From Planctomycetes bacterium MalM25 (lineage in GTDB: Bacteria > Planctomycetota > Planctomycetia > Pirellulales > Lacipirellulaceae), in contig CP036424.1 in assembly GCA_007745835.1 (NCBI GenBank), positions 2,131,001 through 2,195,000 of the forward strand: 64,000 nucleotides of DNA, read 5' to 3'. Each line of letters begins with the position of its first letter. Positions within the stretch are counted from its first letter, which is position 1. Under the pieces are notes generated by a model, which worked only from the letters and a program-made list of their open reading frames with translations, was not told the origin of the DNA and searched no databases. Below are positions 1 through 64,000 of this stretch, in pieces. The translations under genes and the position numbers were made by a program.

Positions 1-231
1 TACTACTTCGGCGCCGCCGAAGAGAACGACATCATTCCGGGTGTTGCTGTGCCCTCGAACCAGCTATTGGGCGAGAACAACTTCGGTCAGGAGCTCGACT
101 TCGTGGCGAAGTACACGATCTCGCCTCGCTCGAACATCCTGTTCGGCTACAGCCACCTGTGGCGTGGGGCGAAGATCATCGGCGACAACGACGCGGACTT
201 CTTCTACTCGCAGTGGACGCTCAACTTCTGA
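1..231 (+). CDS. Alginate-export-like outer-membrane beta-barrel, C-terminal fragment
   Basis: The reading frame is open from the first base and ends at a stop at 229-231, so only the last 76 residues are present. The fragment alternates hydrophobic and polar residues and has the ending typical of alginate_exp barrels: FGYSHLW, then a short loop, DADFFYSQW and a terminal aromatic (LNF), the usual outer-membrane insertion signal. Such porins pass polysaccharide or small anionic solutes across the outer membrane. Upstream context is outside the window, so substrate and operon cannot be judged. A strong terminator follows about 20 bases after the stop. Confidence 0.65.
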   Translation, partial: YYFGAAEENDIIPGVAVPSNQLLGENNFGQELDFVAKYTISPRSNILFGYSHLWRGAKIIGDNDADFFYSQWTLNF

Positions 232-252
232 TCGTCTGATTCAGTCTTGATC

Positions 253-287
253 GCCGCGGGTCGCCACAGGGTGGCCCGCGGCTTTTT
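253..287 (+). terminator. Rho-independent terminator after the porin gene
   Basis: A GC-rich stem-loop pairs GCCGCGGG and GCCAC on the left with GTGGC and CCGCGGC on the right (271-282), with a small bulge and an AGG loop. It is followed by TTTTT at 283-287. It sits between the porin stop and the convergent end of the nitrate operon, so it mainly ends porin transcription. Confidence 0.8.
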
Positions 288-296
288 CGTGCGCGT

Positions 297-668
297 TCAG
301 GCGGCGTCTGGGGAAGCGGTTTGCAGGGTTTCTAGGGAGAGGGCCTCGCACGCGGAGGACCACGCCTCCCGGACTTCGTCGGTGAAGTCCTCGGCAAGCC
401 CTTTCTCGATGGTCCACAGCAACGCGGCGGTCATCTTGTCGTCGCCACTCGACGTGGGCGGCGACGAATCAGCCCGCAGCAGACGAACGCCCTCGGAGAG
501 CTTCGGCATGAACTGCTTGCCCTGGGCGATCAGATCGTCATCGAGACGTCGTTTCCACTCAGGGGCGATCTCCAGCAGCCGGTCGTAGAAAAGCATCGCG
601 ACCTGGTCCGCGCTCGGGGCCAGTACGGACCAGGTGCTTTGGACACGCGTGATTTGCGCTTGGTTCAT
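297..668 (-). CDS. Globin-like protein without any histidine, last gene of the nitrate operon
   Basis: The product is 123 residues from the ATG at 668. The N-terminal half matches the A-C and E helices of single-domain bacterial globins (start of E about residue 45: DLIAQGKQFMPKLSEGV). The C-terminal half matches helices G-H (ALLWTIEKGLAEDFTDEVREAW). Between them, where family members carry roughly 30 residues including the proximal F8 histidine (R-H-V-x-Y-G-V type), this protein has only about 14 residues (RADSSPPTSSGDDK). There is no histidine anywhere in the chain, so normal heme ligation looks impossible. It follows the nitrite reductase flavoprotein by 54 bases on the same strand. It could be a degenerate pseudo-globin or a globin fold reused as a non-heme or regulatory protein. 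A longer start at 716 adds 16 residues with no globin character. Confidence 0.7.
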   Translation of the reverse strand: MNQAQITRVQSTWSVLAPSADQVAMLFYDRLLEIAPEWKRRLDDDLIAQGKQFMPKLSEGVRLLRADSSPPTSSGDDKMTAALLWTIEKGLAEDFTDEVREAWSSACEALSLETLQTASPDAA

Positions 669-722
669 GTGAGAAGTGATACGCAGGGATCCGGCTTGCC
701 TGTTGCAACAACCCAACCAAGA

Positions 723-2270
723 CTAGTAGACATCGCGGGCGTAACGCCCCGAATCCTTGAGGCGGGCGACGTAGGCCTTCGCGTCGGCTTCGCTCAGCTC
801 GCCGTGCTCGGCGATCAGGGTGTGGAGTGCCTTATCGACGTCGTTGGCCATCCGTTTAGCATCGCCGCAGACGTAAAAGCCACCGCCCGCTTCGAGCCAC
901 GAGAAGAGCTCGGCGCCTTCTTGGAGCATCCGGTCTTGCACATAGACTTTCTCCGCCTGATCGCGGCTGAAAGCCGTGCTCAGCCGTGTGAGTAGGCCGT
1001 TGGCTTGTAGCTTCTCGAGTTCGTTGCGATAGAGGAAGTCGCTCGCCTCGTGCTGGTCACCGAAGAATAGCCAATTCTTGCCCGTCGCCCCGGTCGCAGC
1101 ACGCTCTTCGAGGAAGGCGCGGAACGGCGCGATCCCGGTTCCCGGGCCGACCATGATCATCGGAGCCGCCGGGTCGGCGGGGACGCTGAAGCCGTGCGAC
1201 GGTTGCACGAAGACGCGAACCGCGTCCCCCGTTGCGAGGCGGTCGGAGAACATCGTCGAGGCGACGCCCTTGTGGAGCCGTGCACCGATCCGCGTCGTCG
1301 CCTTACCGACCGTGAGATGGACCTCTCCCGGGTGAGCCTTCAGCGAGCTGGCGATCGAGTAGAGCCGCGGGTTGATCTCCGACAGACACGCAACGAATTC
1401 CTCCATGCCTAGCAACGCCGAGGGCGCACGGCGGAGGACGTCGAGCACGTCCATCTCATCGAGGTCATCCGAGTCGACCAACGCCCGCACGGCGTCCGCC
1501 TCGTTCGGCTTGGTCGCTTTCACGGCCAGCAGGTCGAGCAGCTCGTCGGTCACCTCTCGTAGGCAGTGCTCGGTGATCAGAGACTCGCGGAACGACGCTC
1601 CCTCCTTGGCGCCGAGGTGCTCAAGCACCTCGTCCACCAAATCGGGGCAGTTGGTCGGGTAGACCCCCAGCGAGTCGCCCACTCCGTAGGTCAGGCCGCT
1701 TTCGCCGAGGTCGATCACGGCGTGCGTTGTCTGCTTGGCCGAATCGGCGCCGTTGAGGTTCTCGCAAGAGACGAGGCTCGCCGCGTACGGGTTGGCGCGG
1801 GTGTAGCCACTCTCGGCGGGCTTGGCGGCGCCGTTGGTGGGCGTTGCCGCCGATGCCGGGGCCTCCTTGAGCAGGCGTTTGATCGCCTTGGTCGTCTCTT
1901 TGCCCCCGGGCGAGCAGAGCGTGAGGCTCTTCTCTTCGCCGGCGGCGATCGCCTCGCTGTAGGTCTTGCAGACGTAGCCGCAGGCGCCGCAGTCGAGCTG
2001 CGCCATCGCCGCCATCAAGCGGCGTTCGATCGGCTTTTCCTCGGCGAGGGCGAGGCGTTCGTCGAGCGCTAGGCTGTCGTCGTGCCAAGGGAAGTCCTCC
2101 TCGGCCTCCGGCGGGACGGCCCCGTCGGCTTCGAGCAAAGCGACACCGTTCACGACGCCGTCGGCCTCGCTCGCACCGTCGAGTCCGGCCCAGCCGGCGA
2201 GGAATCCGTTGAGCCAGGCGCGTTGCTCCGCGTTGAACGGGGCCGACTCGGGGATGATCGAAACGCTCAT
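723..2270 (-). CDS. CysJ-like flavoprotein reductase with N-terminal FeS domain, nitrite reductase partner
   Basis: The product is 515 residues. Residues 10-30 carry the FNAEQRAWLNGFLAG motif. Around residues 94-121 is an FeS domain (DCGACGYVC, then LCSPGG) in place of the FMN flavodoxin domain of classic CysJ. The rest is a sulfite-reductase-type FAD domain (RLYSIASS; TVGKATT) and an NAD(P)-binding domain (MVGPGTGIAPFRAFL), ending in the CysJ-style GRYARDVY tail. It should take electrons from NADPH through FAD and the FeS cluster. The siroheme nitrite reductase gene ends 22 bases upstream, which makes it the likely acceptor. A sulfite reductase role is possible by sequence, but the operon is a nitrate one. 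Confidence 0.8.
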   Translation of the reverse strand: MSVSIIPESAPFNAEQRAWLNGFLAGWAGLDGASEADGVVNGVALLEADGAVPPEAEEDFPWHDDSLALDERLALAEEKPIERRLMAAMAQLDCGACGYVCKTYSEAIAAGEEKSLTLCSPGGKETTKAIKRLLKEAPASAATPTNGAAKPAESGYTRANPYAASLVSCENLNGADSAKQTTHAVIDLGESGLTYGVGDSLGVYPTNCPDLVDEVLEHLGAKEGASFRESLITEHCLREVTDELLDLLAVKATKPNEADAVRALVDSDDLDEMDVLDVLRRAPSALLGMEEFVACLSEINPRLYSIASSLKAHPGEVHLTVGKATTRIGARLHKGVASTMFSDRLATGDAVRVFVQPSHGFSVPADPAAPMIMVGPGTGIAPFRAFLEERAATGATGKNWLFFGDQHEASDFLYRNELEKLQANGLLTRLSTAFSRDQAEKVYVQDRMLQEGAELFSWLEAGGGFYVCGDAKRMANDVDKALHTLIAEHGELSEADAKAYVARLKDSGRYARDVY

Positions 2271-2292
2271 GTCGTGCGGTTGCTGGATCGGG

Positions 2293-4125
2293 TTAGGCGG
2301 TCACGGGGGTGGCGACACAGAGGGCGCGAAGCGCCTCGTCGTCCGTGCGGCGCGTGAAGTCGATGAACGCCTCGTCGGATGACTCGCGGTTATCGAGGTA
2401 CGACTGGAGCAATGCCGCAACGCGTTGCGGAACGTCGCGGAACGGGAGGTCGGTGAACAGCTCGCGGGCGATCGCCCGGCGTTCGCCGTAGCCGCCGCCG
2501 ACGAAGAGGTGGTAGCCCTCGACCGTCTCGTCGGGGTCGTCCGGGTCCTCCACGTTGGCGGAGATCAGCCCGATGTCGCCGATGTAATGCTGGGCGCACG
2601 AGTGGTGGCAACCGGTTACGTGGATGTTCACCGGGCTGTCGAGTTCCAAACGCTCTTCGACGTAGTCCGCGATCGCCATGGCGTTTGCCTTGGTCGGCGC
2701 CGCGGCGTACTTGCAGCCGGCCGAGCCCGTGCAGGCGATCAGCCCCGCGCGGACGCTCGTGGCCCGCCAATCAAGCCCGATCTCCTCGATCGCCTCGCGA
2801 GCGGCGTCGATCGACTCGTCGGGGACGTTGGCGATCAGCAGGTTCTGCCAGACCGTCATCCGGAGGTCGCCGTCGCCGTACCGTTCGGAGATCGCGGCGA
2901 GACCTCGCATCTGGGAGCTGGTGATCCGCCCGACCGGCAGCACTACGCCGAGGTAATTGAGCCCCGGCTGCTTCTGCGCGTGGACGCCGACGTGCCCCTG
3001 GCGGTCGTCCGAGGGGCGGGGCTCGACCGCGTTGAGCGGGGCTTTGCTCAGCTCGTGCCCCAGGTCCTCCTCAACCGCCGCGATGAACTTGTCGAAACCC
3101 CAGTCGTCGAGAACGTACTTGAGCCGGGCCTTGTTCCGGTTGGTGCGATCGCCGTGCCGGATGAAGACCCGTACGACGGAGGCCGCCACCTCGACACACT
3201 CCTCGGGACGCAACAGCACACCGGTCGGTCTGGCGAAGTCCTTGTGCCCCGTGATGCCGCCGAGCGTGAGCTGGAAGTAGACCCCCTCGGGCAGCGACTC
3301 GCTCGCCGCCTTCGCCTTGAGCTGAACCGCGGTGAAGCCGATGTCGTTGGTGTCCTCCAGGGCCGAGATCCGCCCGCCTCCGTCGTAGGCGATGTTGAAC
3401 TTGCGGGGCAGGCCGTACAGTTCTCGGTGGTTAAGCAGGTGGTGGTGCATCTCCCGAGCGAGGGGGAGGGTCTCGATCAGCTCGGTCGGGTCGAGTCCGC
3501 TGAGCGGGCTCGCGGTCACGTTGCGGATGTTGTCCCCGCCCGCACCGTAGTTGATGACGCCCAGGTCGCGCAGCCCGGTGAGGATGTTGGTCAGCTCGGT
3601 AGCGGGGATCTCGCGGTATTGCAGGTTGGCGCGCGTCGTCACGTCGACAAAGCCGCCAGCCGAGCGATCGGCCAGGTCGGCCAGGCCCCGCAGCTGCCAC
3701 GAGCGGATCGCCCCGCCCGGGAACCGCATGCGGCACATGTAGCTGTCTTGCGCCGGCGCGACGTAGAACATGCCGTGGAACTTCGTGAGGAAGACGTCCG
3801 TCCCCTTGGGGAACTCGCCCGCGGAGCTGCGGGTGCGGAACTCGTCCCACATGTCCCGCGGGTTCTTGTCCCGCTTGGCCTGCTCCTCGGCGACGAGCTT
3901 GCCGCCGGCGGCGACCTGCTCGTCCTGGGCGAGGCGGTGCATCGCCATTGGGTCGGTCGCGGGATCGACCGCGATCGCCGTCGCGGCGCCAACCGTCACG
4001 CTCTCACCGGCTCCGCCCTGGGAGATCACCGGCAGACCGCGCACCTTGCGCGCGACGTCGGCGCCGAGTGCGAAGCCTTGAAGGTAGTTCTGTTGTTCGG
4101 CGTTGAAGCCGTTCGTTTCGCTCAT
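2293..4125 (-). CDS. nirA: Siroheme/4Fe-4S nitrite reductase
   Basis: The product is 610 residues from the ATG at 4125; an upstream open stretch is non-coding in character. The siroheme-4Fe-4S ligands are clear in the C-terminal half: [10 protein letters not shown] (C-x5-C) and [10 protein letters not shown] (C-x3-C). It has the repeated NiR/SiR half-domains of ferredoxin-type nitrite reductases, which reduce nitrite to ammonium with six electrons. The N-terminus carries [13 protein letters not shown], nearly the same motif as at the start of the downstream flavoprotein, which may reflect paired use. It lies between nitrate reductase and the flavoprotein in the same transcript. Assimilatory sulfite reductase is the main alternative, made unlikely by the context. 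Confidence 0.85.
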
Positions 4126-4214
4126 GTCATTTCGCCCTGTCTCAGTTGCACAAAGAAGCCGGGGCTCGCGACTCCGGCGAGTCTTGCTTTGTGGCCACCG
4201 TTCTCCCTCCGGGT

Positions 4215-6437
4215 TTAAGCCTTCTCCAGCCGGACCGCGCAGTCCTTGTAGCTCGGCTGGTGCGAGTAAGGATCGAAGTGCGGCAGGGTGAGGCGGTTGG
4301 TCGCTTCGTAGTGCATAGGGATGAACAGCTGCCCCGGTTGCACGGTCGGCGTGACGAAGGCGGTCGCCTCGAGCTCGCCGCGGCGTGAGCGGACGGTGAT
4401 CGTGTCGAGATTCGCGAAGCCTTCGCGCCGGGCGTCGTCGGGGTGGACCTCGACGTAGATCCCCTGCGGATAGAGTTTGCGGAGCACGGCCGACTTGCTC
4501 GTGCGTGTCTGCGTGTGCCACTGCGAAGCGGCGCCCCGCCCGGTGATCAGCAGGAAGGGGTACGCGTCGTCGGGCGGCTCGGGCATCTCGCGAGAGGGTT
4601 CCCAGATGAAGCGGGCCCGCTCGTCGGCGTGGTAGAAGCGGCCGTCCTCGAACAGGCGGCGTTGCTGCTCGACCTCGGCGACCGGTTCGACGCAGGGCCA
4701 CTGCGCCCCGCCCGCGCGGTCGATCGCCTCGTAGTCTCCGATGCCGGTGATGTCGCACGGGCGGCCCGCCGAGAGCCGCTTGAGAATCTCGAGCGCCGCT
4801 TCGGGCGAATCCCACTCGCGGAACAGATCGCCGCAACCCCAGTACTCGGCGACCAGCCGGAAGATCGAGAAATCGGGCAACGCCTCGCCCGGGGGGCGAT
4901 GGACTTTCTTCACGACGCCGAAGCGGCGTTCGCTGTTGATGAAGGTCCCTTCCTTCTCCGCCCAGCCCGCGGCGGGCAGCACCAGGTCCGCCTGCTGGGC
5001 GGTCTCGGTCGTGTGGTACAGGTCCTGGACGACGAGGAAGTCGAGCTTGTCGAGCAGCTCACGGGCGTCGGATTGGTTGATCCACGAGTGCGACGTGTTC
5101 GTGCAGACGACCCACAGTCCCTTGATCTTGTCTTCGCGGATCCCTTCGATGATCTGGTGGTAAGGGAGGCTGTCTTCCGTTGGGATCCGCTCAACCGAGA
5201 TGCCTAGCAGCTCAGCGACCTCGCGACGGTCGTCGGGCTTCTTGAAGTCACGCCCAGCGAACAAGCCGGTGGTGTTGCTGTACAGACGCGAGCCCATCGC
5301 GTTGCACTGGCCGGTCACACTGTTCGCGCCGGTGCCGGGGCGGCCGAAGTTGCCCGTCATCAGGGCGAGGTTGATCAGGCTCTGCGCGACGCGGACCCCT
5401 TCGTAGTTCTGGTTGACGCCCATCGTCCACCAGAACGAAACCCGCTTGCCCTCGCCGATCACGCGGGCGATGCGTTCGATCTCGTCGATCGGTACGCCCG
5501 ACGCGTCCGCGGCCCGTTCGGGGGGGTAGTCGGCGAGGAACGCGGCGAAGTCGTCGAAGCCGTTCGTGTGGGCGTTGATGTACTCGCGGTCGATGAGCCC
5601 GTCGCGGATCAGCACGTTCGACAGGGCGTAGAAGAAAGCGAGGTCCGACTTCGGACGGATCGGGGCGTGGATCGTCGCGGCCACCGCGGTCTCGGTCCGT
5701 CGTGGATCGACGACGATGATCTCGGGCGAGTGCGGGTTGCGGCAGACTCGCTCCCACATGATCGGGTGCGCGGCGCACAGGTTCGAACCGACCAACACGA
5801 GGACGTCCGACTCCTCGAAGTCGTCGTACGTGTAGGGCGGGGCGTCGAAGCCGAACGACTCCTTGTAGGCGGTCACGGCGGTCGCCATGCACTGCCGCGT
5901 GTTGCCATCGCCGTGGACCATGCCCATGCCGAACTTCGCGAGGGCGCCCAGCAGGGCCATCTCCTCGGTCACCAGCTGGCCGGTGCTGAGGAACGCGACC
6001 GCCTCTGGGCCGTGCTCGGCTCCGATCGCCTTGAAGCGTTGGCAGAACTCCTGCATCGCCGCGTCCCACGAGACGGGCCGCAGCTCGCCCGAAGCGTCGC
6101 GCAGCAGAGGGGTGGTCGCGCGGTCCTCGGCGTCGAGCACGGCGAGCGCTTCCCAGCCTTTCGGACAGGCCATGCCGAGGTTCACCGGGTACTCGGTCGC
6201 CGGCGTGAGGTTCACCGCCTCGCCATCGCGGAGGTGGACCCGCAGACCGCAACCGGTTGAGCAGTAGCCGCAGACCACGTCGGTCGTCGCGTCCGGCGCG
6301 AGCCGCTCAGGGACCTGCCCCAGGCCGAACCGGCCCGGCTTGCGGATCAGCTCGCTGGTGAGCGGGCCCTCCTGCTGGTGGATCAGGTTGCGGATGGCGC
6401 CGATCACTTCGGACGGCTTCGTGGGGATGGTCGTCAT
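4215..6437 (-). CDS. nasA: Assimilatory nitrate reductase, molybdopterin catalytic subunit
   Basis: The product is 740 residues and starts at the ATG at 6437, which overlaps the previous gene's stop as ATGA. An N-terminal 4Fe-4S site ([10 protein letters not shown], then MACPKGW) is followed by the bis-MGD molybdopterin oxidoreductase core, with a candidate Mo-ligand cysteine in [11 protein letters not shown]. The C-terminal dinucleotide-binding domain is complete ([18 protein letters not shown]). There is no twin-arginine signal, so it acts in the cytoplasm. The length matches cyanobacterial NarB and the C-terminal BFD FeS domain of enterobacterial NasA is absent. It reduces nitrate to nitrite for nirA. 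The gene upstream, a fused FeS/membrane-anchor protein, is its probable electron donor, which is unusual for an assimilatory enzyme. Confidence 0.9.
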
Positions 6438-8116
6438 GTGGGCGTCCCTCCGGGCATCTTCAGGGGGACGACCGAGCCGAAGTAGAGCCAACGCTCGGCC
6501 AGCTCGCCGACGAGCACGGCGCCGAGCATCAGCACGCTCAGGATGGCGGAAACCGCTCCGCCGGAGAGGCCGCTCATCAGCGGGCCCGCTAGAGCAATCC
6601 CAAGTATCCCCATGCCGAAACGCGTGATCGAGGCGTTTCGCAGCGCGGTTTGTTGGATCCGAGCCGTCTTCTCGAGGTCGCCCGGGTGGCTGATTAAGAG
6701 GCTTGCCTCGTAGACGAGCTTGGCCGCCAAGGTGGCGAACAGGCCGCCGGCCAAAAGCGCCGTTGACTCGCCACCCAGCACAGCCGAGCACGCCGCGCCG
6801 GTCGCCAGGCCGAGCACCAACGGGGTCAGGCCGAACTTGGCGAGCGTGCGGTGGCCCAGCCAGAACCGGCGGCCAGTGAACATGTAGATCTTGGCCGAGC
6901 AGAAGACCGCCACCGCACCGGAGAGGATCGCGAGGACCTCCGCGGGCGTTTGAAGGGCCGTTGGCAGGAAGGTTTCAACGAGCGACAGGATCGGTCCGGG
7001 CAGCCAGTCGCTCACGTAGGGCAGGGCGGCGAACGACGCGGCGCCGATCGAGAACGCCGCGTAAACGCCAAACAGGATCGCTTCGCGGCTGAGCCACGAG
7101 TGCCGCCAGCCGAGCACCGCACGGAACGCCAGGTGAGGGCGGCCGAGGTGCAACGGGGCGACCGCCAACCCGGCTTGGCCCGCCAGGGCGCCGAGCACGA
7201 TTGTCGCGGCGGCGGAGGATTCGGCGCCGAACCAGCGCATCAACGCGCCGACCGCCACGGCTCCGACCGACATCTGCGTTAGCACCAGCATCGCCACCAG
7301 TGGCGCGTGGGCGTGCTGTGGGGCGGCGTGATCGGCGTCGGCAGCGACCGAGTTCGGCGGCAGGCCTCGCTGGGTCCGGTAGACCGTTGTCGGGTTGGTA
7401 AGCTGGGCGGGAGGTGTCTCGGGGAGGAAGAGCCCCTTGCCGGTGCGCGACACGGACTCAGCGACGTTGACCACCGAAATGCGGATCGCCTGGTTCGGGC
7501 AGGCTTGAACGCAGGCGGGCGCTTCCCCGGCGGCGAGGCGGTCGTGGCACATATCGCACTTGCGAACGATCCCCTTGGACTCACTGTACTGCGGCACCTC
7601 GTACGGGCAGGCCATTGTGCAGTACTGGCAGCCGAAGCACTGGTCATCGAGGTGACGCACGACGCCCGTGATCGGGTCCTTCTCGTAGGCGTTGGTTGGG
7701 CAGCCGGCGAGGCACCCAGGATCGACGCAGTGGTGGCACGCTGTGGTGACGTGCTGAATGACCGGTAGGGTGTCGTTCTTGCCGAACGAGCCGGGGCCGT
7801 AGAGCTGGCCGACGCTCCGCCAGGTCTCTTCCGTGTCGAGGCCGTTGAGGTGATGGCACGCGCTGACGCACGCCTTGCATCCGCTGCACGCGTCGAGATC
7901 GACGTCGAACGCGTACTGCTCTCCCGCCCCGGGGGGGCCGGCGGGGATGAGGTCGCGGTAGTACTTTGCTTGAGCGGGGACGCCCGACTCGTCGTGCTGC
8001 TTGGCGAACCGCTCGACGGCGGTCAGCTCGCGCGACTCCTCGAGCAACGCACGCAGCAACTCCGCCGGCTCCTCGCCGGTGGCGTTTGGCTGCTCGCTAG
8101 CTAGCGTTGCGCTCAA
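6434..8116 (-). CDS. Fused DmsB-DmsC-like protein: four-cluster ferredoxin plus membrane anchor
   Basis: The product is 560 residues from a TTG start at 8116. After an N-terminal extension, about residues 70-235 hold the cysteine groups of a DmsB/NrfC-type ferredoxin: [47 protein letters not shown] then CVQACP. From about residue 265 to the end there are roughly eight hydrophobic segments of the DmsC/NrfD-like anchor class. The two parts are normally separate subunits. Neither a signal peptide nor a Tat motif is present, so the FeS part should face the cytoplasm. The stop overlaps the nitrate reductase start (ATGA), implying translational coupling. The inferred role is passing electrons from quinol to nitrate reductase. 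Confidence 0.82.
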
Positions 8117-8129
8117 GGACGCGGAGTGG

Positions 8130-8996
8130 CTAGAGGTACAAGTTGACGCAGGCGACCAGGTCGGCGCCGATGAAGACCGGGAAGCCGAGTCCCGAGGTTA
8201 GGCCCGCGTTGGCAAAGCGTTCGCCTCGGGGGAACTCGAAGCCCAGCAGGTCGCTGGTCGACCAGGGGACCAAATCGCGATAGACGTGTCCCGCGATCCC
8301 CTCACCAAGGCGAAGGGTCAATCGTCGGCTCTCGGCGGCGAGCTCAGCATGCGGACCGTAGTCGGCCGAGACGATCTTTAACTGCCCGGTCGCCAGGTCG
8401 CGTGACCAGACCTCCATCGCCCTCGCGATAGGCCGTTCGCGTGTGTTCAGCATTAGGAGGACGGCGTCGAGCTCGGGCGGCTTGCCCATGAACGGGACGC
8501 CGAGCGCTGAACCCAGCCTCTCGGAACGCGCGGCGGCGACGCGGACGAAGTTCTTTGAATCCTCCAGCCCGCCGAGCACACGCGGGAAGCGGTCGTCCCA
8601 CACGCGGCCGGGCAGGCCGGCTCGGCGTGGGAACTTGATGTAGCGGGAGACTTGCTCCAGGCGTTGCAGGCCGGGGTACCAGCCTTTGTCGATGCCGAGC
8701 TCGCCCCGCTCGTTGCGGCGCCAAACCTCGAAGGCCCCACAAAGCCCTTCGGATTCTCGGCAATGCAGGGCGATGACACCCCGGCACTCCTGCTCCCGCA
8801 GCGAGGGGATCGCCAGGGTGGTGTGCCCTTCGTCGCCGTGCTCGAAGACGGGCACTCCCTCGGCCCACGCGTAGCCAACCGCCCCCTCGCCGTGACCGTA
8901 GGAGTTGTTCGCATCGTTCAGCGCGGACAGGCGGTCGCCGTCGGGCCGGTACACCTCGAAGGCGTGGACCAGGTTGTTGGCGAGGGTTGTCGTCAC
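8130..8996 (-). CDS. Protein of three tandem GAF-like repeats within the nitrate operon
   Basis: The product is 288 residues from a GTG start. Three related blocks can be aligned by eye: near residue 12 (HAFEVYRPDG), 87 (GAFEVWRRNERGELG) and 191 (RAMEVWSRDLATGQLK). The second and third continue with GAF-like GLPGRVW / GEGIAGHVY and an F-A-A-GL-GFPV style strand. No DNA-binding, kinase or membrane segment is visible. The gene sits between the transporter ATPase and the electron donor, with gaps of 35 and 13 bases, so it is co-transcribed. GAF folds bind small ligands, and a nitrate- or redox-sensing or enzyme-regulating role is inference only. Confidence 0.6.
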   Translation of the reverse strand: MTTTLANNLVHAFEVYRPDGDRLSALNDANNSYGHGEGAVGYAWAEGVPVFEHGDEGHTTLAIPSLREQECRGVIALHCRESEGLCGAFEVWRRNERGELGIDKGWYPGLQRLEQVSRYIKFPRRAGLPGRVWDDRFPRVLGGLEDSKNFVRVAAARSERLGSALGVPFMGKPPELDAVLLMLNTRERPIARAMEVWSRDLATGQLKIVSADYGPHAELAAESRRLTLRLGEGIAGHVYRDLVPWSTSDLLGFEFPRGERFANAGLTSGLGFPVFIGADLVACVNLYL

Positions 8997-9031
8997 GAGG
9001 GATCGCGTCGTGGTTAAATGAGGGAGGCGAT

Positions 9032-9997
9032 TCAGACGGCCGCCACGGTCAATTCATCTTCGGGCTGTTCGGATTCACCGAACGCGGGGAAGGCGTGCTC
9101 GGTGACGCTCATCGCCTCGACCATGTGCATCGTGTCATCCCAATTTGAATCGTCAGCGGGCGTGGACGGTTCGGCGCCGCCGTGCTCTTGCTCTTCGAGG
9201 AAGGAAACGAGCGCTCCTCGGAGGTCGTAGTAGAGCTCGTGCTCGAGCACCGCTCCGCGGTCGCGGGGGCGGGCGAAGGGGAGGTCGAGCAGCTGACCAA
9301 CGCGCGCCCTCGGACCGCTGGTCATCATGCAGACGCGATCCGACATGTAGATCGCCTCGTCGACGTCGTGCGTGATGACCATGGTGGTGATCCGCTCGCG
9401 GTCGAGCACGCCGAGGATGACGTCCTGCAGGTCCATGCGGGTGAGCGAGTCGAGCCGCCCGAACGGTTCGTCCAGCAGAAGCACGCGCGGCTTCAGGGCG
9501 ATCGCGCGGGCGATGCCAACCCGCTGCTGCATGCCGCCGGACATCTCGCGGGGGTGCTTATCGAACGAGTCGCCGAGCCCCACCATCGCGAGGTAGTGTT
9601 CGGCGATCTGGCGGCGTTCGGCCTTCGTGCCGTGGGGGTAGACCTGATCGACCCCCAGCAGCACGTTGCCGAGCGCGGTCTGCCAAGGCAGCAGGCAGGG
9701 CGACTGGAACACGACGGCCCGGTCGGGGCCGGGGCCGTCGATCTCGCGTCCCGCGACGGCGATGCTGCCGCCGCTGATCTCATTCAACCCGGCGAGCATC
9801 GTTAGCACGGTGCTCTTACCGCATCCGGAGTGGCCGATGACGCTGACAACCTCGCCCTTCTGCATGACGAGATCGAACCCATCGACAACACGCACCGCTT
9901 CGCCGTACGGGTTGGGGTACGCCTTGATGAGGTTGAAGATCTCGACGTAGCGTTTGTCGGCGGGGCTCGGCCCCCGAGTCTCTGGATTTTCGGGCAT
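9032..9997 (-). CDS. nrtD: Nitrate ABC transporter ATPase (NrtD type)
   Basis: The product is 321 residues, a single ABC ATPase domain followed by an acidic tail of about 50 residues. Walker A is GHSGCGKST, the signature is [19 protein letters not shown] and Walker B is [12 protein letters not shown], then an H-loop in [10 protein letters not shown]. The sequence is of the NrtD/SsuB/TauB class that powers import of nitrate, sulfonates or taurine. It starts 12 bases after the neighbouring ATPase gene. It lacks the fused NrtA-like regulatory domain found in cyanobacterial NrtC. Nitrate specificity comes from the operon. Confidence 0.85.
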
Positions 9998-10009
9998 GGC
10001 TAGTTCTCC

Positions 10010-10867
10010 TTAGGCGACCGCGACCCGGGGGCCCGGGAGGATCGGTTCGAGGTCGGGCAGCGGGAGCTCTTCGGTGGGGGAGAGCTCCTTGGCTTCCTTG
10101 TTGAGTCCGAGGAGGTACTTCGTGACTTCGTTGCGGAGCGATTTAAACTCGGGGTTGAAGTTGAGCGTGGATCGATCACGCGGCCGCTCGAGTGTCACGG
10201 GGAATTCCTTGCCAAACGACGCCGCGGGGCCAGGCGTGAGGGGCACGATGCGGTCGGCCATCAGGACCGCCTCGTCGACGTCGTTCGTGATCATCACGAC
10301 GGTACGGCGGTCCTCCTCCCAGATGCGAAGGATCTCGTCCTGCAAGACCGAGCGGGTGAGCGCGTCGAGCGCCGAGAGGGGCTCGTCTAGCAACAGCACC
10401 TCGGGCTTCATCGAGAGCGTGCGGGCGAGGCTGAGCCGCTGCCGCATCCCCCCCGACAGCTCGCCGGGAAGCTTCCACTCGCTTCCGGTGAGGCTGACCA
10501 TATCGACGTAGTGCTGTACGCAGTCGCGGCGTTCGGCCTTCTCCATCTTGGGGAAGACTTGCTTGACCGCCAGTTCGATGTTGCCAAAGACGCTGAGCCA
10601 GGGCAGGAGCGAGTAGTTCTGGAACATGATCCCCTTGTCGGGGCCCGGTGCGCCGATCGGTTTGCCGGCCATGCGGACCGCGCCCGAATCGGGCTTGTCG
10701 AGCCCCGCCAGCAGCGAGATCAGTGTGCTCTTGCCGCTGCCCGAGAAGCCGATCACGGCGACGAACTCGTTCTTCTCGACCGAGAGCGAGGCGTTCTCGA
10801 AGACCTCGTACCGGTTGGAAACCGGACCGTGGCCGAAGTTCACGCTATCGAGTTCGAGGTACGGCAT
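10010..10867 (-). CDS. nrtC: Nitrate ABC transporter ATPase (second, NrtC position)
   Basis: The product is 285 residues from the ATG at 10867; another ATG at 10888 would add seven residues. Walker A is GFSGSGKST, the signature is [19 protein letters not shown], Walker B is [12 protein letters not shown] and the H-loop region reads MITNDVDEA, with asparagine where a histidine is usual, as in many Nrt ATPases. It pairs with the following ATPase to form a heterodimeric motor for the permease. Unlike classical NrtC it has no C-terminal solute-binding domain, so feedback by that domain is absent. It lies 86 bases downstream of nrtB. Confidence 0.85.
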
Positions 10868-10953
10868 GGAGTATTCAGCTGGCAGCATTCGGATAGGGTC
10901 GTTAAGCGATTGCACGGCCGGCAGCGGATGTCTGGCAGCAAGCGTCGCAGACG

Positions 10954-12618
10954 CTAGATCGCCGTTGGGGCGCCGTCGAAGCTGACCAAACGTTGGAAGA
11001 CGATCATCATGCGATCCAGCAGGAGCCCGATCACACCAACAACGAAAACCACAACCATCATCTTGGCGAGCGAGTCGCTTGCCCCGTTGTTGAATTGGTC
11101 CCAGACATACTTGCCTAGGCCTTCGGACGAACTGAGCAGTTCCGCAGCGATCAGCACCATCCAACCGACTCCCAGAGAGATCCGCAGGCCTGCGAAGACC
11201 AGCGGAAGAGACGAGGGCAGCACGATCTTAAACAGTCGGTCCCAGAACCCGAGCCGTAGTACGCGAGCGACGTTCATGTGGTCCTTATCAACGGACGCGA
11301 CGCCGAAAGCCGTGTTAACCATGGTCGCCCACAGAGAGCAGAGGGCAACGGTGATGGCTGACGCCATGAACGCCGGGTTGATCTTGTAGGCGCCCAGCCA
11401 GGGCAGCTCCCAGAGCCACTGAGTGAGCCAGTGCTTATCGGGATCGGGGATGAAGCCGCCAACGATGATCAGGGCGATTGGCAGCCAGACGATCGGCGAG
11501 ACCGGCTTGAAGAGTGCGATAAACGGGGTCATCGCAGCCATAAACGTCTTCGATAAACCGCAGAGGACGCCGAGCGGAATCGCGATGACTGAACCGAGGA
11601 AAAAGCCGGCAAAGACACAGAGGACGCTCCGCTTTGCTTGGTAGATGATTGTCGCCGGCTTGGCGTAGTTGGACGCTTCGATCTTCGCAATGCGGTCTTC
11701 GTCACGGACTACGGAAGTCGCGGCCTTAAGGAGCCCGTCGGCGTCGGACTCGTAGAGGCTCTGCTTCTTGGTCTTGAGCTTCTCCGTGGCGGCTACGACC
11801 TTCTCCGCTCGATTGGATTTGGTGAGCTGGTCACGCATCTTGCCTAGGTACTGCCGCTCTTCGGCAATGCTGGTCTGGGCGGCGAGCGCCGATTCGACTG
11901 CCGCGTTCTTTTGGCCACGAACGTTATCGATCTCCGCCTTTAGGTTCCGCAGAGTCTCCTTCTCAAGGTCGGTTTGCTGGCGGTGCTCGCGGACTTTGAC
12001 AACGTACGCGTCCTTCGCGGCGTTATCTCTAGCGGCCGTCTCGCTGGCTTTGGCGGTTAGCACCGCGGTTCGGTTGGCCTGGGCTTGGGAGTACTCACTT
12101 TTCAGCTCGTCATAAGCAGCTTGCAGCGGGGCGATCTTCTCGGCCTTCAGCTCGCCGGCGGTTGTTTTAGCGGTGGCGACCGCCTCGTTCGCCTGCGTCT
12201 CGAGTGGACCGAGTTCTTCCAGCCGGGTTTCTACGCGGGCAAGTTCCGCCTCGCGAGCGGCGCCGGTGAGGTTGTAGGCTCGTTGCTTATCGTTCTCTCG
12301 GTAGTGAAAGGTCATGATCGATCCCGCCGAATCCCAGGTCTGAGCCGGGTTCGGCAGGGTTCCGCTCTTGGTTTGGATCCTCTGCGAGACCACCGCCCAG
12401 ATGAGCAAGGACGCGACGACCGCCAGCGCCGGTACGACGATGAACCGACCGATTTCCTTCAGCTGCTTCTCGGGTTCCTCGCCGTAGCACAGCCGCACGA
12501 CGGGTGAGAGGAAGTTCAGCCCGGCGACATCGATCGCTTTTACGGTCCGGTGCTTGCCAGCTAACGCCGACAGGCCGGCCAGGGCGCCGAGGATCAGGAA
12601 GAGGATGAAGAGCGTCAT
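10954..12618 (-). CDS. nrtB: Nitrate ABC permease with a large coiled-coil insertion
   Basis: The product is 554 residues from the ATG at 12618, about twice the usual NrtB length. Hydrophobic segments lie at about 1-20 and 60-78, followed by the family motif LPNPAQTW near residue 88. Residues about 118-315 are then almost entirely charged, alanine-rich heptad-like helix (for example [16 protein letters not shown]). The normal permease resumes near 321 with the remaining membrane segments and the EAA-type coupling region around [19 protein letters not shown]. The insertion sits in the loop after the first conserved membrane helix, which is predicted to be periplasmic. The core imports nitrate together with nrtA and the two ATPases. 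Confidence 0.85.
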
Positions 12619-12668
12619 AAGTGTGACCCGACTCGAAGGGGTGGAGAACGCCTCGGAGTGGCTATGGT

Positions 12669-14036
<1,368 letters not shown>

Positions 14037-14110
14037 CGGGGGCGTCGCTCGGAGGTGGGAGGGGCTCTCCACGCGAGGAGAGGCTTTGAAGGTAGGACGC
14101 CTACCGGATG

Positions 14111-14127
14111 AGCAAGTCCGGGGCCAA
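14111..14127 (-). promoter_or_regulatory. Sigma-54-like -24/-12 promoter of the nitrate operon
   Basis: Read on the minus strand the element is TTGGCCCCGGACTTGCT. Compared with the consensus yTGGCACGrNNNTTGCw it matches 12 of 14 defined positions, with the GG and GC doublets ten bases apart as required. It lies 75 bases before the nrtA start, facing the right way. Palindromes able to bind an enhancer protein lie a further 12-78 bases upstream. Confidence 0.55.
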
Positions 14128-14138
14128 TCTCTGGGGTT

Positions 14139-14205
14139 GGTCGCATGGAGCGCGATTGTGGATCGATAGCGGCCCGATGCGACCCGTTTTGGTCGCATCG
14201 CGACC
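14139..14205 (-). promoter_or_regulatory. NtrC-like palindromic activator sites upstream of nrtA
   Basis: A perfect 10-base inverted repeat (14175-14184 and 14191-14200; arms CGATGCGACC and GGTCGCATCG, spacer CGTTTT) overlaps a second inverted repeat GGTCGC-ATC-GCGACC at 14191-14205. A further half-site GGTCGCAT lies at 14139-14146. On the minus strand the core reads TGCGACCAAAACGGGTCGCA. This resembles the NtrC site TGCACC-N4/5-GGTGCA with an extra base in each half. Position upstream of the sigma-54-like element suits an enhancer. Confidence 0.55.
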
Positions 14206-14305
14206 AGAATCTGCGATGGACCTCGGGCATCCGCCGCAGAGAAGCGCGGCGCCCCTGCTCAGCCAAGCGGCGCCGGCGGGCAGCCGCTGCGGCAGGAAAT
14301 GAGAG

Positions 14306-14773
14306 TTAGCGTTCGGAGACGGGCTCGTAGCCAACGAGTCGCACCGACCGGAGCCATTCGAGCAATTCAGGCGAGCTTTGCAGCAAGCTTTGCCAGGCCC
14401 GCTCGACCCAATGGCGGTGTGAGGCAATCGCGGGACCTTTGAGTGGGCACTTGGCGCCCTTCAGGCCGGCCGTCAGCATCTGTCGCGAGTCGACGATCGG
14501 AAAATAGGGGTAGCTCCGACAGTCGAGTGGCTTGTAGCCCCCGTCGCAGGTGGAGGTCTTCTGGGCGTGGCAAATCGCCCGCCAACCGCCAAAGGGCAGG
14601 GGGCTCAACTCCAGGTGATCGAGGCGTTCACCTCGGTCCTTAGCTTCTTCCACCTCGCCCGGCGGGAGAACGATATAGTTCCCCTGGGCAAACTCACAGC
14701 AGGTGTAGCCGCACCCTGCGGTCGCGCACCCCGCGATGATCCCGGGAAGCTCGCTTTTGGACTCAGCGGGCAT
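14306..14773 (-). CDS. YkgJ-like cysteine-cluster protein
   Basis: The product is 155 residues with eight cysteines in the pattern of the Zn/Fe-chelating YkgJ family: CATAGCGYTCCEF near residue 16, ICHAQ, TCDGGYKPLDCRSYPYF and KCPLKG. No enzymatic motif or membrane segment is visible. It starts 9 bases after the radical SAM gene ends, so the two are one transcript, and 270 bases separate it from nrtA. The family has no firm biochemical role; metal binding is what the sequence shows. Confidence 0.65.
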   Translation of the reverse strand: MPAESKSELPGIIAGCATAGCGYTCCEFAQGNYIVLPPGEVEEAKDRGERLDHLELSPLPFGGWRAICHAQKTSTCDGGYKPLDCRSYPYFPIVDSRQMLTAGLKGAKCPLKGPAIASHRHWVERAWQSLLQSSPELLEWLRSVRLVGYEPVSER

Positions 14774-14782
14774 AGCGTAGGC

Positions 14783-15802
14783 TCAGTCGAGCTGGATCAA
14801 CGGACCGTGTTCGAGCGATTCAACGTGGTGATCAACTTCGCTCGTGCTCGGCGTTAGTTCGTGCTCGTTGCCGACGAAGTCACGAACCTTATCGAGCTCG
14901 ACATTCCAGTGATCGGTCGGAACCGGCAGCTTGCCCGTGGTTTGCCGCACCTCGAAGATGTGCTGCGGGCACGCCACGCCACTCAAGCGTTCGCGGAGGC
15001 GGCTCATCAGACGGATCTCGTCTTCGATCGGCACAACAAACCGCAGGGTCGTCCGGATCGGGTGGCAATGGTACAGGTAGTAAGGACGCACCCCCAGCTC
15101 GCTCAGGCGGGTGAACAAGCGGTAGAGCACCTCCTCGTCGTCGTTCACGCCACGCAGGAACACCGATTGGCAGAGGAGGATGTAGCCGAGTTGGCGGAGC
15201 CGGGTGATCGCCTCTTCGGTCTCAGGCGTCAGTTCGTCGGGGTGATCGACGTGCAGGCTCAGGTAGGGGGTGGGGCCGAGCTGAGCGACCTTCTTCATCA
15301 GGTCGTATTCGACCTTTTCGGGAAGCTGCAACGGGTAGCGTGTGTGGATCCTCAGCATGCGGACATGCCCGATCTCGGACATCCGACTTGACGCGTAGAG
15401 CAGCCCCTTGGGGTGTGTTAGTGGGTCTCCACCGCTGAAGATCACCTCGGTGATTTCGGGCCGCTGGGCAACGAACTCAACGGCGGAATCGATCTCCTTC
15501 TCGGTCAGTCGTCCCTCTTCGTCGAGCCCCACGCCGACGCGGTCCTGCCGCTCGCAGTAACGACAGTTCGCTGCGCACGTATAGCTGAGCAGCACGAGCA
15601 CCCGACCGCGGTACTTGTAGATGAGGCCCTTCGTGCGAGTTAGCTGCTTCTCTAGGAAGAGGTCGGCGTCTCGTTCCGCCGGGAGGTTCTCCTCTTCGGC
15701 GTTGAAGAGGTACATCTCGCGGATCGCAGGGCTTGACTCGGCTAGCCGGCGTAGGTGCGAGGTCGTCTTTTCAGCGAAACGGTCGTCGACCAAGTCGGAC
15801 AT
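14783..15802 (-). CDS. KamA-family radical SAM protein (lysine 2,3-aminomutase/EpmB-like)
   Basis: The product is 339 residues. The radical SAM cluster CAANCRYCERQ has the C-x3-C-x2-C spacing, followed by the KamA hallmark FSGGDPLTHP and a later TGKLPVP segment whose lysine corresponds to the PLP-binding lysine of lysine 2,3-aminomutase. The length is close to EpmB, which isomerises lysine for EF-P modification, and shorter than catabolic aminomutases of about 415 residues. No epmA or efp gene is visible nearby. It is the first gene of a two-gene operon with the YkgJ-like gene and is divergent from the TPR gene. Confidence 0.75.
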   Translation of the reverse strand: MSDLVDDRFAEKTTSHLRRLAESSPAIREMYLFNAEEENLPAERDADLFLEKQLTRTKGLIYKYRGRVLVLLSYTCAANCRYCERQDRVGVGLDEEGRLTEKEIDSAVEFVAQRPEITEVIFSGGDPLTHPKGLLYASSRMSEIGHVRMLRIHTRYPLQLPEKVEYDLMKKVAQLGPTPYLSLHVDHPDELTPETEEAITRLRQLGYILLCQSVFLRGVNDDEEVLYRLFTRLSELGVRPYYLYHCHPIRTTLRFVVPIEDEIRLMSRLRERLSGVACPQHIFEVRQTTGKLPVPTDHWNVELDKVRDFVGNEHELTPSTSEVDHHVESLEHGPLIQLD

Positions 15803-16019
15803 CGGCGGCTGCTGGTTGCGTGAAGGGATCCCGGAAGGCGCTTCGGGGAAGAGCCGCGATTCTACGGCCCCGAGTCCAAGCGGGGAACCAACTCGCCTGC
15901 CGGCCTTGCGGGGTTTGCCGGTTCTGCAGGCATGCGGGCCGGCGGCTGGGGCGTGGTCTATACTCGGAAAGCGATCACTCGCTTGCTCAGAAACGTTTCT
16001 CGTTCATCGAGGCCTCTTC

Positions 16020-17231
16020 GTGAAGACCCTTCTCCCCTCGCTTTCGTTCTGCCGAGTCTCGGTGCGGTGGGGCGGCTTGGCTCTCTTGGCTCTCGTCCTC
16101 GGGGGGGGCGTCACGGCCGGCGCGGCGCCCCGAGCGGGAGCGAACCCGGACGCCACGGCACTCTCGCCCGACCAGATCGAACACGCAGCAGCGGTTGAGG
16201 ACTTCCGTGCGGGCAAGGTCTCGGAAGCCGAGCAAGCTTTTCGTGCGATCGTTAAGCGTTCGCCCGGCTACGTGCCGGCTCGCTACGACTTGGCCGCCTT
16301 GTTGATCGGCCAGGGACGCTTGCGAGAGGGGGTCGCTCACTATCAGTTCATCGCCACGAAGCTGTTACCTGAGAACGCCGAAGCGCAGCGGCGCTACGCA
16401 GTGGTCCTGAATCGGGCGCAGCGCGTTAACGAGGCGATCAGCCAGCTCGAACGCACTTTGCAGTTGGATCCAAGCCATGCGAAGGCCCGCCATGACTTGG
16501 TCAAGATCTTGCTGAACTCTAAGGATTACATGAAGGCCGTCAGCATTTCCGATGCGGGAGTGAAGCTCCATCCGGAGGACGCTTCAGTCCACAACGACCA
16601 TGGCGTGGTGCTGATGCAGATCGGCAAGCCGCAGGAGGCGGTTGAGAGTTTCAATCAGGCCGTAGAGCTCGACGCGCAGCACGCGGACGCTCAATACAAC
16701 ATGGGTCTTGCCCTGAACGAACAGTGGCGTCTGGAGGAAGCGATCGAGCGTCTGCGCACCGCGATTGAACTCCGCCCTGAATACGCCGACGCCCACTACA
16801 ACCTCGGCAAGGCGTTCGCCCGCAACGGGGACGCCGATGCCGCCCAGGCGGCGTTGGAGAAGACGCTCGCTTTGCAACCAAGCTACTACCCGGCGCAATA
16901 CGAGTTGGGGATGTTAGCAAAACGCGCTGGTGATCCGCGAACCGCCGTTCGTTACTTCACGGAGGCGTTGAGGCAATCTCCCGGTTATGTGAAGGCCCAG
17001 TACGAATTGGGCGCCGCGATGCTTGAGCTGGGGCGGGCCAAGCAAGCGATCCCGCATTTTGAGGGCGTGCTGCTCAACACACCCAGCAACGCGGACGCTC
17101 AACTCCTACTCGGCCGCGCTCTGGCGCTCAGCGGCGATGAGCAAGCGGCTAGGCCGCACCTTCTGGAAGCCCTCTGGCTTCGCCCGGATAGCCAGCAAGT
17201 ACGCTCTGAGCTGGATGCCTTAAACGATTAA
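16020..17231 (+). CDS. Exported TPR-repeat protein
   Basis: The product is 403 residues from a GTG start at 16020, chosen because it gives a clear signal peptide or anchor (WGGLALLALVLGGGVTAGA). An open frame continues upstream but overlaps the divergent radical SAM gene. From about residue 55 to the end there are about ten 34-residue tetratricopeptide repeats, for example AQYNMGLALNEQWRLEEAIE and AHYNLGKAFARNGDADAAQA. TPRs mediate protein-protein binding, here probably in the periplasm. No enzymatic domain is present. The closest same-strand neighbour begins more than 800 bases downstream, so it seems to be a single-gene unit. Confidence 0.8.
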   Translation: MKTLLPSLSFCRVSVRWGGLALLALVLGGGVTAGAAPRAGANPDATALSPDQIEHAAAVEDFRAGKVSEAEQAFRAIVKRSPGYVPARYDLAALLIGQGRLREGVAHYQFIATKLLPENAEAQRRYAVVLNRAQRVNEAISQLERTLQLDPSHAKARHDLVKILLNSKDYMKAVSISDAGVKLHPEDASVHNDHGVVLMQIGKPQEAVESFNQAVELDAQHADAQYNMGLALNEQWRLEEAIERLRTAIELRPEYADAHYNLGKAFARNGDADAAQAALEKTLALQPSYYPAQYELGMLAKRAGDPRTAVRYFTEALRQSPGYVKAQYELGAAMLELGRAKQAIPHFEGVLLNTPSNADAQLLLGRALALSGDEQAARPHLLEALWLRPDSQQVRSELDALND

Positions 17232-18069
17232 GCCCTAGTGGCTGGGGATAGCCCGTCGTTCGGTCCCATCGACCGGCGAAGGTGGGGGGATCCCCGGTTG
17301 ACTGCGATCCCGGTATCGCTCCCGTAGATCGAAGAAAGGCGACCGGAACTGTTACACAGACGTCTCCGGATCGCGGTGTTCCTTGTCGATTACGGACAAA
17401 GAAACCCATGTAGTGCTAGTTAGGGGCGGATCGACAGCTGGGTAACAGTTACTCACGAGGGCGATTATTTTCTGAAAATGTGTTGCTGATTCCTCGCGAC
17501 TGGCTATCCTAACAGTACTGAAGAGTTGGTGTGCTTAGTGGCGAGTCTGGCCTGTCCATGGCAGGCTGGATCGTCCGAGCTGATCGACAACTCGTCTGGT
17601 TACCCCGAATTGGGTCTCATCCTGTGCTTTGATCGCTCTTCAGCAGGCCGGCTGTCCTCCACCTTCATGTAGGCAGCCCAATGGCGTGTTGGGTGGCGAC
17701 GATGGCGTTTCAGTTGAGCCCAGGCTGCGGTGGCTAGACGGGGCATGCCAAGACAACGCTTTGATCGCTACGCCCGAACGAACCTCTCAAGGATCGACGG
17801 AGGATTTCGGGGGTGGGTGTTGCCGGCTTTGGCCGGTGGCTGGTCAAGCTTCCCAGACGCGGGGTGGATTTTTAGCAACGCAACGTGACCCGGCGGTCGT
17901 GCGTCGGCCGTCGGGCTCACTGAGCGTTCAACTCATCAAGGCTGTGATCGGGTTTGCCCGGTCTCTTACACCAGAACGCGAACTCTATTTACTGCTCGCC
18001 CAAAGCGGCCGCGAGGCCGTGGCGGAAGCTACCGCTCTAGCCAAAAAACGCTACCCCGGAGCCACGCCC
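17232..18069 (+). other. Long non-coding gap and leader before the PEP-CTERM gene
   Basis: About 840 bases hold no convincing gene. An open frame from 17629 runs in phase into the next gene but has cysteine- and arginine-rich, uneven composition and would bury the signal peptide. A possible vegetative promoter TTGCTG-N16-TATCCT lies at 17483-17510, which would leave a transcribed leader of about 550 bases. I recognise no riboswitch, tRNA or clear terminator. Confidence 0.4.
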
Positions 18070-19506
18070 ATGATCCACCATCTCTCATTTCTGCGTCTCC
18101 CCGTGTTGGGCGCCTGCCTAATAACTCTTATCGCCGCGCCCGCGATGGCCGTGGACTGGGACAACGGAGCCGGCACAACGGATTTCAACGACCCGATCAA
18201 CTGGACGACCGACGCCCTACCGGGCACGGGCGCTGACCCTGAGAATGCCGTCATCGGAACGGGCAACACCGCCGCCAACCCGGCCACGGTAGATCTCAAC
18301 GGTCCGCTGACAACGAGCCCCATCGGTGACCTTCGTATTGGCGATGGCACCTTCGGCGATGGCACCTTCAATCACTCTTCAGGCGCACTTGTGACCGCCC
18401 CTGGTAAGTGGTCGTTTCTTGGCGTCGATGGCGATGGGCTGGACCCGGCGAAGGGCGTCTACAACCTGTCGGGCGATGCGAGCTTCGAACAAAGCCGAGA
18501 GGCATTCAGTGAGGGGAACCAGTTCCACCTCGGACTCGGTGGGGGCGCCCGTGACCCCATGCTCGGCGACCTCCCGAACACGGGTGAGCTCAATGTCTCG
18601 GACAACGCTCAGATGTTCCTGAACAACTTCTTCGTCGGCAGTAACGATGGCAACCTCGGTACGGTTAACCAATCGGGCGGCGCCGTCTTCGCCGAGAACT
18701 GGGTTTCGATCGGACGTGAAGGGATCGGCACCAAGGGGGTCTACAACATGACCGGCGGCCAGCTCGCCGTGACCCAAGACGGCATCACGGTCGGCGAGAG
18801 CAGTGGCGCCACCGGTGAGATGACCCTCAGCAACGACTCGATCGTCGACGCCGGCCGCCTCCGCGTTGGCCGCTCGCTCGCGGTTGATGCCGATACGGGC
18901 GTCGGTGGCACCGGTGAGCTGACGATCATCGGTGACGAAGTCGATCTGACGGTCGGCTTCCTCGACATCGGCAGCAACGACGGCGCGCTCACCAACGGTG
19001 AGGGCACCCTCGAGTTCATCGCCGATGACGGCGGCATCAGCACGCTGGAAATCTTGAACGACGTCACGCTCAACGACGGTTCGGGCGTTGGTTTCGCCTC
19101 GCTCGTGGTCGATCTGACGAGCGCTCCTGCGGGCAACCTCGAGCTGATCGACATCGCCGGCACGCTAACCGGCACGTTCATGGGCCTCGCCGAAGGCGCC
19201 GCGGTCCCCAACAGTGGCGGTCGGACCATCACTTACGTCGGTGGTGACGGCAACGACATCGTGCTGCTCGACGCCAGCGCCGGCCTGGCAGGCGACTACG
19301 ACAACAACGGCGTTGTCGATGCGGCGGACTACACGATCTGGCGTGATGGCAACTCGCCGGACAGCAGTCAGGCGGGGTACGACGCGTGGGCCAACAACTA
19401 CGGTGCCACTTCGTCGTCGGTCGCGGTCGCCGTTCCCGAGCCGACCTCGATTGTCGCGTTGCTGTGCGGCCTGATCGCGGCCCCGGCCGTGGCGCGTCGT
19501 CGCTGA
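18070..19506 (+). CDS. PEP-CTERM surface protein with autotransporter-like repeats and dockerin-like motif
   Basis: The product is 478 residues from the ATG at 18070. A signal peptide (LGACLITLIAAPAMA) is followed by about 370 residues of repeated beta-helix-like units rich in G, N, S and T (SGGAVFAENWVSIG; TGGQLAVTQDGITVG; GTGELTIIGD). Near residue 415 is a planctomycete-type dockerin/EF-hand segment, GDYDNNGVVDAADYTIWRDG. The last 26 residues form a PEP-CTERM signal: VPEPTS, a hydrophobic helix and ARRR, recognised by exosortase for surface export. It is probably an extracellular structural or adhesive protein. No exosortase gene is in the window. Confidence 0.8.
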   Translation: MIHHLSFLRLPVLGACLITLIAAPAMAVDWDNGAGTTDFNDPINWTTDALPGTGADPENAVIGTGNTAANPATVDLNGPLTTSPIGDLRIGDGTFGDGTFNHSSGALVTAPGKWSFLGVDGDGLDPAKGVYNLSGDASFEQSREAFSEGNQFHLGLGGGARDPMLGDLPNTGELNVSDNAQMFLNNFFVGSNDGNLGTVNQSGGAVFAENWVSIGREGIGTKGVYNMTGGQLAVTQDGITVGESSGATGEMTLSNDSIVDAGRLRVGRSLAVDADTGVGGTGELTIIGDEVDLTVGFLDIGSNDGALTNGEGTLEFIADDGGISTLEILNDVTLNDGSGVGFASLVVDLTSAPAGNLELIDIAGTLTGTFMGLAEGAAVPNSGGRTITYVGGDGNDIVLLDASAGLAGDYDNNGVVDAADYTIWRDGNSPDSSQAGYDAWANNYGATSSSVAVAVPEPTSIVALLCGLIAAPAVARRR

Positions 19507-19516
19507 GATGCTCCCT

Positions 19517-19553
19517 GCCGCCCTCCCTCCAAGGGGAGGGCGGCTTTCACTTT
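19517..19553 (+). terminator. Rho-independent terminator after the PEP-CTERM gene
   Basis: Perfect 11-base arms GCCGCCCTCCC (19517-19527) and GGGAGGGCGGC (19534-19544) enclose a six-base loop and are followed by TTTCACTTT. It begins 11 bases after the stop and separates this gene from the pseudopilin gene. Confidence 0.85.
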
Positions 19554-19585
19554 ATCCCGATAGCCCTCCCCGAAGGACCGTTGCT

Positions 19586-20626
19586 ATGGCGTCGTCCACC
19601 CCGCGACACCGTTTGGGTTTCACGCTCGTTGAGCTGCTGGTCGTGATCGCGATCATCGGCATCCTCGTGGCGTTGCTCCTGCCCGCTGTTCAGGCGGCCC
19701 GCGAAGCGGCCCGCCGCTCTTCATGCAGCAACAACATGAAGAATATCGGGTTGGCGATCCATAATTACCATGGCAGTAGGAACCAGTTCCCCACCAGCAT
19801 GGGGTATCCAGGAGTGAGAGGGTGCGAGAACATTGATCCCGTGACGCAGCAAAGGCTTGGAGACTGCCCCGAGGATCTCAACGGCAAAGGTTGGATCGTC
19901 GATATCCTGCCCTTCCTGGAGGAGCAGCCGCTCTACAACCAGCTTGAGCTCGGCTTCAACGATCCGAGCACGGATCCACGACGCATGGCTTTCACGGCCG
20001 CCGTCAGCAATGGACGTGGCATGGGGCGCGTGGAGATTCGCGACGCCATGGCGACGCAGCTCCAGATCCTGACGTGCCCTTCGGATGACTCAACTATTGT
20101 TGAGGGGGACCCCCAACGCTACTGGTGGGAGAACATCCCTGTTGCCGTGACAAACTATAAAGGCGTGATTGGCGATACGGCAGTCCTCGATAATGCGACG
20201 GATTGGAACTCTCCAACATTCGGTAGCATCGACTGCCACGACACCGCAATCTGCAACGGCATCTTTTGGCGTAACAACTACTTGCGGCCGGTCTCCTTCC
20301 GCAAGGTGTCTGACGGCACGAGCAAGACCTTCATGGTCGGCGAGGCGGTTACACGGTTAGACTTGCACAACGTGGCTTACTTCTCGGACGGCGACTGGGC
20401 GAGTTGCAACATGCCGCTCAACCAGTCACCCAATGATGCTGACCTAGCTACCTATGTCTTTGACGAATGGTACAACGTACGCGGCTTCCGCAGCCTGCAC
20501 CCGGGCGGCGCCCATTTTGTGCTTGCGGACGCTTCGGTTAGGTTCGTCAACGAAGGCATCGACCATCAGGCTTATCGGGCCTATTCGACGCGCAACGGCG
20601 ACGAAGTTGTCAACGAAGACCTTTGA
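19586..20626 (+). CDS. DUF1559 pseudopilin-like protein
   Basis: The product is 346 residues from the ATG at 19586. The N-terminus is a type II secretion/type IV pilin prepilin signal, GFTLVELLVVIAIIGILVAL, with cleavage expected after the glycine and E5 present. It is followed by the family hallmark LLPAVQAAREAARRSSC and N-N-K-x-I-G-L-A-x-H-N-Y-H. The C-terminal part has the usual SLHPGGAHFVLADASVRFV segment. Planctomycetes carry many such proteins as major surface or pseudopilus subunits; function is unproven. It is likely co-transcribed with the two lipoprotein genes downstream. Confidence 0.88.
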   Translation: MASSTPRHRLGFTLVELLVVIAIIGILVALLLPAVQAAREAARRSSCSNNMKNIGLAIHNYHGSRNQFPTSMGYPGVRGCENIDPVTQQRLGDCPEDLNGKGWIVDILPFLEEQPLYNQLELGFNDPSTDPRRMAFTAAVSNGRGMGRVEIRDAMATQLQILTCPSDDSTIVEGDPQRYWWENIPVAVTNYKGVIGDTAVLDNATDWNSPTFGSIDCHDTAICNGIFWRNNYLRPVSFRKVSDGTSKTFMVGEAVTRLDLHNVAYFSDGDWASCNMPLNQSPNDADLATYVFDEWYNVRGFRSLHPGGAHFVLADASVRFVNEGIDHQAYRAYSTRNGDEVVNEDL

Positions 20627-20673
20627 AAGGTGCCTGGCTAGTTTCCTACTTCCGTGACGAGAGAAGTCGAAGC

Positions 20674-21099
20674 ATGAAGCTCTCCTCTGTTTGGCGTTCG
20701 TGGGCTTGCGCTAGCCTCGGCCTCTGGCTGCTGGCCTGTTCGGGATGCAGCGAGTACGAATCCACCGTCAATGGGGTCGTGCGGTTCGATGGCAACACGC
20801 TCGATCATGGTGCAGTCACTTACGTTTCCGAAGGTGGGGCGGTGATCGCAACCGGATCGATTGCGAGCGACGGCGATTACTGGGTTGAGGTCGCTTCCTC
20901 AGGCGGTCTTCCCGCGGGCGAGTACCAAGTTAAGGTAACCTGCCGAGGCCCGGCGGTTCCTAGCCCGCGTGGCGGTCCGCCCGCCCCCGGCAAGTCCCTT
21001 ATCCCACGCAAGTACACCCGGGGTCACACTTCGGGGTGGAAGTTCACGGTTGAACCCGGTAGCAACACCATCGATCTGGAGCTCTCAAGTGCGAAGTAA
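20674..21099 (+). CDS. Small lipoprotein with transthyretin-like fold
   Basis: The product is 141 residues from the ATG at 20674. The signal peptide ends in the lipobox LLAC, so it is probably lipid-anchored. The rest is a compact beta domain of the type usually found beside DUF1559 genes in planctomycetes: V-N-G-V-V-R-F-D-G, GAVTYVSEGG, AGEYQVKVT and a proline/glycine loop before IPRKYT. It has no catalytic motif. It overlaps the next lipoprotein gene by 11 bases, and the two share the GEY-V-V / P-KY pattern, so they look like a tandem duplication. Confidence 0.7.
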   Translation: MKLSSVWRSWACASLGLWLLACSGCSEYESTVNGVVRFDGNTLDHGAVTYVSEGGAVIATGSIASDGDYWVEVASSGGLPAGEYQVKVTCRGPAVPSPRGGPPAPGKSLIPRKYTRGHTSGWKFTVEPGSNTIDLELSSAK

Positions 21100-21712
21100 C
21101 TCCCTGCTATCCATTGGATTGGTTGCGTTGACGGCTCTCGGCTGCGGCAAAGGTGGGGGGGACGCCACGGTCGAAGGGAAGGTGACCATCGATGGCTTTC
21201 CGCTGGAGAGCGGCAGCGTCGTCTTCGTTACGGCTAGCTCAAAGAAGATGTCCGCCGCCAGCGGCAATATCGATGGTCGGGGCAACTACAAATTGGTTAT
21301 TGGCCGGGATTCGGACCTCGACTCGGGCGAGTACCTCGCTCAGGTGAAGTCAGTCGGCGCCGCCATCGAGCAGGAAGGTGGCGGTCCGCCACTGCCCGGC
21401 CCGCTGCTCACCCCCGCCAAGTACGCGAAGGCGGAGACTTCGGGGCTGCGGTACCGGCTGCGGCCCGGCAAGAACGTGATCGACATCGCCCTCGCTTCGG
21501 ACCCGGAGCCGGAAGGGGAGCCTGAGTCGGAGTCCGAGGGGGCTGAAGAATCGACGGAGGAAACCTCTAGCGAAGCCACAGCCAGCGATGGCGCCTCCAC
21601 AGAGCAGCCGAGTGAAGAGGCCGGCGAAGAGCAGGCTGCCGGAGAGGATTCTGGCGAGGCGGCTCCCGAGGCTGAAGCAACTCCCGAGGCCGAGAAGCCC
21701 GCAGTCGAGTGA
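21089..21712 (+). CDS. Small lipoprotein paralogue with acidic tail
   Basis: The product is 207 residues from the GTG at 21089, which gives a signal peptide with lipobox LTALGC. Residues about 25-140 repeat the fold of the preceding lipoprotein (VEGKVTIDGFPLESGSVVFV; SGEYLAQVK; LTPAKY). The last 70 residues are an almost pure E/S/A/P/T tail, strongly acidic and probably unfolded, absent from the upstream copy. The tail may bind calcium or basic surface polymers, which is inference. Confidence 0.65.
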   Translation: MRSNSLLSIGLVALTALGCGKGGGDATVEGKVTIDGFPLESGSVVFVTASSKKMSAASGNIDGRGNYKLVIGRDSDLDSGEYLAQVKSVGAAIEQEGGGPPLPGPLLTPAKYAKAETSGLRYRLRPGKNVIDIALASDPEPEGEPESESEGAEESTEETSSEATASDGASTEQPSEEAGEEQAAGEDSGEAAPEAEATPEAEKPAVE

Positions 21713-21744
21713 TCGCATGACGCGACCAACTTAGGGACCGAGAA

Positions 21745-23082
21745 ATGGGCTTAGGCGCACGCGCCCCGTGGTTCGCGCTGCTTACGCAAGTGGCGTTCTT
21801 GGCGCCAGCCCACGCGGACCCGCCAGGAAAGTGGTCCCTCGTCTTTCAGGAGGATTTCAACGTCCTCGACAAGTCCGAGTGGCGCCTCGCGAACACGAAC
21901 GCCACGACCAACGATTCGTTGCAGGACTATCTCCCGCAGCAGGTCACGGTCGCGGGGGGCAATCTCGTGATCACCTCGGAGGCCGTTCCGTCGCGAGGCT
22001 TGCCGTATCGGTCGGGGCAGATCATCAGCAAGCGTTTGTGGGAGCACGGTCGTTTCGAGGTGCGGGCCGATCTGCCGACATCCATGGGGATGTGGCCGGC
22101 GATTTGGCTGCTCGCCGATGTGGGGCCGCACCCGTGGCCCAGCGGTGGCGAGATCGACATCATGGAGAATCGTGGCGATCAGCCCACGGTCTCCAGCAGC
22201 GCTTTCCACTACGGCACGAACCCCCCTTTCCGGCACGCGTTCGTAACCCAGGAGCATCAGTCGGTCCTGTTCGGGCGGCTTGCCGATTACCACGAGGGCA
22301 TGCACACCTACGCCGTCGAGTGGGAGGAATCGCAGCTCCGCTTCTACATCGACGACGTGCATCACTACACCGTCTATGACGACGAGGTGGGGGGCTTCTT
22401 GTCGGAACGCGTGGCGCCGATGAACCTGATCATCAACACGGCGATCGGCGGCTGGTTCTTGGATAACCCCGATGACTCGACCGTGTGGCCTCAAGAGTTG
22501 ATGGTCGATTCCGTGAAGGTTTACGAGCGCAGTGGGGATCCCACTCCGGTCACGCAGCGGAACACCGACTTCGAGGAGGGCGGTGGTTCCCTCGCCGGCT
22601 GGAGCCCATTTGGCACAAAGAACGGCAACGTTTCGGTCAGCAACGAGGTGGTCCGGGGCGGCAGAGCGGCGGCGAAGTTGTTCGGCCAGTTCGTCGGCGG
22701 CGAGAACTACTCGGGCCTCACTCAGAGCATCTCGGTCGAGCCGGGGCAAGCGGTCAGTGCGGTGGCCAATGCGATGGTCCTCTCGGCGGACTCGCTCACT
22801 GGCACGGCCAACTCGGTGTTGATGAAGATCGAATTCTATGGTGTACGCAACGGACGTTACGGCACGCCCGAGATACTGAGCGAACGGCAGGTGGCGATCG
22901 CCGATGGGGGCGTACGACAAGACGCTTGGCTCGATCACAAGTTGGAGGCCATTGCACCGGGCGGTGCGGTCGAAGCCCGTCTGTCGTTCGTCTTCATTCA
23001 GCCCAACAAGGAAGCGGGTTCTATCTTCCTGGACGACATCGATTTTGCCACGCTCGGGGAGACTCAGCCAAACGGCGAGTGA
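21745..23082 (+). CDS. GH16 beta-glucanase-like enzyme
   Basis: The product is 445 residues with an N-terminal signal sequence ending near AHA. The GH16 domain spans about residues 28-265, with the catalytic block GEIDIME at about 135-141 (nucleophile and acid/base glutamates around a central aspartate), followed by ENRG. Upstream GRFEVRADLP and MWPAIWLL are family strands; the laminarinase/licheninase-like subgroup fits best. Residues about 270-440 form a second beta-sandwich (NTDFEEGGGSLAGW to FLDDIDF), probably carbohydrate-binding. It stands 32 bases after the acidic lipoprotein gene and probably cleaves beta-1,3- or mixed-linked glucans outside the cytoplasm. Confidence 0.8.
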   Translation: MGLGARAPWFALLTQVAFLAPAHADPPGKWSLVFQEDFNVLDKSEWRLANTNATTNDSLQDYLPQQVTVAGGNLVITSEAVPSRGLPYRSGQIISKRLWEHGRFEVRADLPTSMGMWPAIWLLADVGPHPWPSGGEIDIMENRGDQPTVSSSAFHYGTNPPFRHAFVTQEHQSVLFGRLADYHEGMHTYAVEWEESQLRFYIDDVHHYTVYDDEVGGFLSERVAPMNLIINTAIGGWFLDNPDDSTVWPQELMVDSVKVYERSGDPTPVTQRNTDFEEGGGSLAGWSPFGTKNGNVSVSNEVVRGGRAAAKLFGQFVGGENYSGLTQSISVEPGQAVSAVANAMVLSADSLTGTANSVLMKIEFYGVRNGRYGTPEILSERQVAIADGGVRQDAWLDHKLEAIAPGGAVEARLSFVFIQPNKEAGSIFLDDIDFATLGETQPNGE

Positions 23083-23242
23083 TGCCCTTCGTCACCGGCG
23101 TCCCGAGAGTGCATGCCTTGATTCGTTGATCACTCAGGCCGCGAGGTGATCGCCCTACCGGATCCCTGGACTTGGCGGCGTTGGCGTCGTAGGCTCGCCG
23201 CGGTGCGATTTTCAACGCCACTAGACCTATTCGATTGATGCC

Positions 23243-25075
23243 GTGATCCGCGTCCCCACGTTCCCGATGGCGATCCGCGTCCCGAGCATTCTGGTGCTCG
23301 TGGGGACGGTGCTCATGATGCCGGGCTGCAGTGGATCAGCCGAGGAGAAGAACGTCGCCATCCCTCCTGCTGCCTCCGAGGTAACTGGCGAACCAACAGC
23401 GAAAACCGCTGCCCCAGTGGAGCCGAGCCAGCCGGCGGTGAGCGCAACTACCGCCGTGAAAGGATGGTTCACGGAAGTGACGAAGCAGGCAGGGCTGCCC
23501 GCCCAGCAACCCTGGCCCGACGGGCTCTACCTGACGCCCGAGATCACGCCCGGAGGGGTGGGGCTGTTCGATTACGACGGCGACGGTGATCTGGACATCT
23601 ATCAAGTCCGGCACGGCGAGCCGCGCGAGATGCCCAAGTCCTTCAAGGACCCCGCCCCGAACCGACTGTACCGGCAGGACGCCGACGGGCGGTTCACCCA
23701 GGTTGAGGACGCTGCGGGCCTTGCGGATCCGGGCTACGGGCACGGCTGCGCTATGGGAGACATCGATAACGATGGGGACGTCGATGTCTTGGTCACCAAC
23801 TACGGGCCGAACAAGCTGTACCGCAACGACGGCGGGGCCTTCGTCGATATCAGCGACGAGGCCGGCATCGGTGGCGACAGCTGGAGTTCTGCTTCGGCGT
23901 TCGTCGACTACGATCGCGACGGAGACCTCGACTTGTTCGTGGTCAACTTTGGCGTGTTCGACGCGACCCGTCGGTGCGGTGACTCGGGCGCTGCGGGCGT
24001 CGGGCAGAGCCACGATTACTGCGGTCCCCATCTGTTTGAGGGCGTACGAGACCGGCTCTACCGGAACGACGGGGGCGGCCGCTTCACCGACGTGAGTGAG
24101 TCCGCGGGCATCAACGCCCCGGCACGCGGGTGGGGTGTCATCGCAGCCGACCTGACCGGTGACGGCTGGCCCGATCTGTATGTCTGCAACGACGAAGAGC
24201 CCAACCAGCTGTGGGTGAACGACGGAAAGGGCGGATTCTATGATGAAGCGATGCTCATGGGCGCCGCTTTGAACGGCGCCGGGCGCGTCGAGGCGAGCAT
24301 GGGCGTTACGGTGGGCGACGTCAACTCGGACGGTCGGTTCGATCTGTTCATGACGCACGTCGCGAGTGAGACCAACACCCTCTACACGCTCGGCGAGGGG
24401 GATTTCTTCTCGGATGACTCGTCGGCCTCCGGCATGGCGGGCGTCGACCTGCCTTACACCGGCTGGGGCTGTGGCTTGCTCGACATGGATCACGACGGCG
24501 ACCTCGATCTCGCTGTTGGCAACGGCCGCGTCGCGGTCGGACCGGTCTTGGCCACGGCTCAGCTCGGTCCCTACTGGAGTCGCTACGCCGAGCCGAACCT
24601 CTTGTTTCGCAACGAGGGAGAGGGGCGTTTCAGGGACCTCAGTGATCAGGCGGGCGGGTTCACCGCGAAGCCCGGGCTGACCCGCGGGTTGGCCTTCGGC
24701 GACCTGGATCAAGACGGCGACATCGACTTGGTCTCGAACGGCATCGACAACCACCTGGCGATCTTTCGCAACGACGCCCCTAAAGCCGGCGCTCATTGGC
24801 TTCAGGCAAGGGTGCTTACCGCTGGCCGCGACGCCCTGGGCGCCAAGGTCGAGTTGCTCTCGGCTGGTATGACACAGGTCCGCTACGTCTTGCGTTCTTA
24901 CAGCTACTTGGCGAGCAACGATCCCCGCGTCCATTTCGGACTCGGCGACGAATCTTCGCCCGAGGCGTTCCGCGTGACCTGGCCCGACGGGGCTGTCGAA
25001 GCCTTCGAGGTGGAGCGAGTCGATCAGACTGTCATACTCCGACAAGGCGAGGGGTCGTCCGACCATGCTGAGTGA
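23243..25075 (+). CDS. CRTAC1/UnbV-type FG-GAP propeller lipoprotein
   Basis: The product is 610 residues from a GTG start; the ATG at 23267 would also keep the lipobox MMPGC. Seven calcium-binding FG-GAP/VCBS blades can be counted by their D-x-D-x-D-G-D-x-D loops (DYDGDGDLD, DIDNDGDVD, DYDRDGDLD, DLTGDGWPD, DVNSDGRFD, DMDHDGDLD, DLDQDGDID), the full number for an integrin-like propeller. The C-terminus is a UnbV/ASPIC domain (LGAKVELLSAG to FRVTWPDGAVE). It is first of a four-gene operon and overlaps the next start by 11 bases. It is probably an extracytoplasmic binding protein; no enzymatic residues are evident. Confidence 0.8.
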   Translation: MIRVPTFPMAIRVPSILVLVGTVLMMPGCSGSAEEKNVAIPPAASEVTGEPTAKTAAPVEPSQPAVSATTAVKGWFTEVTKQAGLPAQQPWPDGLYLTPEITPGGVGLFDYDGDGDLDIYQVRHGEPREMPKSFKDPAPNRLYRQDADGRFTQVEDAAGLADPGYGHGCAMGDIDNDGDVDVLVTNYGPNKLYRNDGGAFVDISDEAGIGGDSWSSASAFVDYDRDGDLDLFVVNFGVFDATRRCGDSGAAGVGQSHDYCGPHLFEGVRDRLYRNDGGGRFTDVSESAGINAPARGWGVIAADLTGDGWPDLYVCNDEEPNQLWVNDGKGGFYDEAMLMGAALNGAGRVEASMGVTVGDVNSDGRFDLFMTHVASETNTLYTLGEGDFFSDDSSASGMAGVDLPYTGWGCGLLDMDHDGDLDLAVGNGRVAVGPVLATAQLGPYWSRYAEPNLLFRNEGEGRFRDLSDQAGGFTAKPGLTRGLAFGDLDQDGDIDLVSNGIDNHLAIFRNDAPKAGAHWLQARVLTAGRDALGAKVELLSAGMTQVRYVLRSYSYLASNDPRVHFGLGDESSPEAFRVTWPDGAVEAFEVERVDQTVILRQGEGSSDHAE

Positions 25076-28000
25076 ACGAGGCTCGCGACGCCAATGCTAC
25101 GATTCGACGCGGATCATCGCTTTGGCGTCCTTGGTGATGGCGTCCCTCGGTTGCCAGCAAGGGCCCGGCACCCCGGGCTCGACGCCCGAGTCCGCGACGA
25201 TTGATCTCACGGAGAGCTACAACCGCGCCGTCGGTCAGATGGGGCAGTTCGATTACGACGGCGCCGTGAAGACCCTCGAGACGCTCCTCGGAGCGGCTCC
25301 CGCGGCGATGCGAACGACGGTACAAACCGACCTGGCCATCGCCCTCCTGAATCGACGGCAAGGGGAGGATCTCGAGCGTTCTAAGAAGCTTCTAGATGAG
25401 GTCCGTGCCGCCGACCCGAAGAACCTTCGAGCCCCCTACTGTCGAGCGCTTCTTGAATACAACGAGGGCGCAACAGCCACGGCGCAGGACCTCTTCCGTC
25501 TGGTGGCCGAGGCGGACCCGTCCGACAGCTACGCGCGGTACTACGTGGGGCAGTGCCTCGCATCCACGGGCGATCATCGGGGCGCCTTGGACGCGTACCG
25601 CGAGTGCCAGCAGATCGACCCTTACCTCCGTAGCGCCTACTACGGGGCGTTCCAGGCGGCGCAGCGTCTAGGTGATCGGGAGGGAGCGAAAGCGGCGCTA
25701 ACGGATTTCCAGCGCCTCGCGGTGAACCCCCGGGCGCGGCTCGCCGAGTTGAAATACACCCGTATGGGGCCCAAGGCGGCGGTCAACTCGCCGGCCTCTT
25801 CAAAGCCGACGGGGCAAATCTTGCCGGAAGGGCCGACGTTCAAGGAGCCTACGCCGCTGCCGATCGAGGGGGGGGAGTCGATCGCGTGGCGTCGCGTTCT
25901 GCCGGGGGAAACGACTCCGAGCATCACCGTGGTCGATGTCAACCGCGACGGCGCTAGTGATCTGTTTATCACGGGCGCTGTCGAGGGATCGAGTGGCGCC
26001 CCGCAGAGCCTTCTCTTGATCGCCGACGACGGGAAGTATGTCCCGCAACCGGAGTCGCCCCTCTCAGAAACTCGTAACGTGGCCGCTGCCTTGTGGGGCG
26101 ACTTCGACGACGACGGCTTGACCGACGTGTACCTAGCGCGGCGTGGACCAAACCAGCTGTGGCGCCAGACCGAGTCGGGGCAGTGGGAGGACGTCACCGA
26201 ATCGACCGGCGTTGCCGGGGGAGCGTTGCAAGCGACCGACGGCGCGGTCTATGACCTCGACCACGACGGCGACCTCGACTACGTGATCACCAACGCCGAC
26301 GGGCCAGTGCAGGTCTTCAGCAACAATCGCGACGGGACATTCCGCGAGCACGCCGAGGAGCTGGGTGTTGCCGGGGGCGGGCGCCCGACGCGTCGGGTGC
26401 TGCTGGCCGATCTCGATTCGGACGACGACGCCGACATCCTGCTCCTGCACGCGGAATCACCGCACGAGGTTTTGCTCAACGACCGGCTGTGGAACTACCA
26501 CGCCGCCGAAGGATTCGAGCGACTTACTGAAGCGATGATCACCGCCGCCGTGGCGGCCGACGTGGACGTGGACGGACGCGTCGAACTGTTCACGGTCGGC
26601 CCAGCGGGGTTGCAACGCTGGGGGGCTTCATCGGGTTGGTCCCCGGTCGAGATCGCATCGCTTGACGCCGGAGTGGCCGACCCGAATCAAGCCGCCTTGG
26701 GACTCTTTGATGCCACCGGTTCAGGCGAACTGCGAGCGTTTGCCGGGCAGAGCGAGGGCTGGAGTGTTCTCAACAACGATGGCGAAACCGAGGCCGAGTA
26801 CGATGCGCCCGGATTGGTCGGGCCGTTCGCCGTCATCAACGGCGATCGAGGCCCCGAGGTGATCGCGTGCCGCTCAGGCGAACCGCCTGTCATCTGGCGA
26901 GCCGGACCGGGCCGACATCCGTTCGCGTTGCTCAGTTTCTCGGGACGCACCGATAAGGCGGCCGAGATGCGATCGAACGCCTCGGGCATCGGAGTCCACG
27001 GCTCGGCTCGCTTCGGGGAACGCTGGGCCCCGATTCCCGAGTCGCGTCCTCTCTCGGGCCCGGGGCAGAGCTTGCAGCCGATCGCCATGGGCGCCGGGGG
27101 CGCGGAGAAGTTCGATTTCATCCGGCTCCTCTGGCCCGACGCCGTGTCGCAGACCGAACTCGACCTACCGCTCGGCGAGCGTCACGACCTGGTCGAGACG
27201 CAGCGTCAGGCGGGCAGTTGCCCGCTGCTGTTCGTCTGGGACGGTGAGCGATACGTCTTTGTCGCCGACCTGCTGGGCGCCGGCGGAATCGGCTTCAACC
27301 TCGGCCGCGGCGAGTACTACCCGGCCCGTCCTTACGAGAGTTTCCTGCTGCCTGAGGGAGTGCTGAGGCCGAAAGGAGGCCGGCTCGTGCTGAAACTTGG
27401 CGAGCCGATGGAGGAGATCTGTTACTTCGACGCGGTGCGCTTAGTCGCCTACGACTTGCCCCCCGGCTGGGAGATGACGCTCGACGAGCGTTTCGGCGCC
27501 AGCGAGCCCTTGCCGACCGGAGAGCCCAGGTACTATCGCCGCTCGCTCTCTCCCCTGGCGGCGAGTGGCGCCGGTGAAGAGGACGTGCTGGCTGCGGTTA
27601 GGAAGACCGACCGGCGGGCCGCTCCGCTCCGCCGGAGAGATCGCCGCTTTATCGGGATGACCGACCCCCACACCGTGACGCTCACCTTCGATCAACCGCT
27701 GGACGAACTGACCGCACCGACCCTGCTGTTCGATGCTTGGGTCGAGTACCCGTACTCTCAGACCGCCTTCGCCGCGTGGCAAGCGGACGCTGTCTACACC
27801 GAGCCGACGCTCGAGGCCGAGGGCGCCGACGGGCGTTGGCGTGAGGTCTTCGCCCGCTTCGGGTATCCGGCGGGGACCGCGCGTGAGTCCTCGGCGCCGA
27901 TCGATCCCAAGCGGTTGCCCAAGGGCGCCCGCCGATTGCGTCTCACGACCAACATGCAGGTCTACTGGGACCGGCTGGCGATCGTGGATGCCGAGCCTTG

Positions 28001-28454
28001 CGATGAAGTGATACGCTCGCCCGCCAAACTGGTGGCGGCGTCCGTTGCGGACGTTGGGTTCTCGGAGCGGGTGGTCGGTCCGCAGCGTCACACGGTCTAT
28101 GACTATGGCTGTCGCCCGCCGTTCGGAGACGCACGGCACCCGCGGGGCCATTACACCGAGTTCGGCGAGGCGCTCGAACTGGTGGAGCAAACCGACGACG
28201 CCCTCGCGATCATCGGTCCGGGTGAGGAGCTGCATTTGGAGTTCGATCGCCCCTCGAACAGCCCGCCCCCTGGCTGGACCCGCCGGTGGGTGGTCGAGGC
28301 GGACGGGTGGTGCAAGGACGCCGATCTGTTCACCCAAGACGCAGGAACCGTGCAGCCCCTACCACGCAACCTGCCCGAAGCGGATGAAGCGTCCCGCTCG
28401 CGGCGTGAGACACTCCATCGGCAATACAATACAAGATACCGCGACGGTTACTGA
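25065..28454 (+). CDS. Lipoprotein with TPRs, FG-GAP/UnbV region and unknown C-terminal module
   Basis: The product is 1129 residues. A lipoprotein signal (VMASLGCQQG) is followed by TPRs at about 45-230 (LDEVRAADPKN; YARYYVGQCLASTGDHRGAL). FG-GAP loops follow at about 285-500 (DVNRDGASD, DFDDDGLTD, DLDHDGDLD, DLDSDDDAD, DVDVDGRVE), then a UnbV-like segment around 640-710. The final 400 residues, beginning near CPLLFVWDGERYVFVADLLGA, are a separate module with aromatic, beta-rich sequence that I cannot assign. It overlaps the preceding gene and ends 14 bases before the multiheme cytochrome gene, so the proteins probably act together at the cell surface. Confidence 0.75.
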   Translation: MLSERGSRRQCYDSTRIIALASLVMASLGCQQGPGTPGSTPESATIDLTESYNRAVGQMGQFDYDGAVKTLETLLGAAPAAMRTTVQTDLAIALLNRRQGEDLERSKKLLDEVRAADPKNLRAPYCRALLEYNEGATATAQDLFRLVAEADPSDSYARYYVGQCLASTGDHRGALDAYRECQQIDPYLRSAYYGAFQAAQRLGDREGAKAALTDFQRLAVNPRARLAELKYTRMGPKAAVNSPASSKPTGQILPEGPTFKEPTPLPIEGGESIAWRRVLPGETTPSITVVDVNRDGASDLFITGAVEGSSGAPQSLLLIADDGKYVPQPESPLSETRNVAAALWGDFDDDGLTDVYLARRGPNQLWRQTESGQWEDVTESTGVAGGALQATDGAVYDLDHDGDLDYVITNADGPVQVFSNNRDGTFREHAEELGVAGGGRPTRRVLLADLDSDDDADILLLHAESPHEVLLNDRLWNYHAAEGFERLTEAMITAAVAADVDVDGRVELFTVGPAGLQRWGASSGWSPVEIASLDAGVADPNQAALGLFDATGSGELRAFAGQSEGWSVLNNDGETEAEYDAPGLVGPFAVINGDRGPEVIACRSGEPPVIWRAGPGRHPFALLSFSGRTDKAAEMRSNASGIGVHGSARFGERWAPIPESRPLSGPGQSLQPIAMGAGGAEKFDFIRLLWPDAVSQTELDLPLGERHDLVETQRQAGSCPLLFVWDGERYVFVADLLGAGGIGFNLGRGEYYPARPYESFLLPEGVLRPKGGRLVLKLGEPMEEICYFDAVRLVAYDLPPGWEMTLDERFGASEPLPTGEPRYYRRSLSPLAASGAGEEDVLAAVRKTDRRAAPLRRRDRRFIGMTDPHTVTLTFDQPLDELTAPTLLFDAWVEYPYSQTAFAAWQADAVYTEPTLEAEGADGRWREVFARFGYPAGTARESSAPIDPKRLPKGARRLRLTTNMQVYWDRLAIVDAEPCDEVIRSPAKLVAASVADVGFSERVVGPQRHTVYDYGCRPPFGDARHPRGHYTEFGEALELVEQTDDALAIIGPGEELHLEFDRPSNSPPPGWTRRWVVEADGWCKDADLFTQDAGTVQPLPRNLPEADEASRSRRETLHRQYNTRYRDGY

Positions 28455-28468
28455 TCCGGCGTCGCGAC

Positions 28469-31282
28469 ATGCACCCGCACGGTAGCTCACTCCTCTCGAT
28501 GGCTGCGCCCCACAAATACCGATCAGCGATCACTCCCGGGCTGCGGTGGCTATTCCGCATTGTCCTGGTGTTGGTGGCGTTGCTTGGCGCCAACTCGGTC
28601 TACCTGACGGCGATCACCGCGCTCGAGGCGACCACCGAGCGGTCGTACCAAAACTACTACTATCAGTACATGTTTCTGGGGCACTTGGTCCTGGGCTTGC
28701 TGCTGATCTTGCCCTTCTTGGTCTTCGGGGTGTTGCACATGCGCAACACCTGGCGGCGGAAGAACCGCCGGGCCGTGAGGATGGGTTACTTCTTGTTCGC
28801 GGTCTGTTTGTTGCTGCTCATCTCGGGGTTGCTGCTCACGCGCGCCGGTCCACTGGAAGTGCGAGACGAGCTAGCCCGGCAGGTCTTCTACTGGCTTCAC
28901 GTGATCAGCCCGCTGGTCGCCATCTGGGCCTACTGGTTGCACCGCTTGGTCGGCCCCCCCATCAAGTGGCGTGTTGGCGCCGGGTACCTCGGGCTCGTCG
29001 GGACCGTGGCGGCCGTCGGTGTGCTGCTGCATCAGTCGGACCCACGTTCCTGGTACCAAGTCGGTTCACCCGAGGGCGTGAAGTACTTCGAGCCCTCGCT
29101 CGCGCGGACCTCCAACGGCAAGTTCATCTCCGAGCGGGCGCTGATGAACGACGATTTCTGCCGCGAGTGCCACGCCGACACCCACGCGAGCTGGGCCCAG
29201 AGCGCTCATCGCTTCAGCTCGTTCAACAACCCGGCCTACCTAGCCAGCATCCGCGAGACCCGCGAGTACTCCGCCGAGCGCGAGGGGTCGGTCAGGCGGG
29301 CCCGCTGGTGCGCGGGGTGCCACGACCCGGCGCCCTTCTTCACGGGCAAGTTCGACGACCCGAACTACGACGACGTCCGTGATCCGACCGCCCACGCCGG
29401 CATCACCTGCACGGCGTGCCACGCGATCACGCACATCAACAGCACCCGCGGCAACGCCGACTACACGATCGAGGAACCGCTCCGGTACCCTTTCGCGTAC
29501 AGCAAGAACCCGGCGCTGCGGTGGATCAATCGCCAACTCGTGAAGGCGAAGCCCGAGTTCCACAAGCAGACCTTCCTGAAGCCGTTCCATCGTGACACCG
29601 ACTTCTGCTCGGTCTGCCACAAGGTCCACCTCCCGGAGGAGCTGAACGAGTACAAGTTCCTCCGCGGTCAGAACCACCACGACTCGTTCATGCTGAGCGG
29701 CGTCTCGGGGGGCGGGGCGCGGAGCTTCTACTACCCGCCTAAAGCGGACGCGAACTGCAACCGCTGCCACATGCCGCTCGCCGAGTCGGACGACTTCGGC
29801 GCCCGCAGGAACGACGACTCGGGCCGCCGCACCGTTCACGACCACCTGTTCGTCGGTGGCAACACGGCCTTGCCGCACTGGCGTGGCGAGCAGGACGCGG
29901 TGGAGCGTCAGCAAGAGATCCTTCGCGACTGCCTGCGGATCGATCTGTTCGGGCTGCGTGAAGAGGGCAAGATCGAAGGCGCCCTCATCGCGCCGCTTCG
30001 TCCCGTCACGCCCGAGTTGAAGGCGGGCAAGAGCTACCTGATCGAGACCGTGATCCGGACGCTCACCCTCGGCCATCATTTCACCCAGGGCACGGCGGAC
30101 TCGAACGAGGTGTGGGTCGAGCTGACGGCGCTCGCCGGCGACCGCGTTATCGGACGGAGCGGTGCGATCGATGAGAACGGCCGCGTTGATCCGTGGAGCC
30201 ATTTCGTCAATGTCTTCATGCTCGATCGTGAAGGGAACCGCATCGATCGTCGCAACGCTCAGGACATCTTCGTCCCGCTCTACAACCACCAGATCCCGCC
30301 CGGGGCTGGGCAGTCGATCCATTACCGGCTGAACGTGCCCGAAGGGATCCAGGAACCGATCACGATCGAGGCACGCGTCCGTTACCGGAAGTTCGATCGC
30401 CAGTACCTTGAGTACATCGCCAAGCAGACCGCGGATACGGGGCTCCCCTTCGGTCTCGATCTGCCCATCACCACACTGGCGAGCGACCGGATCACGCTCC
30501 CCGTCGTTGGGGGCGAGCCGCTGGCGGAGCCCAATGCGGCGCGCGACATCCCCGCGTGGCAGCGTTGGAACGATTACGGCATCGGCTTGCTGCTCAAGGG
30601 CGTCGGTGAGCTGCGGCAGGCGGAGCAGGCTTTCACCGAGGTCGAGAAGCTCGGTCGGTACGACGGCCCGCTCAATCTGGCCCGTGTGCTGTTCCGTGAG
30701 GGGCGATTGGACGACGCCGTCGAGGCCGCCAAGCGAGCCTCTGAGTACGACGACCCGCCGGCGCCCCCGTGGACGCTCTCTTGGTTGAGCGGACAGATCA
30801 ATCGCCAGCAAGGCCGGCTCGAAGCGGCCCGCGAAAACTTCGCCGCGGTCCTCTCTCCTCCCAATGCCGAGATGCGAGAGCGAGGTTTCGATTTCCGCGG
30901 CGACTACGAAGTGATCAACCTGCACGGGCAGACGCTCTTTGACCTGGCGCGGCGCAAACGGCGCCCCGCCGATCGCGCCGAACGCGATGAGCTACTGCGT
31001 CAGGCGGAGGCGGAATTCAAGAAGACCCTCCGGCTCGACGCGGAGAACGCCACCGCCCACTACGGCTTGCAGCAGGTCTACGCGATGCTGGGCGACGACG
31101 AGGCGGCGGCGTTGCACCGCGAGCTGCACGGCGCCTACAAGCCAGACGACAACGCTCGCGACCGCGCCGTCGCGGCCGCCCGGGCACGCTACCCGGCCGC
31201 CAATCACGCCGCCGAGGCGGTGGTGATCTACGACCTGGATCGCGACGTCCCCGACGACACGACCGCCGAGCAAGGACGCTGA
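28469..31282 (+). CDS. Fused membrane b-type / pentaheme c-type cytochrome with TPR tail
   Basis: The product is 937 residues. About five membrane helices lie between residues 25 and 190. Paired histidines in two of them (H72/H90 and H144/H158) suggest b-heme ligation. A periplasmic part then carries five CxxCH heme c sites: CRECH 231, CAGCH 281, CTACH 314, CSVCH 380 and CNRCH 430. A beta-rich region follows, and TPRs occupy about 690-900 (GLLLKGVGELRQAEQAFTEV; ATAHYGLQQVYAMLGDDEAA). A second ATG at 28499 is possible. The layout suggests a one-chain route for electrons from membrane quinol to periplasmic or surface acceptors. It is flanked by FG-GAP/UnbV genes in one operon. Confidence 0.78.
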   Translation: MHPHGSSLLSMAAPHKYRSAITPGLRWLFRIVLVLVALLGANSVYLTAITALEATTERSYQNYYYQYMFLGHLVLGLLLILPFLVFGVLHMRNTWRRKNRRAVRMGYFLFAVCLLLLISGLLLTRAGPLEVRDELARQVFYWLHVISPLVAIWAYWLHRLVGPPIKWRVGAGYLGLVGTVAAVGVLLHQSDPRSWYQVGSPEGVKYFEPSLARTSNGKFISERALMNDDFCRECHADTHASWAQSAHRFSSFNNPAYLASIRETREYSAEREGSVRRARWCAGCHDPAPFFTGKFDDPNYDDVRDPTAHAGITCTACHAITHINSTRGNADYTIEEPLRYPFAYSKNPALRWINRQLVKAKPEFHKQTFLKPFHRDTDFCSVCHKVHLPEELNEYKFLRGQNHHDSFMLSGVSGGGARSFYYPPKADANCNRCHMPLAESDDFGARRNDDSGRRTVHDHLFVGGNTALPHWRGEQDAVERQQEILRDCLRIDLFGLREEGKIEGALIAPLRPVTPELKAGKSYLIETVIRTLTLGHHFTQGTADSNEVWVELTALAGDRVIGRSGAIDENGRVDPWSHFVNVFMLDREGNRIDRRNAQDIFVPLYNHQIPPGAGQSIHYRLNVPEGIQEPITIEARVRYRKFDRQYLEYIAKQTADTGLPFGLDLPITTLASDRITLPVVGGEPLAEPNAARDIPAWQRWNDYGIGLLLKGVGELRQAEQAFTEVEKLGRYDGPLNLARVLFREGRLDDAVEAAKRASEYDDPPAPPWTLSWLSGQINRQQGRLEAARENFAAVLSPPNAEMRERGFDFRGDYEVINLHGQTLFDLARRKRRPADRAERDELLRQAEAEFKKTLRLDAENATAHYGLQQVYAMLGDDEAAALHRELHGAYKPDDNARDRAVAAARARYPAANHAAEAVVIYDLDRDVPDDTTAEQGR

Positions 31283-31288
31283 ACCGCG

Positions 31289-33130
31289 ATGGATGAGCCC
31301 GAACTCCTCGACGAGCAGCCCCTCGACGAACAGAACGACGACCTGATCGGTCGCGCGCTGCAGCGCTCGCTGGTCGCCTTCCTCGTTCTTGGTCTCCTGG
31401 TCGCGGGGGGGGCCTGGCTATTGCGGCGTGTTGAGCCCGAGCAGGTCGATGAAGTCCAAGTGGTCGCCTTACCCGAGGTGCGTGAGGCACCGGTCGCGAC
31501 GATGCCCCGGCTCGTGTTCACGGATATCACCGGCGCAGCGGGCATCGACTTCGTCCACTGCAACGGGGCGACCGGCGAGAAGCTGCTGCCCGAGACCATG
31601 GGCGGGGGTTGCGCCTTCTTCGACTACGACAATGACGGTGATCAAGATTTGCTCTTAGTCAACTCGTGCGCTTGGCCCTGGGACGAGGGCCAGCCCCCCG
31701 CGACGAGCGCCCTGTACGCGAACAATGGCGAGGGAGTCTTCACGGACGTGACCGAGGAGGCGGGCCTCGATCAGCAGCTCTACGGCATGGGAGTCGCTGT
31801 CGGGGACTACGACAACGATGGCCACACCGACCTGTTCGTCTCAGCGGTTGGGAAGAACCGGCTGTTCCGCAACGTGGCGGGCGTTTTTGCCGAGGTCACC
31901 ACCGAAGCGGGCGTCGCCGGCTCGGCCGAGGCCTGGAGCACTAGCTGTGGCTGGCTTGATTACGACAACGATGGCGACCTCGACCTCTTGGTCGGCAACT
32001 ACGTCAGCTGGTCACGCGAGATCGACCAAGTGCAGGATTTCCGCCTCACCGGCATCGGCCGGGCGTATGGCCCGCCGTTCTCGTTCGAGGGGTCGTACCC
32101 ATATCTTTACCGCAACAACGGCGACGGCGCCTTTGACGATGTCTCCGCTGTGAGCGGTGTACAGCAGAGGAACCTGGTGACCGAAGTGCCGTTAGCGAAG
32201 ACGCTCGGCATCTCTCCCGTGGACGCGAACGGTGACGGCTGGATCGATTTCGTGCTGGCCAACGACACGGTCCGCAATCTGCTGTTCCTCAACCAAAAGG
32301 ATGGCACATTCGTCGAATCGGGCATCGAGGCGGGGCTCGCCTTCGATGCGAGCGGCAAGGCTCGCGGCGCCATGGGGATCGACTCGGCCCGCTTCCGCAA
32401 CGACGATGCGCTCGGCGTCGCCATAGCGAACTTCGCCAATGAGATGACCGCCCTGTACGTCTCCTACGGAGACAACGCCACGTTCACCGACGACGCGATC
32501 CCCACGGGGCTCGGCCCGCCAACTCGCGGCGACCTTTCCTTCGGGCTCTTCTTCTTCGACGCCGACCTCGACGGGAGGCTGGACCTGCTGGCGGCGAACG
32601 GCCACCTCGAAGATGACATCCAGGTGGTCCAGACCAGCCAACACTACCGTCAGCCCGCGGCCCTCTTCTGGAACGCCGGCGACGCGGGCGCCGAGGAATT
32701 CGCCCGCGTGCCGAGCGATAAGATCGGATCCGATCTGGCGAAGCCGCTCGTGGGACGGGGCGCCGCCTACGCCGACATCGACGGTGATGGGGATCTCGAT
32801 GTGCTCATCACCCAGATCGCCGGCCCGCCCGCTTTGCTACGCAACGATCAGGAGACCGGCCACCATTGGTTGCGGTTCAAGCTGATCGGCGCCACCGCCA
32901 ACCGCGACGCGATCGGGGCCACGGTTGAAGTGACTCGTGGCGAATCGAAGCTGGTTCGCACCGTAATGCCAACCCGCAGCTACCTCTCGCAGGTCGAGGC
33001 GCTCGTGACGATCGGCCTGGGCGGATCAGCCGATGTCGATCGAGTCGTTGTCCGCTGGCCCGGCGGCGCCGAGCAGGAAGTCACCGACTTCCAAGCCGAC
33101 GCCACGACGATAGTGACCCAGCGGGAATGA
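31289..33130 (+). CDS. Membrane-anchored CRTAC1/UnbV-type FG-GAP propeller protein
   Basis: The product is 613 residues. A single helix at about 29-46 (LVAFLVLGLLVAGGAWLL) after an acidic, D/E-rich N-terminus anchors it with the bulk outside. Six clear FG-GAP loops (DYDNDGDQD, DYDNDGHTD, DYDNDGDLD, DANGDGWID, DADLDGRLD, DIDGDGDLD) and one degenerate blade make a seven-bladed propeller. A UnbV/ASPIC domain ends the protein (IGATVEVTRGESKLVRTV to VVRWPGGAEQEV). It follows the multiheme cytochrome by 6 bases and closes the operon. Unlike the first propeller gene it uses a membrane helix rather than a lipobox. Confidence 0.8.
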   Translation: MDEPELLDEQPLDEQNDDLIGRALQRSLVAFLVLGLLVAGGAWLLRRVEPEQVDEVQVVALPEVREAPVATMPRLVFTDITGAAGIDFVHCNGATGEKLLPETMGGGCAFFDYDNDGDQDLLLVNSCAWPWDEGQPPATSALYANNGEGVFTDVTEEAGLDQQLYGMGVAVGDYDNDGHTDLFVSAVGKNRLFRNVAGVFAEVTTEAGVAGSAEAWSTSCGWLDYDNDGDLDLLVGNYVSWSREIDQVQDFRLTGIGRAYGPPFSFEGSYPYLYRNNGDGAFDDVSAVSGVQQRNLVTEVPLAKTLGISPVDANGDGWIDFVLANDTVRNLLFLNQKDGTFVESGIEAGLAFDASGKARGAMGIDSARFRNDDALGVAIANFANEMTALYVSYGDNATFTDDAIPTGLGPPTRGDLSFGLFFFDADLDGRLDLLAANGHLEDDIQVVQTSQHYRQPAALFWNAGDAGAEEFARVPSDKIGSDLAKPLVGRGAAYADIDGDGDLDVLITQIAGPPALLRNDQETGHHWLRFKLIGATANRDAIGATVEVTRGESKLVRTVMPTRSYLSQVEALVTIGLGGSADVDRVVVRWPGGAEQEVTDFQADATTIVTQRE

Positions 33131-33507
33131 GTCGAAGCGGGAGAGCTGTGGGCGTTTCTTTGGGGACGCGTAACTAAGGGGTTGGCTAGTGGCCTATCAC
33201 CTAGTCGCGGGGAGAGTTCCCATGAGGTGGGGGCAAACAGGCTCCGAATGGTCGTCTCCAGCAACCCGGTAGGCTTACCCAGAGTCAGCTGCGACAACTC
33301 AAGCTCTTGGCGGCAAGAGTGTGCCCTAGCTGGCTCGCCGATTCATCTCTATGCGCTCGGCGAACACGAATCTGCGCATTGTTTGGAGTGCAGCGGTCGT
33401 GGGGGGGCCGTGCCGTAAGGAATGCCTGGCGGAAAGGCCCTTGGGGAGACATCAGTAGTGCGAAGGGATTGAGATCCGATTTTTCCACCACTGGTAACCA
33501 CGCCATG

Positions 33508-33530
33508 CCCCCCCCCAAAAAAAGGGGGGG
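33508..33530. repeat. C9-A7-G7 homopolymer hairpin
   Basis: Nine C, seven A and seven G follow one another directly, so a stem of at least seven G:C pairs could close on an all-A loop. Such a run is prone to slippage. No U-tract follows on the plus strand. Function is unknown. Confidence 0.6.
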
Positions 33531-33816
33531 CGCTGGCGACAGCGATCTTGTCATAGGCGTCTTTCCGAACGACGAGGACTCCGGGAGCAGCAGCACAGGA
33601 TCAGACGGCTCAGGCAGCGATCAGCACGCATACCGCCCGCAAACTTGGGTCGTTCGATTTCAGGACTCCGAAATCACGACGGCCAGTCGGCGAATAAGGA
33701 ACTTTGGCGCTGCTGTGGCGATGCCTGAAAAAATCACTTTAGCGTTGGCGCCGAGCCGTTTCGAGAGCACGTTCACGCGTCGCTACCGAGCTTGTTATCT
33801 GCAGGGTGGAATAGGC

Positions 33817-33856
33817 TCAGCAGGCTAGCCCAGTAACTGCTGGGCTAGCCTGCTGA
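33817..33856. repeat. Perfect 17-base inverted repeat upstream of the galactan operon
   Basis: Left arm TCAGCAGGCTAGCCCAG (33817-33833) and right arm CTGGGCTAGCCTGCTGA (33840-33856) are exact reverse complements around TAACTG. It lies 42 bases before the GH86-like gene. No T-tract follows on either strand, so a standard terminator is unlikely. An operator, attenuator or dispersed palindromic element remains possible. Confidence 0.7.
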
Positions 33857-33898
33857 ACTGAACTGAAATGAGATTCGGATAAGAGGCCGCAAGTAGCG

Positions 33899-35842
33899 AT
33901 GGTTCGCGTGGGACGATACGCCGAGCGTCAACGTGTTGCCTGCGGCGCACCGTGGTTGCTTTGTCTGCTTGCGATTGGCTGGCTCGGTTCGCTTGGAGAT
34001 ACGACCGTGCTCGCCGAGCACGGTTCCGAGGTCCGTGTCGATCTGGACCACTGGCTCGTGCGGGGCGAGAGCCGAGAGCTAGATCGGCAGAAGTACTTCA
34101 ATGTGCACGGCAACCCGCGCGAGCTCAACGAGGAAGAGCTGCGGCTTGTGGTCGATGAGTTGGGAGCGAGCTTCGGACGCGGCTTAGGGCGACTGTCGTC
34201 CGTGCTCGCCAAGGCGGGGGAGGACCCCCAGCGGCCTGGGCACGCCAACCTGAGGAGGCTCTCTAAGACCCCCGTCGCCCGGGCTAAGTCGTCGGCTCCC
34301 GGCGAACTCGTTGAGTCGGCGCACCCGTTCTCCTACTTCGAACCGAAGGAAGGAGAGGCCGCGGGTGAGCGGTTTGTTCCCGCCGGCCCCGAGGAGGCGG
34401 CCGAGGCGGTGGTGGCTTACCTCAAGAGTCACCCCAATCCCCCCCGTTACTTCGAGGTGGCCAACGAACTGAATGTCCACGTCGGTCACTATCGAACCGA
34501 TTGGGACGAGGCCTGTCGGCTGCACACGGAGATCGCGAGAGCGGTTCACGATGAGCGTCTGAGCGTCATGGTAGGGGGGCCGACGGCCGCGTACCCGGCT
34601 TTTGAGCTGAAGGACTTCACGCTATGGAACAAGCACATGGGGCCCTTCATTCGCAGGGCTGGCCGCGACCTCGATTTCTTGTCGGTGCATCTCTACACCA
34701 CGCATTGGGACGATAAGGTCAACTATCGCTACGGCGCAAACACGGACGCGATTCTCGACCTGATGGCCAATGAATCGTATCTGCATACTGGGTCGGTGAA
34801 GCCCTTGGTCATCTCCGAGTGCGGCCGCGGATTCCGTAAGGGTGAGGCGATCCACGACGAGTACTCGCCACGGCGGGATTGGATGGTGATCAGCGGCGCG
34901 AATCACGCGATGTTCGGCCTTTACCGACGCGACCATGAGCTGCTGAAGGCGCTCCCCTTCATCGTTCTCAAGGCGAGCTGGTACCGCAGTGAGTATCCGT
35001 ACCCTTGGGTTTTGTTTCATCGCCACGGCGAGCATTGGGAAACGACCCATTTGGCTAAGTGGTACCGCTTCTGGCGCAACGCCGAGGGGAGACACCTTCC
35101 GGTTACGACCGAGGACCCTCAGCTGCAGACCATGGCGTTCTCCGCCGACGAGGAGGTTCAGGTCTACATCGATAATCTCAGCCAATCAGACCGTAGCTTC
35201 ACCCTGCCGATCGATCTGGCAAAGGTCGAGTCGATCATGCTCCGGAGACTCTATTTTGATGACTCCGAACCCTCGATCGAGGAGGAGGCTGTGGACGCCG
35301 CTTCGGCGATCCGAGTCACCATGCACCCCGAGGAGGCGGTGTTGGTCCGTCTCCGCATGAAAGGCCCGCTGGAGCCCAGCCGCGAACTTGTCGAAAGCAC
35401 CTGCTACGGCGATCAGACGCTTGTTCCCCTTGGGGACGGCGGGGCGTCGGTGGTGATACGGATGGACGAAGGCTCTGACCCGGTCGACGCGGCGTGCCTG
35501 CGGGTCGGTGTGAGCCGACCTCGCGGCCTATCGCAGGAGCCCCGGGTCCGCTTCAATGGCACGCTGCTGAGTGGTTCACCCAAGCGGCGGGGAGAGGGAG
35601 AGACGCTGCTACCCGATCGCTTCGGCGTGCTTGAGTATCGGGTGCCCGCCGGCTTGGTGAAGGGGGATAACCGTGTCTCGGTCGAGTACTCCGAGCCGGG
35701 CGGACGATTGGCCACGGCCGCTTTGAATGTGCGGCGTGAGCAAGAGGCCGCCGAAGCTACGCACGAGAGGCTGTTGGGGAGATCGAGCAACCCGCGAGCG
35801 GGTTGGTTAGCTACGCGTACTGTGAGGCAGCAAGATGAGTGA
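33899..35842 (+). CDS. GH86-like galactanase (agarase/porphyranase type)
   Basis: The product is 647 residues. After a signal sequence (LLCLLAIGWLGS) the catalytic region begins near residue 62 with QKYFNVHGN and DELGASFGRGLG, as in GH86 beta-agarases and porphyranases. The clan GH-A residues are visible: acid/base glutamate in EVANELNVH (about 190) and nucleophile glutamate in VISECGRG (about 307). A beta-rich C-terminal part from about 400 onward is accessory. Its last codons overlap the ECF sigma start by 8 bases, and GH16, GH29 and sulfatase genes follow. Family assignment is by remembered motifs; another clan GH-A family is possible. Confidence 0.6.
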   Translation: MVRVGRYAERQRVACGAPWLLCLLAIGWLGSLGDTTVLAEHGSEVRVDLDHWLVRGESRELDRQKYFNVHGNPRELNEEELRLVVDELGASFGRGLGRLSSVLAKAGEDPQRPGHANLRRLSKTPVARAKSSAPGELVESAHPFSYFEPKEGEAAGERFVPAGPEEAAEAVVAYLKSHPNPPRYFEVANELNVHVGHYRTDWDEACRLHTEIARAVHDERLSVMVGGPTAAYPAFELKDFTLWNKHMGPFIRRAGRDLDFLSVHLYTTHWDDKVNYRYGANTDAILDLMANESYLHTGSVKPLVISECGRGFRKGEAIHDEYSPRRDWMVISGANHAMFGLYRRDHELLKALPFIVLKASWYRSEYPYPWVLFHRHGEHWETTHLAKWYRFWRNAEGRHLPVTTEDPQLQTMAFSADEEVQVYIDNLSQSDRSFTLPIDLAKVESIMLRRLYFDDSEPSIEEEAVDAASAIRVTMHPEEAVLVRLRMKGPLEPSRELVESTCYGDQTLVPLGDGGASVVIRMDEGSDPVDAACLRVGVSRPRGLSQEPRVRFNGTLLSGSPKRRGEGETLLPDRFGVLEYRVPAGLVKGDNRVSVEYSEPGGRLATAALNVRREQEAAEATHERLLGRSSNPRAGWLATRTVRQQDE

Positions 35843-36371
35843 AGAGACCCAGGTGAGCCCGCACGAGCAGTTTGTCGCGCTGTTTGTACGTCACGAATCG
35901 GCCATACATTCGTTCGTGCTCACGCTCGTCCCCTCGATGACCGACGCCGACGAGGTGCTGCAAGAGGCCAGCATGACGATGTGGCGTCGGTTCGATCAGT
36001 ACCAGCCCGGGACCAGCTTCCGGAACTGGGCTTTCCAGGTCGCCAAGTACACCGCCTTCAATTTTGTCCGCAAGCAATCGCGAGACCGCCATCGATTCAG
36101 CGAGAAGGTCATGACGCTGCTCGCTGAGCAGGCGGAGCGAGAGCAAGAAGACCGCGAGTCCCGCCGGCAGATCCTAGAACACTGCATCGCCAAGCTCCAG
36201 GAAACTGAGCAAAGCGTGCTGGCGGGCGTATACCGCGAAGGTGAAACCATCAAGAGCTACGCGGAGGGGCAAGGACGCTCCGCGAACGCGATCGGCAAGC
36301 AGCTGGCGCGCATCCGAAAATCCCTGTTGGTCTGTGTCCGTCAGACCTTGCGAGTAGAGGCCACGACATGA
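35835..36371 (+). CDS. ECF sigma factor (planctomycete/verrucomicrobium type)
   Basis: The product is 178 residues. Region 2 spans about 15-80 (DADEVLQEASMTMWRRFDQY; SFRNWAFQVAKYTAFNFVR) and region 4 about 110-165, with a helix-turn-helix in ETIKSYAEGQGRSANAIGKQ. There is no C-terminal extension. It starts inside the end of the GH86-like gene and its stop overlaps the FecR-LamG start (ATGA), so the sigma factor, its probable regulator and the hydrolases are made from one message. It probably activates this or related polysaccharide loci. Confidence 0.85.
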   Translation: MSEETQVSPHEQFVALFVRHESAIHSFVLTLVPSMTDADEVLQEASMTMWRRFDQYQPGTSFRNWAFQVAKYTAFNFVRKQSRDRHRFSEKVMTLLAEQAEREQEDRESRRQILEHCIAKLQETEQSVLAGVYREGETIKSYAEGQGRSANAIGKQLARIRKSLLVCVRQTLRVEATT

Positions 36372-38065
36372 GCACTCGAGACGAGAGCACCGAGCTCATC
36401 GCCCTGATCGAAACGGTCCTCAACGGTTCGGCCTCGTTGACCGAGGTCCGGCGGCTCGATGAGCTGTTGGAGGAGAGCGCTGCGGCGCGATCCACTTACC
36501 TCGATTACGTGGATCTGCACGCCGGTTTACGACGCCGCTACAGCCACCCTGCCGAAGAGCCCTCGCAGGGCCGGCAAGAAACCTCCTCGGCGAATCGGCT
36601 GGACGCGGCACAGGGAGTCGCTCCGCCCCGCGGGGGTAAGCCGTCTGGGGCGTGGCGTATGCTCGGACTGATGGCCCTAGCGGCCTGCGTACCGCTGGCG
36701 GTTGCCCAGTTCATCCGCCCTGGCAACGACTCGCAGAAGGCAGAGGGGCTAGCCGAAGTGACCATCTCGCCCGACCAGAAGGCGAGCTTGGCCGGCGTGG
36801 CTGTCCTGTCGCGCGCGGTCGATGTCGAGTGGTCGGAGGGCGAGCTCTCGCACGCTGAGGGGGTCGCCGTGCCCGCCTCGAAGATCGCCTTCGACTCGGG
36901 CGTGATGCAGTTGGAGTTCTACAGCGGCGCGGTCGCCGTGATCGAAGGGCCCGCCGAGATCGACGTCATCGATGCGATGTCGGCGCGCCTGCACTCGGGG
37001 AAACTCAGGGCGCGTGTCCCGCCGCAAGCACGCGGATTCACGGTTCATACATCCGACGGGGAAGTGGTCGATCTCGGCACCGAGTTCGCTATCGATTTGG
37101 GAGCCGATCGCGAGTGGGGTGAACTGCATGTGATCGACGGCGAGGTCCGTTTCGACCCGGTGCAAGAGACCGGGCACGCATCGCGTCAGGTGTTTGGTGG
37201 CGAGGCGATGCGCCTCGGTTCCGATCCGCACGGTGAGCATGGCGTCGAGCTCACGACCGATCGCTTCATCGGCACCGCCGAGATCGAGAAGATATCACGC
37301 CAACGCAAGACGAAGCGTCACCGCCGCTGGCGGCAGTGGCGCTCGGAGTTCCTTGCCGACCCCGACTTGGTCGCTTGGTACGGCTACAGCCCTGAGCCGG
37401 AGTGGTCACGAACGCTCCGCAACTACGCACCGCAGGGGTCCGATGATTCGCACGGCGTGTTGGTCGGTTGCCAATGGGGGCCGGGGCGCTGGCCCAATCA
37501 ACGCGCCCTCCGCTTCCGCAACGCGAGTCACCGTGTCTCGGTGAACCTGCCCGGACAGCACGAGTCGATCACGCTCGCCACCTGGGCGTACCTCGACAAG
37601 CTGCACCCGACGAATCAAGTCGCCCTGATGCACGCCGACACGCTCCAGCCGCGGTTGATCCACTGGACGCTCGACCGGGTGCCTTCGGGCGCGCTGCTGC
37701 ACTTCTCGGAAAGCTCGACTCCCCAGAGGGGTGAGGTTCGTCGTCTTCACTACAGCTCGAAGCGAGGCGCCATTCAGAACGAAGACGCAGGCAGTTGGCT
37801 GCACTTCGCCCTGGTCTACGACGCCGACCTAAAACGCGTCACGCACTACTGCAATGGCGAGGTCGTCGGGTGGGCCCCCATCATCGAGGTGCGACCGATC
37901 GAGATCGGCGTCGCGGACATCGGCAACTGGCCGTACAAGTACTGGGCCAAAGGGACCGAGTTCGAGACCCGTAACCTGATGGGGCGGATCGACGAATTCG
38001 TTGTGGTTGGCCGTGCCATGTCGGGCAGTGAACTCGCCGAGATGTACAAGGTGGGCAAGCCATGA
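36368..38065 (+). CDS. FecR-type regulator with C-terminal LamG domain
   Basis: The product is 565 residues. The cytoplasmic N-terminus (1-95) resembles planctomycete anti-sigma segments (ESTELIALIETVLNG; LDELLEESAAARSTYLDYVD). One membrane helix lies at about 97-116. A FecR domain at about 135-290 shows LEFYSGAVAVIEGPAEI and VHTSDGEVVDLGTEFAI. A LamG jelly-roll at about 385-560 ends LMGRIDEFVVVGRAMSGSEL. LamG domains often bind carbohydrate, so the exported part could sense galactan directly and control the sigma factor encoded just upstream. It overlaps both neighbours by ATGA. Confidence 0.8.
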   Translation: MSTRDESTELIALIETVLNGSASLTEVRRLDELLEESAAARSTYLDYVDLHAGLRRRYSHPAEEPSQGRQETSSANRLDAAQGVAPPRGGKPSGAWRMLGLMALAACVPLAVAQFIRPGNDSQKAEGLAEVTISPDQKASLAGVAVLSRAVDVEWSEGELSHAEGVAVPASKIAFDSGVMQLEFYSGAVAVIEGPAEIDVIDAMSARLHSGKLRARVPPQARGFTVHTSDGEVVDLGTEFAIDLGADREWGELHVIDGEVRFDPVQETGHASRQVFGGEAMRLGSDPHGEHGVELTTDRFIGTAEIEKISRQRKTKRHRRWRQWRSEFLADPDLVAWYGYSPEPEWSRTLRNYAPQGSDDSHGVLVGCQWGPGRWPNQRALRFRNASHRVSVNLPGQHESITLATWAYLDKLHPTNQVALMHADTLQPRLIHWTLDRVPSGALLHFSESSTPQRGEVRRLHYSSKRGAIQNEDAGSWLHFALVYDADLKRVTHYCNGEVVGWAPIIEVRPIEIGVADIGNWPYKYWAKGTEFETRNLMGRIDEFVVVGRAMSGSELAEMYKVGKP

Positions 38066-38964
38066 ATCGTCGTCGATTGTACGCCTCGGCCTCGCTGATC
38101 GGTGTGCTCTTCTCGACCACCCTCGCTGTCGCCGTAGATGTTCGTCCCGGGGGGGTCGGCGATGGGACGCTAGCCGAGTGGAACCACACGGGCGAGTTGG
38201 GTCCACTGCCGACTCGCGTAACCGACAACGCCCCCCTGTCAGACCAGCCGAATTCGGCTGGCTGGCTCCTCGACGCCTCGCAGACGGACGAGTTCAACGG
38301 CGACGCGCTGGACCTCCAGCGATGGTCCCCCGTCCACCGGACATGGAAGGGGCGCCAGCCCGCGCGTTTCGTCCCCGAGAACGTGGAGGTGGCCGACGGG
38401 AAGCTGCGACTCTGGATGCGTAAGAACGGCCCCCCGATTGAGCAGGCGAGCAGCGGCTACCACACCTACACCTCCGCGGCCGTGCAGGCGCAACAGAAGA
38501 CACGCTACGGCTACTACGAGGTCCGCGCGAAGCCGATGAACTCCGCCGGCTCGAGTTCCTTCTGGTTCGCCGCTCACGGCGGCGGCTGGCGGACCGAGAT
38601 CGACGTCTTCGAGCTAGGGGGGCGGGCCGAGGGGTACGAGAACCGCTACAACATGAACCTCCACGTGTTCTACCGCCCCGGTTCTCGGAAGCACGAAAAC
38701 TGGGGCGGAAAGTGGCAATCGCCGACGCCGCTGGCGGACGACTTCCACGTCTACGGGCTCGAATGGACGCCCGAGCGGATCACGTATTACTTCGACGGGG
38801 TCCCGATCCGCTGGGCAGAAAATGCCTATTGGCGACAATCCCTCTTCCTTATCTTTGATTCGGAGACGATGATCGACTGGCTCGGCAAGCCACGCGACGC
38901 CGATTTGCCGAGCGTTTTCGAGATCGACTACGTCCGTGTGTGGCGAGACCCCAAGCTCCCTTGA
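38062..38964 (+). CDS. GH16 agarase/porphyranase-like enzyme
   Basis: The product is 300 residues with an N-terminal signal (LIGVLFSTTLAVAV). The GH16 jelly-roll begins near DEFNGDALDLQRW (about 76), with the catalytic block EIDVFE at about 179-184 preceded by SSSFWF. It ends FEIDYVRVWRDP. The loops around YHTYTSAAVQAQQKTRYGYYEVRAKPM and NMNLHVFYRPG resemble galactan-active GH16 enzymes (agarase, porphyranase, carrageenase) rather than laminarinases. The start overlaps the LamG gene stop (ATGA). It is likely to cut internal beta linkages of the same polymer as the GH86-like enzyme. Confidence 0.75.
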   Translation: MNRRRLYASASLIGVLFSTTLAVAVDVRPGGVGDGTLAEWNHTGELGPLPTRVTDNAPLSDQPNSAGWLLDASQTDEFNGDALDLQRWSPVHRTWKGRQPARFVPENVEVADGKLRLWMRKNGPPIEQASSGYHTYTSAAVQAQQKTRYGYYEVRAKPMNSAGSSSFWFAAHGGGWRTEIDVFELGGRAEGYENRYNMNLHVFYRPGSRKHENWGGKWQSPTPLADDFHVYGLEWTPERITYYFDGVPIRWAENAYWRQSLFLIFDSETMIDWLGKPRDADLPSVFEIDYVRVWRDPKLP

Positions 38965-39044
38965 GCCCCACACCCTTATCTAACTCTCGCAATGGCCAGG
39001 CCTGACAGGTCGGCGTGCGAACCGGATCCACGAGAAGACGCACC

Positions 39045-40568
39045 ATGAGAAAGTTATCGCACGCCTTCATGGCGTTGCTCGCGGCTGCCTGCTGCACAGT
39101 TGTATCTGCCAAGGAGCCGCTCACCACTGCGGGCCCCTACGCCGCGACGGGTGAGTCGCTCCAGCAGTGGGAGACCCCCGCCTGGTTCCGCGACGCCAAG
39201 TTCGGCATCTTCATCCACTGGGGCCCGTACGCCGTCCCCGCGTACGGCAGTGAGTGGTACCCTCGGCGGATGTACCAGGAGCACCGCACCACACCCAAGG
39301 GCGTGGTGAGCAAGAAGCCCGACCCGCTGTTCAAGCACCACCGTGAGGCCTGGGGCGATCAAGGCGAGTTCGGCTACAAGGACTTCGTCCCCAATTTCCA
39401 CGCCGAGAACTGGAAGCCCGAAGAGTGGATTGATCTCTTCAAGCGTTCGGGCGCCAAATACGTGGTGCCGGTCGCCGAGCACCACGACGGCTTCGCGATG
39501 TACGGTTCGTCGCACACGCCCTGGAACTCGGTCGAGAAAGGCCCCAAGCGTGACATCATCGGCGACCTGGGCGAGGCGTGCCGTGCCGGTGGGCTGCGGT
39601 TTGGCGTCTCTTCGCACTACGCGTGGAACTGGCGTTACTACACGTACCGGGATGACTTCGACACGTCGGACCCCGCTAACGCGGCCCTGTACGGACGCGC
39701 CCACGACCCGGACGCCCCCGCCGACGCCGAGTTCCTCGCGCACTGGCTCGCGCGCACCGCGGAGATCATCGATAAGTATCAGCCTGAGGTCTTGTGGTTC
39801 GACTTTGGCCTGAACTACCCCGAGTTCACCGACGTCCGCACCCAGCTCGCCGCGTACTACTACAACCGCGGCCTGCAGAACGACCAAGAAGTGGTGCTGC
39901 AGTACAAGAACATGAACTGGAACCCGTTCCCCGAGGGCTCGGGTCTGCTCGACATCGAGCGGGGCAAGTTCGACAAGATCAACGGCTTGCCGTGGCAGAC
40001 CGACACCTCGGTGAGCAGCCGCTCGTGGGGGTACATCGAGGACGACGCATTCAAGTCGAGCGCCGACCTGGTGGACAACCTGATCGACATCGTCAGCAAG
40101 AACGGCTGCATGCTGCTGAACGTCGGCCCCCGACCCGATGGAACGATCCCGCAGGCGGCGCAGGACGTGCTGCTCGAGATGGGCGCCTGGCTCGACGTGT
40201 ACGGCGAGGCGATCTACGGCACGCGGCCTTGGAAAGAGTTCGGCGAGGGGCCCACTTCCAACGCCTCGGGCCATCACAGCGAAAAGAACTACAAGGACCT
40301 GACCCCCGAGGACTTCCGCTTCACCCAGAAGGACGGCGTGGTCTACGCCATCGGCATGGCGTGGCCCGATTCGGGCGAGGCGAGCGTCCGCTCGCTCGGC
40401 GCCGGGGCGGGGCTCCTCGACGGCGCCATCGCTTCAGTCGAACTCGTCGGCAGCGATGCCCCGCTCGAATGGGATCAGGGCAACGACGCCCTCACCGTGA
40501 AGCTCCCCGCCGGACACCAAGACGAACCCGCCTACGCCCTGCGTATCAAGACGAAGGAATCGCCATGA
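39045..40568 (+). CDS. GH29 alpha-L-fucosidase/alpha-L-galactosidase
   Basis: The product is 507 residues from the ATG at 39045 with signal peptide (MALLAAACCTVVSA). GH29 features are strong: PAWFRDAKFGIFIHWGPY at the domain start, KYVVPVAEHHDGFAMY, and nucleophile aspartate in EVLWFDFGLNY. It ends in a small beta domain. GH29 enzymes remove terminal alpha-L-fucose, and some in porphyran loci remove alpha-L-galactose. Downstream genes favour L-galactose here. The sulfatase start overlaps its stop (ATGA), suggesting sulfate and sugar removal are coupled. Confidence 0.85.
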   Translation: MRKLSHAFMALLAAACCTVVSAKEPLTTAGPYAATGESLQQWETPAWFRDAKFGIFIHWGPYAVPAYGSEWYPRRMYQEHRTTPKGVVSKKPDPLFKHHREAWGDQGEFGYKDFVPNFHAENWKPEEWIDLFKRSGAKYVVPVAEHHDGFAMYGSSHTPWNSVEKGPKRDIIGDLGEACRAGGLRFGVSSHYAWNWRYYTYRDDFDTSDPANAALYGRAHDPDAPADAEFLAHWLARTAEIIDKYQPEVLWFDFGLNYPEFTDVRTQLAAYYYNRGLQNDQEVVLQYKNMNWNPFPEGSGLLDIERGKFDKINGLPWQTDTSVSSRSWGYIEDDAFKSSADLVDNLIDIVSKNGCMLLNVGPRPDGTIPQAAQDVLLEMGAWLDVYGEAIYGTRPWKEFGEGPTSNASGHHSEKNYKDLTPEDFRFTQKDGVVYAIGMAWPDSGEASVRSLGAGAGLLDGAIASVELVGSDAPLEWDQGNDALTVKLPAGHQDEPAYALRIKTKESP

Positions 40569-42109
40569 AGTCCCCAACGATCCTCGTGCTGGCGGCTTGC
40601 TGTCTTATCTCGGCCCAAGCCGAGGTGGCCCAAGCGGACACGGCGCCGCGGCGGAACATCCTGTGGATAATGTCCGACGACCACGCGACCAACGGTGTTG
40701 GCGCCTACGGCGGCCGGTTCGCTTCGCTCGACCCGACGCCGACACTCGACCGCCTCGCGGCGGGCGGGACGCGTTTCGCGAACTGCTTCTGTAGCAACTC
40801 GATCTGCACTCCCAGCCGCGCGACGCTGATGACCGGGCAGTATTCGCACCACAACGGCGTGCGGACGCTCAACGGCTCGCTGCCGGCCGACCGCCAAACC
40901 CTGGCGCTGCGGATGAAGGACGCCGGGTACCAGACAGCGATGATTGGTAAGTGGCACCTCAAGAAGGAGCCTGGCGCTTTCGACTACTACTGCGTGCTCG
41001 GTGGTCAGGGGAAGTACTTCAACCCGACTTTCCGCATCCGCGGCCCGAAGCCGTGGCCGCATAACACGTTCCGGCCTTCGGACCGGAGCTACGACTCGAT
41101 CCACTCGTCCGACGCGATCACGAACGCCTCGATCGCCTGGCTCAAGAAGCGAGACAAGCAACGCCCCTTCTTCTTGATGCACCACTTCAAGGCTCCGCAC
41201 GACAACTTCGAGAACGCTGAGCGGTACGACTGGCTCTACAAGGACGAAACCCTCCCCGAGCCGACGAACCTGGCCGAGCGCGGCGAGCACGGCCCGATCG
41301 ACACGCCCCGCTACGGCACCAGCATCTCGAAGCGGAACACCCGCCGCAACATGGGCGACCATATGGCGACCCCCAAGTCGCTCTCTGATGCGGAGTACAC
41401 CGCGGAGACCTACCAGCGTTATCTGAAGAAGTACCTCCGCTGCGTGCGCGGTGTGGACGATAACATCGCCCGATTGCTCGCTCTCTTGGAGGAGCAGGGC
41501 GAGCTCGACAACACGATCGTTATGTACACATCCGACCAGGGGTTCATGCTCGGCGAACACGACTACATCGACAAACGCTGGATGTACGAGGAGTCGATGC
41601 GGATGCCGTTCATCGTTCACGGTCCCGGCGTCGCGGCGGGTGCGGTGCGGGACGAGCTGATCACGAACGTCGACTTCCTGCCCACGATCCTCGACTTCGC
41701 TGGCGCTTCCGCCAAGGGTGAGCAGCTCGATGGTGAGAGCCTCGCTCCGCTGGCACGCGGCGAGCAACCCGAGTCCTGGCGAGACGACCTCTATTACCGT
41801 TACTGGATGCACCAGGCGCACCACGACGTGCCGGCTCACTACGGCGTCCGCACGAAGGACTTCAAGCTGGTCTTTTTCTACGGCCTGCCGCTCGACGCCG
41901 AGGGCGCCCGCGACACGCCGACGCCGGCGCACTGGGAACTCTACGATTTGGTCAACGACCCGAGTGAAGACCAGAACGTGATCGACGACCCACAGTACGC
42001 CGAAGTGGTCTACGGCCTGAAGAAGCGGCTGCTGGAGCTCAAGGAAGAGGTTGGCGACACGGATGAGTCGTACGACGAGCTGATGGAAGTCCGTGAGGGG
42101 GCGTGGTGA
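40565..42109 (+). CDS. Formylglycine-dependent sulfatase (S1), first copy
   Basis: The product is 514 residues with a signal peptide (LVLAACCLISAQA). The formylglycine motif CTPSR has its cysteine at residue 81, in NSICTPSRATLMTGQY. Metal ligands are in NILWIMSDDH, and later family motifs are GKWHL and YTSDQGFMLGEH. It has the length and order of S1 sulfatases that desulfate algal oligosaccharides. It overlaps the GH29 gene by ATGA and is followed at once by a second, only moderately similar sulfatase. The exact sulfate position cannot be read from sequence. Confidence 0.88.
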   Translation: MKSPTILVLAACCLISAQAEVAQADTAPRRNILWIMSDDHATNGVGAYGGRFASLDPTPTLDRLAAGGTRFANCFCSNSICTPSRATLMTGQYSHHNGVRTLNGSLPADRQTLALRMKDAGYQTAMIGKWHLKKEPGAFDYYCVLGGQGKYFNPTFRIRGPKPWPHNTFRPSDRSYDSIHSSDAITNASIAWLKKRDKQRPFFLMHHFKAPHDNFENAERYDWLYKDETLPEPTNLAERGEHGPIDTPRYGTSISKRNTRRNMGDHMATPKSLSDAEYTAETYQRYLKKYLRCVRGVDDNIARLLALLEEQGELDNTIVMYTSDQGFMLGEHDYIDKRWMYEESMRMPFIVHGPGVAAGAVRDELITNVDFLPTILDFAGASAKGEQLDGESLAPLARGEQPESWRDDLYYRYWMHQAHHDVPAHYGVRTKDFKLVFFYGLPLDAEGARDTPTPAHWELYDLVNDPSEDQNVIDDPQYAEVVYGLKKRLLELKEEVGDTDESYDELMEVREGAW

Positions 42110-42111
42110 GC

Positions 42112-43743
42112 ATGATTCATTCTCTCAGCAGTGTGCTTCTCCTGGTGTGCGCGGCGACCTGCGTCGCTCCGGCCGAGGCCAGGCGACCGAACATCGTCTT
42201 CCTGCTGACCGACGATCACCGACGCAGCGACCTCGGTTGCTACGGCAACGAGGTGATCCGCACTCCGGAGATCGACCGTCTGGCGGCCGAGGGGGTGCTG
42301 TTCGAGAACGCCTCGGTGACGAGCGCCATCTGCACGCCGAGCCGCGCGAGTTACTTCCTCGGGCAGTACGAACGCCGGCACGGGGTGAACTTCAACTCGG
42401 GCACCGCCATGGCTGCGGAGGCCTGGGCGGATGGCTTTCCGGTGCGTCTGCGTGAAGCGGGCTACCACACCGGGTACGTCGGTAAGAACCACGTGCCGAT
42501 CGGTGACCGAGGCTACAACACGGGGCTCATCGAGAAGAGCTTCGACTACTGGTACGCCGGGCATGGGCACCTGAGTTTCTACCCGAAGCGTCGCCACAAT
42601 ATCTTTAAGGCGGCGAAGAGCGACACGCAGATCGAGATCCTCACCGAGGGCGCGGACGCCTTCCTTGATACCGAGGCCGATTACCTCGAGGGGACCACCT
42701 CGTTCGTCGATTCGCGTCCCGAAGACCAGCCTTTCTTTCTGATGGTCGCGTTCAACTTGCCCCACGGTGCGGGGGCGAGCACGATGGAGATGCGACCCGA
42801 GGACGACGAACTCTACCGCACCGCCTACCGCGATCAGCCCGATCGTATCAAGCCGCCGGCGACCTACCTCTCCAAGGCGGAAATCGACGAGCCGAAGCTG
42901 CCTGCGGACGTGGCCCACGTCGAGTTCCGGCAGGGGAGCTACAGCTACGTCGACGACCCCGAGTCGCTCCGCGAGCGGATGATCCGCCAGCACCAGACGG
43001 TCTCGGGAATCGATCGATTCGTGGGGCGGCTGCGTGAGCGACTCGACTCGGCCGGCGTCGCGGATAATACGGTGATCCTCTTCGCCTCGGACCACGGCCT
43101 GCTGCTCGGCGAGCACGGTCTCGGCGGCAAGGCGCTGAACTACGAGCCTTGCCTCTCGATCCCGATGATCGCCTACGACCCGCGGGCCCCAGAGGGGCGA
43201 CGCGGCGTCCGCGAAGGCGCCCTCACGCAATCAATCGACTTGGCGCCAACGATCCTCGATCTCGGCGGCGCCGACATCCCCGACGCCGTGCAGGGGCGGA
43301 GTTTGGCCCCGCTCCTCCGCGGCGAGAAGAGCGATTGGCGCGAGTACGCCTACGCTGAGAACCTCTGGTCGACTTACTTCGGCAACCCGCGCTGCGAGAG
43401 TGTCCGCGGCGAGCGCTGGAAGTATATCCGTTACTTCGCCAACGATCGTAAGCTCTACGAATCGTTCGATCCGAAGGCGGTCTACAAGGTCAACTCGGTG
43501 TACACGGACAGCTACCGGCGTTGGTTGACCTCGTCGATCGAAGGCGAGCAGCCCGACTACGAAGAGCTGTTTGACTTAGTCAACGACCCAGAAGAGACGC
43601 GCAACCTCGCCGGAGAACCTGGTCAGTCTAGCCGGATGGCTGAGATGCGCGAGCGATGCCTTGCGATGGCGAAAGCCGCGAAGGGGCCGCTCAACAAGCC
43701 GCCGGCGACGGTCCCGTTGCCGATGGGCAAGAAGGGCAAGTGA
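42112..43743 (+). CDS. Formylglycine-dependent sulfatase (S1), second copy
   Basis: The product is 543 residues from the ATG at 42112, two bases after the first sulfatase ends. The signal peptide is SLSSVLLLVCAATCVAPAEA. The modified cysteine is at about residue 75 in AICTPSRASYFLGQY; metal site NIVFLLTDDH, then GYVGKNHVPIG and FASDHGLLLGEHGLGGK follow. It diverges from its neighbour in the substrate-facing loops, so it likely acts on a different sulfate or linkage. It ends 8 bases from the convergent AraC gene. Confidence 0.88.
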   Translation: MIHSLSSVLLLVCAATCVAPAEARRPNIVFLLTDDHRRSDLGCYGNEVIRTPEIDRLAAEGVLFENASVTSAICTPSRASYFLGQYERRHGVNFNSGTAMAAEAWADGFPVRLREAGYHTGYVGKNHVPIGDRGYNTGLIEKSFDYWYAGHGHLSFYPKRRHNIFKAAKSDTQIEILTEGADAFLDTEADYLEGTTSFVDSRPEDQPFFLMVAFNLPHGAGASTMEMRPEDDELYRTAYRDQPDRIKPPATYLSKAEIDEPKLPADVAHVEFRQGSYSYVDDPESLRERMIRQHQTVSGIDRFVGRLRERLDSAGVADNTVILFASDHGLLLGEHGLGGKALNYEPCLSIPMIAYDPRAPEGRRGVREGALTQSIDLAPTILDLGGADIPDAVQGRSLAPLLRGEKSDWREYAYAENLWSTYFGNPRCESVRGERWKYIRYFANDRKLYESFDPKAVYKVNSVYTDSYRRWLTSSIEGEQPDYEELFDLVNDPEETRNLAGEPGQSSRMAEMRERCLAMAKAAKGPLNKPPATVPLPMGKKGK

Positions 43744-43751
43744 AGCGTTGC

Positions 43752-44618
43752 CTATCGCAGCTTGCGGAACTCGCTAGGCGAAACGCCGAACGTCGCCTTG
43801 AAGGTCCTCGAGAAGTGGAAGGGGTCCGTGTAGCTCAGGTCTTGAGCGACCTGCTTGATGGTGTCGTCGGAGTCGAGCAACCGCTCGGCGGCCAGGTTCA
43901 TCCTTAGCCGCAGCAACATCTGGTACGGGCTCTGACGGCCGTGCCGCTTGAAGAGCCGGCTGAGGTACTCCGGCGAGACCCCGCACTCGGCGGCCGCTTG
44001 CTGTTGGGAAGTGAGCCGTTGGGCGTTGGCCACCAGGTGGTTCACGCAGCGTTGATAGGTCTCGTAGGGCTCGGGCCCCGTGCCGTCGCCGGTGGATCGG
44101 TGCGCCGCTGCGCGCAAAGCCAGGCAGCGGAGCATCGCCGCGCAGATCGCCTGCGATGATTCATCGCCGCGGACGCCGTCGCGGATCAGCTCGTTGAAGA
44201 GGAGCTGCACTTCGGGCACCGAGGAGATTCGGAGGCAGGTCCCGGGCGGGGCGGCGATCTGGGTGAGCAGGGAGAGTGCCCCGGACCCAGCGAAGTTGAC
44301 GAAGTACTTACCCAGCCGAGTGTCCCGGTCCGTGCTGATGCGGTGGGGCACGCCGGCTCCGTAGGTGAACAGCGATCCGGGCCCCAGCTCGTGTTGCTCG
44401 GCGCCCAGGGTGACGAGCCCCTTCCCGCGGGTTACCAGCTCGATCGAGCAGTAAGGGAAGGAGACTCGCCGGATCGCGTAGTCGGCCTGGCAGTCTTCGT
44501 ACCCTCCGCACACGACGGCCAGATCGACGTCGGGCGAGGGGGCCAAGTCCAGGAAGAACCGCCGAGCCTCGCGGACCGATTGGGAAAAGAAGTCGGGTTG
44601 GGGGTTTTGCGGCTTCAT
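43752..44618 (-). CDS. AraC-family regulator of the sugar-uptake operon
   Basis: The product is 288 residues from the ATG at 44618 (a TTG at 44630 would add four residues). The N-terminal half is a cupin-like sensor (LVTLGAEQHELGPGSLFTYG; GVPHRIS). The C-terminal half has both AraC helix-turn-helix units: SQQQAAAECGVSPEYLSRLF and DDTIKQVAQDLSYTDPFHFS, ending FGVSPSEFRKLR. It is encoded opposite the FucP-like symporter, with about 170 bases between them. It probably senses the released L-sugar and activates the divergent operon. Confidence 0.85.
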   Translation of the reverse strand: MKPQNPQPDFFSQSVREARRFFLDLAPSPDVDLAVVCGGYEDCQADYAIRRVSFPYCSIELVTRGKGLVTLGAEQHELGPGSLFTYGAGVPHRISTDRDTRLGKYFVNFAGSGALSLLTQIAAPPGTCLRISSVPEVQLLFNELIRDGVRGDESSQAICAAMLRCLALRAAAHRSTGDGTGPEPYETYQRCVNHLVANAQRLTSQQQAAAECGVSPEYLSRLFKRHGRQSPYQMLLRLRMNLAAERLLDSDDTIKQVAQDLSYTDPFHFSRTFKATFGVSPSEFRKLR

Positions 44619-44634
44619 GGCGTATGTCAAGAAT

Positions 44635-44649
44635 TGGCATGTTTTGCCA
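44635..44649. promoter_or_regulatory. Possible operator between araC-like and fucP-like genes
   Basis: An inverted repeat TGGCA-N5-TGCCA lies 17 bases upstream of the regulator's ATG. It is short and GC-moderate, so evidence is weak. Its place in the divergent promoter region is the main support. Confidence 0.3.
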
Positions 44650-44789
44650 TTCTATCCATGGACGCCCCGCTTTGGCGAATCCAGAATACGTAGCTCTCAC
44701 CATGGGCCCGAAAACCACCGGGCGGTGGGAACGCGGTGCGGCGGGGCCGCTTCGCTTCCTCATCCAAACTCTTCTGCCAGGCGATACTT

Positions 44790-46205
44790 GTGGAAAATCA
44801 GACTGAAACTCCCCAGGGCGAGTCGCCGACCGTCCCTCGCGAGTACCTGGCCGCCTTCGTTCTGGTGACGACACTGTTCGCCCTTTGGGGCTTCGCGAAC
44901 GACGTCACCAACCCGATGGTGAAGTCGTTCCAGCAGATCTTCCAGCTTAAAGCTTGGGAGGGGAACCTCGTGCAGCTCGCCTTCTACGGCGGCTATGGCA
45001 CGATGGCGATCCCCGCCGCGTTGTTCATCCGCAAGGCCTCGTTCAAGGCGGGCATCTTGCTCGGCTTGGCCTTGTATGCCCTCGGGGCGTTGTTATTCAT
45101 CCCGGCGAGCATCACGCAAGAGTACTGGCTCTTCCTCGGTTGTTTTTACATCATCACGTTCGGCTTGGCCTTCCTTGAGACCTCGGCAAACCCGTACATC
45201 CTGTCGATGGGTCCGCCCGAGACCGCGACTCGGCGATTGAACTTGGCTCAGGCGTTCAACCCGATGGGGTCGCTCTGCGGCATGTTTGTGGCGGCGGTCC
45301 TGGTGTTGCCGAACCTTGATGTCAACGCTTTCCGGCAAGAGCACATCGACGCGCACCCCGAGTACGTCAGCCAGGGGCTGACCCCGGGCGAGATCGAAGG
45401 CAAGGTCAACGAGGCGATGTCTGCTCTCCAGACCGAAGAGCCGGAACGCTACTCCGAGATTCGCACTCACGACCTGGGCATTATCCGGGTGCCCTATGTG
45501 ACCATTGCTTTGGTAGTGCTGGCCGTGTTGGCCGCCTTTGTCGTCTCGAAGATGCCCGAAGGGGGATCGGCCGATGAGCCGGTCCGGATCGGCGAGGTGA
45601 TTTCAAACCTCATGACCTTCCGTTACCTGGGCGGCGTGCTCGCGCAAGGCGTTTACGTTGGCGCCCAAATCATGTGCTGGACCAACATCATCGAATACGG
45701 CATGAGTTCGCTCGGCATGAGCGCCTCGGATGCCCAGATGCACAACATCGGCGCCATGTGCATGTTCCTTGCGAGTCGATTTGTCTGGACCGCCGCCCTG
45801 CGTGTGGTGCCGGCGGGCATCCTGCTCGGGTTGCTGGCGATTGGCGGTACGCTGGCCGTTCTGGGGGCTGTCTATTTGCCGGGGTACGCCGGCATCTACA
45901 GCCTCATGGCGACCTCGATCTTCCTCGCCGCGATGTTCCCGACGATCTACGGCATCGCGTTGGGTGGCCTGACGGTTGACGACGCCAAGCTCGGCTCCGC
46001 CGGACTAATCTTCGCGATCGTCGGCGGCGCCCTGATGCCTCCGTTGCAGGGATCGATCATCGACATGGGCGAGGTGAACGTGCTGGGCACGACCCTCCCC
46101 GCCGTCCGCGCCTCCTTCCTGCTGCCCGCCGCGTGCCTCGCCCTAGTGGCGATCTATGGCTTCCTCGTCGGACGGGCGGACGGAGGGACTACCAAAGAAT
46201 CATGA
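44790..46205 (+). CDS. FucP-like sugar:proton symporter (MFS)
   Basis: The product is 471 residues from a GTG start at 44790; no better start lies near the first helix. The MFS core has about twelve membrane segments. Strong FucP-like motifs are LFALWGFANDVTNPMVKSFQ, QLAFYGGYGTMAIPAALFIR and ETSANPYILSMGP. E. coli FucP carries L-fucose and also L-galactose, which suits the catabolic genes that follow. A large loop at about 185-230 is longer than in E. coli. Its stop overlaps the next start (ATGA). Confidence 0.85.
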   Translation: MENQTETPQGESPTVPREYLAAFVLVTTLFALWGFANDVTNPMVKSFQQIFQLKAWEGNLVQLAFYGGYGTMAIPAALFIRKASFKAGILLGLALYALGALLFIPASITQEYWLFLGCFYIITFGLAFLETSANPYILSMGPPETATRRLNLAQAFNPMGSLCGMFVAAVLVLPNLDVNAFRQEHIDAHPEYVSQGLTPGEIEGKVNEAMSALQTEEPERYSEIRTHDLGIIRVPYVTIALVVLAVLAAFVVSKMPEGGSADEPVRIGEVISNLMTFRYLGGVLAQGVYVGAQIMCWTNIIEYGMSSLGMSASDAQMHNIGAMCMFLASRFVWTAALRVVPAGILLGLLAIGGTLAVLGAVYLPGYAGIYSLMATSIFLAAMFPTIYGIALGGLTVDDAKLGSAGLIFAIVGGALMPPLQGSIIDMGEVNVLGTTLPAVRASFLLPAACLALVAIYGFLVGRADGGTTKES

Positions 46206-47482
46206 CCAACCAAGCAATGAGCACTCCCTATCCCAGCACGATCGGCATCGATGCCTCTTTCGGGTTCGGTGACCGGATCGGCCTCGCCACGCCGGGCCAT
46301 GTGGCGGCGATGCGTCAGGCGGGCGGCGGCATCACGCCGATCTACGCCCAGCAGTCGATCCGCGAGATGACCCGCACCGGCCGCACCGCGAGCGAGGTGA
46401 TGGGCGACGCCATGAGCGCGTTGCTCGGCTCCCAGTGGACGCAGCCTCACGGGGCCGACGCGGACCACCTGAAGACCGAGGCCGACATCGAGTCGACCGC
46501 CGAGGTCGGCTTCACCTTCTTCACGCTCGACCCGTCGGACCACGTCGACCAGAAGGCCGACGACTACGACCAGGCGACCGTCGCCGAGAAGTTCGAAGCC
46601 TTGGTGGATGGCAAGCCGCTGGCCGAGGTCTACACCGGTCGCAAGGTGACCCTCGCCAGGGGGACCGAGCTTGTCTTCGACGAACTCGCGGTCAAGCGGG
46701 CGGCCGTTAAGTACGGCGCCGCGATCGAGGCCGCCGTGCGTCTCGGCCTGCACGCCGCGAAATTCCAGGAGGCTGCCGAACGCCCGTATGAGATCGAGCT
46801 GAGCGTCGACGAGACCGACCAGCCGACCACGCTTGTCGAGCACTACATCATCGCCGAGCAATGCCTCTCGCGCGGCGTGAAGCTCGTGTCGCTGGCGCCG
46901 CGGTTCATCGGTGAGCTCGAGAAGGGGGTCGACTACATCGGCGATGTGGCAGCGCTCGAGGCCTCGCTGGCCGACCACGCCGCCATCGCGGAGAGCCTCG
47001 GCCCCTACAAGCTGAGCCTGCATTCGGGTTCCGATAAGATCTCGATGTACCCCGCGCTGGCCCGCGCCACGAAGGGCCGCTTCCACGTGAAGACCGCGGG
47101 CACGTCGTACCTCGAAGCGGTCCGCGTCGCGGCACTGGAAGAGCCCGATCTGTTCCGCGACGCCATCCGCTTCGCCCGCGAGCGTTACGACACCGACCGG
47201 GCGACCTACCACGTTCACGCGACGCTCGCCTCGGCGCCCGAGCCGGACGCCAGTGTCTCGGACGAGGAACTTCAGGACGCTTATCTCGAGCGTTGGGAGA
47301 CCGTCCCCGAGGGCCTCGGCTTCACGAAGGCGGGGCGACAGATCCTCCACTGCACTTTCGGTTCGTCGCTCACGGACCCGAAGCTCGGCGCTGCGTTGCG
47401 GGCCTGCTTGGAGAAGAACCTGGGCACCTACACGGCGGTCTTAGCGGAGCACTTCTCTCGTCACCTCAACGCGCTTCGCTGA
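46202..47482 (+). CDS. uxaE: UxaE-like tagaturonate 3-epimerase
   Basis: The product is 426 residues; a second ATG at 46217 is possible. It follows the Thermotoga UxaE pattern closely: DASFGFGDRIGLATPGHV, IYAQQSIREMTRTGRT, GADADHLKTEADIES, FFTLDPSDHV, SVDETDQPTTLVEH, RFIGELEKGVDYIGD and SLHSGSDKISMYPALARATK. UxaE converts D-tagaturonate to D-fructuronate at C3 with a divalent metal; histidines and acids in these blocks are likely ligands. Found between a FucP-like importer and sugar-acid dehydrogenases, it links L-galactonate oxidation to the fructuronate branch. A related keto-acid substrate cannot be excluded. Confidence 0.78.
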   Translation: MTNQAMSTPYPSTIGIDASFGFGDRIGLATPGHVAAMRQAGGGITPIYAQQSIREMTRTGRTASEVMGDAMSALLGSQWTQPHGADADHLKTEADIESTAEVGFTFFTLDPSDHVDQKADDYDQATVAEKFEALVDGKPLAEVYTGRKVTLARGTELVFDELAVKRAAVKYGAAIEAAVRLGLHAAKFQEAAERPYEIELSVDETDQPTTLVEHYIIAEQCLSRGVKLVSLAPRFIGELEKGVDYIGDVAALEASLADHAAIAESLGPYKLSLHSGSDKISMYPALARATKGRFHVKTAGTSYLEAVRVAALEEPDLFRDAIRFARERYDTDRATYHVHATLASAPEPDASVSDEELQDAYLERWETVPEGLGFTKAGRQILHCTFGSSLTDPKLGAALRACLEKNLGTYTAVLAEHFSRHLNALR

Positions 47483-47490
47483 ATCTGCTT

Positions 47491-48552
47491 ATGTCGTCAG
47501 CCAGTCCACTGCCGGGCGCCACGAATGACCCCGTCATGCCGCGCGTCAGCTTGCCGCGTGTCGTGTTCGGGTCGAGCGCCCTGGGCAACCTCTACCAGGC
47601 GTTGCCGTTCGAGCGCAAGATCGAGCTGGTGAGCGGCTGGTTCGAGCACGGTGAAGAGCCGGTCGTCATCGATACGGCAGGCAAGTACGGCGCCGGGTTG
47701 GCCTTGGAGTCGATCGGGGATTGCCTCCGTGAGCTGAAGATCGCTCCCGAGCAGGTCCGCGTCGGCAACAAGCTCGGCTGGTACCGCATCCCGATGGTGG
47801 GCGATGAGCCGAGCTTCGAGCCCGACGCTTGGATCGACTTGGAAAACGACGCGGAGCAACGACTCAACGCCGAGGGGATCGTCGAGTGTTGGGAGCAAGG
47901 CAACGAGCTGCTTGGTGAGCCATACCGCCCGAGCATGATCTCGGTCCACGACCCGGACGAGTACCTCGCCGCCGCCGCCGACGAGGCGGACCGCGAGCGG
48001 CGGGGCGCTGATCTGCTGGCGGCGTACGGCGAGCTGAGCAAGATTCGCGACTCGGAGCCGGGGGTGACGCTCGGCGTGGGGTCGAAGGACTGGCGGGTAG
48101 TCCGGGACTTGGCCGGGCGGGTCGACTTTGATTGGGTGATGCTCGCCAACTGCGTCACCGCCTACACGCACCCGGCCGAGTCGCTCGAATTCATCGATCG
48201 GCTGAGCAAGCGGGGCGTCGCGGTTGTGAACTCGGGTGTCTTCAACGCTGGGTTCTTGGTCGGGGGTGCCTACTTCGACTACCACCCCGTCGAGCGCGCG
48301 TCCGAGCCGGAGTTGTTCGACTGGCGCGACCGGTTCGATCAGCTCTGCGAAAAGCACGGCGTCAATAGGGCGCACGCTTGCATTCAGTTTGGGCTCTCGC
48401 CCCCCGGGGTTCAGTCGGTCGCGCTCAGCACGACCTCGCCCGGGCGGATCGCTCAGAACATCCGTTACGCCAACGAGGCCACGCCCGCGGCGTTCTGGGC
48501 CGAAGCCAAGCAGATCGGTTTGGTCGCCAAGGACTACCCGTACCTGGGCTAG
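47491..48552 (+). CDS. Aldo/keto reductase, probable L-galactose/L-fucose dehydrogenase
   Basis: The product is 353 residues from the ATG at 47491. The AKR tetrad is visible: Asp and Tyr in VIDTAGKYGAG, Lys in VRVGNKLGWY, His in SMISVHDPDEYL. The C-terminal nucleotide-binding part is SVALSTTSPGRIAQNI. Sequence style (PRVVFGSSALGNLY; GVQSVALS) is that of L-fucose and L-galactose 1-dehydrogenases, which oxidise the sugar to its lactone with NAD(P)+. It stands 8 bases after the epimerase gene and before mutarotase and lactonase genes, as expected. Confidence 0.8.
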   Translation: MSSASPLPGATNDPVMPRVSLPRVVFGSSALGNLYQALPFERKIELVSGWFEHGEEPVVIDTAGKYGAGLALESIGDCLRELKIAPEQVRVGNKLGWYRIPMVGDEPSFEPDAWIDLENDAEQRLNAEGIVECWEQGNELLGEPYRPSMISVHDPDEYLAAAADEADRERRGADLLAAYGELSKIRDSEPGVTLGVGSKDWRVVRDLAGRVDFDWVMLANCVTAYTHPAESLEFIDRLSKRGVAVVNSGVFNAGFLVGGAYFDYHPVERASEPELFDWRDRFDQLCEKHGVNRAHACIQFGLSPPGVQSVALSTTSPGRIAQNIRYANEATPAAFWAEAKQIGLVAKDYPYLG

Positions 48553-48581
48553 GACGCCGCCGTCAACAAGAAGCAACCGCG

Positions 48582-48971
48582 ATGATCAAGACAGGCCTTC
48601 TGAATCCGGCGATCGCCTCGCTGCTGCGCCGGACGCGGCACACGAACCGCTTGGTGATCGCCGACCGAGGGTTCCCGTACTGGCCCGAGCTGGAGACGAT
48701 CGACCTGAGCGTCGTCGACGACCTGCCCACGGTGCCCCAGCTGCTGCAAGCGATCCTGCCCAATTTCCAAGCGGGCCACGCCTGGATGGCGCAGGAGTTC
48801 CTCGATAACAACGACCAAGCGACCCAAGACGCCTTCACCGCGGCGTTCGACGGCCTGAGTGTCAGGCACGAGCCGCACGACGATTTCAAGAAGCTCGTGC
48901 CCGGTTCCATCGGCCTGATCCGCACCGGCGAGACGGTCCAGTACGCGAACGTGATCCTGGAGTCCGCATGA
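48582..48971 (+). CDS. RbsD/FucU-family sugar mutarotase
   Basis: The product is 129 residues, the usual length. RbsD features are GLLNPAIASLLRRTRHTN with the catalytic histidine, LVIADRGFPY with aspartate, a second histidine in EPHDDFKKL and the C-terminal YANVILESA. These enzymes interconvert sugar anomers, here supplying the anomer used by the neighbouring dehydrogenase. It is closer to RbsD than FucU in detail. The lactonase start overlaps its stop (ATGA). Confidence 0.83.
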   Translation: MIKTGLLNPAIASLLRRTRHTNRLVIADRGFPYWPELETIDLSVVDDLPTVPQLLQAILPNFQAGHAWMAQEFLDNNDQATQDAFTAAFDGLSVRHEPHDDFKKLVPGSIGLIRTGETVQYANVILESA

Positions 48972-49804
48972 TCCTCGACGCCCACCACCACCTCTGGCGG
49001 TACACGGAGGCCGACTACGGCTGGATCGACGACGGCATGCAAAGGATCGCCCGCGACTTCGAGGTCGCCGACCTCAGCCAGGCGGGCGCTGGGCGTGTGC
49101 AGGGATCGGTCGCCGTGCAGGCCCGTCAGACCGTCGAAGAGACCGAGTGGCTGCTCGGGACGGCGGAGCAGTCAGACTACATCCGCGCGGTCGTCGGCTG
49201 GGCGCCGTTGGCCGACGACACGCTGAGCCAGCACCTCGACGCCTGGGCCGAGCGTAAGCTGCTGAAAGGCCTCCGCCACGTGGTGCAGGACGAGCCGGAC
49301 GACGACTTCTTGGACCGCGAGCCCTTCAACCGGGGCGTCGCCGAGGCGTTGTCTCGCGGTTACCGCTACGACCTGCTGATCTTTGCCCGTCAGTTCCCGC
49401 AGACGATCCGTTTCGTCGATCGCCACCCGGGCGGGAGTTTTGTGCTGGATCATATCGGCAAGCCCGCCATCGCTGAGGGCGAGCACGATGTGTGGGCCTC
49501 GCACATCAAGCAACTGGCTGAGCGCGAGAACGTCGTCTGCAAGCTGTCGGGCATCGTGACCGAGGCGGAGTGGGACACTTGGACGCCCGAATCGATCAAA
49601 CCTTACCTCGACACGGCGCTCGAAGCGTTCGGGCCGAACCGTCTGATGTTCGGCACCGACTGGCCCGTCTGCCTGTTGGCCACCGAGTACCAGCGCTGGC
49701 TGGAGGTCATCACCGACTGGGCGGCGCCCCTCTCCGACAGCGAGCGAGACGCCCTGTTCTACCGCACCGCCGCTGAGTTTTACGGGATCACCATCGAAGC
49801 ATGA
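48968..49804 (+). CDS. Amidohydrolase-family sugar lactonase (L-fucono/L-galactonolactonase)
   Basis: The product is 278 residues of the amidohydrolase_2 class used as L-fuconolactonase and related lactonases. Metal-site motifs are [11 protein letters not shown] at the start, FVLDHIGKP in the middle and [12 protein letters not shown] near the end. It hydrolyses the lactone made by the aldo/keto reductase to the free aldonate, L-galactonate if the proposed pathway is right. It overlaps both neighbours by ATGA, so the mutarotase, lactonase and dehydrogenase are translationally coupled. Confidence 0.85.
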
Positions 49805-50832
49805 AAGCTTTTGAAATCACCGAGCCGGGCGCAGCACGCCTGGTGGATCGAGAAGACCCCAAGCCCGGTCCGGGGGAGGTGCTGCTGCGCGTCGACACGG
49901 TCGGCTTCTGCGGCACCGACCTGAGCACCTTCTTGGGACGCAACCCGCTCGTGAGCTACCCGCGCGTCCCCGGCCACGAGGTTGCCGCGACCGTCGCCGA
50001 ATTGGGCGAGGGCGTCTCGGGCTGGAACGTGGGCGAAACGGCTCTCGTCTTCCCGTACACCGAGTGCGGCGAGTGCTCGTCTTGCCTCGTCGGTCGGCTC
50101 AACTGCTGCAAGCAGAACCAGACGCTCGGCGTGCAACGGGACGGCGTGCTGTCCGAGTTCGCCGTGGTCCCCGCCGCGAAGCTGCTGCGTGCCGAGGGGC
50201 TCTCGTCTCGCGAGCTCGCCCTGGTCGAGCCGCTCACGGTCGGCGCCCACGCGGTGGCGCGTGGCGAGGTCGCCGAGGGTGAAGCGGTCGCCGTGTTCGG
50301 CTGCGGGGCGATCGGCCTCGGGGCCATCGCCGCCGCCGCGCACCGCGGCGGGCGGGTGATCGCGATCGACATCGACGACAAGAAGCTCCAACTCGCCAAG
50401 GATTGTGGCGCCGCGTTGACGATCAACTCGGGGTCCGAGGACCTGGCGACCCGTTTGACCGAAGAGACCGGCGGACACGGGCCGTCGGTCGTCATCGAGG
50501 CGGTCGGGCTGCCGCAGACCTTCCGGGCGGCGGTCGATCTGGTTTGCTTCGCGGGACGCGTCGTCTACATCGGCTACGCCAAGCAACCGGTCGAGTACGA
50601 GACCAAGTTCTTCGTCATGAAGGAGCTCGACATCCGTGGCTCGCGCAACGCCCTGATGCGTGATTTCGAGTGGGTGATCGGCATGCTCCGCGAAGGCGTC
50701 GTCCCGACCGACAAGATCGTCACCCACACGGCCCCCCTCTCGGCGGCGGTGGAAGCGCTCAGCCAATGGAGCGAGAATCCAGGTGACGTGACCAAGATCC
50801 ACGTGCAGCTGCACGAGGGTGGCGCTGCCTAG
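49801..50832 (+). CDS. Zinc MDR dehydrogenase, probable L-galactonate 5-dehydrogenase
   Basis: The product is 343 residues. Catalytic zinc ligands are in [10 protein letters not shown] and PGHEV. The structural zinc site is [15 protein letters not shown]. The cofactor Rossmann motif is [15 protein letters not shown], and DIDDKKL suggests NAD preference by its acidic end. E. coli LgoD (YjjN) is a protein of this superfamily that oxidises L-galactonate to D-tagaturonate. Placement directly after the lactonase and in an operon with a tagaturonate epimerase supports that reaction. By sequence alone threonine- or sorbitol-dehydrogenase-like activities are possible. Confidence 0.72.
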
Positions 50833-50898
50833 GTCGCCCGGCCGCGTCAATCGATGCCGGCACGTTTCACTGCCAATAGACTCGCCGAGGTTCGTCCG

Positions 50899-53883
50899 AT
50901 GAAGCAAGTGATTGCGGGACTGCTATTGCTTCTTAGCCCCGGGCTAGAAGTCAACGCTTCCGAAGGGGTTGTCCTGGTGGAAGCGGAATCCTTCTCGGAC
51001 CACGGCGGCTGGGTGGTCGATCAGCAGTTCATGGACCTGATGGGCTCGCCCTATCTGCTGGCCCACGGTCTCGGCGTCCCGTCGCAGGACTGCCAGACGA
51101 CGGTCGAACTGCCCAAGGCGGGGCGGTACCGCGTTTGGGTGCGGACTCGCGACTGGGTCGCTCCCTGGAACGCGCCCGGGGCCCCGGGGCGTTTTGAGGT
51201 CCACGTCGAAGGGAAGTCGATCGGCCAATTCGGTGACGAGAACGCCGAGTGGCATTGGCAGGACGGTGGCGTTGTCGAGCTGCCAAAAGAGTTCGGGCTG
51301 TCGCTCCGCGACCTCACCGGATTCGACGGACGCTGCGACGCCCTCCTGTTCTGCAGCGACACGGAGTATCAACCGCCGCACGGCGGAGCCGAGCTCGCCG
51401 AACTCCGGGCCGAGCTGCTCGGCTGGGACCGCGACCCCGAGGACGCCGGCGAGTACGACCTGGTGGTCGTCGGCGGTGGTGTTGCCGGGACGTCGGCCGC
51501 GATCAGCGCGGCGCGGCTCGGCCTGAGCGTCGCCCTGATCCAAGACCGCCCGGTGCTGGGTGGCAACGGCAGCAGCGAGGTCCGCGTTTGGCCCGAGGGC
51601 CACACGAACAAGGAGCCTTACCCGCGGGTCGGTGACATCGTCACCGAGATGATCCGGCAGAAGGGCCCTGGCGACGGCAACGCCAAGGGGCCGGAGGTTT
51701 ACAACGACCGCCGCAAGCTCGATCTCGCTCTCGCCGAACCGAACCTCACGCTCCTGCTTGAGCACCGCGTCAACGCCGCGGAGGGCCTGGCGGGGGCGAT
51801 CGACGCCGTCATCGCTCAGCACACGCACAGCGGACGTCGCAAGCGCATCGCGGGGCGTTGGTTCCTCGACTCAACGGGCGACGGTGTCGTCGGCGCGTTG
51901 GTCAATGCCGACTTCGAGATCACCCCGACCGGCCACATGGGGATGAGCAACCTGTGGAACGTCGGCGAGACCGAGCAGAACGAGAGCCAGCTGCGCTGCC
52001 TTTGCGAGGACGACGAGGCCCTCTCAAAGAGCTTCACCGTCGCCGACACGCCACAACCCTTCCCGCGTTGCCCCTGGGCGGTCGATCTGAGCGAGAAGGA
52101 CTTCCCGGGGCGAACGGACTACAAGTGGGGGGCGCGCAAGCGGTCCTCGCTCGATAATCTGGGCGGGTGGTTCTGGGAGTCGGGTTTCAACAAGGACCCG
52201 ATCCTCGACGCCGAGTGGACGCGTGACCTGAACCTGCGAGCGATGTTCGGGGCGTGGGACACGCTCAAGAACGTTGATGGCCAGCACCCCAATCACCGCC
52301 TGAAGTGGGCCGCCTTCGTCGCCGGCAAACGCGAGTCGCGGCGGCTGATGGGGGATCTGGTGCTCACCGCGGAGGACTTCCTCGAGGGCGTCGCCTACCC
52401 CGACGCGGCGTTCCCTTGTACGTGGGGCATCGACCTGCACTTCCCGGACCCGAGCTACTTCGGCAAAGAGGACAAGGAGGCCTTCATCGCCAAGGCGACG
52501 GTGCACATGGCGGAGCGGGAGAAGTACCACTACAAGGGACCCTACTGGGCGCCCTACCGCTGCCTCTACAGCCGCAACGTCTCGAACCTCTTTATGGCGG
52601 GGCGGGACATCAGCGTCACCCACGAGGCGCTCGGCCCGGTCCGCGTGATGCGCACCTGCGGCATGATGGGAGAGGTCGTCGGCATGGCGGCGGCGATCTG
52701 TAAACGCCACGACTGCGATCCGCGGGCCGTGTACACGGATCATCTCGACGAACTGATCGAGATGCTCCGGTTAGGCGTCGGCAAGGACTCCGCCGCGTTG
52801 CCGAAGAACCCGCCGGCGCCGAGCGAGGAGAACCTGTCGCCGATCAACGCGACCGTGCCGCACTCGGCCGCCACCGATGAGGGCTACGATTTCGCGGCAA
52901 GGATTGGCGAGGCGCCGGAGTCGGCGCGGTTCAGCGACCCCGATCACTACATCTGGGGCGGCAGTCTGGTCGTTGGCGATGACGGCAAGTACCACCTCTT
53001 CTACTCGCGTTGGCCCCGCGAGCTGGGCCACTACGCCTGGGTCACGCACAGCGAGATCGCCCACGCCGTGGCGGACGAACCACTCGGCGAGATGCGGCAT
53101 GTTGGTGTCGCGTTGCCGGCGCGGGGCGCTGAGCACTGGGATGGCCTCTGCACGCACAACCCGACGGTTCACCGCTTCGACGGCAAGTACTACCTCTACT
53201 ACATGGGGAACACGGGCGACGGCCGGGCGAGCAAATCGCTCAACTGGACACACCGCAATCAGCAGCAGATTGGGGTCGCGGTCGCCGACAGCCCCGAGGG
53301 GCCCTGGGAGCGCTTTGACCAGCCCCTGATCGCCCCGACGCCCGGCTTCATCGACGCCGTCTGCGCCAGCAACCCGAGCGTCACGCGACGCCCCGATGGT
53401 GGGTACCTGATGGTCTACAAAGCGGTCGCCGGCAAGGGGAAGGCGCCCGGTTATGGCCCGGTGCTGCACGTCGTGGCGACCAGCGACAGCCCGACGGGTC
53501 CGTTTATTAAACACCCGACACCGATTTTCGCGAAATCGGGGGTGAAGTTCCCCGCGGAAGACCCGTATGTCTGGTGCGACGGCAGTCGTTACTGGGCGAT
53601 CGTCAAGGATTTCGCCGGGCACTTCACGAAGCGAGGCAAGTCAACCGCCCTGTTCGTATCCGATGACGGTTTTTCGTGGCGGCTAGCCAAGCACCCGCTG
53701 GTGGCTACAACAGAGGTCCGTTGGAGCGGGGGCGTCACGCAGCCGCTCAATTCGCTCGAACGCCCTCAGCTCTTGTTCGAAAACGGCGAGCCGACGGTGC
53801 TCCTCTTCGCCTGCGACGAGACCCGCCAGCGCAAGCACGCCTTCAACCTCCGTCTCCCGATCTACCCCGCCTCGGTCGATTGA
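50899..53883 (+). CDS. FAD oxidoreductase fused to a five-bladed propeller glycosidase-like domain
   Basis: The product is 994 residues from the ATG at 50899. There is a Sec signal peptide (VIAGLLLLLSPGLEVNA). Residues about 22-170 form a beta domain resembling carbohydrate-binding modules (VVLVEAESFSDHGGW; GRYRVWVRTRDW). An FAD_oxidored-type flavoprotein spans about 186-640 (DLVVVGGGVAGTSAAISAA; GGNGSSEVRVW; FMAGRDISVTHEALG). From about 660 to the end is a GH43/GH117-like propeller (HYIWGGSLVVGDDGKYHLFY; CTHNPTVHRFDGKYYLYY; ASNPSVTRRPDGGYLMVYK; AEDPYVWCDG). The parts occur separately elsewhere. It may couple oxidation with cleavage of an unusual L-sugar linkage; substrate is unknown. Confidence 0.72.
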   Translation: MKQVIAGLLLLLSPGLEVNASEGVVLVEAESFSDHGGWVVDQQFMDLMGSPYLLAHGLGVPSQDCQTTVELPKAGRYRVWVRTRDWVAPWNAPGAPGRFEVHVEGKSIGQFGDENAEWHWQDGGVVELPKEFGLSLRDLTGFDGRCDALLFCSDTEYQPPHGGAELAELRAELLGWDRDPEDAGEYDLVVVGGGVAGTSAAISAARLGLSVALIQDRPVLGGNGSSEVRVWPEGHTNKEPYPRVGDIVTEMIRQKGPGDGNAKGPEVYNDRRKLDLALAEPNLTLLLEHRVNAAEGLAGAIDAVIAQHTHSGRRKRIAGRWFLDSTGDGVVGALVNADFEITPTGHMGMSNLWNVGETEQNESQLRCLCEDDEALSKSFTVADTPQPFPRCPWAVDLSEKDFPGRTDYKWGARKRSSLDNLGGWFWESGFNKDPILDAEWTRDLNLRAMFGAWDTLKNVDGQHPNHRLKWAAFVAGKRESRRLMGDLVLTAEDFLEGVAYPDAAFPCTWGIDLHFPDPSYFGKEDKEAFIAKATVHMAEREKYHYKGPYWAPYRCLYSRNVSNLFMAGRDISVTHEALGPVRVMRTCGMMGEVVGMAAAICKRHDCDPRAVYTDHLDELIEMLRLGVGKDSAALPKNPPAPSEENLSPINATVPHSAATDEGYDFAARIGEAPESARFSDPDHYIWGGSLVVGDDGKYHLFYSRWPRELGHYAWVTHSEIAHAVADEPLGEMRHVGVALPARGAEHWDGLCTHNPTVHRFDGKYYLYYMGNTGDGRASKSLNWTHRNQQQIGVAVADSPEGPWERFDQPLIAPTPGFIDAVCASNPSVTRRPDGGYLMVYKAVAGKGKAPGYGPVLHVVATSDSPTGPFIKHPTPIFAKSGVKFPAEDPYVWCDGSRYWAIVKDFAGHFTKRGKSTALFVSDDGFSWRLAKHPLVATTEVRWSGGVTQPLNSLERPQLLFENGEPTVLLFACDETRQRKHAFNLRLPIYPASVD

Positions 53884-53904
53884 CCTCCCAACCGATACCA
53901 CGAC

Positions 53905-54714
53905 ATGCCCAGCTCGCTCTTTGATTTATCGAACCGCGTCGCCGTCGTGATCGGCGGGACCGGCACGTTGGGTGGCGCCATGGCCCGCGCGCTCGGGGCA
54001 TCTGGCGCGCGCGTAGCGGTTTGCGGACGCAACGCCGAGCGAGGCGCCGAGCGGGTCGCCGAGCTGGCGGAGTCCAAGGTCGATGCCGCGTTCTTCGCGC
54101 TCGATGCGCTCGATCCCGCCGCGGTCTCCGACACGGCTGCGAAGATCGAGGCCGACTTCGGCCCGGTCCACACGCTGGTGAACGCCGCGGGCGGCAACCA
54201 CCCCGACGCGACGCTCGCGCCGGGCGACGATTACTGCGATCTGCCGCTCGACGCGTGGCGCAGTGTGTTCGATCTGAACCTCGTCGGCGGCGCCCTGCTG
54301 CCGAGCCAGGCGTTCGGCCGCAAGATGGTCGAGCGGGGCGAGGGGTCGATCGTCAACATCGCCTCGATGAGCGGCATGATCCCGCTGTCGCGCGTCGTCG
54401 CCTACTCGGCGGCGAAGGCGGCCGTGCTGAACCTCACGCAGTTCCTTGCCCGCGAATGGGCTCCGACGGGCGTGCGGGTGAACGCGATCAGCCCCGGCTT
54501 CTTCCCCGCCGACCAGAACCGCCGCCTCCTGATGAACGAGGACGGCTCCTACACCGAGCGGGGCGGGCAGATCATCAACCACACCCCGATGGGCCGGTTC
54601 GGCAAGGCGGAGGAGCTCGACGGAGCCGTCGTTTGGCTCGCGTCGGACGGATCGACCTTCGTGACCGGGCAGAACTTGGTCGTCGACGGCGGCTTCTCCT
54701 CGACCACCATCTGA
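53905..54714 (+). CDS. SDR oxidoreductase, probable D-mannonate oxidoreductase (UxuB/YjmF type)
   Basis: The product is 269 residues. The SDR cofactor motif is VVIGGTGTLGGAMARAL, the NAG-type segment is LVNAAGGNHP, the catalytic serine lies in IASMSGM and Y-x3-K in AYSAAKAAV. The stretch ISPGFFPADQNRRLL is typical of SDR-type fructuronate reductases such as Bacillus YjmF. It would reduce D-fructuronate to D-mannonate. It lies 21 bases after the flavoprotein fusion gene and 42 before the kinase gene. Other SDR activities (for example 2-keto-3-deoxy-fuconate dehydrogenase) are less well supported. Confidence 0.75.
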   Translation: MPSSLFDLSNRVAVVIGGTGTLGGAMARALGASGARVAVCGRNAERGAERVAELAESKVDAAFFALDALDPAAVSDTAAKIEADFGPVHTLVNAAGGNHPDATLAPGDDYCDLPLDAWRSVFDLNLVGGALLPSQAFGRKMVERGEGSIVNIASMSGMIPLSRVVAYSAAKAAVLNLTQFLAREWAPTGVRVNAISPGFFPADQNRRLLMNEDGSYTERGGQIINHTPMGRFGKAEELDGAVVWLASDGSTFVTGQNLVVDGGFSSTTI

Positions 54715-54756
54715 TAAACCAACAACTCACTCCAGCTTCAGCAGAACCATAGCCCG

Positions 54757-55842
54757 ATGGCGAACCTCAACCTCCGTACCGACGACTGCGAGATCGATTT
54801 CCTATCCCTCGGGGCCCTCGTTCACCGGCTCGACCCGGGCAAGACCCCCTTCCGCGCGGCGCGGTCGTTCGACGTTCATGTCTCGGGCGGTGAGTACAAC
54901 TGCGCCGCGAACCTCGCGAGCTGCTTCGGCTTGTCGACCGGTATCGCGGCGGCGATGGTCAACAACGGCGTCGGCGAACTGATCGAACGCCAGGTCCGCG
55001 AGCGGGGCGTGCGCCACTTCTACAAGCGGTTCGAACACGACGGTGTCCGTGGCCCGAACATGGCGACCGTCTACAGCGATCGCGGCCAGGGCGTCCGCCC
55101 GCCGGTCGTCTTCTACAACCGGGCGAACGAAGCGGGCGCGATGCTCAAGCCGGGCGACTTCGACTGGGCGTCGATCTTCGCCGGCGGCTGCAAGTGGTTC
55201 CACTCGGGCGGCATCTTCGCCGCGATCGGCCCGCACACGGCCGACCTGATCGTCGAAGGCATGCAGGCCGCCAAGGCGGCGGGCGCGATCACCTCGTTCG
55301 ACCTGAACTACCGCGCCAAGCTGTGGAAGACGCTCGACGGCGGCGAGGCGAAAGGCCTCGAGATGATGCGGAAGATCGCCGAGAACGTCGATGTGCTGAT
55401 CGGCAATGAGGAGGACCTGCAGAAGGGGCTCGGCCTCGAAGGGCAGGACGTCGAGACCAAGTCGAAGCTCGACCCCGAGGCGTTCTTCGGCATGATCGAG
55501 CAGGTCAAGTCGGCCTACCCGAACGTCCACGCCGTCGCGACGACGCTCCGCGAAGTGAAGACCACCAACCGCCACAACTGGGGCGCCGTGCTCTGGCACG
55601 ACGGCGATCGCCACGTGAGCCCGACGATGGAGCTGGACGTCATCTGCCGCATCGGCGGCGGCGACGGCTTCGCCTCAGGGCTCATCTACGGCCTGATCTC
55701 CGGCAAGACGCCCGAGCAGGCGTTGCGGCTCGGCTGGGCGCACGGCGGTTTGCTGACCACCTTCACCGGCGACGTGTCGCAGGCGTCGCTCCCCGAGGTG
55801 GAGGCGCTCGCCTCGGGCGGATCGGCCCGTGTGCAGCGTTAG
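54757..55842 (+). CDS. kdgK: PfkB-family sugar-acid kinase (KDG kinase-like)
   Basis: The product is 361 residues. The substrate region shows VSGGEYNCAANLASCFG and the C-terminal ribokinase signature is RIGGGDGFASGLIYGL, with the catalytic aspartate in GGGDGF. Mid-protein SFDLNYRAKLW and LIGNEEDLQKGLG are KDG kinase-like. It would phosphorylate 2-keto-3-deoxygluconate to KDPG, the last step expected of the operon. The stop codon region overlaps the end of the convergent mannanase gene by four bases. A mannonate dehydratase, needed one step before, is not seen in the window. Confidence 0.78.
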   Translation: MANLNLRTDDCEIDFLSLGALVHRLDPGKTPFRAARSFDVHVSGGEYNCAANLASCFGLSTGIAAAMVNNGVGELIERQVRERGVRHFYKRFEHDGVRGPNMATVYSDRGQGVRPPVVFYNRANEAGAMLKPGDFDWASIFAGGCKWFHSGGIFAAIGPHTADLIVEGMQAAKAAGAITSFDLNYRAKLWKTLDGGEAKGLEMMRKIAENVDVLIGNEEDLQKGLGLEGQDVETKSKLDPEAFFGMIEQVKSAYPNVHAVATTLREVKTTNRHNWGAVLWHDGDRHVSPTMELDVICRIGGGDGFASGLIYGLISGKTPEQALRLGWAHGGLLTTFTGDVSQASLPEVEALASGGSARVQR

Positions 55843-57671
55843 GGGACGCTGCGGATCTCGACGCGCGACAGCTGCACTTCGTCCGCTCCGGCCGGGAGGC
55901 TGAGGCGTATCCAACGTGTCTTCGCCGGGAGATCGGTCACCTTGAGAAAGTAAGGTCGGTGGTAGCCGTAGTCGTTGGCTCCGCCCGGCGTGGTCTGTTG
56001 CGTGAGTTCGAGGCGCGTGTACGATTCGCCGTCGGCGGATGCCTGCAGCGTTAATGTCGATTCGCCGGGCGTGAAGAGCCAGACACGCACTCCGGTGACA
56101 GCATGATTGAGCCGATACGTGACCGTCGATCCCGGCGTCATCGCGAGGCGGTGGATGTCCTCTTGGGTCTTCCGCGGTTGATCTGAAACGAAGCTCGTCT
56201 CTCCGCTCCGTGAGGCGAGGCGGGAGTCGTCTTGGAACTCGTCGGCGAGCAGGCGATCCGGGGCGATGATCGGGCCAATCGTCTCGGAGGGCTCCGATTC
56301 GCCGGACGCGTTCTTGGCGACAACGCGGTAGTAGTGCTCAACGCTCGGCTCGGCGGTCTCGTCGGCGAAGAGGGGGCGGTACTGGAACGCGGCGTCGCTG
56401 ATATCCGTGGCGATGGTCGCCCAAGGCCCGTCGGGCTTAGCGGCTCGTTGCACATCGTAGACGCTGGCGCCGGCCGAACCTTGCCAGCTCAACAATCGGG
56501 GCGAGGTCGGTGTGAGCAGATTCGGTGGCGTTGGGAGGGGCAGGGGGGGTGTCGCCTCGCCTTGGATGCGGAAGGCGGCGTCGCGGATCATGGGGATCAC
56601 CAGGTGCTCGCGGTACTCTTCCCCTTCGGGGAAACCGGGCCAGTGATACGCCTTGTACAGGTCTTCGCCCGACGGCTCGTGGTGCCAGTAGAAGCCCCCC
56701 TCACGACGGTGGAAACGGAGGCTCCAATAGAGAGCGCCGCTCACACCTTCGTCGATGACCGTGTCGAGCACACGCTGGGCCTCCTCGATTGGCAGGAAGC
56801 CGAACTCGCCTACGAAGTACGCCTTCTTTCCGCCAACCAGACGCATCGCTTCGAGCACGCTCTCGGCGTTGTTGTTGCCGGCGTTCGGGTAGTGGTGCGT
56901 GGTCACAACATCGACGTTCGGGTCGTCCAGTGAATGAACGGGCACGCCGTTCAGCGCGTTCCCGTCGATGACGAGGTGGTCGGGGTCAATCTCTTTGAGG
57001 TAGGCGGAGACCCGGCGGGTCCATTCGGGAGGCGAGTCCAACTCGTTGCCGGTCTCCCAGCCGAGGATCGTCGGGTCCTCGCGGTAGAGCACGCCCGTCA
57101 GGGTGTTCCGACGGTTCAGGACGTGATGGATCGTGCGTTTGAAGTCCTCGAGGAGTTGCGGGTCCGTCCAGAAGTCGCCCTTGGACTTACCGCGGAAGGC
57201 TTCGTATTGTCGGACGCCCCCCCACCAGTGCCAGTTGTCGACCAGCGGGATGATGACGCGGACGCGTTTCTCAGCCGCGATCTTCAGCACGAGGTCGAGC
57301 GTCCGAAACGCTGCCTCGTTGAATTCGCCCGGCCCCGTGACATGGACGTTGTCGCCCATGTCTCCATCCTTGCGCCGGACGCTGATCACGTAGGTCCGCG
57401 CCACGCGGCCGCCCATCTGCTGGACCGAGTCGAGGGCGTCGGCGATCTCGAAGGCGTCGGGCCACCGCCACGGCGTCTCGCCGAAGAATTCGAAGGCGTC
57501 TTCGACGTTGTGCAGGTTCGGGATGTTCCACGAGACGAAGCGGAACTCTTGGTCGCCATCGTAGAGTTTGCCGTCTCGGCAGGTTAGCATCCGCATCGGC
57601 GATTCCGCTCGCGTGGCGGGAGTGAACAGCGTGAGCAGTGCCAGGATCGCTGCGGCGGGACGCGGGAACAT
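55839..57671 (-). CDS. GH5-like endo-beta-mannanase with accessory domains
   Basis: The product is 610 residues with signal peptide (AAILALLTLFTPATRA). The (beta/alpha)8 catalytic domain spans about 28-380, with W-G-G-V-R-Q-Y, LNRRNTLTGVLYREDPTILG, acid/base glutamate in WETGNEL and nucleophile glutamate in YFVGEFGFLP. This matches the GH5_7 mannanase pattern. A fibronectin-III-like domain follows (SWQGSAGASVYDVQRAA; EHYYRVVAKNASGESEPSE), then a C-terminal discoidin-like beta-sandwich. It is the last gene of a minus-strand operon with a symporter and GH130 phosphorylase, so mannan is the likely substrate. Confidence 0.75.
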   Translation of the reverse strand: MFPRPAAAILALLTLFTPATRAESPMRMLTCRDGKLYDGDQEFRFVSWNIPNLHNVEDAFEFFGETPWRWPDAFEIADALDSVQQMGGRVARTYVISVRRKDGDMGDNVHVTGPGEFNEAAFRTLDLVLKIAAEKRVRVIIPLVDNWHWWGGVRQYEAFRGKSKGDFWTDPQLLEDFKRTIHHVLNRRNTLTGVLYREDPTILGWETGNELDSPPEWTRRVSAYLKEIDPDHLVIDGNALNGVPVHSLDDPNVDVVTTHHYPNAGNNNAESVLEAMRLVGGKKAYFVGEFGFLPIEEAQRVLDTVIDEGVSGALYWSLRFHRREGGFYWHHEPSGEDLYKAYHWPGFPEGEEYREHLVIPMIRDAAFRIQGEATPPLPLPTPPNLLTPTSPRLLSWQGSAGASVYDVQRAAKPDGPWATIATDISDAAFQYRPLFADETAEPSVEHYYRVVAKNASGESEPSETIGPIIAPDRLLADEFQDDSRLASRSGETSFVSDQPRKTQEDIHRLAMTPGSTVTYRLNHAVTGVRVWLFTPGESTLTLQASADGESYTRLELTQQTTPGGANDYGYHRPYFLKVTDLPAKTRWIRLSLPAGADEVQLSRVEIRSVP

Positions 57672-57696
57672 GAAGAGAGCTCCGGATGCGCGGCGG

Positions 57697-59562
57697 CTAG
57701 GCCGACTCGCCGGCGAGGTCGGCCGGGTAATCTTCGAGTCGGTCGTACCAGTTCAGTTTGAGGAAGATCGAGCAGGCGATCACCAGGCCCAGAGAGAGGG
57801 CGAGCGAGCGGTAGTCTTGCAGCACGAGGTAGATTCCCGTCGCGGTGAGCGCCGTCTGCCACGCGATGCCGACCGCCACGTTGATCGCATCGCGCACGAA
57901 GTCGGCGTTCGGTACGGTCTCGGGGCGTTCGGCGAGCACCTCGTCACGGACCGGACCCCACCAGCCCCACGGGCGGACTTTCAGGTAGAACGCCTTGAGC
58001 ACCTCGGGATCGTCTGGTGGAGTGAGCAGGCTGCCCGCGAGGCAACCAACCAGTGAGACGCCCAGGATGATCGGGAACAGGGCGAGGTTCTTCTCGAACC
58101 CCCAGATCGTGCCCACACCGTCGTAGCCGATCGCGATCAGCAGGGCGGCGGCGATGCCGCTCGACATGCCCCAGAAGTACCCCCAGCCGTTGAATCGCCA
58201 CCAGTGCCACTTGAGCAAGTTCGCCGCGATGTACCCGCCGTAGAGGGCGCCGACGATCCAGTTGACGAGGTCCTTGAGTTCGTCGATCACAAAGCCGAAC
58301 AGCGTGCCGACGATGACGACCGCGACCGACGTCGCGTAGCTCATCCGGACGTAGGTCCTGTCGCTGGCGTTGGGGTTGAGGTAGCGCTTGTAGATGTCGT
58401 TTACCACGTACGCCGGCGCCGCGTTCACGGTGGCGGCGTACGTCGACATGAAGGCCGCGAGCAAGGCCGCCACCAGCAGGCCGAAAAGCCCCACCGGGAC
58501 AAACTCGCGCATTGCGAAGGGGAGGATCAACTCGAAATCGACCGCGTCACCCATGCCCCGCAGGTTATCGGAGAAGAAGGCGAGCGCCAGCACGGTGAGG
58601 CCGGTGATGAGCATGTAACGGGGGATCAGCAGCACGAGACTGACAACGCCGCTCATGAGGGCGGCCTCTTTGGGCGAGCGTGCGGAGAGGACCCGCTGCA
58701 TGTCGTAGTTCGGCGCCGGGCCGGCCATGCTGGCGAGCACGCCCTTGCAGAGCGCGAGGCCGACGAACAGCGAGAAGAGCTCCCACCCGTCGCCGGCGAT
58801 CTTCGCGTTCGCCGAGTCGAGCAGACCCGACCAATCGAGGTCCAGCCTCCAGCCAAACCACAGATCACGCCAGCCGGCAGGAACGGCGGCGTCGATCATC
58901 TCGGGCGAGACCTGCTGCATGGCGATCACGCCCACCCCGATGCAGGCGACGGTCATGATGACGAACTGCAGAACCTCCGTGAACACGACGCTGAACATGC
59001 CCCCCTTCACCACGTAGAGCGTGGTCAGGGCGGTGATCAGCAGGCCCCACAGGTTGCTGTCGGTCGTCGGGTCCGCCGAGAAGTGGTACTCGGGCGGCAC
59101 GAAGGTGTGGGCGAACTTGCCGATCCCAATGAAACCGTAGGCCAGGAATCCAACCACGTTGATCAGGGCGAACAGCACCACGATCAGGTGGGCGAGCTGG
59201 GCGCCGCGGCCATCGCCGAAGCGGAAACGGATCCAGTCCGCCCCGGTTAGCACGCCCGAACGGCGCAACCAGAGCGACAGGTAGATCATCAGCACGATCT
59301 GGTTGAAGACCGGCCACAGCCAGGGAATCCAAGCGCTCTTCATGCCGTAGACGAAGAGCCAATAGACCATCAGCATCGTGCCGCTGATGTCGAACATGCC
59401 CGAGGCGTTCGAGAGGCCGAGCAGGTACCAGGGGATCGAGTTGCCCCCTAGGAAGTAGGTCCGCAGGTTCTTCGACGCCTTGCGGGCGATCCAGAAACCA
59501 ATCCCGACCGTCGTCGCCAGGTAGGCCAGGACGATCGCCAAGTCCAGCGGGTGCAATTCCAT
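57697..59562 (-). CDS. Sodium:solute symporter (SSS family)
   Basis: The product is 621 residues with about 13-14 membrane segments, beginning LDLAIVLAYLATTVGIGFWI. SSS features are YFLGGNSIPWYLLGLSNASG, and later LLVAALLAAFMSTYAATVNAAPAYVVNDIY, the helix 8-9 sodium-site region. A C-terminal extension after about 500 holds two more helices. In this locus it probably imports manno-oligosaccharides or mannose released by the mannanase for the phosphorylase. It lies between those two genes, with gaps of 25 and 72 bases. Confidence 0.85.
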   Translation of the reverse strand: MELHPLDLAIVLAYLATTVGIGFWIARKASKNLRTYFLGGNSIPWYLLGLSNASGMFDISGTMLMVYWLFVYGMKSAWIPWLWPVFNQIVLMIYLSLWLRRSGVLTGADWIRFRFGDGRGAQLAHLIVVLFALINVVGFLAYGFIGIGKFAHTFVPPEYHFSADPTTDSNLWGLLITALTTLYVVKGGMFSVVFTEVLQFVIMTVACIGVGVIAMQQVSPEMIDAAVPAGWRDLWFGWRLDLDWSGLLDSANAKIAGDGWELFSLFVGLALCKGVLASMAGPAPNYDMQRVLSARSPKEAALMSGVVSLVLLIPRYMLITGLTVLALAFFSDNLRGMGDAVDFELILPFAMREFVPVGLFGLLVAALLAAFMSTYAATVNAAPAYVVNDIYKRYLNPNASDRTYVRMSYATSVAVVIVGTLFGFVIDELKDLVNWIVGALYGGYIAANLLKWHWWRFNGWGYFWGMSSGIAAALLIAIGYDGVGTIWGFEKNLALFPIILGVSLVGCLAGSLLTPPDDPEVLKAFYLKVRPWGWWGPVRDEVLAERPETVPNADFVRDAINVAVGIAWQTALTATGIYLVLQDYRSLALSLGLVIACSIFLKLNWYDRLEDYPADLAGESA

Positions 59563-59634
59563 GCGGCGTTCGTTCTGAGAAGAGAAGCTCGCCGGCGCGA
59601 GGCGCCGTGGTGGCGGACCGGACGACGCCAGCGA

Positions 59635-60657
59635 TCAAAAGACCGCCGAGTTCGCCTTCGTGAAGTCGATCAACTCGCCAACGTGGCAGAAAGCCAGGGC
59701 GGTGCAGGTATCGGCGGCGCCGTAGTAGATCGCAAGGCGCCCGGTCGGGGCGTCGTGCAGGGCGGCGACCGGGAAGACGACGTTCGGTACATGCCCCGAG
59801 ACCTCGTAGTCCGCGTCGGGCGTGAGCACGTGCTGGTTCGTCCGATAGAGCACCCGCCAAGGTTCGTCGAGGTCCAGCAGAGCGGCGCCCATGCTGTAGA
59901 CGAACCCGTTGCAAGTGTCCATCACGGCGTGGTAGATCATGAGCCAGCCCTCAGGGGTCTCGATCGGGACGGGACCCGCGCCGATCTTGGTCCGCTGCCA
60001 CCACTGACCCAGGTGCTCGCCCCCCTTGCGCATCACGACCCGGTGGCGTCCCCAGTGCGTGAGGTTCGGACTCTCGCTCACATAGATGTCGCCGAACGGC
60101 GTGTGCCCGTCGTCGCTGGGGCGGCTGAGCAGGTAGTAGTTGCCGTTGATCTTGCGTGGGAACAGCACCCCATTCCGATTGAACGGCAGAAAGGCGTTCT
60201 CCATGCGCTCGAAGGTGCGGAAGTCCTTCGTCCTCGCCAGGCTGATCGTCGGCCCGTTGTGCCCGCCACACCACTGGATGACATACTCGCCGTCGATCGC
60301 CGTGACGCGTGGGTCGTAGGCGTAGTCGGCCGGATCGAACGGGTGGTTCGAGAACTCGACCGGCTGCCGCTCGATCTGCCAATCGATCCCGTCCTCGCTC
60401 CAGCCCACGTGCAGGCGTGGGAAACGGGTGTGGTCTTCGGTGCGGAAGACACCGGCGTAGCCGTCGCCGTAGGGGGTGACCGCGCTGTTGTAGATGCCTT
60501 GGATGTCGGGGACCGGCTTGCGGCCGAGGACCGGGTTCGAACGGTAACGCCACACAATCTCTTTCGAGCCGGCGGGGCGATCCTGCCACGGGAACGGGCG
60601 CGTGGCCCGACCTTCGCGTGGTGACGAGATGCCGGCGGTGTGGTTGATCGAGCTCAT
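59635..60657 (-). CDS. GH130 beta-mannoside phosphorylase
   Basis: The product is 340 residues from the ATG at 60657; a longer frame from 60762 adds sequence unlike the family. It is a five-bladed propeller with GH130 signatures: RSNPVLGRKPVPDIQGIYN, DYAYDPRVT, KIGAGPVPIET, YHAVMD and SGHVPNVVFPVA, ending with IYYGAADTCTALA. GH130 enzymes phosphorolyse beta-mannosides, giving mannose 1-phosphate without ATP cost. No signal peptide is seen, so it works in the cytoplasm on imported oligosaccharides. It heads the minus-strand mannan operon, about 100 bases downstream of a candidate operator. Confidence 0.83.
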   Translation of the reverse strand: MSSINHTAGISSPREGRATRPFPWQDRPAGSKEIVWRYRSNPVLGRKPVPDIQGIYNSAVTPYGDGYAGVFRTEDHTRFPRLHVGWSEDGIDWQIERQPVEFSNHPFDPADYAYDPRVTAIDGEYVIQWCGGHNGPTISLARTKDFRTFERMENAFLPFNRNGVLFPRKINGNYYLLSRPSDDGHTPFGDIYVSESPNLTHWGRHRVVMRKGGEHLGQWWQRTKIGAGPVPIETPEGWLMIYHAVMDTCNGFVYSMGAALLDLDEPWRVLYRTNQHVLTPDADYEVSGHVPNVVFPVAALHDAPTGRLAIYYGAADTCTALAFCHVGELIDFTKANSAVF

Positions 60658-60756
60658 CGAGGGCGTCCTGACGCGCGGAAATCGGCTTAGAGAAGCGGCA
60701 TTCAGAGTGGCAAGGAGCCACATGAGTACCCTTAGACTAGACCATGTCGCGGGGTT

Positions 60757-60772
60757 GCTCAAGTAGTTTAGC
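60757..60772. promoter_or_regulatory. LacI-type operator site 1, GH130/lacI divergent region
   Basis: GCTCAAGTAGTTTAGC is a near-palindrome (GCT...AGC, AA...TT around TA). It matches two other sites at 61964 and 61985. On the minus strand its left end forms a possible -35 TTGAGC, with TAGTCT 17 bases on at 60734-60739, so binding would block the GH130 promoter. Confidence 0.55.
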
Positions 60773-60856
60773 AGGTGCTTTTTGATATGGTCTCTCTGGC
60801 GGTCTTTTCTGCGTCCTGCTTGGACTCAGCGCCACGAAGCTTGCTATAACGAGGGA

Positions 60857-61912
60857 ATGGCCCAACCTCGTGTACCCCGTTTGAAGGACGTCGCCGAAGC
60901 GGCGAACGTCTCCGTGAGCGCCGCCTCGAAGATTCTGCGAGGTGATCGCAGTCGCTTTGGCGAGGAGACCTGCCGCCGCGTCGTCGAGGCGTCGGAGAAG
61001 CTCGGCTGGCGGCGCAACCTGCTTGTCAGCGGCATCCAGACGGGCCGGACCAACACGGTTGGTGTTATGATCCCGCCGTACGACTCGTTCTGGGTGAACG
61101 TGCTCTCCGGGATCCACCAGCGACTGAGCGAGGCCGATTACCTACCGATCACTATTTGGCAAGGTGATCTCGACCACATGCCGCATTTCGAGGCCGACGA
61201 ACAAGAGGGTGTGCGGCAGATCAATCGTCTGCTCGACCGCCGCGTCGATGCCTTGATTATGTGGCCTTCGTTTGGCCTTACTTACCAGGACCATTTATCC
61301 GGACTAGCGGAGAAGAACGTACCGGTGGTGGTGATCGATCACCGCAGCGATAAGCCGTACTGCGACACGGTCGCCACGAACGAATCGCAGGCCACCCGCG
61401 CCGTGGCCAAGCACCTGCTCGACTTGGGGCACCGCCGGATCGCCTGCATCTCGACCCGCGAGAGCAAGTCCCAGACCTGGGCGTTGGAACGCCGCCAGCA
61501 ATTCGAGAAAGCGGTCGCGCTGAACCCGGAGGCGGAGGTCCGCAGCTGGCGGCTGAACCGAACCGGAGACAACGGGGTCGAAGTCGCCACCAAGCTCCTC
61601 ACCGACCCGTCTAAACCGACCGCGGTCTTCGCGGTGACCGACCACGAGGCCCACTGCGTCTACGAGGCGGCGATCACACTCGGGCTGTCGATCCCGGGCG
61701 ATGTCTCGGTCGTTGGCTTTGCGGACCTCGATTTCGCCGCCACGATGACGCCGCCCCTTTCGACGGTGCGGCAGCGACCCAAGGAGATAGGTGAGCGGTC
61801 TGCATCCTTGGTTTTGGAGCGTATCGATGGCCCCTTAACAGGGGCGGCGCTCCAGCAGGCGAAGATCGAGGCCGACTTTATCCTCCGAGAGTCAACGGGC
61901 CCGGTACCGTGA
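60857..61912 (+). CDS. LacI-family regulator of the mannan locus
   Basis: The product is 351 residues from the ATG at 60857, directly preceded by a GAGGGA ribosome-binding sequence. The N-terminal helix-turn-helix is LKDVAEAANVSVSAASKIL with hinge region near NLLVSGIQTGRTNTVGV. The periplasmic-binding-like core follows (ALIMWPSFGLTY; TDHEAHCVYEAAITLGL; VSVVGFADLDFAATMTPPLS). It is divergent from the GH130-symporter-mannanase operon and upstream of a PEP-CTERM gene. Three similar near-palindromes flank it, so it probably represses both sides and itself. Confidence 0.87.
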   Translation: MAQPRVPRLKDVAEAANVSVSAASKILRGDRSRFGEETCRRVVEASEKLGWRRNLLVSGIQTGRTNTVGVMIPPYDSFWVNVLSGIHQRLSEADYLPITIWQGDLDHMPHFEADEQEGVRQINRLLDRRVDALIMWPSFGLTYQDHLSGLAEKNVPVVVIDHRSDKPYCDTVATNESQATRAVAKHLLDLGHRRIACISTRESKSQTWALERRQQFEKAVALNPEAEVRSWRLNRTGDNGVEVATKLLTDPSKPTAVFAVTDHEAHCVYEAAITLGLSIPGDVSVVGFADLDFAATMTPPLSTVRQRPKEIGERSASLVLERIDGPLTGAALQQAKIEADFILRESTGPVP

Positions 61913-61963
61913 GACGCGACACCACACCCCGGTTACCGAAACGACATAATCGGAGAATACGCT

Positions 61964-62002
61964 ATTCAAGTGCTTGACCTAGCTGTTCAAGTACTTTACC
62001 AT
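61964..62002 (+). promoter_or_regulatory. Two LacI-type operators overlapping a promoter before the PEP-CTERM gene
   Basis: ATTCAAGTGCTTGACC (61964-61979) and GTTCAAGTACTTTACC (61985-62000) begin 21 bases apart, two helical turns. A sigma-70-like promoter fits on top: TTGACC at 61974-61979, 17-base spacer, TACCAT at 61997-62002. A bound repressor dimer pair would cover both promoter boxes. Confidence 0.6.
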
Positions 62003-62110
62003 GCTTCTCGTTGGAACAAGATCCGTCGCCTTTTGCGAGACGGCATCGTTTGCCAACTAGCGGCTCCTCTTCATCCCTACTCACTTTTGAATCGCATCTC
62101 GAGGTGACTC

Positions 62111-62764
62111 ATGAAAGCTCGCTTTGGTTGGCTGTTGGGCGTTAGCACCGCCTTCTCTCTGGTTTTGATCGGTCCCACGCGGGCCGACATGTTGGTCAAC
62201 GACTTCGGCGATGGCGTGCAGAGCTGGCGCTTCGACTTCGGTAGCCCGATCACTCCTGGTCTGTCGCGAGACGCCACCGAGGGATCGCCCGGCAACGCTC
62301 AGGGCGCCTTGCGGATGGACATGACTTATGTGGCCAGTCAGGGCGGGAACAATAATTTCGCTTTCACCGGCGACGTCTTCTTCCCCGAGACCGACCTGAG
62401 CGGCTACGACAACGTCGAGTTCGACTTGAAGATCGCCGACGGCGCCGCGCTCGATGCGTTCGGCAATCACGGGTTCTTCCAGTTCGTCTCGCGTGAGACC
62501 GGTGGTTACAGCTTCAATTCCGTTCTGGGCCAGAACCTCGCCCCGAATACGGGCGTCTGGATCCCCTTCTCGGTTCCGACCGACACGATGACCGCGACCC
62601 GCGCCTTCACCATCCAACTGTACGGCGGTCCGTCCCAGAACATTGATGGCCCGATCACGCTGTTCCTTGACAACGTCCGCTTGACGAACAACATTCCCGA
62701 ACCGACTGGCCTCGTAGTGGCCGGCTTGCTGGGGCTGACCGCGTTGGCCTCACGCCGGCGTTGA
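62111..62764 (+). CDS. PEP-CTERM secreted protein, CBM-like
   Basis: The product is 217 residues. The signal peptide is LLGVSTAFSLVLIGPTRA. Residues about 27-190 form one beta-sandwich resembling carbohydrate-binding modules (VNDFGDGVQSWRFDFG; LSGYDNVEFDLKIADG; GPITLFLDNVRLTN). The C-terminus is a PEP-CTERM signal, IPEPTGLVVAGLLG then SRRR. It lies behind the two LacI-type operators, so it may be a mannan- or surface-binding protein made with the mannan genes. A weak hairpin at 62789-62812 follows but lacks a T-tract. Confidence 0.72.
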   Translation: MKARFGWLLGVSTAFSLVLIGPTRADMLVNDFGDGVQSWRFDFGSPITPGLSRDATEGSPGNAQGALRMDMTYVASQGGNNNFAFTGDVFFPETDLSGYDNVEFDLKIADGAALDAFGNHGFFQFVSRETGGYSFNSVLGQNLAPNTGVWIPFSVPTDTMTATRAFTIQLYGGPSQNIDGPITLFLDNVRLTNNIPEPTGLVVAGLLGLTALASRRR

Positions 62765-62921
62765 GTGCTAGAGCTGGGTGGAGCACGCGGCGGCCGCATT
62801 CAGGCGGTCGCCGCCGGCTCCAACCGGCGAGACTTGTCGACATCCTGACCCTCTTCTAGTAGGTGTTCGGCCTGAGCCGACCCACGGACGCTGCGCCCAC
62901 TCCCAAGACAGGAACTCAATC

Positions 62922-64000
62922 ATGACGGCCCGCTTGTCATTTCTGACGTGCCTCTTCGCGACCCTGGTTGTTGCGTCGCCCGCGTCGGCGCAGCTCCTCT
63001 ACTCGTTCGAGACGGGATTGGACGGCTTCGAGCCACAGGGAGGCTCCGATTCGGATTACATCAATCACGCCCAGTCCTCAATCGGTGCGACCGAGGGCAC
63101 GATGGCCCTGGAGATCGAAACCGGTTCGGGCTTCGGACGCGACGTCGTGGTGAACGAAAACTCCGTCGATGGCGGGCCTCTCTACGACCTCTTCAACACG
63201 GTCGCCGCGGCGCCGGAAGACTACACGCTCGACTTCGATGTCACCTTCACCCAGGCCGGCTGGGACCGTGTCACCGACCCGGGTGGTTTCTTCCAGCTGA
63301 ACGTCTTCTCGAACAGCACGGGCGGTGGATTCCAAGAGTCGTTCGGCGTGGTGAACGGGTCGCCCGGCTCGGCGAGCTTTGTTCCGGCAAGCATGCCGGC
63401 ATCGGCCCTCTCGCTCTCGCAGGACGCGGAGTTCTTCCAGCTCGGTTTCGGTTCCAACAGCAACCATACACAGGGCCCCCTGGACGAAGGAGTCCTCTAC
63501 TACCTCGACAACATCCGGTTCACCGAGGCCAAGCAATTCGTTGAGACCCCGATCTTCTCCTGGGAGACCCCCGACGATCTCGGCACACCAGGAATCAACG
63601 AGCAGTTCGAAGGTTGGGGCGACGGTTTCGAGGGCCAACCATACCAGCACACGCGTTCAATCACGACGCTCGGCGCCACCGACGGCGCCTCGGCCCTGCA
63701 GGTCGATTCCCCCGACGCGGGCTTCGCCTGGGCCAGCCAATTCGTGCTCGACAGCGGTGAGGCGGGGGACCCTGCGAATCAAGCGCAGATTGACGAGCTG
63801 ATCGCGGGTGTGAACGGAGCCGACAAGCTCGTATTCGATGTCACCTTCCCGGATGACCAATTCCCGAACTTCCCGACCTTCCTCAGCCTGTTCGTGAACA
63901 TCAGCGACCAGTCGGGCACGTTCTACCAATCCCCAGCAAAGCAGGCGGGTAACCCGGGCGACAATGCGGGGGACACGGTCACGATTGAGATCCCCATCTC
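62922..64000 (+). CDS. Secreted protein with tandem CBM-like repeats, runs off the window
   Basis: The frame is open from the ATG at 62922 to the end of the window (359 codons, no stop). The signal peptide is FLTCLFATLVVASPASA. Two related blocks are visible: residues about 27-205 (LLYSFETGLDGFEP; GATEGTMALEIETGSGFG; VLYYLDNIRFTEA) and from about 208 (IFSWETPDDLG; GATDGASALQVDSPDAGF; ADKLVFDVTFPDD). Each resembles the beta-sandwich of the preceding PEP-CTERM protein. It may end in a PEP-CTERM motif beyond the window. Carbohydrate binding is inferred from fold-like pattern and locus only. Confidence 0.7.
   Translation, partial: MTARLSFLTCLFATLVVASPASAQLLYSFETGLDGFEPQGGSDSDYINHAQSSIGATEGTMALEIETGSGFGRDVVVNENSVDGGPLYDLFNTVAAAPEDYTLDFDVTFTQAGWDRVTDPGGFFQLNVFSNSTGGGFQESFGVVNGSPGSASFVPASMPASALSLSQDAEFFQLGFGSNSNHTQGPLDEGVLYYLDNIRFTEAKQFVETPIFSWETPDDLGTPGINEQFEGWGDGFEGQPYQHTRSITTLGATDGASALQVDSPDAGFAWASQFVLDSGEAGDPANQAQIDELIAGVNGADKLVFDVTFPDDQFPNFPTFLSLFVNISDQSGTFYQSPAKQAGNPGDNAGDTVTIEIPI

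Follow-up and report, generated by a model that had tools for sequence, protein, structure and literature searches.

The breakdown of porphyran is best known in gut Bacteroides, which acquired it from marine bacteria. In Phocaeicola (Bacteroides) plebeius, the porphyran loci PUL-PorB/PorA combine GH86, GH16, a GH29 exo-alpha-L-galactosidase and an S1_11 sulfatase, and the activities of the porphyran enzymes of B. plebeius and B. uniformis have been described (PMC12316285). Conversion of L-galactose through L-galactonate to D-tagaturonate by two dehydrogenases is known from Phocaeicola vulgatus and Luteolibacter sp. LG18 (lgu genes; PMC12632266), and GH86 and porphyranase genes have already been noted in the planctomycete phylum (PMC4807772). 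We analyzed a 64,000-nt stretch (the window) of the genome of Planctomycetes bacterium MalM25, in which all four P. plebeius enzyme types occur together and have the P. plebeius enzymes as their closest, or among their closest, solved relatives. From the identities, order and key residues of these genes, and from their co-occurrence in other genomes, we infer the substrate, the order of reactions and the regulation: with a probability of about 0.8, this is a planctomycete locus for the use of porphyran, an agaran bearing L-galactose-6-sulfate, coupled to an L-galactose catabolic operon of its own. The enzyme types are known; we found no report of this all-in-one combination in planctomycetes or outside Bacteroides.

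A single-strand block of hydrolases, sulfatases and regulators

Seven genes lie head-to-tail on the forward strand at positions 33899-43743, encoding a GH86 protein, an ECF sigma factor, a FecR/LamG protein, a GH16, a GH29 and two sulfatases. The enzymes that the earlier note had listed for this block (a GH86-like protein, a galactan-type GH16, a GH29 and two CTPSR sulfatases on the same strand) were all found, at or near the positions it had assigned; that list had neither the FecR/LamG protein nor the sigma factor. The Pfam scores of the GH86, GH16, GH29 and both sulfatases exceed the curated cut-offs and are therefore not due to chance. Since adjacent genes overlap by 4-8 nt, with the exception of a gap of ~50-80 nt 5' of the GH29 gene, the seven look like a single operon, and the layout suggests one transcription unit; a scan for promoters and terminators gave no signal exceeding that of shuffled sequences.

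The sigma factor (35835-36371) belongs to the Rhodopirellula/Verrucomicrobium ECF subfamily (TIGR02989, E = 2.9e-49, 167 bits; cut-off 124.55). The adjacent FecR-like protein (36368-38065) carries a LamG, lectin-like domain above the cut-off (PF13385), with the FecR model just below its own (PF04773, 23.7 bits; cut-off 24), and is the probable sensor/anti-sigma partner. An AraC-family regulator (PF12833, PF02311) is encoded on the reverse strand at 43752-44630, divergently from the downstream sugar operon. The sigma/FecR-LamG pair lies within the hydrolase operon and the AraC protein ahead of the sugar operon, and together these regulators probably sense galactan and sugar.

Compared with the P. 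plebeius PUL, the MalM25 locus has this cassette within the operon and the L-galactose pathway attached, and lacks two elements: no SusC/SusD pair was found among the annotated genes of 33899-55842, and no beta-galactosidase within the cluster. GH2 genes are present elsewhere in the genome. The locus may thus offer a second model of porphyran use, a compact planctomycete version that would run from polymer to KDG under its own sigma-factor control, with no SusC/SusD found in the locus.

The endo-acting enzymes and the choice of galactan

The first protein of the block (33899-35842, forward strand) is a GH86 endo-beta-galactanase, a member of the porphyranase/agarase family. Its accessory beta-sandwich domains score above the curated Pfam cut-offs (BPA_C, PF18040, 51.3 bits versus 26.2; Porphyrn_cat_1, PF18206, 36.8 bits versus 27), the catalytic Glu190 (NE motif) and Glu307 (ISE motif) align with known members, and a signal peptide was judged by eye to be present. 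For the earlier note, a position of this protein outside GH86 would have counted against its reading; the Pfam and PDB matches place it inside. Identity to characterized members is only ~30%, and the PDB scores are nearly equal for the agarases 5ta1 (157 bits) and 8h97 (151 bits) and the porphyranase 4aw7 (154 bits). The residues of the -2 subsite that separate GH86 porphyranases from agarases have been described (PMC5849685). At these positions the MalM25 protein has Leu and Val, such that both the porphyranase pair Phe/Ser (F77/S326 in BpGH86A, with the Phe position aligned by way of BuGH86 alone) and the agarase pair Thr/Met (the Met, printed as M396, was taken as M369, the sole position that aligns) are absent; some misread GH86 frames of P. 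mikurensis were left out of this comparison. Because the subsite fits neither pair, the enzyme may be either a porphyranase or an agarase.

These scores leave some room for a mixed agar/porphyran target, in which the GH86 would be a beta-agarase cutting stretches rich in anhydrogalactose, and the sulfatase and GH29 would be confined to clearing the sulfated units. Such a target overlaps the porphyran reading; agarobiose units are part of natural porphyran too (PMC12316285), a GH117-like domain is encoded within the downstream operon, and in a Lacunisphaera (Verrucomicrobiota) genome the same sulfatase and GH29 lie together with an agarase-CBM protein. We nevertheless consider it a tentative reading, less likely than the porphyran one, as the agarase Thr/Met pair is missing from the -2 site and the sole adjoining sugar pathway suits L-galactose rather than anhydrogalactose.

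The GH16 (38062-38964, forward strand; PF00722, 70.8 bits versus a cut-off of 22) is a predicted galactan hydrolase nearest to the 6-O-methyl-porphyranase BpGH16C of subfamily GH16_14 (8ep4; 165 bits, 40% identity). Its porphyranase matches score 165, 80, 70 and 64 bits and its top laminarinase 38.5 bits, which argues against the laminarinase subfamily that the earlier note had named as a refuting outcome. A carrageenan cluster with a kappa-carrageenase as its GH16 takes its support from the top NCBIfam match, a kappa-carrageenase model; this match reaches 82 bits, far under the model cut-off of 350, the best kappa-carrageenase among PDB entries scores 53 bits against 165 for 8ep4, and carrageenans have no L-galactose. 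We therefore rejected this reading, which is the least probable of those considered.

The GH16 retains the ExDxxE catalytic motif (E179-I-D181-x-x-E184) and, in alignment with BpGH16C, the catalytic and -1 residues, with equivalents of W64, R67, W134, E145, D147, E150, F169 and E238; N61, S136 and N234, which lie near the -2 sulfate in BpGH16C, are not retained. The Gly132 of BpGH16C, a mark of methyl tolerance, is not found in the MalM25 protein, which has Ser166 at this position, as PorA likewise has Ser; Ser or Thr here characterizes ordinary porphyranases (PMC12316285). Because of this replacement, the enzyme is predicted to be an ordinary rather than a methyl-tolerant porphyranase.

The putative exo-acting GH29 and the sulfatases

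The GH29 (39015-40568, forward strand, probably starting at the ATG at 39045; PF01120, 347 bits) resembles exo-alpha-L-galactosidases. Its closest solved relative is that of B. plebeius (7snk/7ljj, 409/405 bits), the next, a fucosidase, scores 259, and the nucleophile Asp263 (WFD motif) is aligned. The cluster of GH29 sequences that holds BpGH29 includes fucosidases too (PMC11189522), relatives of similar identity occur in non-marine bacteria, and most genes recovered in a genome scan for this GH29 have no GH86 match nearby. A fucosidase would be expected in a cluster for fucoidan or another L-fucose polymer, with FucP and the lactonase serving L-fucose, and the non-marine relatives and the Pfam/NCBIfam names (fucosidase, FucP, fuconolactonase) point that way. 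The lead of 150 bits for the L-galactosidase, the beta-galactans that GH86 and GH16 enzymes target and the L-galactose-6-sulfate contacts of the first sulfatase oppose it.

The first sulfatase (40565-42109, forward strand, CTPSR motif; PF00884, 196 bits) is an S1-type enzyme of the S1_11 kind, scoring 524 bits with the exo-L-galactose-6-sulfatase 7lha versus 335 with a GlcNAc-6-sulfatase. It has all eight of the contact positions of BpS1_11 for L-galactose-6-sulfate (PMC12316285): the FGly site, H133, H214, D215, R271, D345, R347 and H428. The FGly site is Cys in MalM25, whereas BpS1_11 has Ser, and D215 and H428 are missing from relatives with a GlcNAc-6-sulfatase-like motif. The earlier note had drawn an analogy to porphyran loci; it holds by sequence for the GH29 and for this sulfatase, whose nearest solved relatives are, respectively, the exo-alpha-L-galactosidase and the exo-L-galactose-6-sulfatase of porphyran breakdown. 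The second S1 sulfatase (42103-43743, forward strand, CTPSR; PF00884, 154 bits) is also above the curated cut-off and has 6hr5 as its top PDB match (204 bits).

A probable L-galactose operon downstream

The genes at 44736-55842, all on the forward strand, begin with a FucP-type sugar:H+ symporter (44736-46205; TIGR00885, 459 bits, cut-off 280) and a tagaturonate/fructuronate epimerase, UxaE (46133-47482; PF16257, 400 bits; PDB 9lhu, 298 bits). These are followed by an aldo/keto reductase that is a candidate L-galactose dehydrogenase (47293-48552, start probably near 47488; PF00248, 98.6 bits), an RbsD/FucU mutarotase (48378-48971, start probably near 48582; PF05025, 90 bits), an amidohydrolase resembling L-fucono/L-galactono-lactonases (48968-49804; PF04909, 166 bits; NF052480, 285 bits, under its cut-off of 400) and a Zn-dependent dehydrogenase, the candidate L-galactonate 5-dehydrogenase (49801-50832; PF00107/PF08240; PRK10083, 230 bits, under its cut-off of 376). 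Beyond a fusion gene described below, the operon has an SDR assigned as D-mannonate oxidoreductase (fructuronate reductase; 53905-54714; NF006132, 334 bits, cut-off 281) and a PfkB kinase resembling 2-keto-3-deoxygluconate (KDG) kinases (54757-55842; PF00294; NF041633/NF041332 under their cut-offs). At the family level, the dehydrogenase, lactonase and L-galactonate dehydrogenase genes thus occur together as a route to tagaturonate.

Oxidation of L-galactonate gives tagaturonate, and L-fuconate cannot yield the hexulosonate/hexuronate that UxaE needs. The presence of UxaE, like that of the mannonate oxidoreductase, therefore fits L-galactose but does not suit L-fuconate. Together with the GH86/GH16 beta-galactan families and the similarities of the GH29 and the sulfatase, this led us to reject the fucoidan reading, which we regard as unlikely.

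On the preferred porphyran reading, the GH86 and GH16 would work outside the cytoplasm and cut internal beta-1,4 bonds of the chain. The S1_11-type sulfatase would take the 6-sulfate off L-galactose at the non-reducing end, and the GH29 would then free the L-galactose for uptake by the FucP-type symporter. The aldo/keto reductase, mutarotase, lactonase and Zn-dehydrogenase would convert it to D-tagaturonate, as in the described route (PMC12632266), UxaE would epimerize this to D-fructuronate, the SDR would reduce it to D-mannonate, and a dehydratase would form KDG, to be phosphorylated by the PfkB kinase. Strain LG18 continues via altronate, whereas UxaE and the mannonate oxidoreductase of MalM25 point to fructuronate and mannonate. 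Sequence, residues and co-occurrence alike favor the earlier note's proposal that the hydrolase block supplies L-galactose to this operon.

Family searches found neither UxuA (PF03786) nor UxaA (PF04295) in the genome, and PF00920 gave one match per genome, probably IlvD. Two enolase-superfamily genes elsewhere in the genome, at genome positions 1730233 and 2479042, adjoin KDPG aldolases and are candidates for the mannonate dehydratase. The locus thereby raises the question of how mannonate is dehydrated, and by what enzyme, when a genome has neither UxuA nor UxaA.

Co-occurrence across planctomycete genomes

Among 392 planctomycete genomes, the first kind of sulfatase was found in 51, the same kind of GH29 in 15 and GH86 in two, MalM25 and Phycisphaera mikurensis, the latter recognized by 12 kb that are 100% identical to the plasmid of this species. 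Sulfatase and GH29 occur together in seven genomes, above expectation (P ~0.001, relatedness ignored), and both GH86 genomes are among these seven (P ~0.0003, relatedness ignored). The signature of the first sulfatase also occurs in planctomycetes with no GH29 or GH86 nearby, and in the sulfatase neighborhoods of relatives from the same class (53-67% identity), where porphyran clusters were expected, neither was found nearby. The sulfatase alone is therefore not a marker of porphyran clusters, and it is the combination of sulfatase and GH29 that tracks GH86.

Both GH86 genomes keep GH29 and the sulfatase with GH86, within 8 and 17 kb, and have the L-galactonate genes close to all three. In P. 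mikurensis NBRC 102666 (chromosome ~1.910-1.936 Mb), the GH29 and sulfatase genes are adjacent, with the lactonase, Zn-dehydrogenase, aldo/keto reductase, a UxaE-like gene and a GH35 around them and the GH86 gene ~12 kb off. The arrangement differs from that of MalM25 in its mixed strands, an intervening cysS and the presence of the GH35, and does not form a single operon. Identity to the MalM25 proteins is 49% for GH29, 48% for the sulfatase and 31% for UxaE; the GH86 proteins share 26% and are no obvious orthologs. Beyond the planctomycetes, the Lacunisphaera genome also favors the porphyran reading, as its sulfatase, GH29 and agarase-CBM protein are grouped with a KDG kinase/aldolase.

Ascidians make L-galactans, and a different sulfated L-galactan such as this animal one would also account for the GH29, the two sulfatases and the L-galactose operon. 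It would not need the GH86 and the galactan-type GH16, and the other GH86-bearing planctomycete sampled, P. mikurensis, is a species isolated from Porphyra (PMC4042473); an animal-type substrate is hence very improbable.

An oxidoreductase/GH117-like fusion

The oddest part of the locus is a gene within the L-galactose operon (50854-53883, forward strand) that encodes a secreted protein of 1009 residues, in which an FAD-dependent oxidoreductase (PF12831, 226 bits) is fused to a GH117/GH43-like propeller. The best solved matches of the C-terminal domain are GH117 anhydro-alpha-L-galactosidases (5ta7, 2.1e-14), and the blade-1 Asp of GH117 seems, by eye, to be Gly. Among the matches listed from the 392 planctomycete genomes, no other covered both parts. 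It is conceivable, although improbable, that the fusion represents a novel enzyme type, one that would oxidize and release an end unit of the galactan (anhydro-L-galactose or methylated galactose); if so, planctomycetes would have a route for agaran ends distinct from both GH117 plus a dehydrogenase and the P450 demethylases. The FAD oxidoreductase and GH117-like parts occur elsewhere as separate proteins.

Six GH86 genes occur in the 4.7-Mb genome containing the window, the window's own copy included; the others lie at genome positions 1928012, 2621855, 4560073, 4682338 and 4689359. Two GH2 genes lie no more than 8 kb from the copy at 1928012, which makes additional agaran loci likely in this genome. 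Enolase-superfamily dehydratase-like genes adjoining KDPG aldolases (genome positions 1729499-1730850 and 2479042-2481765) are candidates either for the missing mannonate-to-KDG dehydration step of the proposed L-galactose pathway or for anhydrogalactose metabolism.

On the minus strand, genes for an exported protein, a sodium:solute symporter and a GH130 mannoside phosphorylase (window 55839-60762) adjoin the L-galactose operon, possibly forming a mannan cluster; mannan is a further component of Porphyra walls. The exported protein had no match in Pfam, and appears GH5-like by eye.

In other genomes, sulfatases of loci L037-L049, for the most part class relatives, are 59-66% identical and retain the complete L-galactose-6-sulfate contact set, yet neither GH29 nor GH86 was found near them. 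In three Acidobacteria/Terriglobia loci (L119, L132 and L156), a GH29 gene adjoins or lies near a Zn-dehydrogenase gene whose product shares 54-55% identity with the candidate L-galactonate dehydrogenase of the window, a proximity suggesting that L-galactose is used on land. The two parts of the secreted fusion of an FAD-dependent oxidoreductase with a GH117/GH43-like propeller (window 50854-53883) are found in other planctomycetes as separate proteins.

Immediately upstream of the proposed porphyran cluster, several large FG-GAP/ASPIC-UnbV and TPR proteins are encoded consecutively (window 23243-33130). A second GH16 (window 21745-23079) is nearer to SKN1/KRE6-type glucanases.
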